A DNA stretch of 64,000 nucleotides from NCBI RefSeq assembly GCF_025200715.1, contig NZ_CP104143.1, positions 3,544,501-3,608,500 of the forward strand, given 5' to 3'. The DNA is from Rhizobium sullae (lineage in GTDB: Bacteria; Pseudomonadota; Alphaproteobacteria; Rhizobiales; Rhizobiaceae). The position numbers were made by a program, and so were the translations under genes. Every line of letters starts with the position of its first letter. The stretch's first letter is position 1. The notes under the pieces were generated by a model, which saw only the letters and a list, made by a program, of their open reading frames with translations, ran no database searches and had not been told where the DNA came from. Positions 1-64,000 of this stretch are shown here, piece by piece.

Positions 1-37
1 TTTCAAACCTTCTGCAGCCACTCGTTCAAATGAGGAG

Positions 38-56
38 CAATGACTGGTGTTGGCGC
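38..56 (+). repeat. Left copy of a 19-bp imperfect direct repeat
   Basis: The 19 bases here match positions 4121-4139 at 17 of 19 positions, in the same orientation; the shared core is GTGTTGGCGC. The two copies bracket the accessory genes between 187 and 3978. This could be a relic of site-specific insertion or a dispersed intergenic repeat. Chance similarity is not excluded. Confidence 0.35.
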
Positions 57-186
57 TTATCCGCTAGACATTCGCCACTAATCCGAAAAGTACCGAAAGC
101 TGTCCTTGATCAGGTGAGTTCGTTGGTGAAGCGTCCGCACGTAAAGTCTCTTCTCACGGGATTGAAGGCCATGATAAACGGCGCCT

Positions 187-696
187 ATGGGAATTAAGAA
201 CTATCTGATCGAAGGCAGTTCCGGCACTGGAAAAACGTCTGTCGCTACTGAACTGGAGCGGCGGGGCTACCATGTCGTCCATGGTGACCGGGTCTTGGCC
301 TATATCGGCGACCCCGAGACAGGCCAGGCACTCGCAGGACCACCCGCAGGCGCGGACCGCATCGTTTGGGGATACGCGCACTGGATCTGGCCTGTCGACA
401 AGGTCCGCGCTATTGCTGCCGACACCACCCATCCAATCACCTTCTTCTGTGGCGGCTCGCGCAATTTCGATAAATTCCTGGACCTATTCGACAAGGTTTT
501 CGTGCTGGACATAGACGTTGAGACATTGAACCGACGATTAGATGGACGGCCGAATGAGCCGGGCTTCGAGCCGGCCGAGCGGGCGTTGGTACTCCGCTAC
601 CATGATACTCGGGGATACCTCCCCGTCGGCATCAATATCGACACGGCAGATACTGTCCCAAGTGTCGTCGACGATATCCTCGCTCAACTCACCTGA
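187..696 (+). CDS. P-loop nucleotide kinase-like protein
   Basis: This 169-residue protein starts with a clear Walker A motif (GSSGTGKT, residues 10-17), followed by a short kinase-like core. The fold resembles small adenylate/shikimate-kinase-like P-loop kinases (AAA_18 type). The substrate cannot be told from the sequence. It ends with a helix (SVVDDILAQLT) typical of such kinases. The ATG at 187 has only a weak upstream AAGG. It stands alone on the plus strand with 326 bp to the next gene, and its neighbours are accessory, so it may be recently acquired. An orphan antibiotic- or nucleoside-modifying kinase is possible but nothing specific supports that. Confidence 0.75.
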   Translation: MGIKNYLIEGSSGTGKTSVATELERRGYHVVHGDRVLAYIGDPETGQALAGPPAGADRIVWGYAHWIWPVDKVRAIAADTTHPITFFCGGSRNFDKFLDLFDKVFVLDIDVETLNRRLDGRPNEPGFEPAERALVLRYHDTRGYLPVGINIDTADTVPSVVDDILAQLT

Positions 697-1022
697 AGCC
701 CTGAAAGTATTGTGAATGGATGGGAAGCACTCGATTATTGCGGGAAAGACGCTAGCCGCCTGAACGGCTCACTGGCGGCATTGTCGCTTTCGTAGCCGAC
801 CGGCAGCTCTCAGAACGACAAACTGGGTGTGTCAACGACCGTCTTGAGGCGCATTGCCGCCCCAGCAGCATTGGCTCGGCCGGTGGTGTCTCTGACCGTA
901 TTTCTGCTAAAGCTGGGAAGCAAATCGCCCGCGATATCACCAACTGCCGAAGTGTGAAGGGCGCAACGGGCTGATGGGCCTCTCGCTCATCAGGCCTCTT
1001 GTCTTGAAGGAGGAGCGCTAGG
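697..1022. other. Intergenic region, 326 bp
   Basis: I see no convincing gene. The segment ends in a good Shine-Dalgarno for the methyltransferase (AAGGAGG, 1006-1012). A small inverted repeat CTGATG/CATCAG (971-976 and 988-993) overlaps a 7-bp direct repeat GGCCTCT (977-983 and 993-999). Its function is unknown. Confidence 0.4.
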
Positions 1023-1649
1023 ATGAGCACCGACCTGGATACCGTGCGGTCCTATGATACGGTCGCGGCGGAGTACGCTGCCGAGGCCGCGGCGATGCCC
1101 GAATGGGTCGCGACAGAGATCGATGCGTTCGTGACCGAGCTGGGCGGCTCGGGCAGGGTGCTGGAGATCGGAAGCGGTGGCGGGCGAGATGCACTTGAGC
1201 TTGAGAAGCGGGGAATTAGCGTCCGGCGCACCGACATTTCAAGGGGGTTCGTCGAACTGCTACGCGAAAGTGGTTTCGAGGCCGACCTGTTGGACCCGCT
1301 GACCGAAGACTTGGCCGATCCGCAGCGTCCCGGCAAGCCGTACGACGGGATCTGGGCCTGTGCCTGCCTGATTCATGTCGCGCGCGAGGATTTCGGCACG
1401 GTGCTTGGACGGCTTGCCGAGGCGACCCGGACCGGTGGCCGATTGCACGCCTCGGTTAGAGAGGGCGAAGGCGAGGATGTGTCCACACACGGCAGTGCTG
1501 CAGCGCCCCGGCGCTACGTCGAGACGTACTGGCGCGCGTCTGCCCTGCGGTCCGCACTCACAGACGCCGGCTGGATCGTCAGCGAGGTACGTCGGTGCGT
1601 CGGAAAGCCCCATGATCGGTGGCTGAGCGTTCGGGCGAGTCGGGCGTGA
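1023..1649 (+). CDS. Class I SAM-dependent methyltransferase
   Basis: The 208-residue protein has a Rossmann-fold methyltransferase motif I (VLEIGSGGG, residues 46-54), an acidic ribose-binding position after strand 2 (RRTDIS) and the usual motif IV/post-IV region (YDGIWACACLIHV). It fits the Methyltransf_11/25 group, which acts on small molecules or is uncharacterised. AAGGAGG lies ten bases before the ATG. Its neighbours are a kinase-like gene upstream and a convergent AAA ATPase downstream, with no operon partner. The acceptor substrate cannot be predicted. Confidence 0.8.
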   Translation: MSTDLDTVRSYDTVAAEYAAEAAAMPEWVATEIDAFVTELGGSGRVLEIGSGGGRDALELEKRGISVRRTDISRGFVELLRESGFEADLLDPLTEDLADPQRPGKPYDGIWACACLIHVAREDFGTVLGRLAEATRTGGRLHASVREGEGEDVSTHGSAAAPRRYVETYWRASALRSALTDAGWIVSEVRRCVGKPHDRWLSVRASRA

Positions 1650-1795
1650 CGCACACAGAACTTGCGGGAGTGGCCGGTTGTGGCGCGACTATGAACTCTA
1701 GGTGGTCACCGCAATGTCGGCTTCCGGGCGAAGGCAAAGATCCCCTCTGTGGCCGACATGGTGAAGGGTTTCGGGTGCCGGCGGGCGACGACGGC

Positions 1796-3022
1796 TCATC
1801 CGAGGTGCGGAACCCCGCCGTATGCACCGCTCAGATATTTGCGGTAGTGGTTCTCGTCGCGGCGCACCTTCACGTCCATGAGGCTGTAAAGGTGGCTGCG
1901 GCCCAGCCGATCTTTCTCGCAGATCACGATTTCCTCCTTGTTGAGGTCATCGAGCAGCGAGGCCGAATGGCAGGAAAGCCAGAGCTGTGCGTCGAACTTG
2001 TTGCGCCCCGAAGTCGCATAGAACCAGCGCACCAGTTCGGGCAGCATGTTCGGGTGAATGGCCGCGTCCATTTCGTCGATCGCGGCGATACCACCCGTGT
2101 CGAGCGCGCTCATGATGAACGGGAACATCTTGATAAAGGCCCGCGTGCCGTGGCTTTCCATCGGCCAAGGCATTTCGACCGCGAGCCCCGCGTGCTTGAA
2201 CAGCAGCAGCGGCCCGCTGTCCGTATGCTCAAAGCGCATCCCTTCCACGCCGACGTCGATGCGGCTTAGCTCATCCTTCAGTCGCGCGACGTTGGGCTGG
2301 TTCTTCAAATAGTCGAGCAGGTCACGATCGACGAAGGAGTGCACAGGCTCAATTTGGAAGAGGGCCTTCCGCGCCGTATCCACGAGAAGCTGCGCGGTCG
2401 GGTGCTGGAATTTCGCGAACGACGACAGCACCGTATGATTGCCGGCGAGTGTCTTCACGAGGTGCTGGAAGCCCGAGAGGCTGAAGGTCTTAGAGTCCTT
2501 CACCTTACCCTCGACATCGCGCTCATAGACGCGCTGCCATTTCCCTTGACCGTTCGGCTTCTGGCGCAGCGCCTCGGACGCGATCCGTACCGCGAGTCCA
2601 TCCTTGAGTTCGATTTCCAGTTCGTAGCGGTAAGTGCCTTGCTCCACCTTTTCGCCGTTCATGGCGCGCTGAAAGACTTCCGGCGTCAGATTCATGATGC
2701 CGCCCAGCTCGATCGCGAAACGGATCGGCCGATTGGCGGATTCCACGTCGTTGAAACGCTCGATGCCAGCGAAGCCTGGCACCGTCCGCGCTACGCTATC
2801 GCGGATCATCGTCACGACAAATTCGAGCGCGCGCAGCGCCGTCGTTTTGCCGGAGGCGTTGGCGCCAAAAAGCGCAACGACCTTCGGCGCGCGCACGTCC
2901 GCGCCCTCGAAGATGGGGGCATAACGGCCTTCAGGATCAGGCACTTTTCCATCCACCGTCAGGTCGAGCACCTGCGGATCGCGGATGGAGTAGAAGTTTT
3001 CGACCTCTAGCTTGTAGAGCAT
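1796..3022 (-). CDS. AAA family ATPase, OLD/RloC-like (AAA_15/AAA_21), no visible partner
   Basis: The 408-residue protein has the SMC/OLD-type layout: an N-terminal 'LEVENFYSIRD' strand, Walker A GANASGKT (residues 53-60), a long middle region, then Walker B AIDEMDAAIHP and a late SCHS segment. The C-terminus (AYGGVPHLG) is typical of ATPases usually paired with an RloB-type nuclease-like protein in predicted phage-defence pairs. No such partner follows: the 146 bp downstream are non-coding and the next gene converges. The upstream region (3023-3228) is AT-rich and probably holds the promoter. Inference: an orphan or standalone defence ATPase. Confidence 0.8.
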   Translation of the reverse strand: MLYKLEVENFYSIRDPQVLDLTVDGKVPDPEGRYAPIFEGADVRAPKVVALFGANASGKTTALRALEFVVTMIRDSVARTVPGFAGIERFNDVESANRPIRFAIELGGIMNLTPEVFQRAMNGEKVEQGTYRYELEIELKDGLAVRIASEALRQKPNGQGKWQRVYERDVEGKVKDSKTFSLSGFQHLVKTLAGNHTVLSSFAKFQHPTAQLLVDTARKALFQIEPVHSFVDRDLLDYLKNQPNVARLKDELSRIDVGVEGMRFEHTDSGPLLLFKHAGLAVEMPWPMESHGTRAFIKMFPFIMSALDTGGIAAIDEMDAAIHPNMLPELVRWFYATSGRNKFDAQLWLSCHSASLLDDLNKEEIVICEKDRLGRSHLYSLMDVKVRRDENHYRKYLSGAYGGVPHLG

Positions 3023-3228
3023 AGGATACCTTATTTATGGATAAAATAGCATTTTTAACGATATTTCGTCAATAATCAGATTGTAGGCTCATTTCATACT
3101 CGCCGAGGGATTTGGGCGCTATCGGCTGCGCAACATGGATGGATGTCAGCTTTAGGAAAGGGAGGTTGGTTCTCGAAGTGACCAAAAAGAGGGCACTTTT
3201 CAGCCCTCTCGCAATCATCTGCTACGGG

Positions 3229-3978
3229 TTAGGTGGTCGATTTCAAAGGTTTCTTGGCCGTAGGCTTGAGACGAATACGAACGGGACGTCCTTCAGCATG
3301 ATCCACCTCGAACGAATTCGTCTTCTTCACCAGATCGCTCAATTTCTTGAAACCGAAGGTCCTTGGATCGAAGTCAGATGCCAGGTTCGCAAGTTGGGTC
3401 CCAACTGCGCCTAGCGGCACCCATCCATCCTCGGTCTCCATCTGCGCAATCACCCTCTTTATTATCGGTGTGGCAGCGCTCGGCGGCTCTAGTGAGCGCC
3501 CTGCCTGTACTGCATCTGCTTCGTTTGTCGCGACAGGTGGAGCTAAGTTTTCGGTGTAGATGAATCGGCGACAGGCTTGTCGGAAGCTCTCCGGTGTCTT
3601 CTGTTCGCCGAATCCGAAAACGTCGATGCCTTGCTCCCGGATGCGTGATGCTAAGCGAGTGAAATCGCTATCGGAGGAGACCAAGCAGAAGCCGTCAAAT
3701 CTTCCACTGTGCAGGAGGTCCATCGCGTCGATGACGAGCGTTATATCGGAGGCGTTCTTACCCGTCGTGTAGGCAAATTGTTGTTGCGGAATTATCGCGT
3801 GCCGAGCGAGAACGTCGATCCAAGCCTTTGAGCGAGTACTGGCGAAGTCGCCATAGATGCGTCGCACGCTCGCTTCGCCAATTTTGGCAATTTCCTCGAA
3901 CAGACCGTCGACAATTTTCGCGGACGCGTTATCAGCATCTATGAGCACCGCGAGACGTGGCGAACGCGTTTCAGACAT
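3229..3978 (-). CDS. NYN domain (LabA/DUF88) protein with C-terminal OST-HTH/LOTUS domain
   Basis: The 249-residue protein has an N-terminal NYN (PIN-like) nuclease domain at residues 8-145. Its acidic residues are visible in VLIDADN, SDITLVIDAMD and VSSDSDF. A linker follows, then an OST-HTH/LOTUS domain at about 175-245 (IIKRVIAQMETEDGWVPLG..., FDPRTFGFKKLSDLV). NYN domains are metal-dependent RNases or RNA-binding folds, and LOTUS domains bind RNA or RNA helicases, so an RNA-processing role is likely. It is monocistronic, next to the AAA ATPase and on the same strand, 206 bp upstream of it. Whether the two work together is unknown. Confidence 0.88.
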   Translation of the reverse strand: MSETRSPRLAVLIDADNASAKIVDGLFEEIAKIGEASVRRIYGDFASTRSKAWIDVLARHAIIPQQQFAYTTGKNASDITLVIDAMDLLHSGRFDGFCLVSSDSDFTRLASRIREQGIDVFGFGEQKTPESFRQACRRFIYTENLAPPVATNEADAVQAGRSLEPPSAATPIIKRVIAQMETEDGWVPLGAVGTQLANLASDFDPRTFGFKKLSDLVKKTNSFEVDHAEGRPVRIRLKPTAKKPLKSTT

Positions 3979-4120
3979 TTAGAAGCTCCGCAGCAACGTT
4001 TGATCCATCCATTCACGATGGCTGACGTCCCAGTCTCTTGCAATTGGCCAAGCGCTATTTGTCGAATAATGATGCAAGCCAGAGACGAGGACTCACGCTC
4101 CCTTGCACTTTGGGAGTGCG

Positions 4121-4139
4121 CAATCACTTGTGTTGGCGC
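4121..4139 (+). repeat. Right copy of a 19-bp imperfect direct repeat
   Basis: Matches positions 38-56 at 17 of 19 bases in the same orientation. It lies just outside the last accessory gene (NYN-LOTUS) and just before the molybdate operon, so it could mark the right edge of an inserted block. Confidence 0.35.
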
Positions 4140-4350
4140 ATTGACGCCGTCAAAAGCGTAGCTTGATCGACGTCTGCATTCCGGAAGACGTTGCGGCGGC
4201 CTTTACGGCCGATGTGCGGGCGCAAAGCTGCCGTTCAATGAGGTGTTGCCACGTAGCGACCTTCGAGAGGGCAGCTTATTGACCAAAAAGGCAATCTTCC
4301 ACGGCAAACGACGACAGCTTATCGCACCTGTGCAATATATTTCTGTGAAC

Positions 4351-4396
4351 ATATCGATAGCCAATCCCCTCTATATCGATATATTCATCTCGATAT
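4351..4396. promoter_or_regulatory. Candidate ModE operator upstream of modA
   Basis: The motif ATATCGAT occurs at 4351-4358 and again in a perfect 10-bp palindrome ATATCGATAT at 4373-4382. ATATCGA (4373-4379) also pairs with TCGATAT (4390-4396) across a 10-base spacer. Mo-boxes are AT-rich inverted repeats of the type TATA...TATA upstream of modA, and a ModE-like gene is adjacent to the operon. The assignment is inferred from position and symmetry. Confidence 0.5.
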
Positions 4397-4416
4397 TTCG
4401 GACTGTGGAGTGAAGC

Positions 4417-5208
4417 ATGCATAATCGTCGGGAATGGATGAAGCGCGTAATCGGGATGATCTCTGCGGCCTGGATTGGCACCGCAGGGCTGCCGCAGTCG
4501 GCAAGCGCTGCGGATAAGGTTGTCGTCTTTGCGGCGGCGAGCCTCAAGAATGCCCTTGATGCCGCAAACGCCGCTTGGACAAAAGAAAGCGGGAAGGAAG
4601 CTGTCGCTTCCTATGCAGCGAGCTCCGCGCTCGCCAAGCAGATCGAAAATGGTGCACCAGCCGATATCTTTATCTCTGCCGACGGCGACTGGATGGACTA
4701 CGTCGCGAAGAAAGGCATGATCAAGGAAGACACGCGCGCAAACTTGCTTGGCAACCGCATCGTGCTGGTGACCGCCAGCGACAAGGCAAAGCAGGTCGGC
4801 ATCAAGCCGGGGTTCGATCTTTCCGGTCTTCTTGGCGATGGCAGGCTCGCCATGGGAGAAGTGAAATCCGTCCCCGCCGGCAAATACGGCAAAGCCGCGC
4901 TCGAAAAGCTCGGCGCCTGGACATCGGTGGAATCGAAGATTGCCGGTGTAGAAAGCGTGCGTGCCGCTCTTGCGCTCGTCTCCCGTGGCGAAGCGCCCTA
5001 TGGCATTGTCTATCAGACAGATGCCGCAGCCGATAAAGGCGTAGCAATCGTCGGCACGTTTCCGGCCGAATCGCATCCGCCGATCGTTTATCCTATTGCG
5101 CTACTTGCCGGCAGCAGGAACGCGGATGCCGTTGCCTATCTCGAGTTTCTAAAGTCGGATAAGGCCGCACCCTTCTTTACTGCGCAGGGCTTTGCGATTT
5201 TAAAGTGA
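4417..5208 (+). CDS. modA: Molybdate ABC transporter, substrate-binding protein
   Basis: The 263-residue periplasmic protein binds molybdate or tungstate and delivers it to ModB. It has a signal peptide (residues 1-31, hydrophobic core and ...SASA cleavage region), then the ModA signature VFAAASLKNAL and the oxyanion-binding YAASSALAKQIENGAPADIFISAD region. The late SVRAALALVSRGEAPYGIVYQTD segment carries the conserved ligand tyrosine. The ATG at 4417 has GGAG six bases upstream. It is the first gene of modABC, with a 50-bp gap to modB. Confidence 0.96.
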   Translation: MHNRREWMKRVIGMISAAWIGTAGLPQSASAADKVVVFAAASLKNALDAANAAWTKESGKEAVASYAASSALAKQIENGAPADIFISADGDWMDYVAKKGMIKEDTRANLLGNRIVLVTASDKAKQVGIKPGFDLSGLLGDGRLAMGEVKSVPAGKYGKAALEKLGAWTSVESKIAGVESVRAALALVSRGEAPYGIVYQTDAAADKGVAIVGTFPAESHPPIVYPIALLAGSRNADAVAYLEFLKSDKAAPFFTAQGFAILK

Positions 5209-5258
5209 AGAGAGATTTTGTCCTGCAGTTTCGCTGAGACCTATCGGAGACACCCAAC

Positions 5259-5957
5259 TTGGATTTTGGCCTGAGCAATGATGAGTGGACGGCGATCTTG
5301 CTCAGCGTGCGGGTTTCTGTTGTCGCCATGTTCGCAAGCTTGCCGTTCGGCATTGCGGTCGCGCTACTTCTTGCCCGCGGCCGTTTCTATGGCAAATCGG
5401 CCCTCAATGGCATAATTCATCTGCCGCTGATCCTGCCGCCGGTCGTCACCGGCTTCATTCTTCTGATCCTCTTCGGCCGCAGCGGACCAATCGGCAGCTT
5501 GCTGGATCAGTATTTCGGGATTGTCTTTTCCTTCCGCTGGACGGGCGCAGCGCTCGCCTGCGGCGTTATGGGGTTCCCGCTGATGGTCCGAAGCATCCGG
5601 CTTTCGATCGAGGCGATCGACCGCAGGATCGAGGAAGCGGCAGGCACGCTGGGCGCAAGCCCGCTCTGGGTGTTCCTGACCGTCACCCTGCCGCTGACAC
5701 TACCCGGGATCATCGTCGGAATGATCTTAGCCTTTGCCAAGGCCATGGGCGAATTCGGCGCGACTATCACCTTCGTATCGAACATCCCGGGTGAGACGCA
5801 GACGCTGTCTGCCGCCATCTATACGTTCACCCAGGTCCCAGGCGGCGACGCCGGCGCCATGCGTCTTACCTTGGTTGCCATCGTCATCTCAATGGCAGCA
5901 CTGCTGGCATCTGAATTCATGGCGCATCTCGCGGGCAGGAGGATCGATCCGGAATGA
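5259..5957 (+). CDS. modB: Molybdate ABC transporter, permease
   Basis: The 232-residue inner-membrane permease has about five membrane spans and the EAA-type coupling loop ([22 protein letters not shown], about residues 125-147) that contacts ModC. It starts at TTG with GGAGA eight bases upstream (5246-5250). No closer ATG gives a complete first membrane span. Its stop overlaps the modC ATG by 4 bp, so the two are translationally coupled. Confidence 0.95.
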
Positions 5958-7021
5958 TGCTCACTGTCGAAACCAGACACCGCTTCGGCACCTTCGCCCT
6001 CGACGCCGCTTTTACCTCCGAAGTCGGTGTGACGGCCCTCTTCGGCCGGTCCGGCTCGGGCAAGACCTCGATGATCCGCATCATTGCCGGCCTGGTCCGG
6101 CCGAATGAAGGCCGGGTTATGCTAGACGGCATGCCGCTGACCGACACGGCGAAAGGCATCTTCGTCCCCCGACATCGCCGCCGTTTCGGCTATGTCTTCC
6201 AGGACGGAAGACTGTTTCCGCACTTGAGCGTTCGCAAGAATCTCTCTTATGGAGGCTGGTTCGCGCCGAAGGCTTCGCGGACCGGCAGCTTTGACCATAT
6301 CGTGGATCTGCTTGGCATTGAAACCCTGCTCGACAGGAGCCCTTCCAACCTCTCAGGTGGAGAAAAGCAACGCGTGGCGATCGGCCGCGCGCTGCTTTCC
6401 TCTCCGCGTCTTTTGCTGATGGACGAACCGCTAGCAGCGCTTGATGACGCCCGCAAAGCCGAGATCCTGCCCTATCTCGAACGCCTGCGTGATGAGACAC
6501 AGATCCCGATCGTATATGTCAGCCATTCGATCTCCGAAGTGGCACGCCTTGCCAATCAGGTCGTCGTGATGCGAGAAGGCAAAGTTGAGGCGGCAGGCAG
6601 CGTAGCCGATGTGCTGAGCCGTCCTTCGGCGGCCGAGGACCGGCGCGAAGCGGGTGCGCTTCTCGAAGGCATTGTCGAAAGCCTCGATGAAAAGCATCGC
6701 CTTGCGACGCTCGCATTAAAAGGATCGCACCTTTATGTCCCGGGCGCTACGGTATCGCCGGGCAAACGCGTTCGCGTCCACATTCCTTCCCGAGATGTCA
6801 TGCTGGCGACCGTCAGGCCGGAAGGTTTAAGCGCGTTGAATATTATTGACGGTATCATACGGCAGATATCGCCTGCGGAAGACGGAACGGTCGAGGTGCA
6901 GATCGACTGCGGCGGCGATATCATCCTGTCGCGCATCACGGCACTCTCCGCTGAGAGGCTCGACCTTGCATCCAACAAGCCTGTTTTTGCTGTTATCAAG
7001 ACAGTTGCGCTGCAGCCTTGA
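5954..7021 (+). CDS. modC: Molybdate ABC transporter, ATP-binding protein
   Basis: The 355-residue cytoplasmic ATPase drives molybdate import. It shows Walker A GRSGSGKT, the Q-loop [12 protein letters not shown], signature [10 protein letters not shown], Walker [13 protein letters not shown] and the switch His in YVSHSI. The C-terminus (about residue 290 onward, [13 protein letters not shown]...) is the Mop/TOBE domain usual for ModC and may sense molybdate. It is the last gene of modABC, and its stop directly abuts the convergent modE stop. Confidence 0.96.
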
Positions 7022-7399
7022 CTATTTCCTAACAGCCTCTGCCTGACTGCGGTTGCCCTCCAGCCAGGCAAGATCACCCGCAAGAGCTGTTCGCACGGCC
7101 TCCTCCATATGCCGAAAGCGCGACAGCAACTCCTCGCCAAATGGCGTCAGCGCGGCGCCGCCGCCCCTTTGGCCGCCGCGCTGGGATTCGACCACCGGCA
7201 CCTTGAACATTCGGTTCATGTCGCTGACAAGCAACCACGCGCGCCGGTAGGACATATCCATCGCTCTGCCGGCTGCCGAAATCGAGCCGGTTTCGCGGAT
7301 GTGCTCCAGGAGTTCCATCTTGCCGCGGCCCAGGCGATCCTCATGCGGAAAGCTGATGCGCAGGACGGGAACGAGTTGATGTCTGGCGGCGCTGTCCAT
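7022..7399 (-). CDS. modE: ModE-type regulator, DNA-binding domain only
   Basis: The 125-residue protein is an N-terminal ModE winged helix: KMELLEHIRETGSISAAGRAMDMSYRRAWLLVSDMN is split over the HTH, followed by GGGAALTPFGEELLSRF. Family knowledge: E. coli ModE is about 260 residues with two molybdate-binding Mop domains, which are absent here. The protein therefore cannot bind molybdate in the known way, although such short ModE proteins are common in alphaproteobacteria. It is convergent with modC with no gap, and probably acts at the palindrome before modA. Confidence 0.88.
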   Translation of the reverse strand: MDSAARHQLVPVLRISFPHEDRLGRGKMELLEHIRETGSISAAGRAMDMSYRRAWLLVSDMNRMFKVPVVESQRGGQRGGGAALTPFGEELLSRFRHMEEAVRTALAGDLAWLEGNRSQAEAVRK

Positions 7400-7632
7400 G
7401 CAGTTCTGTGGTTACGGAAAATCGCGGGCACTGTACGCTTGGCCGTTGGCGCTGTACACAGCCGCCTTCGCTGCCGGCAACAATATAAATCTTGAACGCG
7501 AATCTAAGTCATCGCGAAATGAATAACCGGCTCGTGTCTTGAAAGATTAACGGTTTAGTGCCTATCTTAACCATGATTTGGTTCGCCCAAATCAGTGATG
7601 CGCATGTTGTTTATTGCAGGAAAGGAAAAGCA

Positions 7633-8046
7633 CTGACAACAGTACACGCCAAGGGAAGAACGCTCGCCGTTGTCCCGAAGAGCCTGGAACGTGGCGCCGA
7701 TGCCGCCGCCCGCGCTCTGCAAGCTGTCCTCACGAGCCTTGAGGACTCCAAAGCCGAAGATATCGTCACCATCGACATTGCCGGGAAATCTGCGCTGGGC
7801 GACTATATGGTCGTCGTCTCCGGCCGATCGAACCGCCATGTCCTGGCGATCTCGGATCACCTGCTCACCGACTTGAAAGACGAGGGCTTCGGTACAGCCC
7901 GCGTTGAGGGCAAGGAGGGCGGTGATTGGGTCCTGATCGACACCGGTGATATCATCGTGCACGTCTTCCGCCCCGAAATCCGCGAGTTTTACAACATCGA
8001 AAAGATGTGGGCAGCGCCGGATATGGACGAAGAAACGCGGCACTGA
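7633..8046 (+). CDS. rsfS: Ribosomal silencing factor RsfS
   Basis: The 137-residue protein of the RsfS/Iojap family binds L14 of the 50S subunit and blocks subunit joining under starvation. Core motifs are DIVTIDIAGKSALGDYMVV, SGRSNRHV, GKEGGDWVLIDTGDIIVH and FRPEIREFYNIEKMW. The open frame extends to a GTG at 7558. I prefer the CTG at 7633 because AGGAAAGG sits about seven bases upstream and the product then starts where the family usually does. It heads a backbone pair with rlmH, 116 bp downstream. Confidence 0.9.
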   Translation: MTTVHAKGRTLAVVPKSLERGADAAARALQAVLTSLEDSKAEDIVTIDIAGKSALGDYMVVVSGRSNRHVLAISDHLLTDLKDEGFGTARVEGKEGGDWVLIDTGDIIVHVFRPEIREFYNIEKMWAAPDMDEETRH

Positions 8047-8162
8047 TAGGCGGTCCGGGTTGTCCGGCGTCTGAGACGCGGCATTTGAACAGGCCGGAAA
8101 CATGCGAGCCCGGCCGAGAGAGCCGGTACTGTGCCTTCGCGGCGCATGACGGGAGCGGGTGA

Positions 8163-8645
8163 ATGCGGGTTGGTCTTTTTGCAGTGGGGCGGCTCAAATC
8201 CGGCCCCGAGAAGGATCTTGCGGCCCGCTATTTTGACCGTTTTGCCAAGGCTGGTCCCGCGGTTGGTCTCGAATTCTCACGCGTTGCCGAGGTTGCCGAG
8301 AGCCGCGCCTCGAATGCAGAGACGCGCAAACGCGAGGAGGCAGCCATGCTGCAAAAGACGCTGGCTGAAGGCAGCGTTCTCCTTCTTCTCGATGAGCGCG
8401 GCAAGGCGTTGGATAGCGAAGCCTTTGCAAACGTCCTCGGCAACTATCGCGACCAGGGAAAACGGGATCTGATAATTGCCATCGGCGGTGCCGACGGCCT
8501 TGATCCCGCGCTTTACGACCGTGCCGACATGACGCTGTGCCTCGGCAAGATGACTTGGCCGCATCAGTTGGTGAGAACGCTCATCGCCGAACAGCTCTAC
8601 CGTGCCGTCACCATCCTCTCCGGTCACCCCTATCACCGTGCCTGA
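8163..8645 (+). CDS. rlmH: 23S rRNA pseudouridine1915 N3-methyltransferase RlmH
   Basis: The 160-residue SPOUT-class methyltransferase uses SAM to methylate pseudouridine 1915 in helix 69 of 23S rRNA. Family features are the N-terminal MRVGLFAVGRLKSGPE, the knot segment LLLLDERGKALDSEAFA, IAIGGADGLDP and the C-terminal MTWPHQLVRTLIAEQLYRA ending ...GHPYHRA. Length is normal for the family. It is commonly found just after rsfS, as here. Confidence 0.96.
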   Translation: MRVGLFAVGRLKSGPEKDLAARYFDRFAKAGPAVGLEFSRVAEVAESRASNAETRKREEAAMLQKTLAEGSVLLLLDERGKALDSEAFANVLGNYRDQGKRDLIIAIGGADGLDPALYDRADMTLCLGKMTWPHQLVRTLIAEQLYRAVTILSGHPYHRA

Positions 8646-8755
8646 TGGTCACGCAGCCGTGTTTGCCACGTGCGGCCTTGTCCACCAATCTTTCTGGCAA
8701 ATGACGCCAAATCAGCTTAGTCTCCGCGCGATTTGAAAGTTACCCCTGAACCCGC

Positions 8756-10198
8756 ATGACGAGAACTGCCCGCAAGCGAAAGCGACTGATCCTACCCGCA
8801 TTCGCGGCTGGCCTCGGCGTGACGGCGATTTTCGTCCAGTTCGATTTTGGCGGAGCAGGCGCGTTCGCCCAGGACACACCGGCGCCGGCGGCGGCCGGAG
8901 CACCTGGACAGCCCGCCGATGCGATTAAGCCGTTGCCAGACCCGGCCGCGGAACTCGCAAAAAAACGTGACGAAACCCGCACCCAACTCGAGGCCTTATC
9001 AAGAACGATCAATCTTTCGTCAGATAAAGTGATCGCGCTGCAGAAGAGCATTGCGAATCTGGACAAAAGCAGCACGAATATTCGCCAGGCGCTGATCGAT
9101 TCCGCCGCACGGCGCAAGACGCTCGAAACGCAGATCCTCGAAAGCGAGAAGAAGCTCGCCGATCTCGGCGTCAAGGAAGACGCTATCCACCGCTCGCTTC
9201 ATGAGCGACGCGGCCTGCTTGCTGAAGTGCTCGCCGCCCTTCAGCGCATGGGTCGCAATCCGCCGCCCGCTCTCCTTGTGACACCGGACGATGCGCTTGC
9301 CTCGGTGCGCAGCGCCATCCTGCTAGGTGCCGTCGTGCCCGGCATGCGCAGGGAGACTGATAAGCTTGCCGGAGATCTGGCCAATCTCGCAGCCTTGCAG
9401 GCAGCAAGTGCCGAGGAAAAGGCAAATCTTACCGCTACGATGACGAACAGCATCGAGGAAGAGCGGCATATGGATCTGCTCCTCGCCGAAAATGATAAAT
9501 TGACCCGCAGCAGTGCTACCGATCTCGAAGCGGAGAAGAGACGCTCTGAGGAGCTGGCGGCCAAGGCGACAACGCTCGAAGGCCTTGTGACTTCGATGGA
9601 ATCCGAGATTTCCTCTGTACGCGAGGCGGCTGAAGCTGCCCGCCGTGAGGAAGAGAACCGGAAACTCCTCACGGACGAGCAGCGAGCTCAGGCTAGGGCC
9701 CTGGCCGAAAGCGGCGTGCCTGATAAAAACCGCATTGCGCCCGCATATCCGTTCGGAGAATTGAAGGCGAAATTGGAGCTGCCCGTGGCGGGCGATATCC
9801 TGCGCCAATTTGGCGACGCCGATGGCACTGGACACGAGGCCATGGGAATGACGCTGGCCACCAATCCGGATACTGTGGTGACCGCGCCGGCAGACGGACT
9901 GGTGGTTTTTGCCGGCGCCTTCCGCAGCTATGGCCAAATGATCATCCTCGATGCGGGCGGCGGATACCACTTGGTTCTCTCTGGAATGGACCTGATCAGC
10001 ACCCGCCAGGGAAAATTCGTTTTTGCCGGTGAGCCGCTTGCGGTGATGGGTGCAAAAAGAGTCGCGAGCGCGACAGCATTGGCGCTGGAAACCAACCGCC
10101 CAACGCTTTACATTGAATTTCGAAAAGACGGAAAACCGGTCGATTCCCGACCGTGGTGGTCCGCCAAAGACACTGGAAAGGCACGCAATGATTCGTAG
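8756..10198 (+). CDS. EnvC-like murein hydrolase activator (degenerate LytM/M23)
   Basis: The 480-residue protein has a basic N-terminus with a membrane-spanning or signal segment (about residues 10-40), a proline/alanine-rich stretch, a long coiled coil (about 60-320) and a C-terminal LytM domain (about 342-470). The M23 metal site is damaged: the usual HxxxD reads HEAMG and the late HxH has a single His (YHLVLSG). As in E. coli EnvC, it should activate amidases at the division septum rather than cut peptidoglycan itself. It overlaps ctpA by 11 bp. Confidence 0.88.
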   Translation: MTRTARKRKRLILPAFAAGLGVTAIFVQFDFGGAGAFAQDTPAPAAAGAPGQPADAIKPLPDPAAELAKKRDETRTQLEALSRTINLSSDKVIALQKSIANLDKSSTNIRQALIDSAARRKTLETQILESEKKLADLGVKEDAIHRSLHERRGLLAEVLAALQRMGRNPPPALLVTPDDALASVRSAILLGAVVPGMRRETDKLAGDLANLAALQAASAEEKANLTATMTNSIEEERHMDLLLAENDKLTRSSATDLEAEKRRSEELAAKATTLEGLVTSMESEISSVREAAEAARREEENRKLLTDEQRAQARALAESGVPDKNRIAPAYPFGELKAKLELPVAGDILRQFGDADGTGHEAMGMTLATNPDTVVTAPADGLVVFAGAFRSYGQMIILDAGGGYHLVLSGMDLISTRQGKFVFAGEPLAVMGAKRVASATALALETNRPTLYIEFRKDGKPVDSRPWWSAKDTGKARNDS

Positions 10199-11510
10199 GG
10201 CTTCTCTTGTTCTGGTCGGCGCATTGATGGGTGCGACCGCCATGGGCGTTATTTATGCAGCTGGGGTGCCGGCCGAAGCGGCCGGAGCATCCACCTACAA
10301 GGAACTCTCCGTGTTTGGCGACGTCTTCGAGCGCGTCCGCGCCCAATACGTCACGCCGCCGGCGGAAGACAAACTCATCGAAAATGCCATCAATGGCATG
10401 CTTTCGTCCCTCGATCCGCATTCGAGCTATATGAATGCCAAGGATGCCGAGGACATGAGCACCCAGACGAAAGGTGAGTTCGGCGGTCTCGGCATCGAAG
10501 TGACGATGGAAGACGAACTCGTCAAGGTTATCACGCCGATCGACGATACGCCCGCCGCCAAGGCAGGCGTTCTTGCGGGCGATTACATTTCCGAAATCGA
10601 CGGCCAGTCCGTCCGTGGATTGAAGCTCGAAGAAGCTGTCGAAAAGATGCGGGGCGCCGTCAACACCCCGATCAAGCTCACGCTCATCCGCAAAGGTGCG
10701 GATAAGCCGATCGAATTGACGATCGTTCGCGACATCGTCGCCGTACAGGCCGTCAAGTCTCGCGTCGAGGATGATGTCGGCTATCTCCGGGTCATCTCCT
10801 TCACCGAAAAGACCTACCCGGACCTCGAAAGGGCGATCGCCAAGATCAAGGCGACGGTTCCGGCCGATAAGCTGAAGGGTTACGTACTCGACCTGCGCCT
10901 CAACCCCGGCGGTCTGCTTGATCAGGCAATCAAGGTTTCTGACGCTCTGCTGCAGCGCGGCGAGGTGGTTTCGACCCGCGGCCGCAATCCGGACGAAACC
11001 CGCCGCTTCAATGCCGGCCCGGGCGATCTCACGGATGGCAAACCGGTGATCGTGCTCGTCAACGGCGGCTCGGCCTCCGCTTCGGAAATCGTCGCCGGTG
11101 CCCTGCAGGATCTGCGCCGCGCGACTGTTCTCGGCACGCGGTCCTTCGGCAAGGGCTCCGTCCAGACGATCATTCCGCTTGGCGAAAACGGCGCACTCCG
11201 CTTGACGACTGCGCTCTACTACACACCGTCGGGCCGCTCGATTCAGGGCACCGGCATCACGCCGGACATCAAGGTCGAAGAGCCGCTGCCGGACGATCTG
11301 AAGGACAAGATGGCAACCGAGGGCGAATCCAGCCTGCGCGGCCATATCAAGGGTCAGAGCGAGACCGATGAAGGCTCCGGTTCTGTTGCCTATGTTCCCC
11401 CGGATCCGAAGAACGACGTGCAGTTGAATTTTGCGCTCGACCTGCTTCGCGGCAAGAAGACCGACCCGGCCTTCCCCCCGAATCCGGACAAGGCGGTTTC
11501 CGCCAAGTAA
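10188..11510 (+). CDS. ctpA: Carboxy-terminal processing protease (S41)
   Basis: The 440-residue periplasmic or membrane-anchored serine protease has an N-terminal signal or anchor (residues 1-33), a PDZ domain at about 95-170 (FGGLGIEVT...AGDYISEIDGQSVRGL) and a Ser-Lys dyad: Ser297 within SASASEIVAGALQD and Lys322 within FGKGSVQT. The open frame extends further upstream, but the ATG at 10188 gives a clean signal sequence. It overlaps the end of the EnvC-like gene, so the two are probably co-translated. A strong terminator follows. Confidence 0.94.
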   Translation: MIRRASLVLVGALMGATAMGVIYAAGVPAEAAGASTYKELSVFGDVFERVRAQYVTPPAEDKLIENAINGMLSSLDPHSSYMNAKDAEDMSTQTKGEFGGLGIEVTMEDELVKVITPIDDTPAAKAGVLAGDYISEIDGQSVRGLKLEEAVEKMRGAVNTPIKLTLIRKGADKPIELTIVRDIVAVQAVKSRVEDDVGYLRVISFTEKTYPDLERAIAKIKATVPADKLKGYVLDLRLNPGGLLDQAIKVSDALLQRGEVVSTRGRNPDETRRFNAGPGDLTDGKPVIVLVNGGSASASEIVAGALQDLRRATVLGTRSFGKGSVQTIIPLGENGALRLTTALYYTPSGRSIQGTGITPDIKVEEPLPDDLKDKMATEGESSLRGHIKGQSETDEGSGSVAYVPPDPKNDVQLNFALDLLRGKKTDPAFPPNPDKAVSAK

Positions 11511-11524
11511 ACTTTCATGGGTTA

Positions 11525-11557
11525 TCAGGCCGGATTTTTGATCCGGCCTGATTTTTT
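11525..11557 (+). terminator. Rho-independent terminator after ctpA
   Basis: A perfect 11-bp stem, TCAGGCCGGAT (11525-11535) with ATCCGGCCTGA (11541-11551), has a TTTTG loop and is followed by six T residues. It lies 15 bp after the ctpA stop. Confidence 0.92.
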
Positions 11558-11589
11558 GCTGCTTCCCGGTTTTGGAGCGGGCGAGGAAA

Positions 11590-12783
11590 TTGGGAACGGA
11601 TTTGCATGCACCATTGGGCCAGAACCGCAAGGCTGGCCGAAAGCGGCCGAATGTCCTGCGGATCGGCCGGATTGCCGCTAGCCTCTGCCTGATCACGATC
11701 GGCGGCTTTTCTCTCTACACGATGCTCAGTGACGATGGCCTTCAGCGGACAAAGCCGCCTCTGGCCGATCCAGCGGCGTCACCACCAACGGATGCCGTCC
11801 AGAAACTCCCGACACAGAGCCAGGCCGCAAATGGCATGCCTCGCTCCGATCCGCATTCGGGTGCGAATGTCGAGCAGATGGTGACCGGGGACGGCTCTGT
11901 TGTGACCAAATACAGCCCGCGGCCACGCGATGACAACGGCCCGGTTCTAGTGGACGCCATGCAGGTCGGCCAAGATCCGCGCATGGCAGCGATGCCGAAT
12001 GAGAGCCTTCTGGAGGACGGCCCTTTTGGCCGCCTACCCATCATCGGGCCGGATGGCCGTCGCCCGATGGATCAGTATGCGCGTCCATGGTCCGGCGCAC
12101 GCGGCACCCGTGTGGCGATCGTAGTCAGCGGTCTCGGTCTCAGTCAGACGGGCACGCAGCGCGCCATCAAGAAACTTCCGGAGGAAGTCACCCTCGCGTT
12201 CGCCGCGAGCGGCAACAGCCTGCAGCGCTGGATGCAGGAAGCGCGCCGCGACGGTCATGAGATCCTCGTGCAAGTTCCACTGGAGCCCTTCGATTACCCG
12301 GCAAACAATCCCGGCCCGGAAACACTGCTGATTTCGAAGTCACCGGGAAAGAACATCGAAAACCTGCATCACGCGATGGCCGAAATCACCAATTATACGG
12401 GAATCATGAACTACCTGGGCGGACGCTTCCTCTCAAATCCCGATGCCATGGAGCCGGTGATGCGCGATATCAGCAAGCGCGGCTTGCTGTTTCTCGACGA
12501 CGGTTCTTCCGCGCAATCAAAGACGGAAGCTGTGGCGAAGGGAACAGAGCTTCCCTATGCCTTTGCGGATCTGCAGCTCGACGGTCAGGTTGATGTCAAT
12601 TCAATCCTGAAGAAGCTTGACGAGCTCGAGCGCATTGCCAAGCGGAACGGCCAGGCAATTGGCGTTGCGTCGGCTTTCGACGAGAGTATTGACGCAATTT
12701 CCAAATGGAGCGAAGAGGCAGGCATGCGCGGCATTGAGATCGTCGGTGTTGCTGCTCTTGCTACAGACCCCAAAAATCCTTGA
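11590..12783 (+). CDS. Divergent polysaccharide deacetylase family protein (YibQ-like)
   Basis: The 397-residue protein has an N-terminal membrane anchor (about residues 25-45), a low-complexity Pro/Ala linker and a C-terminal domain from about 170 of the divergent polysaccharide deacetylase family (RVAIVVSGLGLSQTGTQRAI, EILVQVPLEPFDYPANNPGP, NYLGGRF, LFLDDGSS). The family is related to chitin/peptidoglycan deacetylases, but its activity is not established. The start is uncertain: TTG at 11590 gives the family-like MGTDLHAPLG beginning, and another in-frame TTG lies at 11572. It follows the envC-ctpA pair and ends 9 bp before rppH. Confidence 0.86.
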   Translation: MGTDLHAPLGQNRKAGRKRPNVLRIGRIAASLCLITIGGFSLYTMLSDDGLQRTKPPLADPAASPPTDAVQKLPTQSQAANGMPRSDPHSGANVEQMVTGDGSVVTKYSPRPRDDNGPVLVDAMQVGQDPRMAAMPNESLLEDGPFGRLPIIGPDGRRPMDQYARPWSGARGTRVAIVVSGLGLSQTGTQRAIKKLPEEVTLAFAASGNSLQRWMQEARRDGHEILVQVPLEPFDYPANNPGPETLLISKSPGKNIENLHHAMAEITNYTGIMNYLGGRFLSNPDAMEPVMRDISKRGLLFLDDGSSAQSKTEAVAKGTELPYAFADLQLDGQVDVNSILKKLDELERIAKRNGQAIGVASAFDESIDAISKWSEEAGMRGIEIVGVAALATDPKNP

Positions 12784-12792
12784 GGAGCCCCC

Positions 12793-13326
12793 GTGAATCA
12801 GGCGATAGTCAAAGCCGAAGACCTTCCTTACCGTCCCTGCGTCGGCGTGATGATCCTCAACCGCAACGGGCTCGTATGGGCGGGGCGGCGCATTCCGGAT
12901 GGCAATTCCGAATATGATGGCTCGCCTCAGCTATGGCAGATGCCGCAAGGCGGTATCGACAAGGGCGAAGATCCGCTCGACGCCGCATACCGCGAACTCT
13001 ACGAGGAAACCGGCATCAGAACGGTGACCTTGCTCGCAGAGGCCAGGGATTGGATCAACTATGATCTGCCGCCGCAGCTGATTGGCATCGGCCTCAAGGG
13101 GAAGTTTCGCGGTCAGACGCAGCGCTGGTTCGCCTTCCGCTTCGAAGGCGACGAAAGTGAAATCACCATCAATCCACCGCCCGGCGGCCATGAGCCGGAA
13201 TTTGATGCCTGGGAGTGGAAATCCATGCACGAGCTGCCTGAGCTGATCGTGCCTTTCAAACGCGCCGTCTATGACCGGGTCGTATCGGAATTTAGCCACT
13301 TGGCCGACCTGCGAGCGGCGGACTGA
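12793..13326 (+). CDS. rppH: RNA pyrophosphohydrolase RppH
   Basis: The 177-residue Nudix enzyme removes pyrophosphate from 5'-triphosphate RNA (starting mRNA decay) or cleaves dinucleoside polyphosphates. The Nudix box is complete, [23 protein letters not shown], at about residues 53-75. The family motifs [18 protein letters not shown] and [11 protein letters not shown] are present. It starts at GTG with GGAG nine bases upstream, 9 bp after the deacetylase gene. Confidence 0.95.
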
Positions 13327-13714
13327 CGGCAGCAGTCTCTCGATCCAGATGCCGGTCCCCGAACAACCGAGGACGCCAGGCCATGCCGTGCATGATTTTG
13401 GCCTTTCGTGTTCAAGCTTGGAAGTTTGAAGAAAGCAGGATAGCCGCCGGCAAGCCTTTCAACGGCAGTCCTTCTTCGTCTCCCAACCCTTTCTTTCCGA
13501 TCCGTTCGACATAGAAATTCTTTTGATGTCAAAGGGCTGAAAGTTTTGCAGTTCATCGAGGGTGGGCGGTTAGAGTAGGCGCGGCCACTTTCCGTCAGCC
13601 ATGTCGCTTTTGTTGCGAAGTCTCAAGCCGGAGAGACGGCTGAGAGCCAAGCGAACCCTGTTCAAAATTGCCTTCGCAGCCACTATACTCTCTGCCTTGG
13701 ACGGGAGAGAGTTC
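13327..13714. other. Intergenic region, 388 bp
   Basis: No convincing gene or strong hairpin was seen. The reading frame of the following gene is open from 13601, but the true start appears to be 13715. This gap separates backbone genes from what looks like an inserted two-gene operon. Confidence 0.4.
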
Positions 13715-14467
13715 ATGCGTCCACTAGCCCAGTGCCAAACGTTATTGGCCGCGGTTCTGGCGGGCGCTGCCGCTATGGTTTCGACATCTGCGTCCGCTCA
13801 GGATCGCCTCGCCGAGCGTACGGCGATGATCGAAACAATCAATTTGCACGCCCGCTCAGCGCCGTCAGCCGTCGAGGGCCAGGGCATCGATCCGGTAGTG
13901 CTGAGGACGATGGGGAAGGTGCCACGCCACTTCTTCGTTCCCGAGGAGCTGCGCGGGGCGGCCTATCGAGATCGACCGCTGCCGATCGGATACGGTCAGA
14001 CGATCTCGCAGCCCTTCATCGTCGCGCTGATGACCGACCTGATCAACGTCGGCCCTGGTGACGTTGTCCTCGAGATCGGCACTGGCTCGGGTTATCAGGC
14101 AGCCGTCTTGTCGCCGCTCGCAGCGAAGGTTTACTCGATTGAGATCATACCGAAACTGGGCGAAACGGCAGCCGCCCGGCTCGCGGAGCTCCACTTCGAC
14201 AATGTCGAGGTGAAGGTAGGCGACGGTTACTATGGTTGGCCTGCGCACGCGCCATTCGACGGGATCGTGGTGACTGCCGCTGCCAGCCACATCCCCCCGC
14301 CGCTGGTCGAACAGCTCGCAAGGGGCGGCCGGATGGTCGTCCCCGTCGGAGGTCCCTTCGCGACTCAGTTTCTCATACTGGTCGAGAAGCGAGTGGACGG
14401 AAGCATCACGACCCGGCAACTGCTGCCGGTGAGCTTTGTGCCGCTGAGGGGAGGTCAGGCCCGATGA
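13715..14467 (+). CDS. Exported protein-L-isoaspartate O-methyltransferase-like protein
   Basis: From the ATG at 13715 (GGGAGAGA just upstream) the 250-residue product starts with a clear signal peptide (AVLAGAAAMVSTSASA, cleavage near residue 29). The PCMT family core follows: VPRHFFVPEELRGAAYRDRP, the active-site loop GYGQTISQPFIVALM, motif I VLEIGTGSGYQAAVLS and VVTAAASHIPPPLVEQL. The normal enzyme repairs isoaspartyl residues in cytoplasmic proteins with SAM, so a signal peptide is odd because SAM is not known in the periplasm. It overlaps the next gene by 4 bp (ATGA), which makes functional coupling likely. Confidence 0.88.
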   Translation: MRPLAQCQTLLAAVLAGAAAMVSTSASAQDRLAERTAMIETINLHARSAPSAVEGQGIDPVVLRTMGKVPRHFFVPEELRGAAYRDRPLPIGYGQTISQPFIVALMTDLINVGPGDVVLEIGTGSGYQAAVLSPLAAKVYSIEIIPKLGETAAARLAELHFDNVEVKVGDGYYGWPAHAPFDGIVVTAAASHIPPPLVEQLARGGRMVVPVGGPFATQFLILVEKRVDGSITTRQLLPVSFVPLRGGQAR

Positions 14468-17010
14468 AAGTGGGTCACCTGCTGCCGGTCGGTCTCATAT
14501 CGGCGGCGACCCTTGCCCACGAAGTGCTACTGATGCGCCTCTTCTCGATCATTCAGTGGCATCATTTCGCCTATATGATCATAAGCATCGCGCTCCTGGG
14601 CTTCGGCGCGAGCGGCACATTCCTTGCGTTCGCCCGCCACCCCCTGGTGGAGCGCTATCCCGCCGCGTTCGCAGCGTCAGCCGCCCTGTTCGGCATTACT
14701 GCGGTTGCCAGCGTCGCCGGTGCCGAACGGCTTCCGTTCAACGCGCTCGAGATTATCTGGAATCCGGGACAGCTCGGTTGGCTCGCGGGCAGCTATGCTC
14801 TCCTGGTTCTGCCGTTCTGTTTCGGTGCAACCTGTATCGGCCTTGCCTTCAACCGCCACCCTGGCCAGATTGGACGCGTCTATGCCTTCGACCTGGTCGG
14901 CGCAGGGATCGGTGCGCTGGGCACCGTCGGGCTGTTGTTCCTTGTCCCTCCCCCTGCGGCGCTGTATTTCGTCGCAGCGCTGGGATTCGCTGCGGCTGCT
15001 CTCGCCGCGACGGACATGGCTCGTCATCGGTGGCTCGCCGTCGGCAGTTTGGGGCTCGCAGCCTTGCTCATCGCGGTGTGGCTGCCACCGTCCTGGACGG
15101 TCCCCGGCCCGCACATGTCGCAGTACAAGGGCCTGCGCATGGCTCTCGAAGTGCCGAACGCGCGAGTGGTCGAGGAGCGATCAAGCCCGTTGGGACTGCT
15201 GACGGTCGTCGAGAGCCCGACCGTGCCTTTCCGATACGCGCCGGGCCTCAGCCTCGCCAACACCCAAGAGCCGCTCACGCAACTCGCCGTCTTCACCGAT
15301 GGCGACAGTATTACGGCGATCACCGCCTATGGTGGCGATCCGGCGACCGTCGCATATCTCGACCGGACAACGGCGGCGCTTCCGTACCGCATCCTTAAGC
15401 GGCCGCGAATACTGATCCTTGGTGCCGGCGGCGGCGAGCAGGTGCTGCTCGCGCTACGCGCCGGAGCCGATACCGTGGATGCCGTAGAGCTCAACCCGCA
15501 GATGATCGACCTTGTTCGCAATCGCTTCGCGGATTTCGCCGGCGGCATCTTTAGCCGTCCGGACGTGCATCTGCATTTAGGCGAGGCGCGCGCCTTCGCC
15601 GCGGCTACTGGCGAGCGTTACGACCTGATCCAGATGCCTCTCCTTGACTCTTTCAGTGCGGCCGCGGCCGGCGTACAGACCATGCATGAGAACTACACCT
15701 ACACACTACAGGCCCTGCGGAATTACCTCGCTGTGCTGAAACCGGATGGTATCATCGCCATTACGCGATGGCTGCGGGCGCCCCCGCGCGACATCCTGAA
15801 GCTGTTCGCCACCGCTACCGCAGCGCTTGAAGCTGATGGCGTGGCCGAGGCAGGCCAGCACCTTGCGCTGATCCGCAGCTGGAACACCGCAACCCTCCTC
15901 GTCGCCAGGTCGGCGTTCACCGGCGAAGACGTCGCAGCCATCCGCGGCTTCGCGGCCGAGAATTTCTTTGACATTTCCTGGGCGCCGGGCATCTCCTCGG
16001 CCGACGTGAACCGCTACAACCAGCTCGACCAGGAGTATCTCTACGAAGGAGCCCTCGCTCTCCTCAGCCCCGAGCGGGCCGACTTCATCGAGCGCTACAA
16101 GTTCGATATTGCACCCGCCACTGACGATCGGCCTTATTTCTTCGACTTTTTCCGCTGGCGCGCCCTGCCCGAACTCCTAACGCTGCGCACCCAAGGTGGG
16201 GCAGCGATGCTCGACTGGGGCTACCTGATTCTGGCGACGACGCTCGTCCAGGCCGCGATCCTCAGCGCCGTCCTGATTCTGCTACCGCTCTGGCTTCGCC
16301 GGCGCGCACTCGGGAGAGGAGTACATCGGCTGCGCTTCGGGCTCTATTTCCTTGCCTTGGGCCTGGCGTTCCTCTTCATCGAGATCGCCTTCATTCAGCG
16401 CTTCGTGCTGTTCCTCGGCCATCCGCTTTACGCTGTCGCCGTCGTACTTGCGGGATTCCTTGCCTTCGCGGGTCTCGGCAGCGCCGTAGCCGCACGCTGG
16501 ATGGCGATCGTCGGACGCGGATCAGCGGTGCGCGGCATTGCACTCGCCGTCGTGGTGATCGCATGCCTGGCTACCACCTACCTCCTAGCGCTCCCTTTGA
16601 TATTCGAACGGCTGGTGGCACTCCCGGATGCCGCGAAGATTGCGATCGCACTCCTCCTCATAGCGCCACTCGCAATCTTCATGGGCATGCCCTTCCCCCT
16701 CGGCCTCGGCCACGTTGGCGCCTGCTCGGAGGCGTTTATTCCCTGGGCGTGGGGGATCAATGGCTGTGCATCGGTGCTGAGCGCAATCCTCGCTGTACTG
16801 CTTGCCATGCATATCGGGTTCACTGGCGTCGTGGTGATCGCCACTATCCTCTATCTTGTCGCCCCGGCCTTACTCGCCGGGTCGTGGGACCCCTACGATC
16901 AGCAGACGCCGCAAGGCTTTGTTCCAGATCGGAACCGTGCGCGAGTTGAACCAACGCCTGAAAACCCGAACCGGCTAGCGACTACGCCGATCGAATCCGG
17001 GAGGGGATGA
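14464..17010 (+). CDS. Polytopic membrane protein with spermidine-synthase-like SAM domain
   Basis: The 848-residue protein has about six or seven membrane spans at the N-terminus (residues 1-215), a soluble Rossmann domain at about 240-580 and a second membrane block at about 590-815. The soluble domain has a spermidine-synthase-like nucleotide motif (ILILGAGGGEQVLLALRAGA, AVELNPQMIDLV). The catalytic aspartates of true spermidine synthases (DCTDP in E. coli SpeE) are replaced (LIQMPLLDSF), so polyamine synthesis is unlikely. The frame is open further upstream, but ATG 14464 overlaps the preceding stop. The substrate is unknown. Confidence 0.82.
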   Translation: MKVGHLLPVGLISAATLAHEVLLMRLFSIIQWHHFAYMIISIALLGFGASGTFLAFARHPLVERYPAAFAASAALFGITAVASVAGAERLPFNALEIIWNPGQLGWLAGSYALLVLPFCFGATCIGLAFNRHPGQIGRVYAFDLVGAGIGALGTVGLLFLVPPPAALYFVAALGFAAAALAATDMARHRWLAVGSLGLAALLIAVWLPPSWTVPGPHMSQYKGLRMALEVPNARVVEERSSPLGLLTVVESPTVPFRYAPGLSLANTQEPLTQLAVFTDGDSITAITAYGGDPATVAYLDRTTAALPYRILKRPRILILGAGGGEQVLLALRAGADTVDAVELNPQMIDLVRNRFADFAGGIFSRPDVHLHLGEARAFAAATGERYDLIQMPLLDSFSAAAAGVQTMHENYTYTLQALRNYLAVLKPDGIIAITRWLRAPPRDILKLFATATAALEADGVAEAGQHLALIRSWNTATLLVARSAFTGEDVAAIRGFAAENFFDISWAPGISSADVNRYNQLDQEYLYEGALALLSPERADFIERYKFDIAPATDDRPYFFDFFRWRALPELLTLRTQGGAAMLDWGYLILATTLVQAAILSAVLILLPLWLRRRALGRGVHRLRFGLYFLALGLAFLFIEIAFIQRFVLFLGHPLYAVAVVLAGFLAFAGLGSAVAARWMAIVGRGSAVRGIALAVVVIACLATTYLLALPLIFERLVALPDAAKIAIALLLIAPLAIFMGMPFPLGLGHVGACSEAFIPWAWGINGCASVLSAILAVLLAMHIGFTGVVVIATILYLVAPALLAGSWDPYDQQTPQGFVPDRNRARVEPTPENPNRLATTPIESGRG

Positions 17011-17188
17011 TGTCCGTAGCCCTCGTCGCACATTGCGACTGGATCATCGATCGACAGAAACGCTGAAAGTGCAGGCGCAAGCGGCGGAGGTTCTCAACGG
17101 CGTGGGGCACCGCCATGAGGTAATGCCCTTGTTCGCCGCTGGCGACGGGAAGAGCCCGTTCCCGCGAATTAATCCTGCCACACAGTGA

Positions 17189-17226
17189 AAAGCCAACCGG
17201 CCGCATTTTTGCGGCCGGTTGGCTTT
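17189..17226 (-). terminator. Terminator hairpin downstream of bfr
   Basis: A perfect 16-bp stem (17189-17204 with 17211-17226) has a six-base AT loop. Reading the minus strand it ends in GGCTTTTC, 10 bp after the bfr stop. The short T run makes it a moderately strong terminator, possibly bidirectional. The 17011-17188 stretch between it and the preceding gene shows no gene. Confidence 0.8.
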
Positions 17227-17236
17227 GAAGGTCCAG

Positions 17237-17722
17237 TCACTCGGCCTCGTTGGCAGAGTCGGCGTTCAGCTGACCGTACTTGGCTTCGCCGATCTTCTCG
17301 AGCAGGTCCAGCTGCGTTTCGAGGAAATCGATATGGCCCTCTTCATCCGCAAGGAGCTCTTCGAAGAGCTTCATGGAGACGTAGTCTCCCGCGTCATGAC
17401 AGATGTCGCGCGACTTCTTGTAAGCTGTGCGGGCGTCATACTCGCCGGCAAGATCGGCCTCCAGAACTTCCTTGACGTTCTGGCCGATACGCAACGGAGC
17501 AAGCGTCTGCAGGTTTGGATGGCCCTCAAGGAAGATGATGCGCGCGACGAGGCGGTCGGCATGATGCATTTCTTCGATGGATTCGGCGCGCTCCTTCTTG
17601 GCAAGCTTGGTATAGCCCCAGTCCTCCAACAGGCGGTAGTGAACCCAGTATTGGTTGACCGCGCCAAGTTCGAGGAAGAGTGCCTCGTTAAGCCGCTCGA
17701 TGACTTTTTTGTCGCCTTTCAA
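17237..17722 (-). CDS. bfr: Bacterioferritin
   Basis: The 161-residue iron-storage subunit forms 24-mers that oxidise Fe(II) at a di-iron centre. The ferroxidase ligands are visible as [27 protein letters not shown] and [11 protein letters not shown]...[13 protein letters not shown]. The Met that ligates the inter-subunit haem is the one in IEEMHHAD (about residue 52). It starts inside the end of the bfd-like gene, so the two are one operon. Confidence 0.96.
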
Positions 17723-17999
17723 TGTCCGCTCTCCTGTATTCTTCGTGGAATTGTTTCAGGCGGGACATGAAATCAAATATCTCATCATCCGTCGAGTGGC
17801 GACCGGCATGATATTCCTCAGTCGTCCGGATGATGAGATCGACGACATTAGGGAAACAGCCGCAGCAACGGCCGCGCTTTTCCATGGCGTGATAGACCTT
17901 CGCAGGCACGATAAGCTGCCAACAGTCTTCATCGAGAAGGCTGTTGATAACCTCCCGGATTTCCTTGTCGGTTATATAATTGCAGCTGCAAACGAGCAC
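17688..17999 (-). CDS. bfd: Bacterioferritin-associated ferredoxin-like [2Fe-2S] protein
   Basis: The 103-residue protein has a BFD-type [2Fe-2S] domain with all four cysteines (VCSC near the start and GRCCGC at about residues 50-55). Bfd donates electrons to release iron from bacterioferritin. I chose the GTG at 17999 because it places MLVCSCNY at the N-terminus as in the family; the frame is open to 18104. The C-terminal tail of about 35 residues exceeds the usual 64-70 residue Bfd and runs 35 bp into bfr. Neither an Irr nor a RirA box could be assigned upstream. Confidence 0.85.
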
Positions 18000-18381
18000 G
18001 TCTTCATTCCAAACATGACACTGACTATCGTGTTTTCTGCAAAAGAAGATGGGGACTGTCAAGAAAAAATCGAGATGGAATGCATATGGATTTTTGTTTG
18101 GCATTCACATGGTGGCAAAAACCTCTCGTCTGACATCGTTGGTTTCCCGCTCCCGCTGGCACCTCGCGTACCTGCCTACGTTTTGGGAAGGGAACATGCC
18201 GCTGGGCTTAATGGCTGACGTAGTGGCAGGCTGTGGCTGTACGTTCATACTTGACCTCTTGGGACGGGGACGTCTCCATTTGTTCCAGTTTTGGACAGAG
18301 CAGGTGAGCATGGTGTTTTTCAGAGGCGAATGTGTTAAAACCTCTGCTATTATGAGTCTTGGCAGAGGAAACATCACGGAA
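18000..18381. other. Divergent promoter region between bfd and abiE, 382 bp
   Basis: No gene is convincing. On the minus strand a TTGACA (18062-18057) is a possible -35 for bfd, with a poor -10. Toward the abiE side, CCTCTGC/GCAGAGG arms flank a TATTAT hexamer and are listed separately. Confidence 0.4.
18341..18368 (+). promoter_or_regulatory. Candidate autoregulatory operator of the AbiE locus
   Basis: CCTCTGC (18341-18347) and GCAGAGG (18362-18368) form a perfect 7-bp inverted repeat with 21 bp between corresponding arm positions, about two helical turns. A -10-like TATTAT lies between them (18348-18353), and another CAGAGG occurs at 18321-18326. AbiEi antitoxins are known to repress their own operon by binding inverted repeats. 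The site lies 13 bp before the antitoxin ATG. Confidence 0.45.
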
Positions 18382-19002
18382 ATGGACACGGCTGGCACCC
18401 AACGGGCTCGCGCACTGGAACTCCTGAAGGCCCGACATATGCTGCGGCTGAAGGATTTCGTCGCGAACGGCATTGGCTCAGAGACGCTCGCGCGTCTCGT
18501 GCGAGATGAAGAAGTCGTTCGTCCGGCGCGCGGCCTTTACCAACTTCCCGACGCTGCGGCCGACGCACGACATACTCTGGCCGAGGCATCGGCGCTAGTG
18601 CCGAAAGGGATCGTCTGCCTGACCTCGGCGCTGCAATTTCATGAGCTGACGCTGCAAATGCCGTCGGCGGTCTGGATGGCCATCGATCGAACGGCTTGGC
18701 GCCCCAAGATCGACTATCCGCCTATCCGTTTCGTACGCTTCACCGGCACCGCTCTCACCGAGGGCGTCGAGCGGCATTGCATCGAGGGGGTCAAGGTGCC
18801 GATCACAAATCCGGCGCGTTCGATCGTCGATTGCTTCCGCTATCGGACGAAAGTTGGCCTCGATGTTGCGATGGAGGGGCTGCGCGAGGGGCTCCGGCAG
18901 CGCAAGACGACAAGTGACGAACTCTGGACATATGCGAAGAGGGCCAGAATCTGGTCGATCATGCGATCCTATGTTGAAGCGACGGTGGCTGATGGCGCGT
19001 GA
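18382..19002 (+). CDS. Type IV toxin-antitoxin antitoxin, AbiEi family
   Basis: The 206-residue protein has an N-terminal winged helix (ARALELLKARHMLRLKDFVANGIGSETLARLVRDEEVVRPARGLYQLP) written across residues 6-55, and the AbiEi C-terminal region (TAWRPKIDYPPIRFVRFTG, ITNPARSIVDCFRYRTKVGLDVAMEGLREGL). AbiEi counteracts the AbiEii nucleotidyltransferase and represses the operon. The start at 18382 was chosen because the upstream extension is unlike the family. It overlaps the toxin ATG by 11 bp. It is intact, unlike its partner. Confidence 0.88.
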   Translation: MDTAGTQRARALELLKARHMLRLKDFVANGIGSETLARLVRDEEVVRPARGLYQLPDAAADARHTLAEASALVPKGIVCLTSALQFHELTLQMPSAVWMAIDRTAWRPKIDYPPIRFVRFTGTALTEGVERHCIEGVKVPITNPARSIVDCFRYRTKVGLDVAMEGLREGLRQRKTTSDELWTYAKRARIWSIMRSYVEATVADGA

Positions 19003-19887
19003 ACCGAAGAAAAACGTCGGAGCATCGGTGCGCGCCCGGCTCCTGGATCGGTCTCGGCAGAACGCACGGACTTTCAGATCCTGCTGACGCGCTATGTGCT
19101 CGAGCGGCTCCTGTACCGCCTGAGCCTATCCGCGCATCGCGACCGCTTCATCCTCAAGGGCGCGATGCTGTTCGTTACCTGGGTCGCCGACCCTTTTCGG
19201 CCGACGCGGGATCTCGACCTGCTGGGCCACGGCGAAAGCAGTCCTAAGGCCATCGCAGAGACTTTCCATGCTATTTGCATGCAGCCGGTCGAGGATGACG
19301 GCGTTGTCTTCGACGTGGATGGGCTCGAGGCCGCGCCGATCCGAGAAGAAGTCGAGTATGGCGGCGTTCGCGTCCGCACCACGGCCACCATCGCAGGCGC
19401 CCGCATTCCGATTCAGGTGGATATAGGCTTCGGCGACGCCGTCACGCCGGGACCGGTCGATATAGAATATCCATCGTTGCTCGATGCGCCGGCGCCGCGC
19501 CTTCGAGCCTATCCGGTCATCGCCGAGAAATTCGAGGCGCTGGTTACACTCGGCATGGCGAATAGCCGCCTGAAGGATTTCTACGATCTTTGGCTGATCA
19601 CCGAAACGTTCGAGCTCGAGCGGTCCACCCTCGCGGAAGCCGTGCGCCAGACTTTCGCTAGAAGAGGGACAGATTTTCCGAAGGAGAGGCCGATGGGTCT
19701 CAGCGATGCCTATGCCGAAGCATGGGATAGGCAGTGGCGGACGTTTCTCGGTCGCGAACGTATGACGGCCGCGCCGCCAGGCTTGGCCACGGTAGTGGCG
19801 GATCTCGGGCGGTTTCTATTGCCCCTGACGTGGGCCCTTGAGGGCAATTGGCTTTGGAAGCCTCGTTCGGGATGGACGCAGGCGTAG
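18992..19887 (+). pseudogene. AbiEii/AbiGii-type nucleotidyltransferase toxin, frameshifted
   Basis: The gene starts MAREPKKNVGASVRARLLDR at ATG 18992, but its frame stops at 19086. The rest of the protein continues in another frame from about 19069 (DFQILLTRYVLERLLYRLS). Adding one base near 19067-19069 would restore a product of about 298 residues. The downstream part has the family's nucleotidyltransferase signature (LKGAMLF...FRPTRDLDLL) and the conserved YPVIAEKFEALVTLGMANSRLKDFYDL block. So the toxin is either inactivated by a one-base deletion or there is a sequencing error. A shorter product from the GTG at 19096 would lack the N-terminal helices. Confidence 0.85.
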
Positions 19888-20095
19888 ACAGAATGGCTAC
19901 GAGAGGCCCACGGCGAATGCCGGGCTCTCGCTCGCGGGCATTTCCTCAATAATCGACCGCGCTGGTGTGTCTCGCGGATCAGCGCCGCTCGCAACCTGGT
20001 CAGCAAATACAGAGATATACTCGCGCTACGCCAGATTAGCTTCCGAAGACTGGCCGCGGAATGCCGGCCCTGGCAGACATCGTTGGACGACAATA

Positions 20096-23000
20096 TCAAT
20101 GAAAATTGCGTCCCTTCGGCATGACCTGCGCGGTCTCCGCGGCATTCGTCTCACCGCTTGCCGATATCATTCGCCTTTCGATGGCCGCTTTTTCGAGAAT
20201 ACCCGCCATCTTTTTTCCACGAGGATCGGCCGTCGGCCGCACTGCCTCGTCGGCGCGCTCGCATGCGCCGAAACGTTGCGCCTCCTTCTGCAGGAGACCG
20301 AGAGCGGGCGTCATATCTTCGATGTGCTCGACGACCGTATGAATTACGCCGCTATGACTTTGCAGTCTGCCGTGGATTTTCACGAGACGCGCGCCCATGA
20401 CGATCGAACGGTATTTCTCGAAAGCCTTTTTCCAGATAATGGCATTGGCAACGCCCGTTTCATCCTCCAGCGTCATGAAGACCACCCCCTTGGCGGTGCC
20501 CGGCCGCTGGCGGACCAGCACCAGCCCCGCAATCGTCACCTTCTTTCCGTTCGGCACGGTCAGAAGATCGACATTGCGCGTCATTCCAGCTCTCCGGAAG
20601 TCCTCTCGCAGGAAGGAAACAGGGTGCGCCTTCAGTGATAGCGATAGATAGCGATAATCCTCGACCACCTGTTCGCCCGGCAGCATTTCGGGCAGTTTCA
20701 TCCTCGGTTCGATTTGGAGATCGACATGGGATACCCGATCGAACAAGGGCAGCTTCTCTGCCGCACTTTTCACGTCGAGCGCCCGCGCTGCCCAGAGCGC
20801 CTCGCGCCGCGACAAGCCGATGGAACCGAACGCATCTGCATCTGCCAGCCGTTCGATATCCGATTTCTCAAGGCCTGAGCGCAGCCATAGATCGCGGATC
20901 GATCGATAACCGGCACCTCGATTTGCGATCAATTTCTCCATTATCCTGTCTTCGGAAAGGCCCTTCACCTGCCGGAAACCGAGACGAACCGCTCTCTTCG
21001 TCCGGATGACCTCGCACATATCCTTGTGCCGGAAATCGATTTTCGACCTGTCGAAACGGGCTTCCTCCAAGAGGCAATCCCAATCCGAACGGTTGATATC
21101 GACCGCACGAATTTCCACACCGTGCTCCCGCGCATCCCGGACCAGTTGCGCCGGCGCATAAAACCCCATCGGCTGGGAGTTCAGCATCGCCGCGCAGAAA
21201 ACATCGGGATAATAGGCCTTGATCCAGGATGAAGCGTAAACGAGCAGCGCGAAGGAAGCCGCGTGGCTTTCCGGAAAGCCGTACTCGCCGAAACCCTTGA
21301 TCTGGTTGAAGCATTGCTGCGCGAATTCACGGGCGTAGTTCTTTGCAATCATTCCATCGATGAACCGCTTCTCGAAATTGCCGATCGTTCCTGTTCTCTT
21401 GAACGTCGCCATTGCCCGCCGAAGCCGGTCGGCTTCTGCGGGTGCAAAACCCGCGGCGGTGATCGCAATCTGCATGGCTTGCTCCTGAAACAGGGGAACG
21501 CCGAGCGTTCTTTCAAGGACCGCTTCCAACTCCGGGTTGGGATATTCGATCGGGATGTTGTTTTTCCACTGTTCTCGGCGTTTCAGGTGAGGATGCACCA
21601 TGTCGCCTTGGATTGGTCCCGGCCGCACGATCGCCACCTCGATGACGAGATCGTAGAATTTCCTCGGTTTAAGACGCGGCAGCATGCTCATCTGCGCCCG
21701 GCTTTCGATCTGGAAGACGCCCAGCGTATCGGCCCGGCACATCATGGCGTAGACGGGCTCGCCTTCGTCCCCGTGCTCCTTGTTACCGAGATCGGCGAGG
21801 GTCTTCTTCACGTCGTAATGAAGCTGAAGGAGCGAAAAGGCCTTCCGCAGGCAGGTCAGCATGCCGAGCGCCAGGACGTCCACCTTGAGGATCTTGACGT
21901 TGTCGAGGTCGTCCTTGTCCCACTCGATCATGTAGCGATCCGGCATCGCCGTCTTCATGATGGGCACGACTTCGTCGAGCCGGTCCCGGGTGATGACAAA
22001 TCCGCCGACGTGCTGGGTGAGGTGGCGCGGAAACCCGAGAAGCTCGGACGCATATCTGAGAACATTCTTCGTCACCGGATCGCCAATGTCGAGGCCGCCC
22101 GCCTTTGCATCGCGCTCCGAGAGACTGTCGTCGGACCAGCCCCAGACGAGGCTACTGATCGCCGACTGAACATCTTCCGAAAGCCCAAAGGCCTTGGCGA
22201 CTTCGCGGCCAGCCGAGCGCGTTCGATAAGTAGTCACTCCCGCCGTTAGCCCGGCATGCTCTATGCCGTATCTTTTATAGATGAACTGGATGACCTCCTC
22301 GCGCCTGTCATGCTCGAAATCGACGTCGATGTCCGGCGGCTCGTCCCGGTCCATCGAGATAAACCGGTCGAAGAGAAGCGTGCTCTTGGCCGGATCGACT
22401 TCCGTTATTTCGAGGCAGTAGCAGATGACCGAGTTCGCAGCCGACCCTCGACCCTGGCAAAGAATCTTCAGCTCACAACGGGCATGCTGGATGATCTTGT
22501 GAACGGTCAGGAAATAGGAGGCGTATTTTTTCTCGCGGATGAGGTTGAGTTCATAGTCGATCTGCGCCGCGATCTTTTCGGGGATACCCTCCGGATAGCG
22601 TTTTTGCGCTCCCGCGCGTGTCAACCGTTCGAGCGTTTCGTAAGGTGTCTCGCCGGGATCGTTTTCAGGCGGATAATTGTGCTCCAACTCGCTGAGCGAG
22701 AAGGTGAGACTGGAGAAGAACGTGCGCGTATTTTCGATCGCATCGGGATAGTCCCTGAAGAGACGGAACATTTCGCGTGTTCCCTTGAGGTAGCGCTCGG
22801 CATTCGGCGCCAGGAGGAAACCGGCTTCGGCAATCGGCACATGCTCCCGGATCGCAATCACGATATCGGAGAGGGGGCGACGCTCAGGATGATGGTAAAG
22901 GGGCTCATTGGTCGCGATCAGCGGAATGCGGTTGCGCGCCGCGAGCATGGCAAGCACTGCGAAGGCCTGCCTGTCGCGGCCGTCATAGGCCGGCACCAGC

Positions 23001-23557
23001 GCTATGTGGAGTGCTTTGCGGAATCGCTTCCGGAACCGCTCCAGACGGTCTTCCAACGCCTTCCGTCCGGCAGCGTCGTCCAGGACGGACCGGTCGGGAA
23101 CGAGAGCGAGTACCATCTCGTCTCCCCATTCCATGAACTCCGTCTCCGTAAGAATGCAGGTCCCCTTCTCCGCCTCGTCTTTCAGGTTCCCGGCGCTCAG
23201 CAGGCGGCAAAGATGCGCCCACCCCTTCCTGTTCCGTGGATAGGCAAGAACATCCGGGGTTCCATCCGAAAAGACGAGACGTGCACCTGGCTGGATGCGG
23301 ATTGGATCGGGAATGTTCCTCTCCTTCTCATCCTCTTCCAGAAGGCCAGCTTCCTTCCTCTCGAATTTTTTCCTGATCTCCTCCGCCTGCGCATGCGCCC
23401 GCACGACGCCGGCAACCGAATTCTTGTCCGCAATCCCGAGTCCGCCGAGCTTCAGCCAAGCCGCCTGCACAACCATCTCCTCGGGGCTGGAGGCTCCTTC
23501 GAGAAACGAGAAATTCGTTCTCGCACCGATCTCGAAAAATGCGGGCACCGTGCTCAT
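20096..23557 (-). CDS. dnaE2: Error-prone DNA polymerase III alpha subunit DnaE2 (ImuC)
   Basis: The 1153-residue C-family polymerase carries out SOS-induced translesion synthesis with ImuA and ImuB. It has an N-terminal PHP domain ([21 protein letters not shown]), the polymerase core with [16 protein letters not shown] and the PDIDVDF acidic motif, [24 protein letters not shown] (split over the palm/finger region), and a C-terminal OB-fold ([21 protein letters not shown]). The ATG at 23557 overlaps the imuB stop (ATGA). An upstream ATG at 23581 is less likely. It is the last gene of the operon. Confidence 0.95.
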
Positions 23558-25167
23558 GCGAAAATCCCATGCATGAACCACCGTGGAGGAAGTGCATGCC
23601 CGTAAAAACCTTCGCGATAGATCCAGAAACGGTGACCCGCATCATCCTCGATGCGGAAATAATCGCGCGCCTCGGCATCCGCGCCATCGATCCACCATTC
23701 CATGGCAAGCCGCTCCGGTCCCTCGCTTGTTGCCACGCGATGCTGCATACGCCGCCAGCGGAAGACTTGCGGCGGGCCGTCGGGCACTTCGGCAAGCAGG
23801 GCCTCCATTCGCTCCGGCCGGGCAAAAAGCCGCAGGGGACGCTCGCTCCGTGAAGGAAAGGAATTTCCCACCTCCGCCTTCCGGCGTGCCGGAGGGCCTT
23901 CCATGGCGGGAATTGCAGTCACCGCCCGCTCCGGCACGTGGCTCTCGCGCAGTTGAAATCTCTGTAGGCAATCCGTGCCGAGGCGGGCCGAGACTCGGTC
24001 GATGAAAGTCGCAAGCGACATCTCCTTCTGTCGGCCTCCTTCGAAATCCCCCTGTGCCGCATCGAATGGATCATGGCGCAGCACATTCAGCCGCAGGATT
24101 TCAAAGCCGTAGCCGGCATCGAGATCGTCGTGGATTGCCTGCAGACGCTCGCAGAACAGCGAAGCGATATGCTTCGGATCCCTGAGAGGCTGTGAGGCCC
24201 CGACGGGAATCCTGAAGACCCTGCCGTCGACGCGAAACAGCACGAGTTCGAACGCACGGCCGCCGGCGCCGCGTGCCTCAAGCGATGCTTTCAGTGATGC
24301 TGCAATCTGGCCGGTGACGGCGAGGATATCTTCTTCCGTACCAATCGGCTCGATGAGGCGTCGTTCCGCGGAAAGACTGGCAACGGGCCGCCGCGGGGAA
24401 ACCGGCTCCTCTTCCGCTCCCAGCGCCTGATCGAGCCTGGGCAGGAGTTGCGCGCCGAAACGGCGGGCCAACGGTGCGCGGGGGGCACACAGGAGGTCGC
24501 CGATATATTTGAGCCCGAGCTTCTTCAGTGCCTCGACAGTCTCTTCCTCCAGCCGAAGGGCCGCGACCGGCAACGGCGCCAGCACATGTTCCATCTCATC
24601 GGCTTCAATGACGCCACCACTCCCGAAGTGGGAAACGGCCCAGGAGAGGCCCGGCGACGAAGAGATCGCGCCGCAAACATCGAGCCCCATATGGAAGAGC
24701 CGGGAAAGGATATCCTTGAGCATAGCCCTTTCGCCGCCAAAGAGATGGGCGCAGCCTGTGATATCCAGAAACAGGCCGTCCTTGCCGTCGAACGCCACCA
24801 GCGGCGTATAACGGTCGCACCAATCAGCGATGCCTTCGAGAAGCCGGCGATCGGCGGCGGGATCTTCCTCGATGACATCCAGAAGGGGGAATATGGCGCG
24901 CGCTTCGGCTACCCCTTGGTTTTTCTTCAGTTTAATCCGTTCCGCCACCTCATCGAGTGCCGTCAGGCGCATGGCATTGTTGAACCGTCCAGAACAGACG
25001 ATCGGCGGCGCGTCAGGGCGTCCGGCCGAACGCCAGGACAGCCCCCACCTCTTGCGGGCGATTCTGTCGGTTGGAAGATGAGGAAAGCTGAGCGACAGAA
25101 TGCGCTGACTGGTCGCCTGGAAAGCGAGTGTGCTCTGGTTGGTTAACGGGGAAAAACCGGCGGTCAT
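23554..25167 (-). CDS. imuB: ImuB, catalytically inactive Y-family polymerase-like protein
   Basis: The 537-residue protein is the adaptor of the SOS mutasome, linking DnaE2 to the beta clamp and ImuA. It resembles Y-family polymerases ([55 protein letters not shown], HhH-like region [17 protein letters not shown]). The acidic metal-binding positions of active Pol IV at the first motif are absent, as expected for ImuB. GGAG lies about ten bases before the ATG at 25167. It overlaps the end of imuA by 155 bp, an unusually long overlap, and dnaE2 by 4 bp. Confidence 0.94.
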
Positions 25168-25957
25168 AAGGATTCCACTCCAGAAGAAAGGAGACGGGAG
25201 CCGGGTTGCGGCTCTTCTCCAGGATGAGACGAAAAACCGGATTGCCGAGGCTGCCGCCTAACATCGAACCATCCGGCAGAGGCCGTGCACTGACCGGCGC
25301 GGGTTCGGCAAGGAGCCGGAACAAGGCGCTGCTCGCCTCCTCCTCGCCGCCCTGCCGCAACAGAAAAAGCGGACGGCCGGAAGCCTTTGCCCGCAAGCTC
25401 AATCGCCGGCTTTCCGTCAGGCCGAAATGAGCGGGATTGCCGCGTACCTCCAGGATCGTGGCGGGGAAGATGCCGCTTTCGACAGCCGCTTCGGCAAGCC
25501 ATAGCGCCTCTTCCAACTTGTGTGGCGAAGCAATGAGAAAGCGCTCCGGCTCCAATCCGAAATCCTTGAGGCCGACAGCATAGGGAAGCCCTGCTTCCAT
25601 CGTGCATATCCTGTCGCCGATCCAGAGAACCGGCATGCCATCCGCCGTCTCCTGTCGCTGCAGCAAAGCCGCAAGCGCCAGCACGAAACCGCTGGCGGCG
25701 CCTGCCTGCCTCAGCATCAGAGAGCGGACTTCGGTAATGCCGTTAAGCGGCAGACCGCCTTCAAGTGCCTCGTCGAGAATTGGAATGCCGAAAGACAGGC
25801 GCGGGGGCGTTTTTGCGGATTTCGAATAGGTATCGTCACCAGTCGCAAAAGCCTCCTGCGCCGCCGCCGCAAGCGCCGGCGCAGGCTTGCCTTCAAGTTT
25901 CGCGATGGTTTCGCGGAGCGCAAAAAGCTGCTCGCGCGCCACGGCCGTCTGCGCCAT
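25013..25957 (-). CDS. imuA: ImuA, RecA/SulA-like mutasome protein
   Basis: The 314-residue RecA-like protein is the first gene of the imuA-imuB-dnaE2 cassette and is needed for damage-induced mutagenesis. Visible features are LRETIAKLEGKP, the RecA-like start of the core (LSFGIPILDEALEGGLPLNGITEVRS), ILEVRGNPAHFGLTESRRLSLRA and [11 protein letters not shown]. The ATG at 25957 has TGGAG eight to nine bases upstream; a GTG at 25966 is the alternative. The C-terminal 50 residues run over imuB, so that tail may be unconserved. The SOS box lies 24 bp upstream. Confidence 0.92.
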   Translation of the reverse strand: MAQTAVAREQLFALRETIAKLEGKPAPALAAAAQEAFATGDDTYSKSAKTPPRLSFGIPILDEALEGGLPLNGITEVRSLMLRQAGAASGFVLALAALLQRQETADGMPVLWIGDRICTMEAGLPYAVGLKDFGLEPERFLIASPHKLEEALWLAEAAVESGIFPATILEVRGNPAHFGLTESRRLSLRAKASGRPLFLLRQGGEEEASSALFRLLAEPAPVSARPLPDGSMLGGSLGNPVFRLILEKSRNPAPVSFLLEWNPYDRRFFPVNQPEHTRFPGDQSAHSVAQLSSSSNRQNRPQEVGAVLAFGRTP

Positions 25958-25980
25958 GACGTTCACTCCAAAGTCAGATT

Positions 25981-25995
25981 GTTCCTGTTATGTTC
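25981..25995. promoter_or_regulatory. LexA (SOS) box of the imuA operon
   Basis: GTTC (25981-25984), seven bases, GTTC (25992-25995) exactly matches the alphaproteobacterial LexA consensus GTTC-N7-GTTC. It lies 24 bp upstream of the imuA start, in the intergenic space before the divergent metallopeptidase gene. Confidence 0.9.
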
Positions 25996-26121
25996 TTATG
26001 GATTCCAGAGCTTGCTAGAAGAGTCAACAGCCAATTCTTGTGAATTTATTCCTGCCTTTGATTCCACACTCGAAAATCCTCCACAAAGGTTCTATATGGG
26101 CGCCAAAGGAAGGGATTTTTC

Positions 26122-26559
26122 ATGGCCCGCATAAACCAGAGCGAGGATTGGCGGGACCGCCATGCTCCAACGCTCAGCACATTCGAGTCCCTGGCGATGG
26201 AAGCCTATAGCCATTTGCCGGATGAGTTCCGGTCGCTCACCGACAATCTGACCATCGAAATCGAAGATTTTCCGGACGATGACGTCTTCGAGGACATGGC
26301 GCTGGAAACGCCGTTCGATCTGCTTGGACTCTTTGAAGGCAGGGGCATTTCCGAGCGTTTCACGCTCGAGACCGGCGAGATGCCCAATCGTATCCGCCTC
26401 TACCGACGTCCCATTCTGGATTATTGGGCGGAAAACGAAGAAACGCTTGGAGACATCATCACCCACGTCCTCATCCATGAGATCGGTCACCATTTCGGCC
26501 TGAGCGATGACGACATGGAGCGGATTGAAGCCAGCGTCGAGGAAGCTGCCGACCGCTGA
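26122..26559 (+). CDS. Metallopeptidase family protein (DUF1025, zincin-like)
   Basis: The 145-residue protein has the zincin motif HEIGHHFGLSDDDME near the C-terminus, with HExxH and the downstream D/E cluster typical of the family. The N-terminal part includes FESLAMEAYSHLPDEFRSL. No signal peptide is seen, so it should be cytoplasmic. Its substrate is unknown. It is divergent from imuA and convergent with the DUF1737 gene, with no gap. Confidence 0.9.
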   Translation: MARINQSEDWRDRHAPTLSTFESLAMEAYSHLPDEFRSLTDNLTIEIEDFPDDDVFEDMALETPFDLLGLFEGRGISERFTLETGEMPNRIRLYRRPILDYWAENEETLGDIITHVLIHEIGHHFGLSDDDMERIEASVEEAADR

Positions 26560-26560
26560 G

Positions 26561-26767
26561 CTATTGTTCGGAGAGTTTCATCTCCGGATGATAATCCTTG
26601 CCTTCGACCTCTTTGACGATCGCCTGGCCGGCAATCACCTGGCCGGTCTGAGCGTTGAAGGTCAGCGACGGCACACCGTGAAGCGACCAGCCCTTGTTGA
26701 GCGCATCGGTTACGCGATGACAGAACGCGGCGTCGTCCTGGCCGGTCAAAAGGCGGTAGAGCTTCAT
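26561..26767 (-). CDS. DUF1737 domain-containing small protein
   Basis: The 68-residue protein reads MKLYRLLTGQDDAAFCHRV and GWSLHGVPSLTFN, characteristic of DUF1737. No function is established. Its ATG overlaps the stop of the upstream CitE-like gene by 4 bp, so the two are co-translated. Confidence 0.88.
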   Translation of the reverse strand: MKLYRLLTGQDDAAFCHRVTDALNKGWSLHGVPSLTFNAQTGQVIAGQAIVKEVEGKDYHPEMKLSEQ

Positions 26768-27687
26768 GATAAAGGCTTTCGTTCAGCAGTCTGGCGTTCG
26801 GCAATCAGGCGGGCTTTATGGACCAGGCTTTCCGCCTGGACAAGATGCAGCCGCTCGATCATCCGGCCGTTTAAATTGATGACGTTGAGACCTTCGGCCG
26901 AAGGATCGGCGAAAGCCGCAATGATTTCGTCCGCCTCCCGGATGGCAGCCGCGTCGGGAGCGAAGTGCCGGTTGGCAGCCTCGATCTGCGCCGGATGGAT
27001 CAGCATCTTGCCATCGAAGCCCATGGCTCGGCCATGCGCGCATTCGGCCTCGAAAGCATCCATTTCCTTGAAATCATTGAAAACGCTGTCGATCGCATCG
27101 AGACCATAGGCCCGCACGGCGAGGATGACCTGCATCAGCCACGGTACGAGATAGCTTCGGCCCGGTTGCGGCAGAACGCCGGTCTCCTTGCGCAGATCGT
27201 TCAATCCGATAACGAAGCAATCGAGCCTCGAGCCCAAAGTGCGGCCGGCTTCTGCGATTGCGGCAGCGTTCAGGATGCCACGCGGCGTCTCGATCATCGC
27301 CCAGATACGCAAGGTCTCCGGCGCATCCGCGTCGGCAAGAAGGTCGCTCACCGCCATGACGTCCTGCGGTTCGTCGACCTTCGGCAAAAGCACCGCATCC
27401 GGCCGGAGAGCCTGCACCAGTTCCATATCGGCATGGCCGAAACTCGACGAGAGCGCATTGATGCGGATGATCTTTTCCTTGTTCTCGAGTGGTTTCCCCG
27501 AAAAGAAGGTTTTCAGGTGTTCACGCGCTTCTTCCTTCTTCTCGAACGCCACTGAATCTTCGAGGTCGAAAATGACGGCGTCGCAATCGAGCGCACGGGT
27601 CTTTTCGAGCGCGCGGAGATTGATGGCGGGAACGCTCAGCACTGAACGGTGCAGACTGAAGGAACGGACGGGCGAATTCTGGCTCAT
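26764..27687 (-). CDS. HpcH/HpaI aldolase/citrate lyase family protein (CoA-ester lyase type)
   Basis: The 307-residue TIM-barrel protein is of the CitE/CoA-ester lyase group. Motifs include LHRSVLSVPAINLRALEK, the acidic metal site DAVIFDLEDSVAFEKKEEAR, IRINALSSSFG, WAMIETPRGILNA and GFDGKMLIHPAQIEAAN. Members cleave malyl-CoA, beta-methylmalyl-CoA or related CoA esters; the substrate cannot be fixed here. The open frame extends to 27771, but ATG 27687 gives the usual short N-terminus. It is followed by the coupled DUF1737 gene. Confidence 0.88.
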   Translation of the reverse strand: MSQNSPVRSFSLHRSVLSVPAINLRALEKTRALDCDAVIFDLEDSVAFEKKEEAREHLKTFFSGKPLENKEKIIRINALSSSFGHADMELVQALRPDAVLLPKVDEPQDVMAVSDLLADADAPETLRIWAMIETPRGILNAAAIAEAGRTLGSRLDCFVIGLNDLRKETGVLPQPGRSYLVPWLMQVILAVRAYGLDAIDSVFNDFKEMDAFEAECAHGRAMGFDGKMLIHPAQIEAANRHFAPDAAAIREADEIIAAFADPSAEGLNVINLNGRMIERLHLVQAESLVHKARLIAERQTAERKPLS

Positions 27688-27798
27688 CACGAATGTGTGC
27701 CAAGCTTTGTGAAGAGTGGCAAGACAACAAAAAGCCATGCTTGACTTGCAGAGAGGAAAACCAAGGACCACATTCCTTTCGTAGAAAGGTCTAAACTC

Positions 27799-28029
27799 AT
27801 GCAGAATATACGTTCCATCTTCCTCATGCTGTCAGGGATCACTGTATTCGTGGCGCTCGCTGCTCTCACCGTTTCGGTGACGCTCGCCATCGGCGGTATC
27901 CTGACCGTCCTCATGGTCGGCCGTGCGCTTTCGATGAAGATGAAGCCGGCGCCCGTCCGCGCCAAGGCTGAGGCAAAGCGTGAAATGCGCATCTGGAACG
28001 ACGGCCGCGGCACGATAATCGATCTGTGA
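27799..28029 (+). CDS. Small membrane protein of unknown function
   Basis: The 76-residue protein has a hydrophobic segment covering residues 6-45 (two closely spaced helices or one long one) and a basic C-terminal tail (KMKPAPVRAKAEAKREMRIWNDGRG). GAAAGG lies about eleven bases before the ATG, and codon use fits the neighbours. I do not recognise a named family. It is monocistronic and divergent from the CitE-like gene. Confidence 0.7.
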   Translation: MQNIRSIFLMLSGITVFVALAALTVSVTLAIGGILTVLMVGRALSMKMKPAPVRAKAEAKREMRIWNDGRGTIIDL

Positions 28030-28156
28030 TCGCAACCGGCCATTCAGCCCTTCACAAAAATTCTTTATGGAGCTGTCGGCTCCCGTTCTAGTCCTACGTC
28101 CTTGAAGCGGTCGGCCGTGATGCCGGACCTTTAAAATCAAGAGACGGAGGAAGAAC

Positions 28157-28576
28157 ATGGATAGCAACGAAAACGTCCCCGCCAAGATGCCCCCGGTCAA
28201 AAACGGCCTGCTGCCCTATCTGACGGTCGACGGCGCGCTCAAGGCCGCGGAATTCTACAAGAAGGCATTTAACGCCGAAGAAGCCTATGTCGTGCCAGCC
28301 GACGAGAAGGGTCGGACGATGCATGTGCATCTTTATATCAATGGCAGCTCTCTCATGCTGTCGGATGCCTATCCTGAATACGGCCATCCCTTCAAAGGCC
28401 ATGAAGGCTTCGCAATACAGCTGATCGTCGATGACATCGACTCCTGGTGGGAGCGCGCCGTGTCTGTCGGCGCCGAGGTCGTCATGCCGGTCGAACGAAT
28501 GTTCTGGGGCGACCGCTACGGTCAGCTTCGCGATCCATTCGGTGTGCTCTGGGGGCTGAACGACACGTCCAAGTAA
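28157..28576 (+). CDS. VOC family protein (PhnB-like glyoxalase fold)
   Basis: The 139-residue protein has the two beta-alpha-beta-beta-beta modules of the vicinal oxygen chelate fold: LLPYLTVDGALKAAEFYKKAF...HVHLYINGSSLMLSD and IQLIVDDIDSWWERAV...MFWGDRYGQLRDPFGVLW. The DxxGxxW ending is PhnB-like. The activity is unknown, and such proteins include glyoxalase-like and antibiotic-resistance relatives. GGAGGAAGAAC precedes the ATG. Confidence 0.88.
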   Translation: MDSNENVPAKMPPVKNGLLPYLTVDGALKAAEFYKKAFNAEEAYVVPADEKGRTMHVHLYINGSSLMLSDAYPEYGHPFKGHEGFAIQLIVDDIDSWWERAVSVGAEVVMPVERMFWGDRYGQLRDPFGVLWGLNDTSK

Positions 28577-28712
28577 CGGGACATGGACGATGGACAGGCC
28601 GCGCGAAACGCCGTGTGGCCGCCAATTCAGAAAGATTCTCCTTCATTTCGGCGGGAAACTGGACTAGATGCTGATCAACGAAAGTACATCCGCTGAATTT
28701 GGAGCCTAGGTC

Positions 28713-29321
28713 ATGGATAAATTCGTGAAGCTCACCGGCGTTGCAGCGCCCCTGCCTGTCGTCAACATTGACACGGACATGATCATTCCGAAGGACTATC
28801 TGAAGACCATCAAGCGCACCGGTCTCGGCAAGGGCCTCTTCGCCGAGGCCCGCTACCACGAGGATGGTTCCGAAAATGCCGATTTCGTGCTGAACAAGCC
28901 GGCATACCGCAACGCCAAGATCCTCGTTGCCGGCGGTAATTTCGGTTGTGGCTCCTCGCGCGAGCATGCCCCGTGGGCGCTTCTCGATTTCGGCATCCGT
29001 TGCGTTATCTCCACAAGTTTTGCGGACATCTTCTACAACAACTGTTTCAAGAACGGCATTCTGCCGATCACAGTCAGCCAGGAAGATCTCGACAAGCTGA
29101 TGGACGACGCTTCGCGCGGCTCCAATGCTGTCCTGACGGTCGATCTCGAAAACCTGGAAATCACCGGCCCGGACGGCGGTTCGATCAAGTTCGACCTCGA
29201 CGAATTCAAGCGCCATTGCCTGCTGAACGGCCTCGATGATATCGGCTTGACGCTGGAAAAGGGCAAAGCGATCGACAGCTTCGAGAAGAAGAATGCTGCG
29301 GCGCGTCCCTGGGCAGCTTAG
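28713..29321 (+). CDS. leuD: 3-isopropylmalate dehydratase small subunit
   Basis: The 202-residue subunit forms the swivelling domain of isopropylmalate isomerase, with LeuC, in leucine synthesis. Recognisable segments are [24 protein letters not shown] split over residues 16-40, [17 protein letters not shown] and [17 protein letters not shown]. The family length is normal. LeuC is not in this window. A terminator follows, so leuB, 187 bp downstream, is probably separately transcribed. Confidence 0.97.
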
Positions 29322-29344
29322 TCTTCCAAACACAGCATGCGATC

Positions 29345-29370
29345 AAGCCGGGCTTCCACCCGGCTTTTTC
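29345..29370 (+). terminator. Rho-independent terminator after leuD
   Basis: AAGCCGGG (29345-29352) pairs with CCCGGCTT (29359-29366) across a six-base loop and is followed by a T run. It lies 24 bp after the leuD stop. Confidence 0.88.
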
Positions 29371-29508
29371 TTTGCTGCTTGGAAAAATACGGGGGATACG
29401 CGTCACCATCGTGAAGCCACAAACCGTACCGATTCGGCCGTTCTGTTCCTTGAAATGGCTTCCGGCGGGGTCTAAGAAGCCGCAGCTTGTTTTTCCGCGG
29501 AGGGTTTC

Positions 29509-30621
29509 ATGACAGCGCGCAATCTTTTCCTGCTGCCGGGCGACGGCATCGGTCCCGAGGCAATGGGCGAGGTCCGCAAGATCATTGCTTACATGAACGA
29601 GGCGATGAATGCCGGCTTCGTTACCGATGAAGGCCTTGTCGGCGGCAATGCCTACGATGCGCATGGCGCGGCCATCTCCGAAGACGACATGAAAAAGGCG
29701 CTGGCAGCAGACGCCGTTCTCTTCGGGGCCGTCGGCGGCCCTAAATGGGACAGCGTGCCTTATGAAGTGCGCCCGGAAGCGGGCCTTCTGCGCTTGCGCA
29801 AGGACTTGGAACTCTTTGCAAACCTGCGCCCGGCAATCTGCTATCCGGCGCTTGCCTCCGCCTCTTCGCTGAAGCCGGACCTGGTCGAAGGACTCGACAT
29901 CCTCATCATCCGCGAGCTGACGGGCGGGGTCTATTTTGGCGAACCGAAGGAGATCATCGATCTCGGCAACGGCCAGAAGCGTGGCATCGATACGCAGGTC
30001 TACGACACTTACGAAATCGAACGCATCGCCGGCGTCGCCTTCGAAATGGCGCGGACCCGCCAAAACCGCGTCTGCTCCATGGAAAAACGCAACGTCATGA
30101 AGTCGGGTGTGCTCTGGAATCAGGTTGTTACCGAGACGCACAAGGCGAAATACTCCGACGTCCAGCTCGAGCATATGCTGGCCGATGCCGGCGGCATGCA
30201 GCTGGTACGCCAGCCGAAACAGTTCGACGTCATCGTCACCGATAACCTTTTCGGTGACATGCTTTCCGACGTCGCGGCGATGCTGACCGGTTCGCTTGGC
30301 ATGCTGCCGTCCGCTTCTCTCGGTGCGCCGGATGGCAAGACAGGCAAACGAAAAGCGCTCTACGAGCCCGTCCACGGCTCGGCTCCCGACATCGCCGGTA
30401 AGGGCATCGCCAACCCGATCGCCATGATCGCCTCCTTCGCCATGTGCCTGCGTTATTCCTTCAACCTCGTGAAGGAAGCCGACAATCTTGAGAAGGCGAT
30501 CGCCAACGTTCTCAACAAGGGTATTCGCACGGCCGACATCATGGCCGAAGGCGCAAAGAAGGTTGGAACTGTTGAGATGGGCGAGGCGATCCTTGCCGAG
30601 TTCAAGATGCTTTCTGCCTGA
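29509..30621 (+). CDS. leuB: 3-isopropylmalate dehydrogenase
   Basis: The 370-residue NAD-dependent enzyme oxidises 3-isopropylmalate to 2-oxoisocaproate. Features are [24 protein letters not shown], the substrate-binding [35 protein letters not shown], the metal/NAD motif [26 protein letters not shown] and the late [18 protein letters not shown] block. The GGAGG upstream gives a clear start. A terminator follows its stop by 24 bp. Confidence 0.97.
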
Positions 30622-30645
30622 TATCTCACGTGAAACCGCTTTTCC

Positions 30646-30678
30646 GCCCTCCGTACCGATCAGTATGGAGGGCTTTTT
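30646..30678 (+). terminator. Rho-independent terminator after leuB
   Basis: GCCCTCC (30646-30652) pairs with GGAGGGC (30667-30673) and is followed by TTTTT. It lies 24 bp after the leuB stop. Confidence 0.88.
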
Positions 30679-30732
30679 ATTGAACGCATCTGCTGCGGTT
30701 CCTATGTCCCATGGAAACGACGAAGGGATGGC

Positions 30733-31491
30733 ATGAGCAATACCGACGATGACAAACGAGGCTGGCGATCTTATCTGGGCACACGCTACGACGCCCGGCG
30801 CACGGTCCATCGCAGAGTTCCCTGGAAGGCATTCACGCTTTCCGCAATCAATGTGGTCGCCATTGCCTTTTTTGTCTTCGACAGACCGCTTGGACAGGCG
30901 GCGGAAAGCCTTTCGCCTCCTTTAGTAATGATCGCAGGCAACGTAACGGATATCGGCCGCCTTGCATGGATCCTTGCCGGCCTTTGCACCATTCTTGCCA
31001 CCGGTTACGCTGTTCGAAGGCGGCTTTGGAAAGTCCGCCGCAAATTCCGCATGGTCTATTTCGTCCAGATGACAGCCTATGTCGGTCTGTCGGTGATCCT
31101 GGCCAGCATCTGCGCGAACACTTTGAAATTCCTGATCGGACGGGCGCGGCCGCTTATCTATGAGCAGGAGGGCATTTTCAGTTTCTCGCCCTTGACCATG
31201 GATTTCCTGCATCAGAGCTTTCCCTCAGGTCATGCGGCCAATATCGGCGCGCTCTTTGTGGCACTCATCCTCCTTTTTCCGCACGTCAGGCTCATTTTCA
31301 TCGGTATCGGGCTCTGGCTCGGTGCAACCCGCATCATCATCGGCGTCCACTATCCAAGCGATGTCGTAGCAGGCCTGGCACTCGGTGCCTGGCTCGCATT
31401 TGCTCTCTCAATCCTTTTTGCCCGCTTCGGTCTGGTCTTTGCCATCGACCTCGAAGGCCGGCCTGTGCCGCGGCTCAGCAAGCTTATCTGA
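30733..31491 (+). CDS. PAP2-family membrane phosphatase
   Basis: The 252-residue inner-membrane protein has about six spans and all three phosphatase motifs: KFLIGRARP (motif 1, KX6RP), PSGHA (motif 2) and RIIIGVHYPSD (motif 3, RX5HX3D). The active site should face the periplasm. Members dephosphorylate lipid phosphates such as undecaprenyl pyrophosphate, phosphatidylglycerophosphate or lipid A. Rhizobia are known to remove lipid A phosphates with such enzymes, but this protein's substrate is not settled by sequence. It is the last backbone gene before the catabolic cluster. Confidence 0.9.
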   Translation: MSNTDDDKRGWRSYLGTRYDARRTVHRRVPWKAFTLSAINVVAIAFFVFDRPLGQAAESLSPPLVMIAGNVTDIGRLAWILAGLCTILATGYAVRRRLWKVRRKFRMVYFVQMTAYVGLSVILASICANTLKFLIGRARPLIYEQEGIFSFSPLTMDFLHQSFPSGHAANIGALFVALILLFPHVRLIFIGIGLWLGATRIIIGVHYPSDVVAGLALGAWLAFALSILFARFGLVFAIDLEGRPVPRLSKLI

Positions 31492-31631
31492 GGATCTGCT
31501 CGTAAAAAACTGTCACTGCCTTCTGCTAGCTAAACATCGGCCTGGATGCGACAGGGCGTGACATACTGGACTCCTGTTGCGCGACCGCTGTGATGATAGT
31601 CAGGACAAAACGAAACCACGGCTGAGCCTTC

Positions 31632-33137
31632 TCACATCCGCTGCCGATCGAGATCCAGATCCCGCACGGCATAATAGAGGTTTGCCTGCCGATGCGAGAG
31701 TCTCGCCCAGGCGTCGGCGGCAGTCGGGTCGGGTTCGACCTCTTCGGCGAGGCGCGACATCGCATTGGCGGCGGCGTGGAAGTCTGAATACCAGCCCGCA
31801 CCGACGGCTGCGGACATGCCGGAGCCAAGCGCGGAGGCCTCGTTCGAGAGGCTGCGGATGACCGGCAGGCCGCTGGCATCGGCGACCATCTGGCGCCAGA
31901 GCCGGCTGCCGGCGCCGCCGCCGATCACGAAGATCCGCGTCGCGATCACGCCTGTCCGGCGCATCTCAGCAAGCGAACGGTTGAATTCGAGCGTGATGGC
32001 TTCCATGCCGGCGCGGTAGAGGTGAGCCATGCCGGTTTCCGGCCCGAGCCCGACGAAGCCGGCGCGGGCATTCTTGTCCCAGTGCGGGTCCATGCAGCCC
32101 ATGAGATAAGATAGTGCGGTCACGCCGCCCGAGCCGACGCCGAGGCCGCTCGCCTCCGCTTCCAGCGACTCGAAAATCGCCGGATTGGTGCGCCCGCCGG
32201 CGAAGGTATCGATCAGCCAGTTGACGAAATAGGCGCCTCCGCGCTGGCAGCTTTCGAGGAGATAGCCGTCCCCGTCCGGCGAGACGAGTGTGCGCCAGAA
32301 GCGGCTGAGTGCCGGCGTTGCCGACCAGCACCCGCCGACCACCGCCGTGCCGAGATTGAGATAGACGACGCCGGGGCTGATCGCATTGACGCCGAGTCCG
32401 GCGCAATTGCCGTCGCCGCCACCGGCATAGACCGGGGTGCCGGGAAGGAGACCCGTTGCCGCTGCGGCCGCCGGCGTGATGCGACCGATCTTCGTACCGG
32501 GACGGTGGAGCGCGGGGAGCTTTTCCGGCGCAATGGCGAGATGGTCGAGGATCTCGCGCGACCAGACCTTGTTCTCGATGTCGAGAATGCCGAACGGGTC
32601 GCCGCTGGTCCAGCTCGCCTGTGCCGTTCCCGTCAGTTTCATCGTCAGGAAATCATGCACGCTGAGGATCTGGGCGGCCTGGTCGAGGAGCTCCGGCTGG
32701 TGTTCGCGATAATAGCGCAGGCGGTTGACGCAGGGGATGACGTCGATCGGCTTGCCGGAAATCGCATGAAGCCGCTCGGCGCCGAGCTCCTGCGCCAGGA
32801 CAGGCACGACGTCCTGCGCCCGCCGGTCGAGCCAGAGTGTCGCCGGCGCCAGCGGCTTGCGGTTCTCGTCGAGCAGGACCATCGTCTCGCGCTGGTTGGA
32901 AATCGCAATACCGTCGACACGGGCGGGATCGATCTTCTGCATGAGCGACGACAGCGCGGCGGCCGCGGCCGTCCACCAGTCCTCGGCGTCCTGCTCCGCA
33001 TGCAGCGGATGGGGCGTCGAAATTACATGGGCGGCGCGGCACTCGGCGCGCGGCGTGCCATCGGCCGTCCAGGCGATCGCCTTGACCGATTGGGTCGATG
33101 AATCCATGCCAATGACATAGCGTTCGTCCGGTTGCAT
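31632..33137 (-). CDS. FGGY-family carbohydrate kinase
   Basis: The 501-residue kinase has both FGGY halves: an N-terminal ATPase fold (YVIGMDSSTQSVKAIAWTADG, AISNQRETMVLLDE, LWLDRRAQ) and the C-terminal half with GGDGNCAGLGVNA, ITLEFNRSLAEMR and VIGGGAGSRLWRQMVADASGLPV. It is closest in style to xylulose and other ketose/polyol kinases; the substrate is not identifiable. The open frame extends 100 codons upstream, but GGAGGAGA lies before ATG 33137. It follows the SorC regulator by 97 bp on the same strand, so it is probably co-transcribed and controlled by it. Confidence 0.9.
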   Translation of the reverse strand: MQPDERYVIGMDSSTQSVKAIAWTADGTPRAECRAAHVISTPHPLHAEQDAEDWWTAAAAALSSLMQKIDPARVDGIAISNQRETMVLLDENRKPLAPATLWLDRRAQDVVPVLAQELGAERLHAISGKPIDVIPCVNRLRYYREHQPELLDQAAQILSVHDFLTMKLTGTAQASWTSGDPFGILDIENKVWSREILDHLAIAPEKLPALHRPGTKIGRITPAAAAATGLLPGTPVYAGGGDGNCAGLGVNAISPGVVYLNLGTAVVGGCWSATPALSRFWRTLVSPDGDGYLLESCQRGGAYFVNWLIDTFAGGRTNPAIFESLEAEASGLGVGSGGVTALSYLMGCMDPHWDKNARAGFVGLGPETGMAHLYRAGMEAITLEFNRSLAEMRRTGVIATRIFVIGGGAGSRLWRQMVADASGLPVIRSLSNEASALGSGMSAAVGAGWYSDFHAAANAMSRLAEEVEPDPTAADAWARLSHRQANLYYAVRDLDLDRQRM

Positions 33138-33234
33138 CCTGATCTCCTCCGCGGCGAAGGGCCGTGCCGTTGTTTTCCCTGTCGCCCGGCGCGTCCTCCC
33201 GGCCGGTGCGACAGTCTCTTCTCCCTGACGGAGG

Positions 33235-34236
33235 CTAGACCGCCAGCAGGGCCTCTCCCGTGGCAATGTCGGTGACGAAATGGGTGGCGTAGCCGGCCCC
33301 CAGCGTCGCGATGATCGCCGGGACCTTGGCCCGCCCGCCGGCGAGGCAGATTCGGCTCGGCACCTGTTTAAGCTCGTCGAGCGTGATGCCCACCATGCGT
33401 TCGTCGTGGTCCCCGCCCACCGCCGCACCATGCGCATCGATGAAGCGGCCGATGATGACGGCGACGGCGCCGCGGGCGATGTAATCGTCCACTTCCTCCC
33501 GGCTGGCGATGCCGGAGGCGCGCACCGTGCTGCGCGGACCGAGATCGCCGACGCCGAAAAGGATACGGTGGGTCGAATGGACCAGATCCATCTGCTTCTT
33601 CAGCACGGGTTCTGCCAGCAGCGCCGCCTTGAGCTCGCGGGTCGACAGAACGGCGGGTGCGAGCAGGTTGACGCAGCGCGCGTGAATGCGGTTCGACAGC
33701 AGCGACGTGCAGAGTTCCGGCGAGAAATCCGGCTCGCCGGTGGAGCTGCCCGAAACCTGCACCACGGTGAGATTGGACAGTGGCCGCGTCAGCGAGATCT
33801 GGTCGGCGGCCGCCAGCACCGTGCGGCCCCAGGCGACGCCGATGATGTCGCCATCCTCGATCTGGTCCGCGAGAACGCGCGCGCCGGCATCGCCCAGCCG
33901 CTGCGAGACGCTCTCCTCCTCGCCGTTCGGAATGACGAAAACGCCGGACAGGCCGAAGCGCTGCATCAGCGCCCGCGCGACGCTGGTGCGCCCGCCCGCC
34001 TGCGGGTTGATGTTGACCGAGACGATGCCGCGCTCGCGGGCTTCCTGCAGATGGTTGACGATCGTCGCGCGCGATACGCCGAGGCGCTTGGCGATCTCGC
34101 TCTGCGTCATTTGGTCTGCGTAGTAGAGCCAGGCGGCCCACATCACCGCGTCGTCGAACTCCGTGGGCAAGGATGACCCCGTCTCGGCGACGCCTCGCGC
34201 CGACTTCATTTCGCGTGTGGTCTTCTCCCGTCCCAT
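33235..34236 (-). CDS. SorC/DeoR-type sugar-binding transcriptional regulator
   Basis: The 333-residue regulator has an N-terminal HTH (QSEIAKRLGVSRATIVNHLQEARERGIVSVNINP) split over residues 43-78 and a C-terminal SorC sugar-phosphate-binding domain (LFGVGDLGPRSTVRASG, GRFIDAHGAAV, CLAGGRAKVPAIIATLGAGYATHFVTD). Such proteins respond to phosphorylated pathway intermediates. The GAGGA before ATG 34236 is better than the start at 34287, which lies in the operator. It is divergent from the main operon. Confidence 0.9.
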   Translation of the reverse strand: MGREKTTREMKSARGVAETGSSLPTEFDDAVMWAAWLYYADQMTQSEIAKRLGVSRATIVNHLQEARERGIVSVNINPQAGGRTSVARALMQRFGLSGVFVIPNGEEESVSQRLGDAGARVLADQIEDGDIIGVAWGRTVLAAADQISLTRPLSNLTVVQVSGSSTGEPDFSPELCTSLLSNRIHARCVNLLAPAVLSTRELKAALLAEPVLKKQMDLVHSTHRILFGVGDLGPRSTVRASGIASREEVDDYIARGAVAVIIGRFIDAHGAAVGGDHDERMVGITLDELKQVPSRICLAGGRAKVPAIIATLGAGYATHFVTDIATGEALLAV

Positions 34237-34258
34237 CCCGTCCTCTTCCCTCGCTCGT

Positions 34259-34287
34259 ATCAGACAGCGTGCAGTGTCATTTGTCAA
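34259..34287 (-). promoter_or_regulatory. Candidate promoter of the SorC regulator-kinase operon
   Basis: On the minus strand TTGACA (34287-34282), a 17-base spacer and TCTGAT (34264-34259) make a plausible sigma-70 promoter 22 bp upstream of the regulator start. The -35 lies in one arm of the large palindrome, so a bound regulator would block it. Confidence 0.5.
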
Positions 34288-34318
34288 TCGTGTCTGTCAT
34301 ATGTATTGACAAATGACA
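34275..34318. promoter_or_regulatory. Operator palindrome between the regulator and the catabolic operon
   Basis: A perfect 14-bp inverted repeat, TGTCATTTGTCAAT (34275-34288) with ATTGACAAATGACA (34305-34318), has a 16-base spacer. Extra half sites are TGTCAT (34295-34300) and TGTCATTTG (34327-34335). Each arm contains a TTGACA hexamer facing outward, so both divergent promoters could be repressed together. This is the expected site for the adjacent SorC-type protein. Confidence 0.8.
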
Positions 34319-34420
34319 GAGAGTGTTGTCATTTGCTACCGACAGCATGTGGAGGCGACCTCGTTGCCGCTTGAGCACGTGATTAGAGCCGTCGAGGAAG
34401 CGGTTCAAGGGAGGATGAAG

Positions 34421-35752
34421 ATGCCCGGCAACGCGCCTGTGGGTGGCTGGACTACGCTCATCGACGACATCGTCGCCGGCAAATGGACGAATCCGGAGAC
34501 CGGCGAGCGCGCCACGGTTCCCTATGAGTCCATCGTCATTGGCGAGAGCCTGCAGGGCCGCGAGGCCGATCTGGTCGCCGGCCTGGAGCTTGGCGAGCGC
34601 TATACGATCGTTGCCGACGCGCAGACGTTCGACGCCATGGGGGCGCGGGTGGAAAAGGCGCTGAAAAGCCTCGGGGCCGTCGACACCGTGATCCTCGATC
34701 ATCCGCACGCCGACATGGCCGCGGTCCATGACCTGACGGAAAAGCTCGCCCGGTCCGAGGCTGTCATTGCGGTCGGTTCCGGCACGATCAACGATCTCTG
34801 CAAATTCGTCACCGGCCGTACCAACCGCCGCTATGCCGTCTTCGGCACGGCCGCATCGATGAACGGCTACACCTCGACCACCGCCTCGATCACGCTCGAA
34901 AACGGTCTGAAAGTGTCGCTGCCCTCGCATGCGCCGTCGGGCTTCTTCATCGATCTCGGGGTGACGGCGGCAGCGCCTGCCTATCTTTCGGCCGCCGGCT
35001 TTGCCGATTGCCTCGTCCGCTCCGTCGCGCAGGTCGACTGGTGGATGTCACACCGCCTGCTCGGCACGCTCTATTCGACCGTTCCCTACATCATCCAGGA
35101 GGATGACGAGCGCGAACTGAACCGGCGCGCTGCCGGCATCGCCACGGGGGATATCGCCGCCAATGGCTATCTCCACCGTGTGCTGGCGCTCTGCGGCCTC
35201 GGCATCTCCTTTACCGGCATGTCGAACCACGGTTCGATGGGCGAGCACCAGGTGTCGCACTACATCGACTGCTTTGCCAGGGACAAGCATCCCGGAACGC
35301 TGCACGGCCAGCAGGTCGGCGTCGCGACGCTCTCCATGGCGCGCCTCCAGCGCATCTTCCTCGACAGCGAGACGCCGCCGCAGATCCGCCCGAGCCGGAT
35401 CGTTCCGCAGGCGATGGCGCGGCGCATGGGCGCGGAGGTTGCCGCCCAGTGCTACCAGGAAATCCAGCCGAAGATCTTCGACGCGCGCGGCGCGGCGGAG
35501 ATCAACGAGAAACTGGCCACGCTGTGGCCGGTGCTGCGCGCCGAGCTCAATGCCTTCGCCCTGCCGGTTGCGGAGATGGAGCAGTTGCTCCGTGATGCCG
35601 GCGGTCCGATGACGGCCGCCGATCTCGGCCTGCCGGTCGAGATCTATCGCGAGGCGCTGATCTACAGCCGCGAGATGCGCAACCGCTATTCCTTCCTCGA
35701 TATCGCGGCGGACACCGGGATGCTCGAGGATTTCGCCGGCGGGGAGGCGTGA
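34421..35752 (+). CDS. AraM/EgsA-like sn-glycerol-1-phosphate dehydrogenase family protein
   Basis: The 443-residue protein belongs to the iron/zinc alcohol dehydrogenase-like superfamily, glycerol-1-phosphate dehydrogenase branch. It has the NAD-binding AVGSGTINDLCKFVT, the substrate loop FGTAASMNGYTSTTASIT, and metal ligands in ADCLVRSVAQVDWW (Asp), GEHQVSHYID (His) and TLHGQQVGVAT (His). Known members reduce DHAP to sn-glycerol-1-phosphate; here a related phosphorylated polyol may be the substrate. GGGAGG lies six bases before ATG 34421; the longer frame begins inside the operator. It is the first gene of the forward operon. Confidence 0.85.
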   Translation: MPGNAPVGGWTTLIDDIVAGKWTNPETGERATVPYESIVIGESLQGREADLVAGLELGERYTIVADAQTFDAMGARVEKALKSLGAVDTVILDHPHADMAAVHDLTEKLARSEAVIAVGSGTINDLCKFVTGRTNRRYAVFGTAASMNGYTSTTASITLENGLKVSLPSHAPSGFFIDLGVTAAAPAYLSAAGFADCLVRSVAQVDWWMSHRLLGTLYSTVPYIIQEDDERELNRRAAGIATGDIAANGYLHRVLALCGLGISFTGMSNHGSMGEHQVSHYIDCFARDKHPGTLHGQQVGVATLSMARLQRIFLDSETPPQIRPSRIVPQAMARRMGAEVAAQCYQEIQPKIFDARGAAEINEKLATLWPVLRAELNAFALPVAEMEQLLRDAGGPMTAADLGLPVEIYREALIYSREMRNRYSFLDIAADTGMLEDFAGGEA

Positions 35753-35756
35753 GCGG

Positions 35757-36563
35757 ATGCGCCCGATTGCCACCATGCCGCTTGATGTTGCAGCCCGGAT
35801 CAAAGTGCTCTTCGCCGATATCGACGATACGCTGACGAATGAGGGCCGGCTGCCCGCCGTTGCCTATGCCGCGCTGGAGCGCCTGAGTGCGGCCGGCATT
35901 GCGGTTGCGCCGATCACCGGCCGCCCGGCCGGCTGGTGCGACATGATTGCCCGCATGTGGCCGGTGGCCGGCGTCGTCGGCGAGAACGGCGCCTTCTATT
36001 TCTCCTATGACCAGCAGACCCGCCGTATGCGCCGCAACTTTGCCATCGACGATGCCCAGCGGGCGGCGGACCGCGAAAGGCTTGAAGCTGTCCGTACGCG
36101 TATCCTCGCCGAGGTTCCGGGTGCGGCGATCTCGGCCGACCAGCTCTACCGTGAAGCCGATCTTGCCATCGACTTCTGCGAGGATGTGCCGCCGCTTGCC
36201 GATGGCGAGGTGGACCGGATCAAGCGCATCTTCGAGCAGGAGGGTGCTGTGGCCAAGGTGTCGTCCATCCATGTGAACGGCTGGTACGGAGCCTATGACA
36301 AGCTGACGATGAGCCGCAGCTTTGCCGCCGACATTCTCGGCGTCGATCTGGAGGCTGACAAGTCGCGGATCGTTTTCGTCGGCGACAGTCCGAATGACGC
36401 GCCGATGTTCGGCTTCTTTCCGAATGCCTGCGGTGTCGCCAATGTGCTGGCTCTCCGGAACCGCATGGATGCGGCGCCCGCCTATGTGACGACGGCGCGC
36501 GGCGGGTACGGCTTCGTCGAGGTGGCGAACCATATCCTCGCGGCACGAAGGGAAGTGGCATGA
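35757..36563 (+). CDS. HAD-family hydrolase (Cof/SPP-like, type IIB)
   Basis: The 268-residue phosphatase-like protein has HAD motif I FADIDDTLT, motif II region PITGRPAGW, the type IIB cap in the middle and motif IV VFVGDSPNDAPMF. It most resembles sucrose-phosphate or Cof-type sugar phosphatases. It starts 4 bp after the dehydrogenase stop and overlaps the next (broken) gene by 4 bp, so it belongs to the same transcript. It could dephosphorylate a pathway intermediate, for example a glycerol- or polyol-phosphate, but the substrate is inferred only from context. Confidence 0.87.
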   Translation: MRPIATMPLDVAARIKVLFADIDDTLTNEGRLPAVAYAALERLSAAGIAVAPITGRPAGWCDMIARMWPVAGVVGENGAFYFSYDQQTRRMRRNFAIDDAQRAADRERLEAVRTRILAEVPGAAISADQLYREADLAIDFCEDVPPLADGEVDRIKRIFEQEGAVAKVSSIHVNGWYGAYDKLTMSRSFAADILGVDLEADKSRIVFVGDSPNDAPMFGFFPNACGVANVLALRNRMDAAPAYVTTARGGYGFVEVANHILAARREVA

Positions 36564-36988
36564 GCGGCGTGGTCTACGACATCGCCATCATCGGCGGCGG
36601 CATCAACGGCGCGGGCATCGGCGGCGACGCAGCCGGGCGCGGGCTGAAGGTGCTGCTCGTCGAACAGGCCGATCTCGGCTCATCTGGCCGCTGCGCTTCG
36701 AACGCGAGGCACGCCGTCTGGTCCGGCATTACGGGCTCGAGGTGCGCGCGATCCTCGGCACGGCGACGAGCCGTCCCGAGCTTGGCCGCGATTTCGGCGG
36801 CTCCATCACGGCGGCGGAAGTCGGCTTTGACGACGCAGGAATACACCCGGACGGCGGCCGACATCGTCTGGCGACTGACGAAATCGGGCCTGCGGATGAG
36901 CCCGGCTGAGATCGAGGCACTCGACCTCTACATGCGGGAGCGACGGGAGATCGCCTCCGCATCGGCGGAGTGGCGGGCTCCGGAATAA
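36560..36988 (+). pseudogene. Remnant of a GlpD-type FAD-dependent glycerol-3-phosphate dehydrogenase
   Basis: The N-terminal FAD motif is intact (IAIIGGGINGAGIGGDAAGRGLKVLLVEQADLGS, about residues 7-40). The sequence then jumps into another frame from 36679 (LIWPLRFE, then EARRLVRHYGLEVRAILG... and LGRDFGGSITAAEVGF), then back to the first frame at about 36830 (TAADIVWRLTKSGLRMSPAEIEALDLYM). These pieces match separated parts of GlpD, which is normally about 500 residues; only 142 codons remain. Large internal deletions and frame changes make it a pseudogene. It overlaps the HAD gene by 4 bp as an intact operon member would. Confidence 0.85.
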
Positions 36989-37126
36989 CAAAGCTCCGCC
37001 ACCTGTCCCTTCGGGGCGGGTGGCGGAGAGACAGGAAGCGCCGATGGCGCTTCAGGAAAGACGAGGAGGACGGGACGCCCGCGGCTGGACTGCGGATGCG
37101 CCGCTGTACCCGGGAGGAAGAAGGCA

Positions 37127-38014
37127 ATGCCCATCGTGCAGGTCAAACGCATCGCGATCTCGGATTCGCCATGGCCATGGCTCTTGCCGCTCATCGCGCT
37201 GCTGGTGGTCTTCACCATCTATCCGCTGATCTACAATATCTGGCTGAGCTTCCATGAATTCGCCCCAGCCACCCGAGGGCTGAAATTCGTCGGCTTCGCC
37301 AACTGGGTGCAGCTTTGGAACGACACGCGCTTCTGGAGCGCGCTCGGGGTCACCTTCGTCTATTTCGCCGTGGCGCTCACCCTCGAGATCATCCTCGGCA
37401 TGGCGATCGCCCTGCTGCTCGATGCGGAGCTGCCGGGCTTCGGCGTGCTGCGGGCCGTCCTGTCGATGACGCTGGTGATCCCGCCGGCGATTGCCGGCAT
37501 GATGTTCCTTCTGATGGAAGACCCGCAATTCGGCGTGCTGCCCTATCTGCTTGGCCAGTTCGGCCTGCTCGACAAGTCGACGCCGATCCTCGCCACCTCG
37601 TCGCTGGCATTGGCCGGGGTTCTCATTGCCGAGATCTGGCAGTGGACGCCCTTCATGGTTCTGATCTTCATGGCCGGCCTTCGTGCCCTTCCCGTGGAGC
37701 CCTACGAAGCGGCGAGCATCGACGGCGCCTCGTCCTTCCAGATGTTCCGCCGGCTGACCCTTCCGATGATGTCGAAGGTCATCGCGGTCGCGGTGCTGTT
37801 GCGCGGCATCGATCTGTTCCGCGTCTTCGACTACGTCTTCGTCATGACTTCGGGAGGACCCGGTACGGCGACCTATACGGTCAGCCTCTATGCCTGGCAG
37901 CAGACCTTCTCCTTTCTGAAATGGGGCTATGGCGCAACGCTGAGCCTCACCAGCCTCATCATCGTCATGGTGATGGCCAACCTCTTCATCCGCATCGCAA
38001 AGGTCAGGTGGTAA
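37127..38014 (+). CDS. Carbohydrate ABC transporter permease (MalF/UgpA type)
   Basis: The 295-residue inner-membrane protein has about six spans. The EAA loop (EPYEAASIDGASSFQMFRRLTLPMM, about residues 190-214) docks on the ATPase. The N-terminus (LLPLIALLVVFTIYPLIYNIWLSF) is typical of the MalF/UgpA class of the CUT1 family. A plausible AGGAAG lies before the ATG. It is followed after one base by the second permease. The transported sugar or polyol is unknown. Confidence 0.92.
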   Translation: MPIVQVKRIAISDSPWPWLLPLIALLVVFTIYPLIYNIWLSFHEFAPATRGLKFVGFANWVQLWNDTRFWSALGVTFVYFAVALTLEIILGMAIALLLDAELPGFGVLRAVLSMTLVIPPAIAGMMFLLMEDPQFGVLPYLLGQFGLLDKSTPILATSSLALAGVLIAEIWQWTPFMVLIFMAGLRALPVEPYEAASIDGASSFQMFRRLTLPMMSKVIAVAVLLRGIDLFRVFDYVFVMTSGGPGTATYTVSLYAWQQTFSFLKWGYGATLSLTSLIIVMVMANLFIRIAKVRW

Positions 38015-38015
38015 C

Positions 38016-38897
38016 ATGCAACAGAGCAAATCCGCCCGCGCGCTGCGCACCCTTGCCGGCTGGGTCGTCGTCGGGATCTTCTTCTTCCCGATCTACTTCT
38101 GGACCTCGGTCGCCTTCCGCGACGCCAAGGACATCTTCAACTGGCCGCCGATCATCGTCGATTTCGTGCCAACCGTGAAGAATTTCGAGCAGGTCTTCGG
38201 CATCTCGCTCGGCTTCTCCTTCGGCCAGCAGGCCGCGGTGACGCCCGGCGGCGGCAATTTCTACATGGCGCCGCGGCTGTGGGACTCGATCGTCGTCGCC
38301 TCGATGTCGACGGTCCTCGCCATCACCGTCGCGACGCTTGCGGCCTATTCGCTGTCCCGCATGCATTTCCGCGGCAGGCACGAATTCGTCAACTGGGTGC
38401 TCTCGACGCGCATGATGCCGCCTGTCGCCGTCGCCATCCCAATGTTCTTCATCTTCAAGCAGTTCAGCCTGCTCGATACCTATATCGGCGTCATCCTGAT
38501 CCACGGGCTGATGAACCTGCCGCTCGCGGTGCTGCTGCTGAAGAGCTTCTTCGACGATATTCCCGCCGAGATCGACGAGAGCGCGCTTCTCGACGGCGCC
38601 TCGCGCTGGATGATCTTCCGCCGCATCGTGCTGCCGATGGCCAAGGGCGGCATCGCCGCCAGCGCGGTACTCTGCTTCATCTTCTCGTGGACCGAGTTCC
38701 TGTTCGTCCTGACGCTGACGCAGACGGGCCTGAAGACGGTACCCGTCGTGTCCTCGACCTTCGTTACATCAATCGGCACCGCCTGGGGCAACATGGCCGC
38801 GCTCGGCGCCGCCGCGATCGTGCCGGCCTTCATCGTCATTCTGCTGGTTCAGCGTCATCTCGTGCGCGGCCTGACGATGGGCTCGCTGAAGCAATAA
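38016..38897 (+). CDS. Carbohydrate ABC transporter permease (MalG/UgpE type)
   Basis: The 293-residue partner permease has about six spans, an EAA loop (EIDESALLDGASRWMIFRRIVLPMAKGG, about residues 187-214) and a short C-terminus (LVRGLTMGSLKQ) characteristic of the MalG/UgpE class. It begins one base after the first permease. An imperfect hairpin (CAGGCC 38903-38908 with GGCCTG 38918-38923) separates it from the binding-protein gene. Confidence 0.92.
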   Translation: MQQSKSARALRTLAGWVVVGIFFFPIYFWTSVAFRDAKDIFNWPPIIVDFVPTVKNFEQVFGISLGFSFGQQAAVTPGGGNFYMAPRLWDSIVVASMSTVLAITVATLAAYSLSRMHFRGRHEFVNWVLSTRMMPPVAVAIPMFFIFKQFSLLDTYIGVILIHGLMNLPLAVLLLKSFFDDIPAEIDESALLDGASRWMIFRRIVLPMAKGGIAASAVLCFIFSWTEFLFVLTLTQTGLKTVPVVSSTFVTSIGTAWGNMAALGAAAIVPAFIVILLVQRHLVRGLTMGSLKQ

Positions 38898-38980
38898 TCC
38901 GGCAGGCCGAGGGGGCTGGCCTGTCGTGTGAAGAGATACCCGGTGCCAATTCCGGCGTTGGATATGGAGGAGGAATACCA

Positions 38981-40477
38981 ATGAACGAACGTGATAGAAA
39001 ATCATACCTGGCGGCGGTCACCGACCGCTTCGTCCGGGGCGGCATGGACCGCCGCGAATTCCTGCGCGTCGCCGGCAAGCTCGGCCTCGGCGCCACGGCT
39101 CTCGGCATGGGCTTCGGCAACCGCCCGTTCATGCTGAACAAGGCCGTCGCCCAGGAACAGCTGAAGCCGTCGGCCGATGTCATGGCCTGGCTCAAGGATG
39201 TTGGTAAACCCTTCGCCGGCACGACGCTGAAGCTGGCGACGGAATCGACCCCGCCGTCGAATGCGATCAACTCTCAGCTGAAGCAGTATTTCGAGGAAGC
39301 GACCGGCATCAAGGTCGAGATCGAAGTCCTGCCGCTTGAGCAGGTTCTGCAGAAGCTGACGCTCGACGTCGCCTCCTCGCTCGGCACCTACGACCTCTAC
39401 TATATCGACCAGAGCTGGTCGGCCTCGTTCAGCAAGGACGTTTTCGACCCGCGCGAGCAGATAGAGGCGAATGCCGAACTCGCCATGCCGAACTACAATA
39501 TCGACGATTTCCTGCCGGCGCTCGTCGACGGTATCTCCAAGTACGAGGATCGCTGGGTCGGCGTTCCCTACGACATCCCTATCTTCATCATGATCTACCG
39601 CAAGGATATCTACGAGAAGCTCGGCCTCAAGGCTCCGACCACCTTCGAGGAACTGCTGAACAACTCGGCGACGATCACCAAGGAAATGGGCCCGACGACC
39701 TTCGGTTATGCCGGCCAGATGAAGTCCGGCCACTATGCGCTGGAATGCGAGTGGACCTCGATGCTCTGGGGCAATGGCGGCTCGATCTTCAGCGCCGACA
39801 AGAAGTTCGTCGGCAATGACGAACGCGGCATTGCCGCTCTCGACTACTACACCAAGCTGAAGGCCACCATGCCTCCGGGCGTCGACGGCTGGACCTGGGA
39901 CGGCCAGGGCCAGGCGGTGGCGCAGGGCGTTGCGGCATCCATGCTCTCCTGGGGCGAGTTCTTCCCCTATTTCGACGATGCCAGCCAGACCAAGGTCTCC
40001 GGCCTCTGCGAAGCCGTCATCCCGCCGCAGCCGATCGCGCTGCGCAAGCCTTCGGAATGCGGTTACGGCGAAATCCCCGGCGTCGGCCACCAGGGCGGTT
40101 CCTCGCTCGCCGTGTCGCGCTATTCGAAGAGCCCCCATGCCGCCTGGATCTTCATGCAGTGGGCGACCTGCGCCGACACCCAGGCGCTGATCACCGCGCT
40201 CGGCGGCGGCACGGGCCCGACCCGCGCCTCCGTCTATGACGATCCGCGCGTCGTCGCCAACGCCCGCGTCGGCGCCGGCACGACGCGCCACCTGCCGGTC
40301 GTGCGCGAGACAATCGCCAAGTACATGGGGTCCGAGCCGGATCTGCCGCAGTGGGCGCAGATCTCCTCCGACACCATCCCGGTCGGCCTCGGCAAGTACT
40401 TCGCCGGCAATTACGGCTCGTCGAAGGAAGCCATGGACGACATCGGCGCCCAGATCGAAACGATCGTGCAGGGCTGA
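38981..40477 (+). CDS. Extracellular solute-binding protein of the carbohydrate ABC importer
   Basis: The 498-residue binding protein (family 1) has a twin-arginine signal (MDRREFLRVAGKLGLGATAL, about residues 22-41), so it is probably exported folded by Tat, and a two-lobed core (LKLATESTPPSNAINSQLKQYFEEATGIKVEIEVLP is near its start). GGAGGAGG lies before ATG 38981; the open frame extends upstream but overlaps the permease. It comes third, after both permeases. The ligand cannot be predicted. Confidence 0.92.
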   Translation: MNERDRKSYLAAVTDRFVRGGMDRREFLRVAGKLGLGATALGMGFGNRPFMLNKAVAQEQLKPSADVMAWLKDVGKPFAGTTLKLATESTPPSNAINSQLKQYFEEATGIKVEIEVLPLEQVLQKLTLDVASSLGTYDLYYIDQSWSASFSKDVFDPREQIEANAELAMPNYNIDDFLPALVDGISKYEDRWVGVPYDIPIFIMIYRKDIYEKLGLKAPTTFEELLNNSATITKEMGPTTFGYAGQMKSGHYALECEWTSMLWGNGGSIFSADKKFVGNDERGIAALDYYTKLKATMPPGVDGWTWDGQGQAVAQGVAASMLSWGEFFPYFDDASQTKVSGLCEAVIPPQPIALRKPSECGYGEIPGVGHQGGSSLAVSRYSKSPHAAWIFMQWATCADTQALITALGGGTGPTRASVYDDPRVVANARVGAGTTRHLPVVRETIAKYMGSEPDLPQWAQISSDTIPVGLGKYFAGNYGSSKEAMDDIGAQIETIVQG

Positions 40478-40488
40478 TGGGTCAGACA

Positions 40489-40519
40489 GGAGGGGGCGCT
40501 GCCAGGCGGCGCCCCCTCC
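40489..40519 (+). other. Intercistronic hairpin after the binding-protein gene
   Basis: A perfect 11-bp GC-rich stem (40489-40499 with 40509-40519) has a nine-base loop and no T run. It lies between the binding-protein gene and the SDR gene. Such hairpins often protect upstream binding-protein mRNA from 3' exonucleases and raise its level over downstream genes. The role is inferred from position and structure. Confidence 0.65.
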
Positions 40520-40558
40520 ATCCGACATCTTTCCCAGACGACGGAAACGGAGGAGACC

Positions 40559-41284
40559 ATGGCAGACAAACCGTTGATCGCAATCACAGGCGCGAGCTCG
40601 GGCATCGGCGAGGCGGTCGCGCGGGCCTTTTCGAAGGCCGGCCATCCGCTGCTGCTAATCGCCCGCAGGCTCGATCGGCTGGAAGGGCTGGGGCTGCCGA
40701 ACGCGGTGCTGAAGAAGGCCGACGTGCGCGACCGCGCTGCGCTGGTCGAGGCGGTGCGGGAGGCGGAAGCGCAATACGGCCCCGTCGACATGATGTTTGC
40801 CAATGCTGGCGTCGCGCGGCTGGGCGACATCGCCACGCAGCCACCGGAAGACTGGGACGAGATGATCGACATCAACACCAAGGGCGTGATGAACAGCGTC
40901 CATGCGGTGATGAACGGCATGATCGCCCGCAAGCACGGCACGCTGATGATGATGAGCTCGATTGCCGGCCGGCAGGTCTATCCGGATCACACCGTCTATT
41001 GCGGCACGAAATTCTTCGTCCATGCCGTCTCGGAAAGCCTGCGCGGCTATATGGCGCCGCATGACGTGCGCGTCATCGTCATCTCGCCGGGCATCATCGA
41101 TACTGAAGTGCTCGACGGCGTGCGCGACGAGACGACACTTGCCAACTACAAGGCGAACAAGGCGGCGATCGGCGGCGGTATCTCAGCGGACGTCGTAGCG
41201 GACCTGATCCTTAATGCCTACCAGCTGCCGCAGCGTGCCATCGTCCAGGAAATCGTCATCACGCCGACAAGGCAGACCTATTGA
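40559..41284 (+). CDS. Short-chain dehydrogenase/reductase
   Basis: The 241-residue SDR has the cofactor motif ITGASSGIGEAVARAF, NAGVARLGD, the catalytic Ser in MMSSIAGR and YCGTKFF (YxxxK). Length and motifs fit the classical SDR type (NAD(P)-dependent oxidation of alcohols or sugars). GGAGGAGA precedes the ATG. It lies in the catabolic operon, where it most likely oxidises the imported polyol or a derived alcohol; the substrate is unknown. Confidence 0.9.
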   Translation: MADKPLIAITGASSGIGEAVARAFSKAGHPLLLIARRLDRLEGLGLPNAVLKKADVRDRAALVEAVREAEAQYGPVDMMFANAGVARLGDIATQPPEDWDEMIDINTKGVMNSVHAVMNGMIARKHGTLMMMSSIAGRQVYPDHTVYCGTKFFVHAVSESLRGYMAPHDVRVIVISPGIIDTEVLDGVRDETTLANYKANKAAIGGGISADVVADLILNAYQLPQRAIVQEIVITPTRQTY

Positions 41285-41346
41285 AACATCGGCCGCCTCT
41301 GCCGCGAGCGGCGGAGCATGGCGCCCGACACATGGAGTGGAGCCCT

Positions 41347-42411
41347 ATGGCGACCGTGGAATACCAGCGCATCGGAAAGTCCTTCGGTGCCGTGAGGATC
41401 ATGCGCGACATCTCGTTCAAGATCGAGGACCATGAATTCGTGGTCCTGCTCGGGCCATCCGGCTGTGGAAAGACGACCCTTCTGCGCATGACGGCCGGGC
41501 TCGAGGGTATCAGCGAGGGCGACCTGAAGATCGGCGAGAAGCGGGTCAACGACGTCCATCCGCGCGACCGCTCGATCGCGATGGTGTTTCAAAACTACGC
41601 GCTCTACCCTACGATGAAGGTCTACGACAACATCGCCTTCAGCCTGGAAGTGGCCAAGGTGCCGCCGGCCGAGATCCGGAAGAAGGTGGAGTGGGCCGCC
41701 GCGACGCTGAACCTCACCGACTATCTCGGCCGCTACCCGAAGGAGCTTTCGGGCGGCCAGCGCCAGCGCGTCGCCATGGGCCGTGCCATGGTTCGCGAGG
41801 CGCACGTGTTTCTCTTCGACGAACCCTTGTCGAACCTCGATGCCAAACTGCGCGCCCATATGCGCACCGAGATCCGCCAGCTTCATAACCGGCTGAAGAC
41901 GACGACCATCTATGTCACGCACGACCAGATCGAGGCGATGACCATGGCCGACAAGATCGTCGTCATGCGCGCCGGCAAGATCGAGCAGATCGGCTCACCG
42001 GACGACGTCTACGACCGGCCGGCCAGTAAATATGTTGCCGATTTCATCGGATCGTCGGCGATCAATTTCCTCCCCGGAACGGTTGTCGTGGCAGATGGCG
42101 TGCCTGCCGTCGACACGGCGACCGGACGGGTGCCGATCGACCCCGCGACCACCGCAAAGCCCGGCCAGAAGGTCATCATCGGCCTGCGGCCGACGGATAT
42201 TCTGGTCGACAGCGCCGGCCCGCTTGCGGCGAAGTCGGTGTTGCTGGAGCGGCTCGGCCACGACGCTCAGCTGTTCTGCGATGGCCCCGACGGCCGTTTC
42301 ATCGCGGTGGTCGACAAGGCTGCCCGCTTCGCCGAGGGCTCGGACGTCCGCTTCGCGGTTCCGACCTCCAAGGTCCATGTTTTCGACGCCGGGACCGAAG
42401 TCCGCATCTAA
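41347..42411 (+). CDS. Carbohydrate ABC transporter ATP-binding protein (MalK/UgpC type)
   Basis: The 354-residue ATPase has Walker A GPSGCGKTT, the Q-loop VFQNYALYPTMKV, signature LSGGQRQRVAMGRAMV, Walker B VFLFDEPLSNLD, switch His in YVTHDQIEAM and a C-terminal TOBE/OB domain from about residue 235. It completes the CUT1 importer with the two permeases and the binding protein. Frames open from 41281, but ATG 41347 has TGGAG about five bases upstream and gives the usual MATVEYQRIGKSFG start. Confidence 0.94.
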   Translation: MATVEYQRIGKSFGAVRIMRDISFKIEDHEFVVLLGPSGCGKTTLLRMTAGLEGISEGDLKIGEKRVNDVHPRDRSIAMVFQNYALYPTMKVYDNIAFSLEVAKVPPAEIRKKVEWAAATLNLTDYLGRYPKELSGGQRQRVAMGRAMVREAHVFLFDEPLSNLDAKLRAHMRTEIRQLHNRLKTTTIYVTHDQIEAMTMADKIVVMRAGKIEQIGSPDDVYDRPASKYVADFIGSSAINFLPGTVVVADGVPAVDTATGRVPIDPATTAKPGQKVIIGLRPTDILVDSAGPLAAKSVLLERLGHDAQLFCDGPDGRFIAVVDKAARFAEGSDVRFAVPTSKVHVFDAGTEVRI

Positions 42412-42489
42412 CGCTGCGGCTTTGCTCTCCCTCTTGACGACACGCTGAGCCGGACCGGCGCTGCCCGGCGGCCAGGGAAAGGAATATCC

Positions 42490-44538
42490 ATGAAATCGCG
42501 CTGGTCAGACACCGAGTTCCACGCCGTGGTCGACGCCTATGTCGCTAGGGGCATCAACCGCGACCTCGCCATCCGCACCTATACGACCCGGCTTCTCGGC
42601 TCGGACCCCGAACTGGTGCTGCATGGCGGCGGCAACACATCGGTGAAGACCGTCTTTGCTGAGATGGACGGATCGACGGTCGATGTGCTGTGCGTGAAGG
42701 GCAGCGGCTGGGACATGGGCACGATCGAGCCGCAGGGCCTGCCCGCCGTCCGGCTCGAACCGCTGAAGGCGATGGTGGCCTTCGAGATCCTGTCGGACGA
42801 CGACATGGTCATGCTGCAGCGCCGGCTTCTCCTCGATCCGACCGCCCCCAACCCCTCGGTCGAGGCGATCCTGCATGCGCTGCTGCCGTTCAAGCATATC
42901 GACCACACTCACGCCAATGCGATCGTCTCGCTGACCAACCAGCCGCATGGCGAGGAGATTGTCCGCGAACTCTTCCCCAAATCGATCATCGTTCCCTATG
43001 TCATGCCCGGCTTCGATCTGGCCAAGGCCTGCGATGCGGGCTTCCGGGCCAATCCGGAGGGCGACGGGATGATCCTGTTGAAGCATGGCATCTTCACCTG
43101 GTCGGATGACCCGCGCGTCGCCTATGAGGACATGATCGCCAAGATCGACCAGGCCGAACAGCGGATCGCCAAGGGCCGGTCGAAGCCGTTCCGCAGCATC
43201 GCCGTTCCGGCCAGGCTCGCCCCGGCAGCCGAGATCACGCCGATCCTGCGCGGCGCGCTCGCCATCGATACCGGCGTCGAGGGCGCCCCCCGGCGCTTCG
43301 TCCTCGAACATCGCGCCACAGACAAGGTCCTCGATTTCTGCAATGCGGAGACGGTCGAAAGCCTGGTGCGCCGCGGCAATGCGACGCCTGAACATGTCAT
43401 CCACATCAAACGCTTCGGCGTGGCCCTGCCGGCGCCCGAAGCCGCCAAGCTGGACGACTGGGCCGTCAAGGTCCGGCAGGCGGTTGCCGCCTACGAGGCC
43501 AACTACGAGGAATATTTCGAGCGCAACAATGCCCGCGTTGGCGGCCACAAGCGGATGCTCGACCCCAAGCCGCGGGTCTTCTATGTCGCCGGTGTCGGCC
43601 TGTTTGCCGCGGGTGCGGCCCGCAAGAACGCCATCGTCGCCGCCGACGTTGCGGAGGCCACCATCAATGTCATCACCAATGCCGAGGGAATTGAAGCCTT
43701 CGAGGCGCTGTCGGAGGCGGATCTTTTCGACATCGAATACTGGTCTCTGGAGCAGGCGAAGCTGACCAAGGTGCAGGAGAAGCCGCTGACGCGACAGGTG
43801 GCGATCGTCACCGGTGCGGCCAGCGGCCTCGGCCTTGCCGTGGCGGAAGCCCTGAAGGCAGAGGGTGCGGAACTGGCCCTCTTCGACATAGCCGAAGAGG
43901 CGCTGACCACCACCGCGAAGACGCTCGGCGCGCTTCCCGTCGTCTGCGACGTCACGGATCCCGCGGCGGTCGATGCGGCAGTGGCAAAGGTCGCCGCGCA
44001 TTTCGGCGGGGTCGACATCCTGATCTCGAATGCCGGCGCCGCCTTCCAGGGCAGCCTGCTGACGGTGGACGAGGCGACGTTCCGCAAGGCGTTCGACCTG
44101 AATTTCTGGAGCCATCATTATATCGCCCGCGCGGTCGTGCGGGTGATGGAACAGCAGAAGACCGGCGGCGCGCTCGTCTTCAACGTCTCGAAGCAGGCGG
44201 TGAATCCGGGCGCGGATTTCGGCCCCTACGGCACGTCGAAGGCGGCGCTGATGGCGCTGATGCGACAATATGCAGTGGAGCATGGTGCCTCGGGCATCAC
44301 CTCGAACGCCGTTAACGCCGACCGCATCCGCACCGGCCTGATGACCGACAAGATGGTCGAGGATCGCTCCAGGGCACGCGGCCTGACGCCCGAGGCCTAT
44401 ATGCGGGGCAACATGCTCGGCCGCGAGGTGACCGGCGCGGATGTCGCCGCAGCCTTCGTGCATCTCGCCAAGGCCCGCACATCCACCGGCGCGGTCATCA
44501 CCGTCGATGGCGGCAATGTCGCGGCGATGATGCGTTAG
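42490..44538 (+). CDS. Bifunctional class II aldolase/short-chain dehydrogenase (RhaD-like)
   Basis: The 682-residue fusion has an N-terminal class II aldolase domain (about residues 20-400; metal ligands in DHTHANAI and a later His) and a C-terminal SDR domain from about 435 (VTGAASGLGLAVAEAL, NAGAAFQG, YGTSKAALMALM). In rhizobia the rhamnose-pathway protein of this design both oxidises an intermediate and splits the phosphorylated ketose to DHAP or lactaldehyde. No rhamnose kinase, isomerase or mutarotase is nearby, so a different substrate is likely. It is the penultimate gene of the operon. Confidence 0.9.
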   Translation: MKSRWSDTEFHAVVDAYVARGINRDLAIRTYTTRLLGSDPELVLHGGGNTSVKTVFAEMDGSTVDVLCVKGSGWDMGTIEPQGLPAVRLEPLKAMVAFEILSDDDMVMLQRRLLLDPTAPNPSVEAILHALLPFKHIDHTHANAIVSLTNQPHGEEIVRELFPKSIIVPYVMPGFDLAKACDAGFRANPEGDGMILLKHGIFTWSDDPRVAYEDMIAKIDQAEQRIAKGRSKPFRSIAVPARLAPAAEITPILRGALAIDTGVEGAPRRFVLEHRATDKVLDFCNAETVESLVRRGNATPEHVIHIKRFGVALPAPEAAKLDDWAVKVRQAVAAYEANYEEYFERNNARVGGHKRMLDPKPRVFYVAGVGLFAAGAARKNAIVAADVAEATINVITNAEGIEAFEALSEADLFDIEYWSLEQAKLTKVQEKPLTRQVAIVTGAASGLGLAVAEALKAEGAELALFDIAEEALTTTAKTLGALPVVCDVTDPAAVDAAVAKVAAHFGGVDILISNAGAAFQGSLLTVDEATFRKAFDLNFWSHHYIARAVVRVMEQQKTGGALVFNVSKQAVNPGADFGPYGTSKAALMALMRQYAVEHGASGITSNAVNADRIRTGLMTDKMVEDRSRARGLTPEAYMRGNMLGREVTGADVAAAFVHLAKARTSTGAVITVDGGNVAAMMR

Positions 44539-44649
44539 GAAAGACCGGAGGCGGACCTCCTCTCTGTTGGAGGGGGGAAGGTTCGCGCAGGCCGGGCCTG
44601 CGTGGTGCATAGGCGCAGGGCAAGTGGAAGACACCGAAAGGAACACAGC

Positions 44650-45678
44650 ATGGCTACTATCCTCATCCTCGGCGCGGGTGTCATGGGATCGGCACTGGCC
44701 GTCCCGGCAAGCGACAACGGCCATACGGTGACGCTTGCCGGCACCCCGCTCGACACGCAGGTGATCACCCGTCTCAAGGAGAAGGGCGGCGTGCATCCCA
44801 AGCTCGACAAACCGCTTGCCGACACGGTGACGATCCTCGATGACCGGGAGGTGACACCCGAGCATGCCGCCGCCGCCGATTTCGTCATCATCGGCGTCTC
44901 GAGCCCCGGCATCGACTGGGCGGTCCGGCGGCTCAACGATCTGCTGCGAATGAGGAAACCGGTCGCCTTCGTCACCAAGGGGCTCGACCGCCAGGGCGAC
45001 CGCATCGTGACCTATGCCGAAACCCTGCCGGGCCTGGTGCCGAATATCGCCTCCTTCATCGGCATCGGCGGGCCCTGCATCGCCAAGGAACTGTCAAACC
45101 GCTTCCCGACGCTGAGCATCTATGCCAGCCGCGACCGCGTGGCGGCGGAGACTGCCGCCGGGCTGATGCGAACACCCTATTACAGGCTTGCCATTGCCGA
45201 GGACGCAACCGGCGTCGAGGCCTGCGCGGCGCTCAAGAACTTCTTTGCCATCGGTGTCAGCGCAATGCAGACGCGTTACCCCGACCGGACGCGAGCCGAC
45301 GGACAGTCAAAGAACCCGACGGCGGGTGCCTTCAACCAAGCCGCACAGGAGATGGCCGCGCTCTGCGAATATATCGGCGGCGTACGCGCCACCGCCTTCG
45401 ACCTCGCCGGGCTCGGCGATCTCCATGTGACCGTCGGTGGCGGCCGCAACAGCCGGCTGGGCCACGGGCTCGGCGGGAACCGTACGGTCCCGGATGTGAT
45501 GAGCGGCGAGCTGGCGGGCGAAACCGTCGAAGGTATCGATACAGCGAGGATCGTGGACGCCCTGCTCCGGCAGGTCGACGACGCGGCGACGCGGTTTCCG
45601 CTGGCGACGGCCATCACCCGCGCGGTGACGGGCAACGGGACGCTCGATTTCGACTTCGACCGCCTGTTCGGCTGGTAG
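44650..45678 (+). CDS. GpsA-like NAD(P)-dependent glycerol-3-phosphate dehydrogenase family protein
   Basis: The 342-residue protein has the Rossmann motif ILGAGVMGSALA, then VTKGLDRQGDRIVTY, the GGPCIAKEL loop and the catalytic-Lys region CAALKNFFAIGVSAM. The length is normal for the GpsA family, but several GpsA positions differ, so it may act on a related phosphorylated polyol. The normal reaction interconverts DHAP and sn-glycerol-3-phosphate. GAAAGGAA precedes ATG 44650. It is last in the operon and ends before a shared terminator. Confidence 0.87.
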   Translation: MATILILGAGVMGSALAVPASDNGHTVTLAGTPLDTQVITRLKEKGGVHPKLDKPLADTVTILDDREVTPEHAAAADFVIIGVSSPGIDWAVRRLNDLLRMRKPVAFVTKGLDRQGDRIVTYAETLPGLVPNIASFIGIGGPCIAKELSNRFPTLSIYASRDRVAAETAAGLMRTPYYRLAIAEDATGVEACAALKNFFAIGVSAMQTRYPDRTRADGQSKNPTAGAFNQAAQEMAALCEYIGGVRATAFDLAGLGDLHVTVGGGRNSRLGHGLGGNRTVPDVMSGELAGETVEGIDTARIVDALLRQVDDAATRFPLATAITRAVTGNGTLDFDFDRLFGW

Positions 45679-45833
45679 GCGCCTCTCCTCCCGCCAGGCT
45701 CTCTCGAAACGTGCTTCCTCCCCCCGCGAGACGGCTCGCGCGCCTGGCCGGCCGTGGCCGCGTTCGCACTTCGGACTGCTCTTCAAGACGGATCTGGACC
45801 GGTGGCGGGTGCCGAAGCGGCTTCTCCAGGCAT

Positions 45834-45863
45834 AAAAAAACCCGGCGCTGTTGAGGCGCCGGG
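45834..45863. terminator. Bidirectional terminator between the catabolic operon and the MHS transporter
   Basis: CCCGGCGC (45841-45848) pairs with GCGCCGGG (45856-45863) across a seven-base loop. Seven A residues precede it (45834-45840), giving a T run on the minus strand, and T-rich sequence follows. It lies between two convergent genes and can serve both. Confidence 0.85.
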
Positions 45864-45891
45864 TGTCGTTTTTCCTGCTTGACGATCTATC

Positions 45892-47778
45892 TCAATCCAT
45901 CGCGTGGATATCGCGGTCCTTGGTTTCCGGCAGGAAGAGCATACCGATGACTAAGGTGATGCCCGCAAAGACGATCGGGTACCAGAGGCCGTAATAGATG
46001 TCGCCTGCGAAGGCGCTCATCGCGAAGGCGGTTGCCGGAAGCAGGCCACCGAACCAGCCGTTACCGATGTGATAGGGCAACGACATGCCGGTATAGCGGA
46101 TACGGGTCGGGAAGAGCTCGACCAGCAGGGCAGCGATCGGCCCATAGACCATCGTTACATAGATGACGAGGACCGTCAGCACGGCGATGACGCCCACCCA
46201 ATTGACCCTTGCCGGATCGGCGACCATCGTGAACGCTCCACCTTTGGCGATTGTATAGACCGCCATGTCGGTGACGCCGGTGGCTTCGTCCGCCGTGAGC
46301 AGCTTGCCCGCGATGAGCTGGTCGGCCGGCATGGTGGCTTTTTCGCCGGCGCGGATCGCTTCCGCATTCAGGCTGAGTTCCGGATTGGAAGCGATAAAGG
46401 CGTCGAGCTTGGAGTCCGGCACCTTGGCGGCCGCCCGAACCAGCGGATAGCCTGCATTCTGAAGACCAATATTGACGCCCTTTTCAAAGGCAGCATTGAG
46501 CGATTTTGCCTTATCGCCGGCGGCAGCCGCGTCATAGCCGGTGATCGTCTCGTTGGCGATCTTCACCGTGGCCGCCGAACCAGCAGGACCTGCGACGACA
46601 TCATAAGGCACCGAATTCTTTGTCAGGAACGCGGTGGCGATATCACACGAAGTGGTGAACTTCGCTGTTCCCGTCGGATTGAACTGGAACTTGCAATCGC
46701 CCGGTGCCGCGGTGACTGTCGCCCGGACCGTTGCCTGTGACTCGGCAAGTGCGGGATTGGCGAAGTTGGTCATGGCCTTGAACAGCGGGAAGTAGGTCAC
46801 CATGGCGAGCAGAAGGCCGGCCATGATGATCGGCTTGCGGCCGATCTTGTCGGAGAGCCAACCGAAGAAGACGAAGAAGCCAGTGCCTAGCAGCAGCGAC
46901 GCGGCGACCATCAGGTTCGCCGACTGTCCGTCAACCTTCAGGATGTTCTGCAGGAAGAACAGTGCATAGAACTGACCGCAGTACCAGACAACGGCCTGGC
47001 CCATGACGGCACCGAGAAGCGCCAGCAACGCGACCTTGGCGTTCTTCCATTGACCAAAGGCTTCCGTCAGCGGCGCCTTCGAACCTTTGCCCTCGGCCTT
47101 CATCTTCTGGAACGCTGGTGACTCGTTCATCTTCAGACGAATCCAGACGGATACACCGAGGAGAACGACGGAGACGAGGAAAGGAATTCGCCAGCCCCAG
47201 GCGGCAAACGCAGTGCTGCCGAGCCAGAACTGCACCAACAGGATGACCAGGAGCGAAAGGAAAAGTCCGAGTGTTGCCGTCGTCTGGATCCACGAGGTGA
47301 AATAGCCACGTCGGCCATGTGGCGCATGCTCGGCGACATAGGTCGCCGCACCGCCATATTCACCGCCGAGCGCCAGACCCTGCAGCAGGCGAAGGCCGAC
47401 CAGGATGATGGGGGCCGCGATACCGATCGATGCCGCCCCTGGAAGAATACCGACGAGGAAGGTCGACAGACCCATGATCAGGATCGTGATCAGGAAGGTA
47501 TATTTGCGGCCGACCAGATCGCCGAGGCGGCCGAAGACCAATGCGCCGAAGGGCCGCACCAGGAAGCCCGCTGCAAAGGCGAGCAGGGCGAAAATGTTTC
47601 GTGTCGTTTCCGGGTACTGGCTGAAAAAGGTAGCGCCGATATAGGTGGCGAGTGAACCGTAAAGATAGAAATCATACCACTCGAAAACGGTACCGAGCGA
47701 CGAGGCGAAGATGACCTTCTTCTCCTCGCTCGTCATTGGGCCGGCTTTCGAGCCCTCGAAACTTGTGACATTTGCCAT
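45892..47778 (-). CDS. MFS transporter, MHS (metabolite:H+ symporter) type, with large insert
   Basis: The 628-residue inner-membrane transporter has the MHS start (SSLGTVFEWYDFYLYGSLA), RLGDLVGRKYTFL and the GLRLLQGLALGGEYGGAATYVAEHAP block of the group. Between membrane segments at about residues 335 and 522 lies an insert of roughly 190 residues with two cysteines (GDCKFQF and TSCDIATA) and a small soluble domain-like sequence. Typical MHS proteins are about 430-550 residues. It probably imports an organic acid or osmolyte by H+ symport. It is monocistronic, with its own promoter region. Confidence 0.88.
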   Translation of the reverse strand: MANVTSFEGSKAGPMTSEEKKVIFASSLGTVFEWYDFYLYGSLATYIGATFFSQYPETTRNIFALLAFAAGFLVRPFGALVFGRLGDLVGRKYTFLITILIMGLSTFLVGILPGAASIGIAAPIILVGLRLLQGLALGGEYGGAATYVAEHAPHGRRGYFTSWIQTTATLGLFLSLLVILLVQFWLGSTAFAAWGWRIPFLVSVVLLGVSVWIRLKMNESPAFQKMKAEGKGSKAPLTEAFGQWKNAKVALLALLGAVMGQAVVWYCGQFYALFFLQNILKVDGQSANLMVAASLLLGTGFFVFFGWLSDKIGRKPIIMAGLLLAMVTYFPLFKAMTNFANPALAESQATVRATVTAAPGDCKFQFNPTGTAKFTTSCDIATAFLTKNSVPYDVVAGPAGSAATVKIANETITGYDAAAAGDKAKSLNAAFEKGVNIGLQNAGYPLVRAAAKVPDSKLDAFIASNPELSLNAEAIRAGEKATMPADQLIAGKLLTADEATGVTDMAVYTIAKGGAFTMVADPARVNWVGVIAVLTVLVIYVTMVYGPIAALLVELFPTRIRYTGMSLPYHIGNGWFGGLLPATAFAMSAFAGDIYYGLWYPIVFAGITLVIGMLFLPETKDRDIHAMD

Positions 47779-48304
47779 GGTCTGTCCTCCACAGAGTGAT
47801 GAGCAAACGAGGCGCGTCCCAAATTCTCCTCGAAGTATCCCCTGGACACGACTCGCCTGACTGGAGTGTGACAGAAAAGAATTCGGAGAAAGAGAGAGGC
47901 TTTGGGATTATGACTTTAGTCTAACGCGCATGCGCAGATTGTCGCAGGCATCTGAGCGTGCGCGTCGCTGGATATCAAATCTCGCCCGACTCACGGCTGC
48001 ATGGCTGACAACGCCGCAAAAACCTTGACTCCTGTGGAAAACCTTTTATGAGCAACGGCGGAAAAGGAATATCCATGGTTCGCGACGAACACGCCATTGC
48101 TGCATGCAGTGACCAGGCACCAAGTGCCGGGATGGATATTGCCGTTCCGGTTTCTTCCAAAACCAGGGCCAAAACGACGACGAAAACCGTCTGACGTCTC
48201 TGGCCTGCCGCTCTCTCCCCGGCCCGGCTGGGGACAGGAAGCCGCGATCATTTCGCGCCTTCCCCCTCACCAGACAAGAGGAGAGAAGAGAAAGAGAGCT
48301 TGAA
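47779..48304. other. Intergenic region between the MHS transporter and asd, 526 bp
   Basis: The divergent promoters of the transporter (minus) and asd (plus) should lie here. A possible 39-residue reading frame is listed separately. No other convincing gene was seen. Confidence 0.4.
48075..48194 (+). CDS. Possible small protein upstream of asd
   Basis: A 39-residue frame starts MVRDEHAIAACSDQAPSAGM and ends in a Lys/Thr-rich tail (KTRAKTTTKTV). AAAAGGAA lies about six bases before its ATG, which is a good ribosome-binding site. I recognise no family, and it ends 110 bp before asd. It may be a real small gene, a leader peptide or chance. Confidence 0.3.
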   Translation: MVRDEHAIAACSDQAPSAGMDIAVPVSSKTRAKTTTKTV

Positions 48305-49339
48305 ATGGGTTTCAAAGTTGCAGTTGCGGGAGCGACCGGAAATGTGGGCCGGGAGATGCTCAACATACTTTCCGAGCGCGGCTTTCCCGCCGATGAAGTC
48401 GTGGCGCTCGCCTCCGCGCGTTCGCAAGGAACGGAAGTCTCCTACGGCGACCGGACGCTGAAGGTTTCCAATCTCGAGAATTACGATTTCTCCGACACCG
48501 ACATCTGCCTCATGTCTGCGGGTGGCGAGGTGTCCAAGAAGTTCTCGCCGAAGATCGGCCAGCAGGGATGCGTCGTGATCGACAACTCCTCGGCCTGGCG
48601 CTACGACGCCGACGTGCCGTTGATCGTTCCGGAAGTGAACCCGGATGCCGTAACGCAGTTCACCAAGCGCAACATCATCGCCAACCCGAATTGCTCGACC
48701 GCACAACTCGTCGTGGCTTTGAAGCCCCTGCATGATTTCGCCAAGATCAAGCGCGTCGTCGTCTCGACCTACCAGTCTGTTTCCGGCGCAGGCAAGGACG
48801 GCATGGACGAGCTCTTCAACCAGACGCGCGCCGTCTTCGTCGCTGATCCGATCGAGAACAAGATGTTCACGAAGCGCATCGCCTTCAACGTTATTCCCCA
48901 CATCGACGTCTTCATGGAAGATGGCTACACAAAGGAAGAGTGGAAGGTTCTGGCCGAGACCAAGAAGATGCTCGACCCGAAGATCAAGGTCACCTGCACG
49001 GCAGTTCGCGTTCCGGTCTTCATCGGCCATTCGGAATCGGTCAATATCGAGTTCGAGAACGAGATCACTGCAGATCAGGCGCGCGATATCCTGCGTGACG
49101 CTCCGGGCTGCCTCGTTATCGACAAGCATGAAAACGGCGGCTACATCACGCCTTACGAATCTGCCGGCGAAGACGCGACCTATATTTCGCGTATCCGCGA
49201 AGACGCGACCGTCGAGAACGGCCTCAACATATGGGTGGTGTCAGACAACCTGCGTAAGGGCGCCGCTTTGAACGCAATCCAGATTGCTGAGCTCCTCATC
49301 AACCGCGGCCTCATCAAGCCACGCAAGAAGGCCGCCTGA
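48305..49339 (+). CDS. asd: Aspartate-semialdehyde dehydrogenase
   Basis: The 344-residue NADPH-dependent enzyme reduces aspartyl phosphate to the semialdehyde, feeding lysine, diaminopimelate, threonine and methionine. Motifs are VAVAGATGNVGREML, SAGGEVSKKFSP, the catalytic Cys in IIANPNCSTAQLV and the substrate-binding QSVSGAGKDGMDEL. AGAGAAAGAGAG precedes the ATG. The length is normal. It is followed by a stable hairpin. Confidence 0.97.
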   Translation: MGFKVAVAGATGNVGREMLNILSERGFPADEVVALASARSQGTEVSYGDRTLKVSNLENYDFSDTDICLMSAGGEVSKKFSPKIGQQGCVVIDNSSAWRYDADVPLIVPEVNPDAVTQFTKRNIIANPNCSTAQLVVALKPLHDFAKIKRVVVSTYQSVSGAGKDGMDELFNQTRAVFVADPIENKMFTKRIAFNVIPHIDVFMEDGYTKEEWKVLAETKKMLDPKIKVTCTAVRVPVFIGHSESVNIEFENEITADQARDILRDAPGCLVIDKHENGGYITPYESAGEDATYISRIREDATVENGLNIWVVSDNLRKGAALNAIQIAELLINRGLIKPRKKAA

Positions 49340-49367
49340 TACCAAAAATTAACCATAATTTGCTATC

Positions 49368-49397
49368 AGCCCCGCATATCGCTGGATATGCGGGGCT
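49368..49397 (+). terminator. Hairpin terminator after asd
   Basis: A perfect 13-bp stem, AGCCCCGCATATC (49368-49380) with GATATGCGGGGCT (49385-49397), has a four-base loop. The stretch after it is only weakly T-rich, so it may work as a terminator with lower efficiency or mainly protect the 3' end. Confidence 0.75.
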
Positions 49398-49524
49398 TCC
49401 TGTGAAAACCGGCAGACGGCAATCAGGGTTGTAAGACCCGCCGAAAAGGTGATCGTGACAAAATTATCTGCTGCTGGCATTCTTGCGCGGCGCCAAGCTT
49501 ATGCAGATCGAGATGGGGTTTCTC

Positions 49525-50346
49525 ATGAGCATGACAAAATTCTTTGTGGCGGTCGTCGCAGTGGCGAGCGCACTCCACGCTGTTCCGGCAGCGGCAAAGG
49601 CTGCCCAATGCGGCAACAACAGCGCGGGCTTCCAAGCCTGGGTTACCGACTTCAAGCAGGAAGCGGCCGCCAGTGGCATCAACCCATCGGTGCTGAACCG
49701 AGCCTTTGCCAATGTAAGCTATAATAAATCGACAATCGCAGCCGACCGCGGTCAAAAGAGCTTTAAGCTGTCCTTCGACGCCTTCATGAAGAAGCGGGGC
49801 GGTGCAACGATCATCTCCCGCGGCAGAAGCATGAAGCGCTCCAATCAGGCGCTGTTTGCCTCGATCGAGCGCCGCTACGGCGTTCCAGCAGGCCCGCTGA
49901 TCGCGATTTGGGGTATGGAGACCGGCTTCGGCAGCTATATGGGCAATCAGCACACGCTGTCTGCCGTTTCGACGCTCGCTTACGACTGCCGCCGCTCGGA
50001 TTATTTCACCGACCAGCTTTATGCCGCTTTGCAGCTCGTGTCTGAAGGCTATCTGAACCCGCAAGCCCGCGGCGCAGCGCACGGCGAAATCGGCCAGACG
50101 CAGTTCCTGCCGCGCAGTGTTGTCCGTTTCGGCGCCGATGGTGACGGCGACGGTCGCATCGACATGGTCGGATCGCGTGCTGATGCACTGGCTTCGACAG
50201 CAAACTTCCTCAGAGGGCACGGTTGGCAGACGGGCGCCGGTTATCAGCCAGGCGAAGCGAACTTTTTGGCAATCGCAGGCTGGAATGCCGCAACGGTCTA
50301 TCAACAGGCAATCGCTTATATCGGCCAGCAGATCGACGGCCAGTGA
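49525..50346 (+). CDS. Lytic murein transglycosylase, MltB/SLT2-like
   Basis: The 273-residue protein has a signal peptide (residues 1-25, VVAVASALHAVPAAAKA) and an SLT_2/MltB-type domain. The catalytic Glu lies in IAIWGMETGFGSYMGN, with the later GEIGQTQFLPRSVVRFGADGDGDGRID segment. It cleaves peptidoglycan with formation of 1,6-anhydromuramic acid and should act in the periplasm. Several in-frame ATGs exist (49501-49531); 49525 has GGGG six bases upstream and starts just before the signal. Confidence 0.9.
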   Translation: MSMTKFFVAVVAVASALHAVPAAAKAAQCGNNSAGFQAWVTDFKQEAAASGINPSVLNRAFANVSYNKSTIAADRGQKSFKLSFDAFMKKRGGATIISRGRSMKRSNQALFASIERRYGVPAGPLIAIWGMETGFGSYMGNQHTLSAVSTLAYDCRRSDYFTDQLYAALQLVSEGYLNPQARGAAHGEIGQTQFLPRSVVRFGADGDGDGRIDMVGSRADALASTANFLRGHGWQTGAGYQPGEANFLAIAGWNAATVYQQAIAYIGQQIDGQ

Positions 50347-50364
50347 GCTTCCGCCCGCGAAGAT

Positions 50365-51006
50365 TTATACTTCCGGGCGGATAAAATCGCGCGTTTCCGC
50401 GTCCATCACCCATAGTTCGCCGGTCGAAATATCGAACCAGGCTCCATGCAGGGCAATCTCTCCTGCCTCTTCCAGCGCCTTGATATCCGGAAAACTTCTC
50501 AGGTTGTTGATTGAGTTGCGGATCGAGACGCGCTCGAGCGCCGTCTGACGCTCAGCGGCGGTCATTACGTCATTGCTCTGAATCTGTTCCGCAGCAGGCC
50601 GGACGAGCGACATCCAGCGGCCGATGAAGTCGCCGGATGACAGCGGCTCGGCATTGGGATCAAGTGCTGCGCGAATACCCCCGCAGCGACCGTGACCCAT
50701 CACGACGATGTCGGAAACCTTCAAGACCTGTACGGCGAATTCCAAGGCGGCAGACGTCGCGTGGAAATGCCCGTCCGGCTCGTAAGGCGGCACCATGTTG
50801 GCAACGTTGCGGATGACGAAAAGCTCACCGGGGCCGGCGTCAAAGATAAGTTCGGGTGCGGCGCGCGAGTCCGAACAGGCAATAACCAGCGTATTCGGGT
50901 TCTGACCGTTTTCAGCCAGCATCTTATAGCGGTCGCGGGCGTCAGCGTAACGCCCGTTCATGAAGTTGCGGTAGCCGTCCAGAAGGGAACTTGGAAAACG
51001 CTGCAT
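50365..51006 (-). CDS. Beta-class carbonic anhydrase
   Basis: The 213-residue zinc enzyme hydrates CO2. Zinc ligands and neighbours are clear: VIACSDSRAAPE (Cys, Asp-Arg dyad) and VMGHGRCGGI (His, Cys). The N-terminal SLLDGYRNFMNGRY is typical. It lies alone on the minus strand, 74 bp downstream of the pyridoxal kinase, and is convergent with the transglycosylase. Confidence 0.95.
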   Translation of the reverse strand: MQRFPSSLLDGYRNFMNGRYADARDRYKMLAENGQNPNTLVIACSDSRAAPELIFDAGPGELFVIRNVANMVPPYEPDGHFHATSAALEFAVQVLKVSDIVVMGHGRCGGIRAALDPNAEPLSSGDFIGRWMSLVRPAAEQIQSNDVMTAAERQTALERVSIRNSINNLRSFPDIKALEEAGEIALHGAWFDISTGELWVMDAETRDFIRPEV

Positions 51007-51079
51007 GACTGTCGATTAGCGCGCGGACGCAGCAAGATCAACAGCTGCAGATGCGAAATGCGCAAACTGGCATCTGCGG

Positions 51080-51958
51080 CTAACTTTTCCGCCTCTGGGC
51101 GGGGTGTATGAGGCGGCGCATCTGCACCATGGCCATCGGCGTCGAGAGGCTTGATGCGTCGCTTGCGAGCGTAAGCTCGTCGCTGCCGCGCTTGACCGCG
51201 CGCGCCAGCGCTTCATAGACGCTGGCTGTTGCAAGCTGCAACGCTTTTTCGTCGTCCATCCCGGAAAGGAGCCGTGAGAGGAAGACAGCCGCCAGCAGGT
51301 CGCCCAGTCCATTCGGCGCATTGTCGATAACGCGATGCTCGGCAAGCAGGGCATGGCGGCCGGAGAGATAGAGATTTCCGGTGCCGCCGGCCATCATCGC
51401 AACAGCGGAAGTGACAAGCATGCGTGAGGGGCCGAGTGACAAAGCAGCTTCCATGACGGCTGTGTTGTCCTCCAACGCTGCGCCAACCATCCAGGCCAAT
51501 TCATAGCGGTTGGGCGTTGCCAGAGAAGCAAGCGGAATCAGGTAGTCGCGGATCGCCTTCGCCGTCGCTTCGGGCACATAGAGGCCCCCCAGATCCCCCA
51601 TCACCGGATCGCAGACGTAAAGCAGCTCCGGACTTTTTTCACGTAATGCGCTGACCAGGCGGGCAACGGAACGAGCCTGAGCAGCGTTTCCGAAATAGCC
51701 AGACAAAACCGCCTTCACTTCTCCAACCCACGGTGCACGGATGAGATCGTCGATGGCAGCATCAAAATCGGCTTCCGCAAAAGTGAGCCGGGTCGAACGG
51801 CCATGACCGGGATGCCAGGGCAGAACGATCGTCGGCAGCGCCCAGACCTGATGGCCGAGCGTCTCAAGCGCGAAGACGGCGGCGCGATTGCCGACCGAAC
51901 CGCGAATGACATGGCTGGAGATGACGATCACCGTTCCTGCAGCACCATTATCCGGCAT
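51080..51958 (-). CDS. pdxY: Pyridoxal kinase
   Basis: The 292-residue ribokinase-fold enzyme phosphorylates pyridoxal for salvage of vitamin B6. It has VISSHVIRGSVGNRAAVFALETLGHQVW split over residues 13-40, LYVCDPVMGDLGGLYVP, TPNRYELAWM and the catalytic-site NAPNGLGDLLAAVFLS. The last normally reads GTGD in the family; here the Thr is Leu (GLGD), though the catalytic Asp remains. It is followed after 73 bp by the carbonic anhydrase on the same strand. Confidence 0.9.
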   Translation of the reverse strand: MPDNGAAGTVIVISSHVIRGSVGNRAAVFALETLGHQVWALPTIVLPWHPGHGRSTRLTFAEADFDAAIDDLIRAPWVGEVKAVLSGYFGNAAQARSVARLVSALREKSPELLYVCDPVMGDLGGLYVPEATAKAIRDYLIPLASLATPNRYELAWMVGAALEDNTAVMEAALSLGPSRMLVTSAVAMMAGGTGNLYLSGRHALLAEHRVIDNAPNGLGDLLAAVFLSRLLSGMDDEKALQLATASVYEALARAVKRGSDELTLASDASSLSTPMAMVQMRRLIHPAQRRKS

Positions 51959-52233
51959 GACGATTTAAACCCCGAATTCGATGCGCTGTTGATCGTCTTT
52001 TTGCCGCGCAGCTGTCAACCATTCTTCATCGATGCGTGGAAATCTCGACGAGCCAGTAAAGCGTAGGCAGCCTGTGCGTAAGACCCATCCTTTCATCGAG
52101 AATCTTTCGGAATTTTGCCGAAGCCGGGTCAAAGACGCACAAAAACTGCCTCAGTGGGGCATCTTTTAGAGATTTTTTCGATAATTCTTCTGCTAACTTG
52201 CGGCAAATCACACAAATCGGGGGAATGTCTTCA

Positions 52234-55200
52234 ATGGCTGCCAAAAACAATCCGCGACGGGAGAAGCTGATCGAAAGCGCGAAGAAGATCGCTGCTGCAA
52301 CCAAAGAACAGTATCTCGATCCGGAAATCCTCTTCGGCCGGGCGAGCGGCGACGACCTCGATCGCTACACGCCGGAGATGCTGGCGCTTTCCGCCGTTCA
52401 TTCTGCTAAGGAGCTCTCGACCTGGGACGGCAAGGTTCCGCGCGTTACGATCGAAACGCTGGCCGGTGTCGAACCCGATGGCGTTGCAGTCTCGGTCCTG
52501 ACGGTTACCGATCGTAATATGCCGTTCCTTTACGAGTCGGTCATGAGCGAGGTCACGAGTACCTATCGCGATCTCTACATGGCAGTGCATCCAATCCTGG
52601 TGGTTGAGCATGGAAAGGCGCCGGTACTTTATTCCGCCGAGGAACCGAGCGATCCGGCAAAACGCGTCAGCCACATCCAACTTCACATTTCGCCGTTGAC
52701 CGCGACACAATCCGGCGACCTCCGGAAGCGCATCATGATCGTGCTGGAGCAGGTCCGCCAAGCCGTTTCCGACTGGAAACCCATGCTCTCCAAGCTCGAC
52801 ACGGTAATTGCCGAATTGGGCAGCTACAATGCCGGCCGCAAGAAGGCCGACCGCGACGAGGCACTGGCTTTCCTGGCCTGGCTGCGCGACGAGAACTTTA
52901 CCTTTCTCGGCATGCGCGAATATGTCTATTCCGGCAAGGGTGGCGATGCTGTCAAAGTCGAGCGTCACAAGGGCGCCGGTCTCGGCATTCTTTCCAATCC
53001 AGATGTATTGGTGCTGCGCACCGGCAAGGATGCCGTAACGACGACGCCGGAAATCCTGGCCTTCCTGGACGGCCCGGACTTTCTGATCGTCACCAAGGCG
53101 AATGGGAAATCAGTCGTCCACCGCCGCGCCTATATGGACTATGTCGGCGTGAAGCGATTCGACAAGGATGGCAACGTCACCGGCGAGCTGCGTATCGTCG
53201 GCCTTTTTACCTCGACGGCCTATACGTCCCCCGCGTCGGAAATTCCGCTCATCCGTTCCAAAGTTGCCAAAGTGAAAGATCATTTCGGTTTCGATCCCAT
53301 GAGCCATTCGGGCCGAATGCTGGAAAACACCTTGGAATCCTATCCGCGCGACGATCTTTTCCAGATCGACACGACGCTGCTCGCGAATTTCGCTGAACAG
53401 ATCAATGATCTTGTTGAGCGCCCGCGTGTCCGCGTTCTGCCGCGCATCGATCATTTCGACCGTTTCGTCTCGGTCATCGTCTATGTGCCGCGTGAGGAAT
53501 ACGACTCCATCGTTCGGGAAAAGATCGGCACCTATTTGAAGACTGTCTACGATGGCCGGGTTTCCGCCTATTATCCGGCTTTCCCGGAAGGGCGGGTTGC
53601 GCGCGTACACTTCATCATCGGCCGGTCCGGTGGCAAAACGCCGCGCATCCCGCAACCGAAGCTCGAGGAAGCGATCCGTGCCATTACCGCCCGCTGGGAC
53701 GATCGCTTTGAAGCGTTGGCGGGGCCAAAGGCGCCGAAGATCGGCGTCAGCAACGCCTTCCAGGATTCCTTCACCCCGGAGGAAACGGTTACCGATCTCC
53801 CGGACATTACCGATTGCGCCTCCGGCGAGCCGATACGCATCGCATTCTATTACCGCAATGATGCAGAACGCGGCCGGATCTTCTCACTCAAGATTTTCCA
53901 TGCTGGCGAGCAGCTTCCACTCTCACGCCGCGTGCCACTTCTCGAAAATCTCGGTTTCAACGTGCTGAGCGAGCGGACTTTCGACATCGAAGTTCCAGCC
54001 GCCGACGGCTCGGTCAACGTCGTCGTGCTGCATGATATGGAACTCGAAGCCCGCAGCGGCGCTGAAATTGACCTCAGCCGTTATGGTGCCCCGTTGGAAG
54101 AAGCCTTCGTTTCCGCTTTCGACGGCACGATTGATAATGACAGTTTCAACCGGCTGATCCTTTCGGCTGGGCTTTCCGCGCGCGAGACGAATGTCCTGCG
54201 GGCCTATGCGCGTTATCTTCGCCAGGCGGGTATCGCCTATTCGCAGGATTACATCGCAACGACCCTCGACAAATACCCAGAGATCGCCGCTTCGATCTTC
54301 CGGCTCTTTTATGATGCACTCGATCCGCAGCTTAGCGAAAAGGCGCGCATGAAAAAGCTCGCCGATCTGCATCGATCGATCGAGGTGGCGCTCGCCAATG
54401 TGCCGAGCCTTGACGATGACCGTATCTTGCGCCGCTACATCAACGTCGTCGATGCGACGCTGCGGACCAACTATTTCCAGCGCACTGCCGAAGGCTCGCC
54501 GAAGGCGATGCTTGCCTTCAAGCTCGATCCGCATCTCGTCGACGGCCTGCCGGACCCCAAGCCCTTCCGGGAAATCTTCGTCTACGGGGTCGAAGTCGAG
54601 GGCGTGCATCTGCGTTTTGGCAAGGTTGCCCGCGGCGGTCTGCGCTGGTCGGATCGCGCCGAAGACTATCGCACGGAAGTTCTTGGCCTCGTAAAGGCGC
54701 AACAAGTGAAGAACGCCGTCATCGTTCCGGTCGGCGCCAAGGGCGGCTTCTATCCAAAGAGACTGCCCGCAGGCGGCAGCCGCGATGAAATCTTCAGTGC
54801 CGGCCGCGAAGCCTATAAGACCTATATTCGCACCCTGCTTTCGATCACAGACAACATTTCCGGCACTGATATCGTGCCGCCGGCAAATACGGTGCGGCTT
54901 GATGGCGATGATCCCTATTTTGTCGTCGCCGCCGACAAGGGAACGGCAACCTTCTCCGACACGGCCAACGCGTTGGCGCAGGAAGCGGGCTTCTGGCTCG
55001 ACGATGCCTTCGCGTCAGGCGGCTCGGCCGGCTACGACCACAAGAAAATGGGCATCACCGCACGCGGCGCCTGGGAAACCGTAAAGCGTCATTTCCGCGA
55101 GATGGATATAGACATCCAGACGACGCCATTTACGGTGGCCGGTGTCGGCGATATGTCCGGCGACGTCTTCGGCAACGGCATGCTGCTCTCCCCGAAGATC

Positions 55201-57015
55201 AAGCTCATTTCCGCTTTCGACCATCGTGATATCTTCATCGATCCCGATCCGGATATGGAAAAGACGCTCGCCGAACGGCAGCGGCTATTCAACCTGCCCC
55301 GTTCAAGTTGGCAGGACTTCGACAAGTCGGTTCTTTCCAATGGCGCGATGATCATTTCACGCGCGTCGAAATCTGTCACGCTGACCCCGGAAGCAGTTGC
55401 GGCAATCGGCATCGACAAGGCGGTGGCAACCCCCTTCGAGATCATCACAGCAATCTTGAAGAGCCCGGTAGATCTCCTCTGGTTCGGCGGCATCGGCACC
55501 TATGTGAAGGCGCAGTCGGAAACCGATACGGAAGTGGGCGATCGTTCGAACGATCCGATCCGCATCACGGCTGATGAGGTGCGGGCGAAGGTGATCGGCG
55601 AAGGCGCCAACCTCGGCGTCACGCAAAAGGGCCGCATCGCTTATGGCCTGAAAGGCGGACGAAGCAATTCCGATGCGATTGACAATTCGGCGGGCGTCAA
55701 CACCTCGGATGTCGAGGTGAATATCAAGATCGCGCTCGCCAAGGCGATGCATGACGGCCGGCTCACACGGGCAAAACGCGATCAGCTGCTTTCGTCGATG
55801 ACAGACGAAGTGGCGGCTCTCGTTCTGCGCAACAACTATTTGCAATCACTGGCGATTTCGCTGACCGAACGTAAGGGAACCGCCAATGGCCTTGAGCTTG
55901 CGCGCTTCATGAGCGTGCTGGAAGGCGCCAAGCAGCTCAACCGGAAAGTGGAAACGCTTCCCGATGAGGCAACGCTTGCAGAGCGCTATGCTGCCGGCAA
56001 GCCGCTCACGCGGCCGGAAATCGCCGTGTTGCTCTCTTACGCCAAGATCGTGCTTTTCGATGCCGTTGCCGCCAGCGATCTTCCAGACGACACTTATTTC
56101 GCGGCGACCCTTTCAAACTACTTCCCGGCTAAGATGCAGAAAACCAATGCCTCCGATATCGCAACCCACCGGCTGAAACGCGAGATCATCGCGACGTTGC
56201 TTGCCAATGAGGCAATCAATCGTGGCGGCCCAGGCTTTGTAGTGAGCATGATGGATGCGACAGCCGCGTCAGCGCCGGAAGTCGTCCGTGCCGCAATTAT
56301 CGCCCGCGATGGCTTCGACCTGACCAGGCTTTGGACCGAGACCGATGCGCTAGACGGCAAGATTTCCGGCCAGATGCAGAACCGTGTCTATGAAGAGATC
56401 GGCCACAGCTTCACCGTCCTCACTCGCTTGCTTCTGAAGACCGGCATGGCAAAAGGCGGCGTGGCTGAGACCATTAGCCGGCTTCAAACTGCATTGAAGA
56501 AATTGAAGCCCTCCTTCGCGGCGCAGGCCCCTGCAGAGTTCGAAGCGCGCGCCGTGGAGTATCGCGATGCCGGGCTGCCGGAAAGATTAGCTGCTGACAT
56601 TGCCGGGCTGCCGAGCTTTGCGCTGGTGCCGGAGATCATGCAGATAGCCGAACGTACAGGCGAGGCACTCGGACGTGCCGCCGAAAGCTATTTTGCCGTA
56701 TCGCAGACCTTCCGCGTCGGAAGGCTCCTGGCCGCCGGCGCCCGCATTCTCACCTCGGATCATTATGAAAACCTGGCGCTGGCGCGCAGCATCGACCAAA
56801 TTGCCAGCGCCCGCCGCGATATCGTCATCTCGGCGCTGTCCGACCATGGCAAGGAAAAGCTGCCGGTTCAGGCGTGGCATGCAGTCGATCGCATCAGGAT
56901 CAACCGCATCGCCGAAGAACTGTCAAACCTCAGCGATAGCGGCGATCCAACTCTTGCGCGCATCACGGTGGCCGCAGGTCTTTTGACCGATCTTGCGCGC
57001 GACCGGGCGAGATGA
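52234..57015 (+). CDS. gdhB: NAD-glutamate dehydrogenase, large (about 180 kDa) type
   Basis: The 1593-residue enzyme oxidatively deaminates glutamate to 2-oxoglutarate and ammonia with NAD. Large-type GDHs have long N- and C-terminal extensions around a central catalytic part; here the core lies near [38 protein letters not shown] and [11 protein letters not shown], with the NAD-binding [10 protein letters not shown] at about residues 1124-1133. Three ATGs lie within 36 bp; 52234 has GGGGG ten bases upstream and begins [12 protein letters not shown] like relatives. It is monocistronic, with an MFS gene 31 bp downstream. Confidence 0.95.
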   Translation: [1593 protein letters not shown]

Positions 57016-57046
57016 CACAGTCCGCCGCGAAAGCGGGAGTGTACGC

Positions 57047-58447
57047 GTGAGCAGAATAGACTGGACCGGAACGGGAACGCCGGCGCCGCAAAAGGCGTCG
57101 GAAAAGGGCATCTGGAGCTGGATGCTCTTCGATTGGGCGGCGCAGCCGTTTTTCACAGTCGTAACCACGTTCATTTTCGGACCCTACTTCGTCGCGCGCC
57201 TGACGGCTGATCCGGTTTCGGCACAGGCGATGTGGAGCAACACGGCGACGATCTCTTCGGTGATCATCGCCCTGCTCTCTCCAATCCTCGGCTCCATCGC
57301 TGATCAATCCGGTGCCCGCAAACCCTGGATAGCCTGTTTTGCGGTCATCAAAATTGCGAGCCTCTTCGGTCTCTGGTTTGCAGCACCCGGCTCGCCGGTT
57401 ATCTACCCGGTGATGTTCATGATCCTGGCCTCGATCGCTGCCGAATTCTCGATCGTCTTCAATGATTCCATGATGCCACGCCTTGTGAGCAAAGACGAGG
57501 TTGGCAGGCTGTCCAACACAGCCTGGGGACTTGGTTACCTCGGCGGCATGATCGTGCTGATCGCTGTTGTCGGGCTGCTTGCGGGGAGCCTGGAAACGGG
57601 AACGACGCTGTTCGGGCTCAACCCGTTGTTCGGGCTTGATCCGCATACCGGCGAGGATGCGCGCATTACCGGCCCGATCTCCGCCGTCTGGTATCTCATC
57701 TTCATCATTCCGATGTTCCTCTTCACGCCGGATGCGGCGAAGGGGCTGCCGTTCGCTGCTGCCGTACGTTCAGGCTTCAGACAGCTCGGGAACACGATCG
57801 ACGAGCTGAAGCTCCGAAGAGGTATCCTGAAATTCCTGATTGCTCGAATGATCTATCAGGATGGCGTCAACGGGCTGCTGATCCTTGGCGGCACCTTTGC
57901 CGCCGGCATGTTCGGTTGGGCGACGATCGAAATCGGACTTTATGGGATCATCCTCAACGTCGTCGCGATTTTCGGCTGCGTCATCGCCGGACGCGTTGAT
58001 CACCGCATCGGATCAAAGGCAACGATCCTGATCAGCCTGACGCTGCTGCTGCTCGCAACGCTCGGGATCATTTCGACGGGGCCGGGCTATACGCTCTTCG
58101 GCCTGCTGCCGATGTCAACGGCGGACGCCGGCGGGCTTTTCGGCACGACGGCGGAGAAGGCCTATATTCTGTACGGGCTGCTGATCGGCGTCGCCTTCGG
58201 TCCTGTACAAGCCTCGTCGCGCTCTTATCTGGCGCGCAGCGTCAGCCTGGAGGAGGCGGGGCGCTATTTTGGCATCTATGCGCTGTCCGGCCGCGCCACA
58301 AGCTTTATGGCAACGCTCCTCTTCTCCCTGATGACCTACGCCAGCGGATCAGCGCGTCTCGGCATGGCGACGCTGCTCCTTTTCCTCGCAGGCGGATTGA
58401 TCCTGCTCATCGCAACACCTTATCCGGCCGACAGGAAGCAAGATTGA
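57047..58447 (+). CDS. MFS transporter, UMF1 (Atg22-like) family
   Basis: The 466-residue inner-membrane protein has about 12 spans. The family segments are SWMLFDWAAQPFFTVVTTFIFGPYF and PILGSIADQSGARKPWI, GLGYLGGM and GPVQASSRSYLARSV. UMF1 proteins resemble the yeast vacuolar effluxer Atg22, which exports amino acids; the bacterial substrate is unknown. It starts at GTG 57047 with CGGGAG upstream, 31 bp after the glutamate dehydrogenase, so co-transcription is likely. Confidence 0.88.
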   Translation: MSRIDWTGTGTPAPQKASEKGIWSWMLFDWAAQPFFTVVTTFIFGPYFVARLTADPVSAQAMWSNTATISSVIIALLSPILGSIADQSGARKPWIACFAVIKIASLFGLWFAAPGSPVIYPVMFMILASIAAEFSIVFNDSMMPRLVSKDEVGRLSNTAWGLGYLGGMIVLIAVVGLLAGSLETGTTLFGLNPLFGLDPHTGEDARITGPISAVWYLIFIIPMFLFTPDAAKGLPFAAAVRSGFRQLGNTIDELKLRRGILKFLIARMIYQDGVNGLLILGGTFAAGMFGWATIEIGLYGIILNVVAIFGCVIAGRVDHRIGSKATILISLTLLLLATLGIISTGPGYTLFGLLPMSTADAGGLFGTTAEKAYILYGLLIGVAFGPVQASSRSYLARSVSLEEAGRYFGIYALSGRATSFMATLLFSLMTYASGSARLGMATLLLFLAGGLILLIATPYPADRKQD

Positions 58448-58452
58448 ATTGA

Positions 58453-58473
58453 ACCCTGGCTGAGCGCCGGGGT
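58453..58473. terminator. Possible terminator between the UMF1 transporter and purH
   Basis: An 8-bp imperfect stem, ACCCTGGC (58453-58460) with GCCGGGGT (58466-58473), has a five-base loop. No T run follows, so this is a weak call; it lies between two convergent genes. Confidence 0.4.
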
Positions 58474-58482
58474 CCTGTCAGC

Positions 58483-60099
58483 TCAATGGCGGAAATGGCG
58501 CATGCCGGTGAATACCATTGCGACGTCGTGCTCGTTGGCAGCGTCAATCACCTCTTGGTCGCGCATCGAGCCACCCGGCTGGATGACTGCCGTCGCACCC
58601 GCAGCAATCATCGACAGAAGGCCGTCGGCAAAGGGCAGGAAGGCTTCCGAAGCAACAGCAGAACCGCGTGTCATCGGGGCGGGTAAACCGAGCGCCTTTG
58701 CGGCTTCCTCGGCTTTCAGTGCGGCAATGCGGGCGGAATCGACGCGGCTCATCTGGCCGGCGCCAATGCCGGCCGTCTGGCCATCCTTGGCGTAGACGAC
58801 GGCATTCGATTTCACGTGCTTGCCGACCTTGAAGGCAAATTTCATGTCTTCCAGTTCCTGTGCCGTCGGCGCGCGCTTGGTGACGACCTTGAGCTCCAGA
58901 TCCTCGATCATGCCGTTGTCACGGCTCTGGACCAGCAGCCCGCCGGAGACCGTTTTCGCTGTCAGGCCAGCGGCACGCGGATCGGGCAGACCACCGACAG
59001 AAAGCAGGCGCAGGTTAGGTTTCTTCGCAACGATCGCCTTGGCTTCTTCGGTTACGTCCGGAGCGATGATCACTTCGGTGAAGAGCTTGATGATCTCCTC
59101 CGCCGTCTCTGCATCAAGGGTGCTGTTAAGCGCGATAATGCCGCCGAACGCAGAAACGGAATCGCAGGCGAGCGCCCGCTTGTAGGCTTCGACAAGGCTC
59201 GGCCCCGTTGCGACGCCACAGGGGTTGGCATGCTTGATGATGGCACAGGCGGGTGCCTTTTCAGGCAGGAATTCAGCGACGAGCTCGTAGGCCGCATCAG
59301 TATCGTTGATATTGTTATAAGAGAGCTGCTTACCCTGCAGCAGCGTCGCCGTCGAAACGCCGGGGCGCTTCTCGCCGGTGACATAGAAGGCCGCTTTCTG
59401 ATGTGGATTTTCGCCGTAGCGCATCTCTTCCTTCAGAACGCCGCCGATCACCCGATGGCGCGGCGTATCGATGGAGAGCGCTTCGGCGAACCAGTTGGAA
59501 ATCATCCCGTCATAGGCAGCCGTGCGGGCATAGGCCTTGGCTGCCATACGCTGGCGGAACGCATAGCTTGTCTGGCCGGCATCGGCCGAAAGCTGTTCGA
59601 GCAGTTCCGGATAGTCCGCGGGATCGGTCAGGATCGTCACGTAAGCATGGTTTTTGGCGGAGGCCCGGATCATTGCCGGACCGCCGATATCGATATTCTC
59701 CACTGTCGTCGGATAATCGCCGCCGGCAGCACGTACGTCTTCGAATGGATAGAGGTTTATGACGGCAAGATCGATACCTTCGATGCCATGCAGCTTCATG
59801 GCTTCCTGATGTTCAGCATCATCGCGGATTGCCAGGAGACCACCGTGAACCTTCGGGTGCAGCGTCTTCACACGACCGTCCATGATTTCCGGAAAGCCGG
59901 TAACCTGCGAAACGTCAGTGACCGCCAGCCCCGCGGCGGCAATGGCCTTGTGTGTCCCGCCTGTCGAAAGCAGGCGTACGCCCGTCTCGGAAAGCGCGCG
60001 GGCAAGCTCGACAATACCCGCCTTGTCGGAGACGGAGAGCAGCGCGGTTTTGACTTTGACCTTATCGGGGGCGGGGATTTTCTTGGAAGTGACGGCCAT
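58483..60099 (-). CDS. purH: Bifunctional AICAR formyltransferase/IMP cyclohydrolase
   Basis: The 538-residue enzyme carries out the last two steps of purine synthesis. The N-terminal IMP cyclohydrolase (MGS-like) domain, about residues 18-150, reads [21 protein letters not shown] and [16 protein letters not shown]. The C-terminal formyltransferase includes [29 protein letters not shown] and [20 protein letters not shown] precedes ATG 60099; the open frame extends upstream but lacks support. It is on the same strand as the heparinase-like gene, 97 bp downstream of it. Confidence 0.97.
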
Positions 60100-60196
60100 G
60101 AACCTTCTCCGTTCGGGCTTCAGGAGACATCCGGCAAGGGACGTATAGGGTAATGGCGCCGCGTTAGCACGAGCTCTGCCGCTGCGCAAACAGCGA

Positions 60197-61870
60197 CTAG
60201 CTCTTGCGGGACAAAAACCAGCGAATTTCCGGCTTTTCGGCGAAAACGAAGTCGATCTCGATCTGGTCGGAACCGCAGATACCGGAGGCGTCAGCAAAAA
60301 AGATATCTTCAGTGATCAGAACTTCGTTCCCCGGCGACGAGAAGAGCCAGCTCTCGCCATCCGGCGCTGTCAGCAACACGGACTCGCGGTCACTCTGCTT
60401 CGCATTGATGGCCGGATGGATATGGAAGCGCGCTGCCGCACGAAGGGGCTCGTCGCTGACGCGCTCGCCCTGCCGCACCAGCCGATCACGGCCAGTGACG
60501 ATGGAGCCTGCAGCATTCAGTGTCAGTTCGCGCTCATGGAGCACGCCGAAATTCTTTAGATAGCCGTCGTGACTGACCTTGATGCCATCGCGTCCGTCTT
60601 CTGTTTCGGCGCGCTCGACGCTAACGGTCCTCACCGAGTCCGACATGATATGACCGAGAAATTCCGAGGTCGAGAAACGGCTGGATGAGGTGTCGTTCAG
60701 CGTCACCGTCGAATGCGTCGCAGTCGTGCGCGCCATCTGCACATAGCGGCGACCGGCGAATTTCGGCGAACCGGAGTTGACGATAAAGCGATGACGGCCT
60801 GACGACATTTCAAAGGAAAGGCAGCCCGCATGCGCCGTGCGCGAAAGGAGGCCCACTGCCGGCGGGCCGGTATCGGCGATCAAAACGGTATTTCCCGCCA
60901 TGAGACGTTGATATCGCGAATGCGGCATTGCCTTGAAAGGCAGGCCCGCCGTTTCGTCATAACGCAGAACCGACATCAGCTCGTTGGCAAGCGTCGATGT
61001 TGCACCGTTGAAGAGCGCGAGATCGCCATTCTGGTGCCGGAAAAAGCGCAGTGCCGGATACATGCGATCAATGCCGGAAATAAGCTTCTGCGGCAGGTCG
61101 TGACCGAGATTCACATAGGTCTGGCGGAGCGGCAGGAGATCGAGAAGCAGCTCGAGGCCTGCCCGTGGATTGCGGGATATATGCCCGCCGTCGGGCAGAA
61201 TCTGGCTATCGAATTCATTATCCAGCGCCTGGGCGGCCTTGCGCAGCACACCTTGCCGCGCTGGCATCGCGATCGAAGCCATGGCGAGGGCGATCCGCAG
61301 ACGGAAGAGAACTTCCCCCGGAGGTGCGAAAGCAGCCATGCGCCGCAGATAGCGAACCTGAAACGCCAAAGATTTCAAGAAACGGCGATAAAAGCCACGA
61401 TCGGCATTCTGCAGCACAACCGGCGAATGCGAGAGCCAGGCGATCACCCGCTGCGAAGTGACATCGATTTCCCAGGCAATGCCTTCCATGCGGCCAGCAT
61501 GCAACGAGAGCCAGTTGTCGACGATCGCCCGGGCGACGGCCGAAACCCGGTCGCTCTTATTGGCCCGCATATGACGAAGCCAGCCGAAACCATGCAGGCG
61601 GTTGGCAAAGGCGCGTGATGGAAGCGTAAAGCCGAAGGGCGGTTTGCCGTTCGTCTCCAGCAGGCGGCCCGCCAAAGCGAAACGGCCATTCATGATCTCA
61701 TCGGCTATGTGAGAATCAATTGCACGAAGATCGGTCGGCGCGACGATAAGCCGCTCGGGCACTTGGATCGTTTGGCGGAAAAGGCGCAGACGCAGCAGCG
61801 CAATGCGCCGCAACACGCGGCGCCAAGCCTCCCGAACATACAAACTCGAAAACCGCCGGCCGGACTGCAT
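60197..61870 (-). CDS. Heparinase II/III family protein
   Basis: The 557-residue protein has an N-terminal alpha/alpha toroid region and a C-terminal beta-rich domain (about residues 330-540) of the heparinase II/III type ([48 protein letters not shown] split over the sandwich). No clear signal peptide is seen. Family members are polysaccharide lyases; homologues beside purH and rsmB in rhizobia have no established substrate. It lies upstream of purH on the same strand. Confidence 0.85.
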
Positions 61871-61993
61871 ATTCTATTGTCTATTGACCCTCATGATTAA
61901 GAATAGGTGAATAAGGGCCGGTTTCAGCGGTAAGACTGCATTAATTTGCAAAACGAAATATAGAAAAGACGTACTCCTGCCTCGCATGAGCGA

Positions 61994-62158
61994 TCAGGCG
62001 ATCCCGAGTGGCGTCGTCGAGATTGTAGACCGTGAGCGACCCTCGAATTGCCCGAGTTCTTCGTGGAGTATGTTGCGGGCGATGGCCGCATCGACGGCGG
62101 CCTGGTCGCCACCGAGGGAGCGGATCGGTTGCAGGTCCTCTTCAGCGGTCTGTCCCAT
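61994..62158 (-). CDS. Possible small protein of unknown function
   Basis: A 54-residue frame begins MGQTAEEDLQPIRSLGGDQ with AGGAG about nine bases before the ATG. Its first 40 codons use the GC-rich third positions of the neighbours (GCC, CTC, ATC, CGC). The C-terminus is Ser/Thr-rich. I recognise no family, and the longer open frame to 62248 is less supported. It lies upstream of the heparinase gene on the same strand. Confidence 0.4.
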   Translation of the reverse strand: MGQTAEEDLQPIRSLGGDQAAVDAAIARNILHEELGQFEGRSRSTISTTPLGIA

Positions 62159-62191
62159 CAGTCCCAGCTCCTGTCCCTGTCGCCGCCCCAT

Positions 62192-62234
62192 CTCCGGCGT
62201 TAAACTGTTTCTCAAAAACAGTATAACCGGCGAG
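62192..62234. repeat. Imperfect 19-nt-arm palindrome
   Basis: The arms at 62192-62210 and 62216-62234 match at 14 of 19 positions around a five-base loop; the inner ACTGTTT/AAACAGT pairs perfectly. There is no T run, so it may be a protein-binding site or a structured RNA element rather than a terminator. Confidence 0.5.
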
Positions 62235-62311
62235 GGGATAGGGACCAACGTGGGATGTCGTAGAGGGACCGTCCGGAGACACTAGAGGCGGACGTCGAGC
62301 CAGCCGGAAAC

Positions 62312-62340
62312 GTTGTAGCGTTTTGCAGAAACGTTACAAC
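62312..62340. promoter_or_regulatory. 12-bp inverted repeat with tandem GAAACGTT motifs
   Basis: GTTGTAGCGTTT (62312-62323) pairs with AAACGTTACAAC (62329-62340) across five bases with one G-T wobble. The motif GAAACGTT also occurs as a direct repeat at 62307 and 62328, 21 bp apart (two helical turns). This suggests an operator for a dimeric regulator, or a hairpin. Nothing nearby identifies the protein. Confidence 0.5.
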
Positions 62341-62524
62341 CGACGCAGGGTATGGCGTGGGAACAGGGCCGTCGTACGGCCTCGGGAAACTGCCGCTGGG
62401 TTTCGTTAGTCACGGGGCTGGCGGCCTGCCGGAACCTCTCCGGAGCCTCTTCATTTACGACCGAGACACGTATTTCCATCTCGGGCGAGGGCTGAAGGGC
62501 AGTCCCGATCTCGCCTGGATACAA

Positions 62525-63904
62525 TCAAGCAACACGCCGCAACACTGCGGCGTAAAAACCGTCAAGCCCCGAAGCGACCGTTTCGTGCATGCGCAGCATG
62601 GCAGGGGTCGTCCGGAATTCGCCAAGCGGAGTGATCGCCATTTCCAATCCGGGCCATCGAGCAGCGTCGATCCGGACGCGCTCGATGGTCGGCGTGTCCA
62701 CCAAAATGCGGCTGACAACGTCCTCTCCCTCGACGGGATCCAGCGAGCAATTTGAAAAAACAAGCGTGCCGCCAGGCCTCAGGAGCGTCAGCGCATGGCG
62801 AAGCAGCCGTTCCTGCAGGCCGGCGAGCCTTGCAATGTCCTCCGGACCCTTCGTCCAGAGAACATCCGGATGACGGCGCGTCGTACCCGTCGAGGAGCAG
62901 GGCGCATCGAGCAGGATAGCGTCAAACGGCTCTGCCGGCTCAAACTTCAGAAGGTCTGTCGCAAGCGTTTCCGCATCGAGGGCAAGGCGCTCGAGATTCG
63001 CGCGCAGGCGCTTCAGACGGCTTTCGGATTGATCGATCGCAGTGACGTTACCTCCGGCGAGAATGAGCTGTGCCGTCTTGCCGCCAGGTGCGGCGCAGAG
63101 ATCGGCGACACGTTTGCCGGACAGGTCGCCAAAGAGCTTGGCCGGAATGCTTGCCGCGGCGTCCTGCACCCACCATTCGCCCTGATCGAAACCTTCAAGG
63201 GAGGGAATCGCGCCGTCAAAGGCCGCAAGACGCACGCCGCCTGTCGGCAGGACTTTCCCATTCAGCCTAGCCGCCCAGCCGGCTGCATCGGATTTCACGG
63301 TAAGATCAATTGCAGCCGGCTCGAGCTGGGATTGGGCGATCGCCGCGGCGGCCTCTTTCCCATAGGCCTGTTTAAGCCGTTCGATAAACCATGCCGGCAT
63401 CGGCGAAATCTTCGCGGCATCTTCGAGTACCTGTTCCTTCTCACGGCTAAGACGTCGTAGGATCGCATTCACCAGCTTTGCAAAGCGGCGATTGCGGGGA
63501 TCCTGATTTGCCTGCTCGACGGCAAGATCGACAGCCGAATGATCGGGAACGTCGAGATAGAGGATCTGCGCTGCTCCAACCACAAGCACATGATGAAGTG
63601 CACGCGCGCCTTCCGGCAACGGTGAATCCAGTAAAGAGGCAATCGCCCCGTCGATGCGGGGCAGGTAACGCAGCGCGGTGTTCAGGATGGCCCGAACCAG
63701 CGCACGGTCTCCTTCCCCAAGAGCCTTATATGCCGGGTTTCCGTGTTCATGATCCAACGCACCATCTAACGGCAGTTTGCGGTCGATGACGGCAGCGAGA
63801 ATCTTCGCTGCGGCCGCTCGCGCCTGCAGACCCGGCTTTGCGGCCGGACGCTCTGCAGGTGGCTTCTTCTTATGGAATGGCTTATTTCTGCCGTCTGAAT
63901 TCAA
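62525..63904 (-). CDS. rsmB: 16S rRNA m5C967 methyltransferase RsmB (Sun/Fmu)
   Basis: The 459-residue enzyme has an N-terminal NusB-like RNA-binding domain (about residues 25-150: AAAKILAAVIDRKLPLDGAL, HSAVDLAVEQANQ) and a C-terminal RsmB methyltransferase: VADLCAAPGGKTAQLI (SAM binding), LLDAPCSSTGTTRRHPD (conserved Cys) and SNCSLDPVEGEDVV (catalytic Cys). It starts at TTG 63904, with that TTG overlapping the stop of the upstream gene (TTGA), so the two are coupled. It is likely the second gene of a pair. Confidence 0.93.
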   Translation of the reverse strand: MNSDGRNKPFHKKKPPAERPAAKPGLQARAAAAKILAAVIDRKLPLDGALDHEHGNPAYKALGEGDRALVRAILNTALRYLPRIDGAIASLLDSPLPEGARALHHVLVVGAAQILYLDVPDHSAVDLAVEQANQDPRNRRFAKLVNAILRRLSREKEQVLEDAAKISPMPAWFIERLKQAYGKEAAAAIAQSQLEPAAIDLTVKSDAAGWAARLNGKVLPTGGVRLAAFDGAIPSLEGFDQGEWWVQDAAASIPAKLFGDLSGKRVADLCAAPGGKTAQLILAGGNVTAIDQSESRLKRLRANLERLALDAETLATDLLKFEPAEPFDAILLDAPCSSTGTTRRHPDVLWTKGPEDIARLAGLQERLLRHALTLLRPGGTLVFSNCSLDPVEGEDVVSRILVDTPTIERVRIDAARWPGLEMAITPLGEFRTTPAMLRMHETVASGLDGFYAAVLRRVA

Positions 63905-64000
63905 GACCAGGGACCTTTTGGCGGTTGAGAACCACCGCGGCCAATACCCGTATTCGGAACCGAGCGCGACTTGCGCGACGGATTAGCAGTACGAACCGTT
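63901..64000 (-). CDS. 3' end of upstream gene, probably htpX (protease HtpX), partial
   Basis: Reading the minus strand from the window edge in the frame that ends at TGA 63903-63901, 32 residues are visible, ending NTGIGRGGSQPPKGPWS. Other frames stop at once. This Gly/Pro-rich, Ser-terminated tail resembles rhizobial HtpX, a membrane-bound zinc metalloprotease. The rest lies outside the window. Its stop overlaps the rsmB TTG start. Confidence 0.55.
   Translation of the reverse strand, partial: TVRTANPSRKSRSVPNTGIGRGGSQPPKGPWS

Follow-up and report, generated by a model that had tools for sequence, protein, structure and literature searches.

What does a 14-kb cluster of catabolic genes on the chromosome of Rhizobium sullae take up, and by which reactions would it degrade its substrate? 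The genes named in a preliminary description of the window, the 64,000-nucleotide stretch of DNA analysed here, in which all positions are numbered, are indeed present, as judged from model scans and, for the two permeases, from matches to annotated genes of relatives. They include no isomerase among the ten cluster proteins scanned, as was also claimed, and neither a published description of this gene set nor a named pathway with it was found in the literature searched.

Location and origin of the cluster

The cluster forms a GC-rich island, about 14 kb long, between a PAP2 gene, which ends at 31491, and an MFS gene (45892-47778, minus strand). The GC content of its genes is 0.61-0.69, compared with 0.57-0.60 for leuB, PAP2, MFS and asd. 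The cluster had been described as inserted between leuB and asd; it is an insertion, but its direct neighbours are the PAP2 and MFS genes. Nine other genomes of the genus have the PAP2 gene at an identity of at least 74%, and in the eight of these that were read the two flanking genes are either adjacent (five) or separated by one extra PAP2-like gene (three), with no cluster genes between them in any of the eight. The island is a laterally acquired operon. Locus L001, which belongs to the same species as the window, is 99-100% identical to it for most genes.

Genes of the cluster

The FGGY carbohydrate kinase gene (31632..33137, minus strand) has XylB as its nearest model, although its score of 291 bits falls below the cut-off of 380 and does not make it a xylulokinase. 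Its score against the GlpK model, 149 bits for a cut-off of 590, is likewise too low for that assignment; nonetheless it shares the QRET motif of glycerol kinase, at residues 81-84 of the translation starting at 33134. This motif is kept in all 63 FGGY rows aligned, and differs from its counterparts in FucK and RhaB. The neighbouring gene encodes a SorC-family regulator with a Sugar-bind domain (33235..34287, minus strand, the longest frame; translation could also start later, at 34236 or 34209).

The plus-strand genes begin with a metal-dependent dehydrogenase of the G1PDH/AraM family (34313..35752, the longest frame, with homologues pointing to a start near 34415). Its Asp232, His312 and His331, which we take to be the three metal ligands, are invariant in 20 of 20 rows and align with the same residues of solved G1PDHs, in keeping with the EgsA/AraM family, while an Asn occupies a position where four solved relatives share an Asp. 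The solved G1PDH entry 9h4x, presumably AraM, is a distant relative (105 bits). Against NF002022 the enzyme reaches 145 bits for a cut-off of 413, below the score of an sn-glycerol-1-phosphate dehydrogenase, and the database annotation of its relatives under that name is perhaps misleading. It is followed by a HAD-IIB phosphatase (35757..36563, plus strand), one of two proteins, with the binding protein, for which structures were predicted; its closest folds are PH1421 and TA0175.

The next open frame (36560..36988, plus strand) is a glpD pseudogene, confirming that GlpD is broken. The remnant, of about 410 nt, consists of three plus-strand pieces (36566-36703, 36703-36828 and 36818-36976) that match residues 3-48, 420-461 and 459-511 of a relative's intact GlpD, so that a large internal deletion has removed about 370 codons. 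L001 carries the same remnant at 94% identity. In a GlpD tree built without the genome's C1 GlpD, E. coli GlpD and the copy at locus L180 of the host genome are not placed relative to the cluster GlpDs.

The CUT1 importer consists of two permeases (37127..38014 and 38016..38897), a solute-binding protein (38981..40477) and an ATPase of the UgpC/MalK type (41347..42411), all on the plus strand. The genes that both permeases match, at the same place in loci L062 and L065, carry the annotation sugar ABC permease. The binding protein is closest in both sequence and fold to 5iai (Arad_9887); a weak point is that the next best fold for its predicted structure, a maltose binder, is 1.7 Z units behind. 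The binding protein of locus L035 has matches in nine of 394 genomes of its family, two of which are the L034 and L035 genomes themselves.

Between the binding protein and the ATPase lies a separate SDR oxidoreductase (40559..41284, plus strand), with an RR pair after β2 that marks it as NADP type. The ATPase gene is followed by a class II aldolase-SDR fusion (42490..44538, plus strand), with the aldolase motifs PSVE, HTH and H, and with an Asp after β2 of its SDR domain, indicating an NAD type. Its likeness to RhaD, claimed earlier, stands, but with 466 bits it is under the cut-off of 568 for the RhaD_aldol-ADH model, and it exceeds the cut-off of NF006192, 'bifunctional aldolase/short-chain dehydrogenase' (1086 bits, cut-off 639). 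His141, His143 and His212 of E. coli RhaD line up with histidines of the fusion, while Glu117 is not aligned with the PSVE glutamate. A second full-length relative in the same genome (34%) is presumably RhaD itself. Mesorhizobium relatives of the fusion at 49-51% are preceded by a SorC-type gene in L198 and L199, the two read of eight; six of their neighbours, one from L200, were scanned and gave no hint of the substrate; family assignments were obtained for two of them, as acyl-CoA synthetase and as efflux MFS. The last gene encodes a GpsA-like NAD-dependent dehydrogenase (44647..45678, plus strand), which has GpsA-like motifs and a best score of 134 bits, under the listed GpsA cut-offs (257 bits).

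Distribution among relatives

A search of other genomes, proposed in the preliminary description, finds the gene set to be common to many Rhizobiales and some other Alphaproteobacteria; its recurrence in dozens of genomes excludes chance. Counts were made on 47 related loci with enough flanking sequence, which were chosen by their G1PDH-like gene and therefore all contain it, and many of which are close Mesorhizobium loci and hence not independent. These 47 exclude L001, the Firmicutes loci L041-L052 and short loci, nine of 64 having been dropped for a flank shorter than 7 kb. A SorC regulator is found in 46, FGGY and HAD genes in 44 each, CUT1 and SDR genes in 40 each, and an aldolase in 30. 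Taken by itself rather than with the whole set, the G1PDH-like gene has a match at an E-value of 1e-50 or better in 30 of the 297 genomes sampled from the family and in 17 of the 385 sampled from the class; 20 of the 47 new loci from these samples were extended. The set is carried by plasmids as well, among them R. etli p42a and R. leguminosarum pRL1, which are predicted to be conjugative (44 plasmid records matched, five of them opened).

In nine related loci a FucA-type aldolase, in which the active-site residues of E. coli FucA are kept, replaces the fusion present in the window; the zinc ligands and catalytic Glu are found in 20 of 20 FucA rows of the relatives. This replacement points to a ketose-1-phosphate that is cleaved to DHAP and a hydroxyaldehyde. 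A glycerate kinase gene after FucA in L122 might have hinted at glyceraldehyde, but among the loci compared for it L122 is the only one with such a gene. The conserved core of G1PDH-like enzyme, FGGY kinase, SorC regulator and HAD phosphatase, together with the kinase motif, favours an alditol as the likely substrate.

Proposed pathway and alternatives

From these genes and motifs we infer a route with a probability of roughly 0.7 in its outline: import, formation of a ketose-1-phosphate, and cleavage to DHAP and a hydroxyaldehyde. The CUT1 importer would take up a sugar alcohol, a pentitol or hexitol, and the FGGY kinase would phosphorylate one end of it to give an alditol-1-phosphate. The next step, oxidation of C2 to give the ketose-1-phosphate, would fall to the G1PDH-like enzyme, which is related to the enzyme that interconverts sn-glycerol-1-phosphate and DHAP. 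The class II aldolase, the fusion here and the FucA type elsewhere, would split the ketose-1-phosphate into DHAP and glycolaldehyde or glyceraldehyde. The short hydroxyaldehyde may be oxidized by the fused NAD-type SDR domain or reduced by the separate NADP-type SDR; glyceraldehyde could pass through glycerol and glycerol phosphate to DHAP by way of GlpD, GpsA-like and G1PDH-like enzymes, other GlpD copies being able to stand in for the one lost in the window. The HAD phosphatase probably clears dead-end or excess sugar phosphates, and the signal for the SorC regulator is probably a phosphorylated intermediate. The earlier description is thus upheld for import, phosphorylation and aldol cleavage towards DHAP; the order may differ from it, with oxidation after rather than before phosphorylation.

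That the kinase acts first, with the G1PDH-like enzyme as an alditol-1-phosphate dehydrogenase, is somewhat short of an even chance. Several observations count against it. The nearest kinase model, XylB, is a ketose 5-kinase, and LsrK, which is no alditol kinase, also has Arg and Glu at the motif (MREG). The L180 kinase, beside a GlpD-family gene, lacks QRET, as do the three divergent-clade FGGYs read, which have QLDG; if the L180 kinase is EryA, as we assume, QRET is not required of alditol kinases. No aldolase is nearby in 17 of the 47 loci (relatives of it are elsewhere in eight of those genomes), three Shinella-type loci are without an FGGY of the cluster clade, and the eight loci whose G1PDH-like match is below 48% have such an FGGY in four, an aldolase in four, HAD in three, GpsA in four and GlpD in none. 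The SDR, present in 40 of 47 loci, is not needed by a minimal kinase-first route.

This frequency of the SDR speaks instead for oxidation first, in which the SDR would make a ketose from the alditol and the FGGY kinase would form the ketose-1-phosphate for the aldolase, while the resulting aldehyde would be reduced by the G1PDH-like enzyme and oxidized by the fused SDR. XylB as the nearest kinase model and the presence of ribitol 2-dehydrogenase and galactitol dehydrogenase among the SDR's weaker solved relatives are consistent with this order, as is a haloarchaeal G1PDH relative that is reported to reduce glycolaldehyde in one pathway with a HAD and a FucA-type aldolase (PMC9700705). However, the SDR is nearest to 3p19, a 'putative blue fluorescent protein' (230 bits), and sulfoacetaldehyde reductase 6ixj (95 bits) outranks the polyol dehydrogenases (at most 81 bits); its NADP-type motif suits reduction; it is missing from the CUT2 variants L063, L064, L128 and L129; and the G1PDH-like enzyme scores far higher against the G1PDH model, with 145 bits, than against that of glycolaldehyde reductase, with 31 bits. 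Oxidation first is a possible but doubtful order.

Three glycerol-phosphate dehydrogenase families and a kinase with a glycerol-kinase motif in one set, and a GlpD in L007 that scores as a true GlpD (745 bits, cut-off 360), could also mean that the substrate is a glycerol conjugate or that both configurations of glycerol phosphate are used: the G1PDH-like, GlpD and GpsA-like enzymes would act on sn-glycerol-1- and 3-phosphate, the HAD would make glycerol and the aldolase would be secondary. We consider this unlikely, as the scan of the cluster proteins shows neither a phosphodiesterase nor a glycosidase, 30 of the 47 loci have an aldolase, and UgpB (6r1b) is only 40th in the VIA list of folds for the binding protein. 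Equally improbable is that the G1PDH-like enzyme and HAD work as a pair outside the main route, in metabolite repair or glycerol formation, and travel with several FGGY pathways in the manner of AraL and AraM of Bacillaceae. The pair does occur without the remaining cluster genes in L118, and araL and araM are reported from a Geobacillus arabinose cluster (PMC4194401), but the association with HAD and FGGY, at 44 of 47 loci each, is tight for an accessory pair, and L115, L117, L124, L126 and L127 have GpsA without HAD.

Kinase-first catabolism of an alditol would thus constitute an undescribed alditol-1-phosphate pathway, in which an FGGY alditol kinase, a G1PDH-family alditol-1-phosphate 2-dehydrogenase and a FucA/RhaD-type aldolase lead to DHAP with no isomerase. 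This full assignment is tentative, with the odds rather against it. If it is true, a family of enzymes known in connection with the stereochemistry of archaeal lipids also serves catabolism widely among Alphaproteobacteria. Solving the cluster would clarify the function of several protein families of root-associated bacteria together, and may yield a G1PDH relative with new chemistry.

Comparison with known systems

The rhamnose, fucose, xylose and arabinose pathways are rejected on the lack of an isomerase and on model scores. The erythritol system eryABCD groups an FGGY kinase, a GlpD-family dehydrogenase and a SorC regulator, as does the cluster, but it is not known to have a counterpart of the importer, the aldolase or the G1PDH-like gene. 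Beyond the FGGY kinase, GlpD remnant and SorC regulator, no scanned protein is called an erythritol enzyme, with no EryA or EryC model among the hits. At locus L180 of the same genome, the kinase without QRET and the GlpD-family gene are grouped with a gene that by eye is of the SorC type. Dshi_0546-0549 of Dinoroseobacter shibae may be a xylitol importer of similar gene order, but confirmation was not obtained, as these tags were not found in the literature searched.

The ara operon of Bacillus subtilis is araABDLMNPQ, and the Bacillaceae ara locus shares with the cluster an FGGY kinase, a class II aldolase-family protein, a phosphatase, a G1PDH and a CUT1 importer; it differs in having an isomerase and an epimerase, and neither an SDR fusion nor a GlpD or GpsA-like gene is known from it. 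For the Geobacillus cluster, with araL as a sugar phosphatase and araM as a glycerol-1-dehydrogenase, membership of an alternative pentose pathway has been postulated (PMC4194401). The haloarchaeal non-carboxylating pentose bisphosphate pathway leads from guanosine via ribose-1,5-bisphosphate to DHAP; among its enzymes are a phosphatase of the HAD type, a ribulose-1-phosphate aldolase of the FucA type and a glycolaldehyde reductase that bears the annotation G1P dehydrogenase (PMC9700705). These three have parallels in the present gene set, the HADs by family only, whereas the six haloarchaeal enzymes include no importer or GlpD, and the reductase belongs to another model than the cluster enzyme.

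The fucK-fucA and rhaB-rhaD systems likewise combine an FGGY kinase with a class II aldolase to give DHAP and a hydroxyaldehyde; FucA active-site residues are kept in relatives of the cluster, and the aldolase-SDR fusion is shared with RhaD-type bifunctional enzymes. Compared with these fucose and rhamnose pathways, the cluster shows no isomerase among its scanned proteins and adds G1PDH-like, HAD, GlpD and GpsA-like genes, and it is a variant of known kinase-aldolase catabolism.

Gene content and insertion site

The sugar or polyol cluster of the preliminary description is present at window positions 31632–45678, as judged from its open reading frames and from matching ten of its proteins to family models. 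The scans assign an FGGY kinase, a SorC regulator, a G1PDH-family dehydrogenase (Fe-ADH_2; 34313–35752), a HAD-IIB phosphatase, a short DAO/GlpD frame, a solute-binding protein, an SDR (40559–41284), an ABC ATPase, a class II aldolase-SDR fusion (42490–44538) and a GpsA-like protein. The two permeases are identified by their matches to annotated permeases of relatives. The glpD gene is indeed broken, as had been described: the intact GlpD of L062, on R. leguminosarum plasmid pRL1, aligns to the window only at residues 3–48, 420–461 and 459–511. Relatives have an intact glpD at the equivalent place (for example, L004, L006 and L007). The genome encodes two more GlpD-family proteins at other sites, with 59% and 52% identity to the L062 protein, which could serve in place of the remnant.

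The GC content of the island genes is 0.61–0.69, versus 0.57–0.60 for leuB, PAP2, MFS and asd, and no tRNA gene was found within the 64-kb window. PAP2, which ends at 31491, has a match in 39 of 40 same-genus genomes, counting the window's own. The site was compared in eight of the nine other genomes with a PAP2 match of at least 74%. PAP2 adjoins the MFS gene (45892–47778) in five of these, one additional PAP2-like gene intervenes in the other three, and the cluster is missing between PAP2 and MFS in all eight. The G1PDH-like gene occurs in 30 of the 297 family-sample genomes and 17 of the 385 class-sample genomes, and was not found in the four other same-genus genomes of the family sample. 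Since the site lacks the cluster in all eight relatives and the G1PDH-like gene lacks these same-genus matches, we conclude that the cluster was acquired as an island, inserted between PAP2 and MFS; the insertion proposed between leuB and asd holds, with its exact site now narrowed to these neighbours. The native MFS gene encodes 628 residues and is 84–85% identical over its full length in the eight relatives; on visual inspection, a long hydrophilic stretch seems to separate membrane segments of its product.

Conservation across genomes

The loci annotated with the window proteins comprise 52 from one genome scan, plasmid records and 20 extended genome loci, and across them the gene set recurs. 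In the 47 loci that have a G1PDH-like match of at least 48% and 7 kb of flank on both sides, SorC is found in 46, FGGY and HAD in 44 each, the SDR and a CUT1 sugar importer in 40 each and a CUT2 importer in four. The fusion is present in 21, a non-fused FucA-type aldolase in 11 and any aldolase in 30; GlpD is found in 20, GpsA in 16 and either HAD or GpsA in 45. Eight further loci, with a G1PDH-like match below 48%, have FGGY, SDR, CUT1, GpsA and any aldolase in four each, SorC and HAD in three each and GlpD in none. The island is a real, acquired and widespread catabolic set.

Individual loci have their own features. In L122 and L123, the importer, SDR, G1PDH, HAD, FGGY, GpsA and FucA genes are arranged in a row, and SorC and GlpD are divergent. 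A FucA-type aldolase replaces the fusion in nine loci, and a CUT2 importer replaces the CUT1 importer and SDR in L063, L064, L128 and L129. Seventeen loci lack an aldolase; in eight of these genomes, searched whole, a fusion relative at 49–51% and another at 33–34% are encoded elsewhere in all eight and a FucA relative in seven, all candidates for a part in the pathway.

The R. sullae locus L001 has an identical layout, most genes being 99–100% identical, the glpD remnant 94% and the SDR 91%. The SDR match (L001:16247–16912) covers 222 codons versus 241 in the window, which suggests an in-frame difference. The copies at L005:12200–18200, with fragmentary permease, binding-protein and GpsA pieces, and on R. 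etli p42a (L061), where an intact CUT1 set was not found, look decayed. Ten Mesorhizobium loci, among them L017 (12325–13344), have a second SorC-type regulator (28–29%) where many Rhizobium loci have glpD. At L122:14963–16219, FucA is followed on the same strand by a gene resembling glycerate 2-kinase (206 bits, below the cut-off), seen only there among the loci compared.

Kinase and G1PDH-like enzyme

The cluster kinase has a QRET motif in 63 of 63 rows, as does E. coli GlpK. Six other E. coli FGGY proteins are without it, LsrK retaining R and E. In GlpK, these two residues hold glycerol. Among the host FGGY proteins (eight of ten compared at this position), QRET or QRES is found in the island kinase, GlpK (737 bits, above the cut-off of 498) and a kinase resembling GlpK (404 and 413 bits, below the cut-offs).

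In the G1PDH-like enzyme, D232, H312 and H331 are kept in 20 of 20 rows. N184 is kept in 18, being Asp in L036 and L037 and also in the four solved relatives compared, two of which are near-identical to each other. At L118:9465–11557, in an alphaproteobacterial genome of only 1.8 Mb, the G1PDH-like and HAD genes are paired without sugar genes, between genes resembling hflX and accC by eye. Because no sugar genes accompany it, this pair may also function independently of sugar operons. Near divergent-clade G1PDH-like genes lies a gene for a protein of about 222 residues, perhaps a TIM barrel (L039:9273–9947, L116:7311–7994 and L120:10808–11476, and also L072, L074, L075, L083, L113 and L121); of three members of this family scanned, two match NanE, His_biosynth and PcrB weakly, below the cut-off, and the third has no match.

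Aldolases and SDRs

The FucA-type proteins share 42–54% identity with E. coli FucA, and all 20 rows (about 15 distinct genes) retain its active-site residues G28, N29, E73, H92, H94, Y113 and H155. FucA enzymes split ketose-1-phosphates into DHAP and an aldehyde; their stereochemistry would suit D-ribulose-1-phosphate, formed from ribitol or D-arabitol, or its C6 analogues. In the fusion, histidines occupy the positions of the E. coli RhaD zinc ligands, but the glutamates of the two proteins do not align. After β2, the SDR half of the fusion has Asp and the separate SDR has RR, as is typical of NAD and NADP types, respectively. The best solved relative of the separate SDR is 3p19, a 'putative blue fluorescent protein' (230 bits); sulfoacetaldehyde reductase scores 95 bits and galactitol and ribitol dehydrogenases at most 81 bits. 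Based on these scores, aldehyde reduction is the more likely role and polyol oxidation the less likely one.

Proposed pathway and known systems

In the proposed pathway, the FGGY kinase would convert an alditol to its 1-phosphate, the G1PDH-like enzyme would oxidize this to a ketose-1-phosphate and the aldolase would yield DHAP and an aldehyde, so that these three enzymes would form a minimal set sufficient for the conversion. Since sn-G1P/DHAP is the three-carbon case of the alditol-1-phosphate/ketose-1-phosphate pair, a G1PDH relative would be a natural enzyme for the second step. The presence of GlpD in 20 of the 47 loci would be consistent with a three-carbon (C3) aldehyde routed through glycerol. 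In the main rival order, which is nearly as likely, the SDR would act first and the G1PDH-like enzyme would be the aldehyde reductase, an order that would give the separate SDR the oxidation and not the aldehyde reduction favoured by its solved relatives.

In titles and abstracts of mostly open-access literature, taking the head of long result lists, no description of this gene set was found, which is weak evidence of novelty. Elsewhere in the window's genome, further FGGY genes adjoin GlpD-family genes (L180:13950–19028 and L179:2672–6784, G000 C2), one such pair being followed by a SorC-looking gene, an order resembling eryAB-D. For the kinase-first pathway, a precedent is EryA–EryB, a kinase paired with a GlpD-family enzyme. 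The island is a variant of known kinase-aldolase catabolism, in which the G1PDH-family member is the unexpected part.
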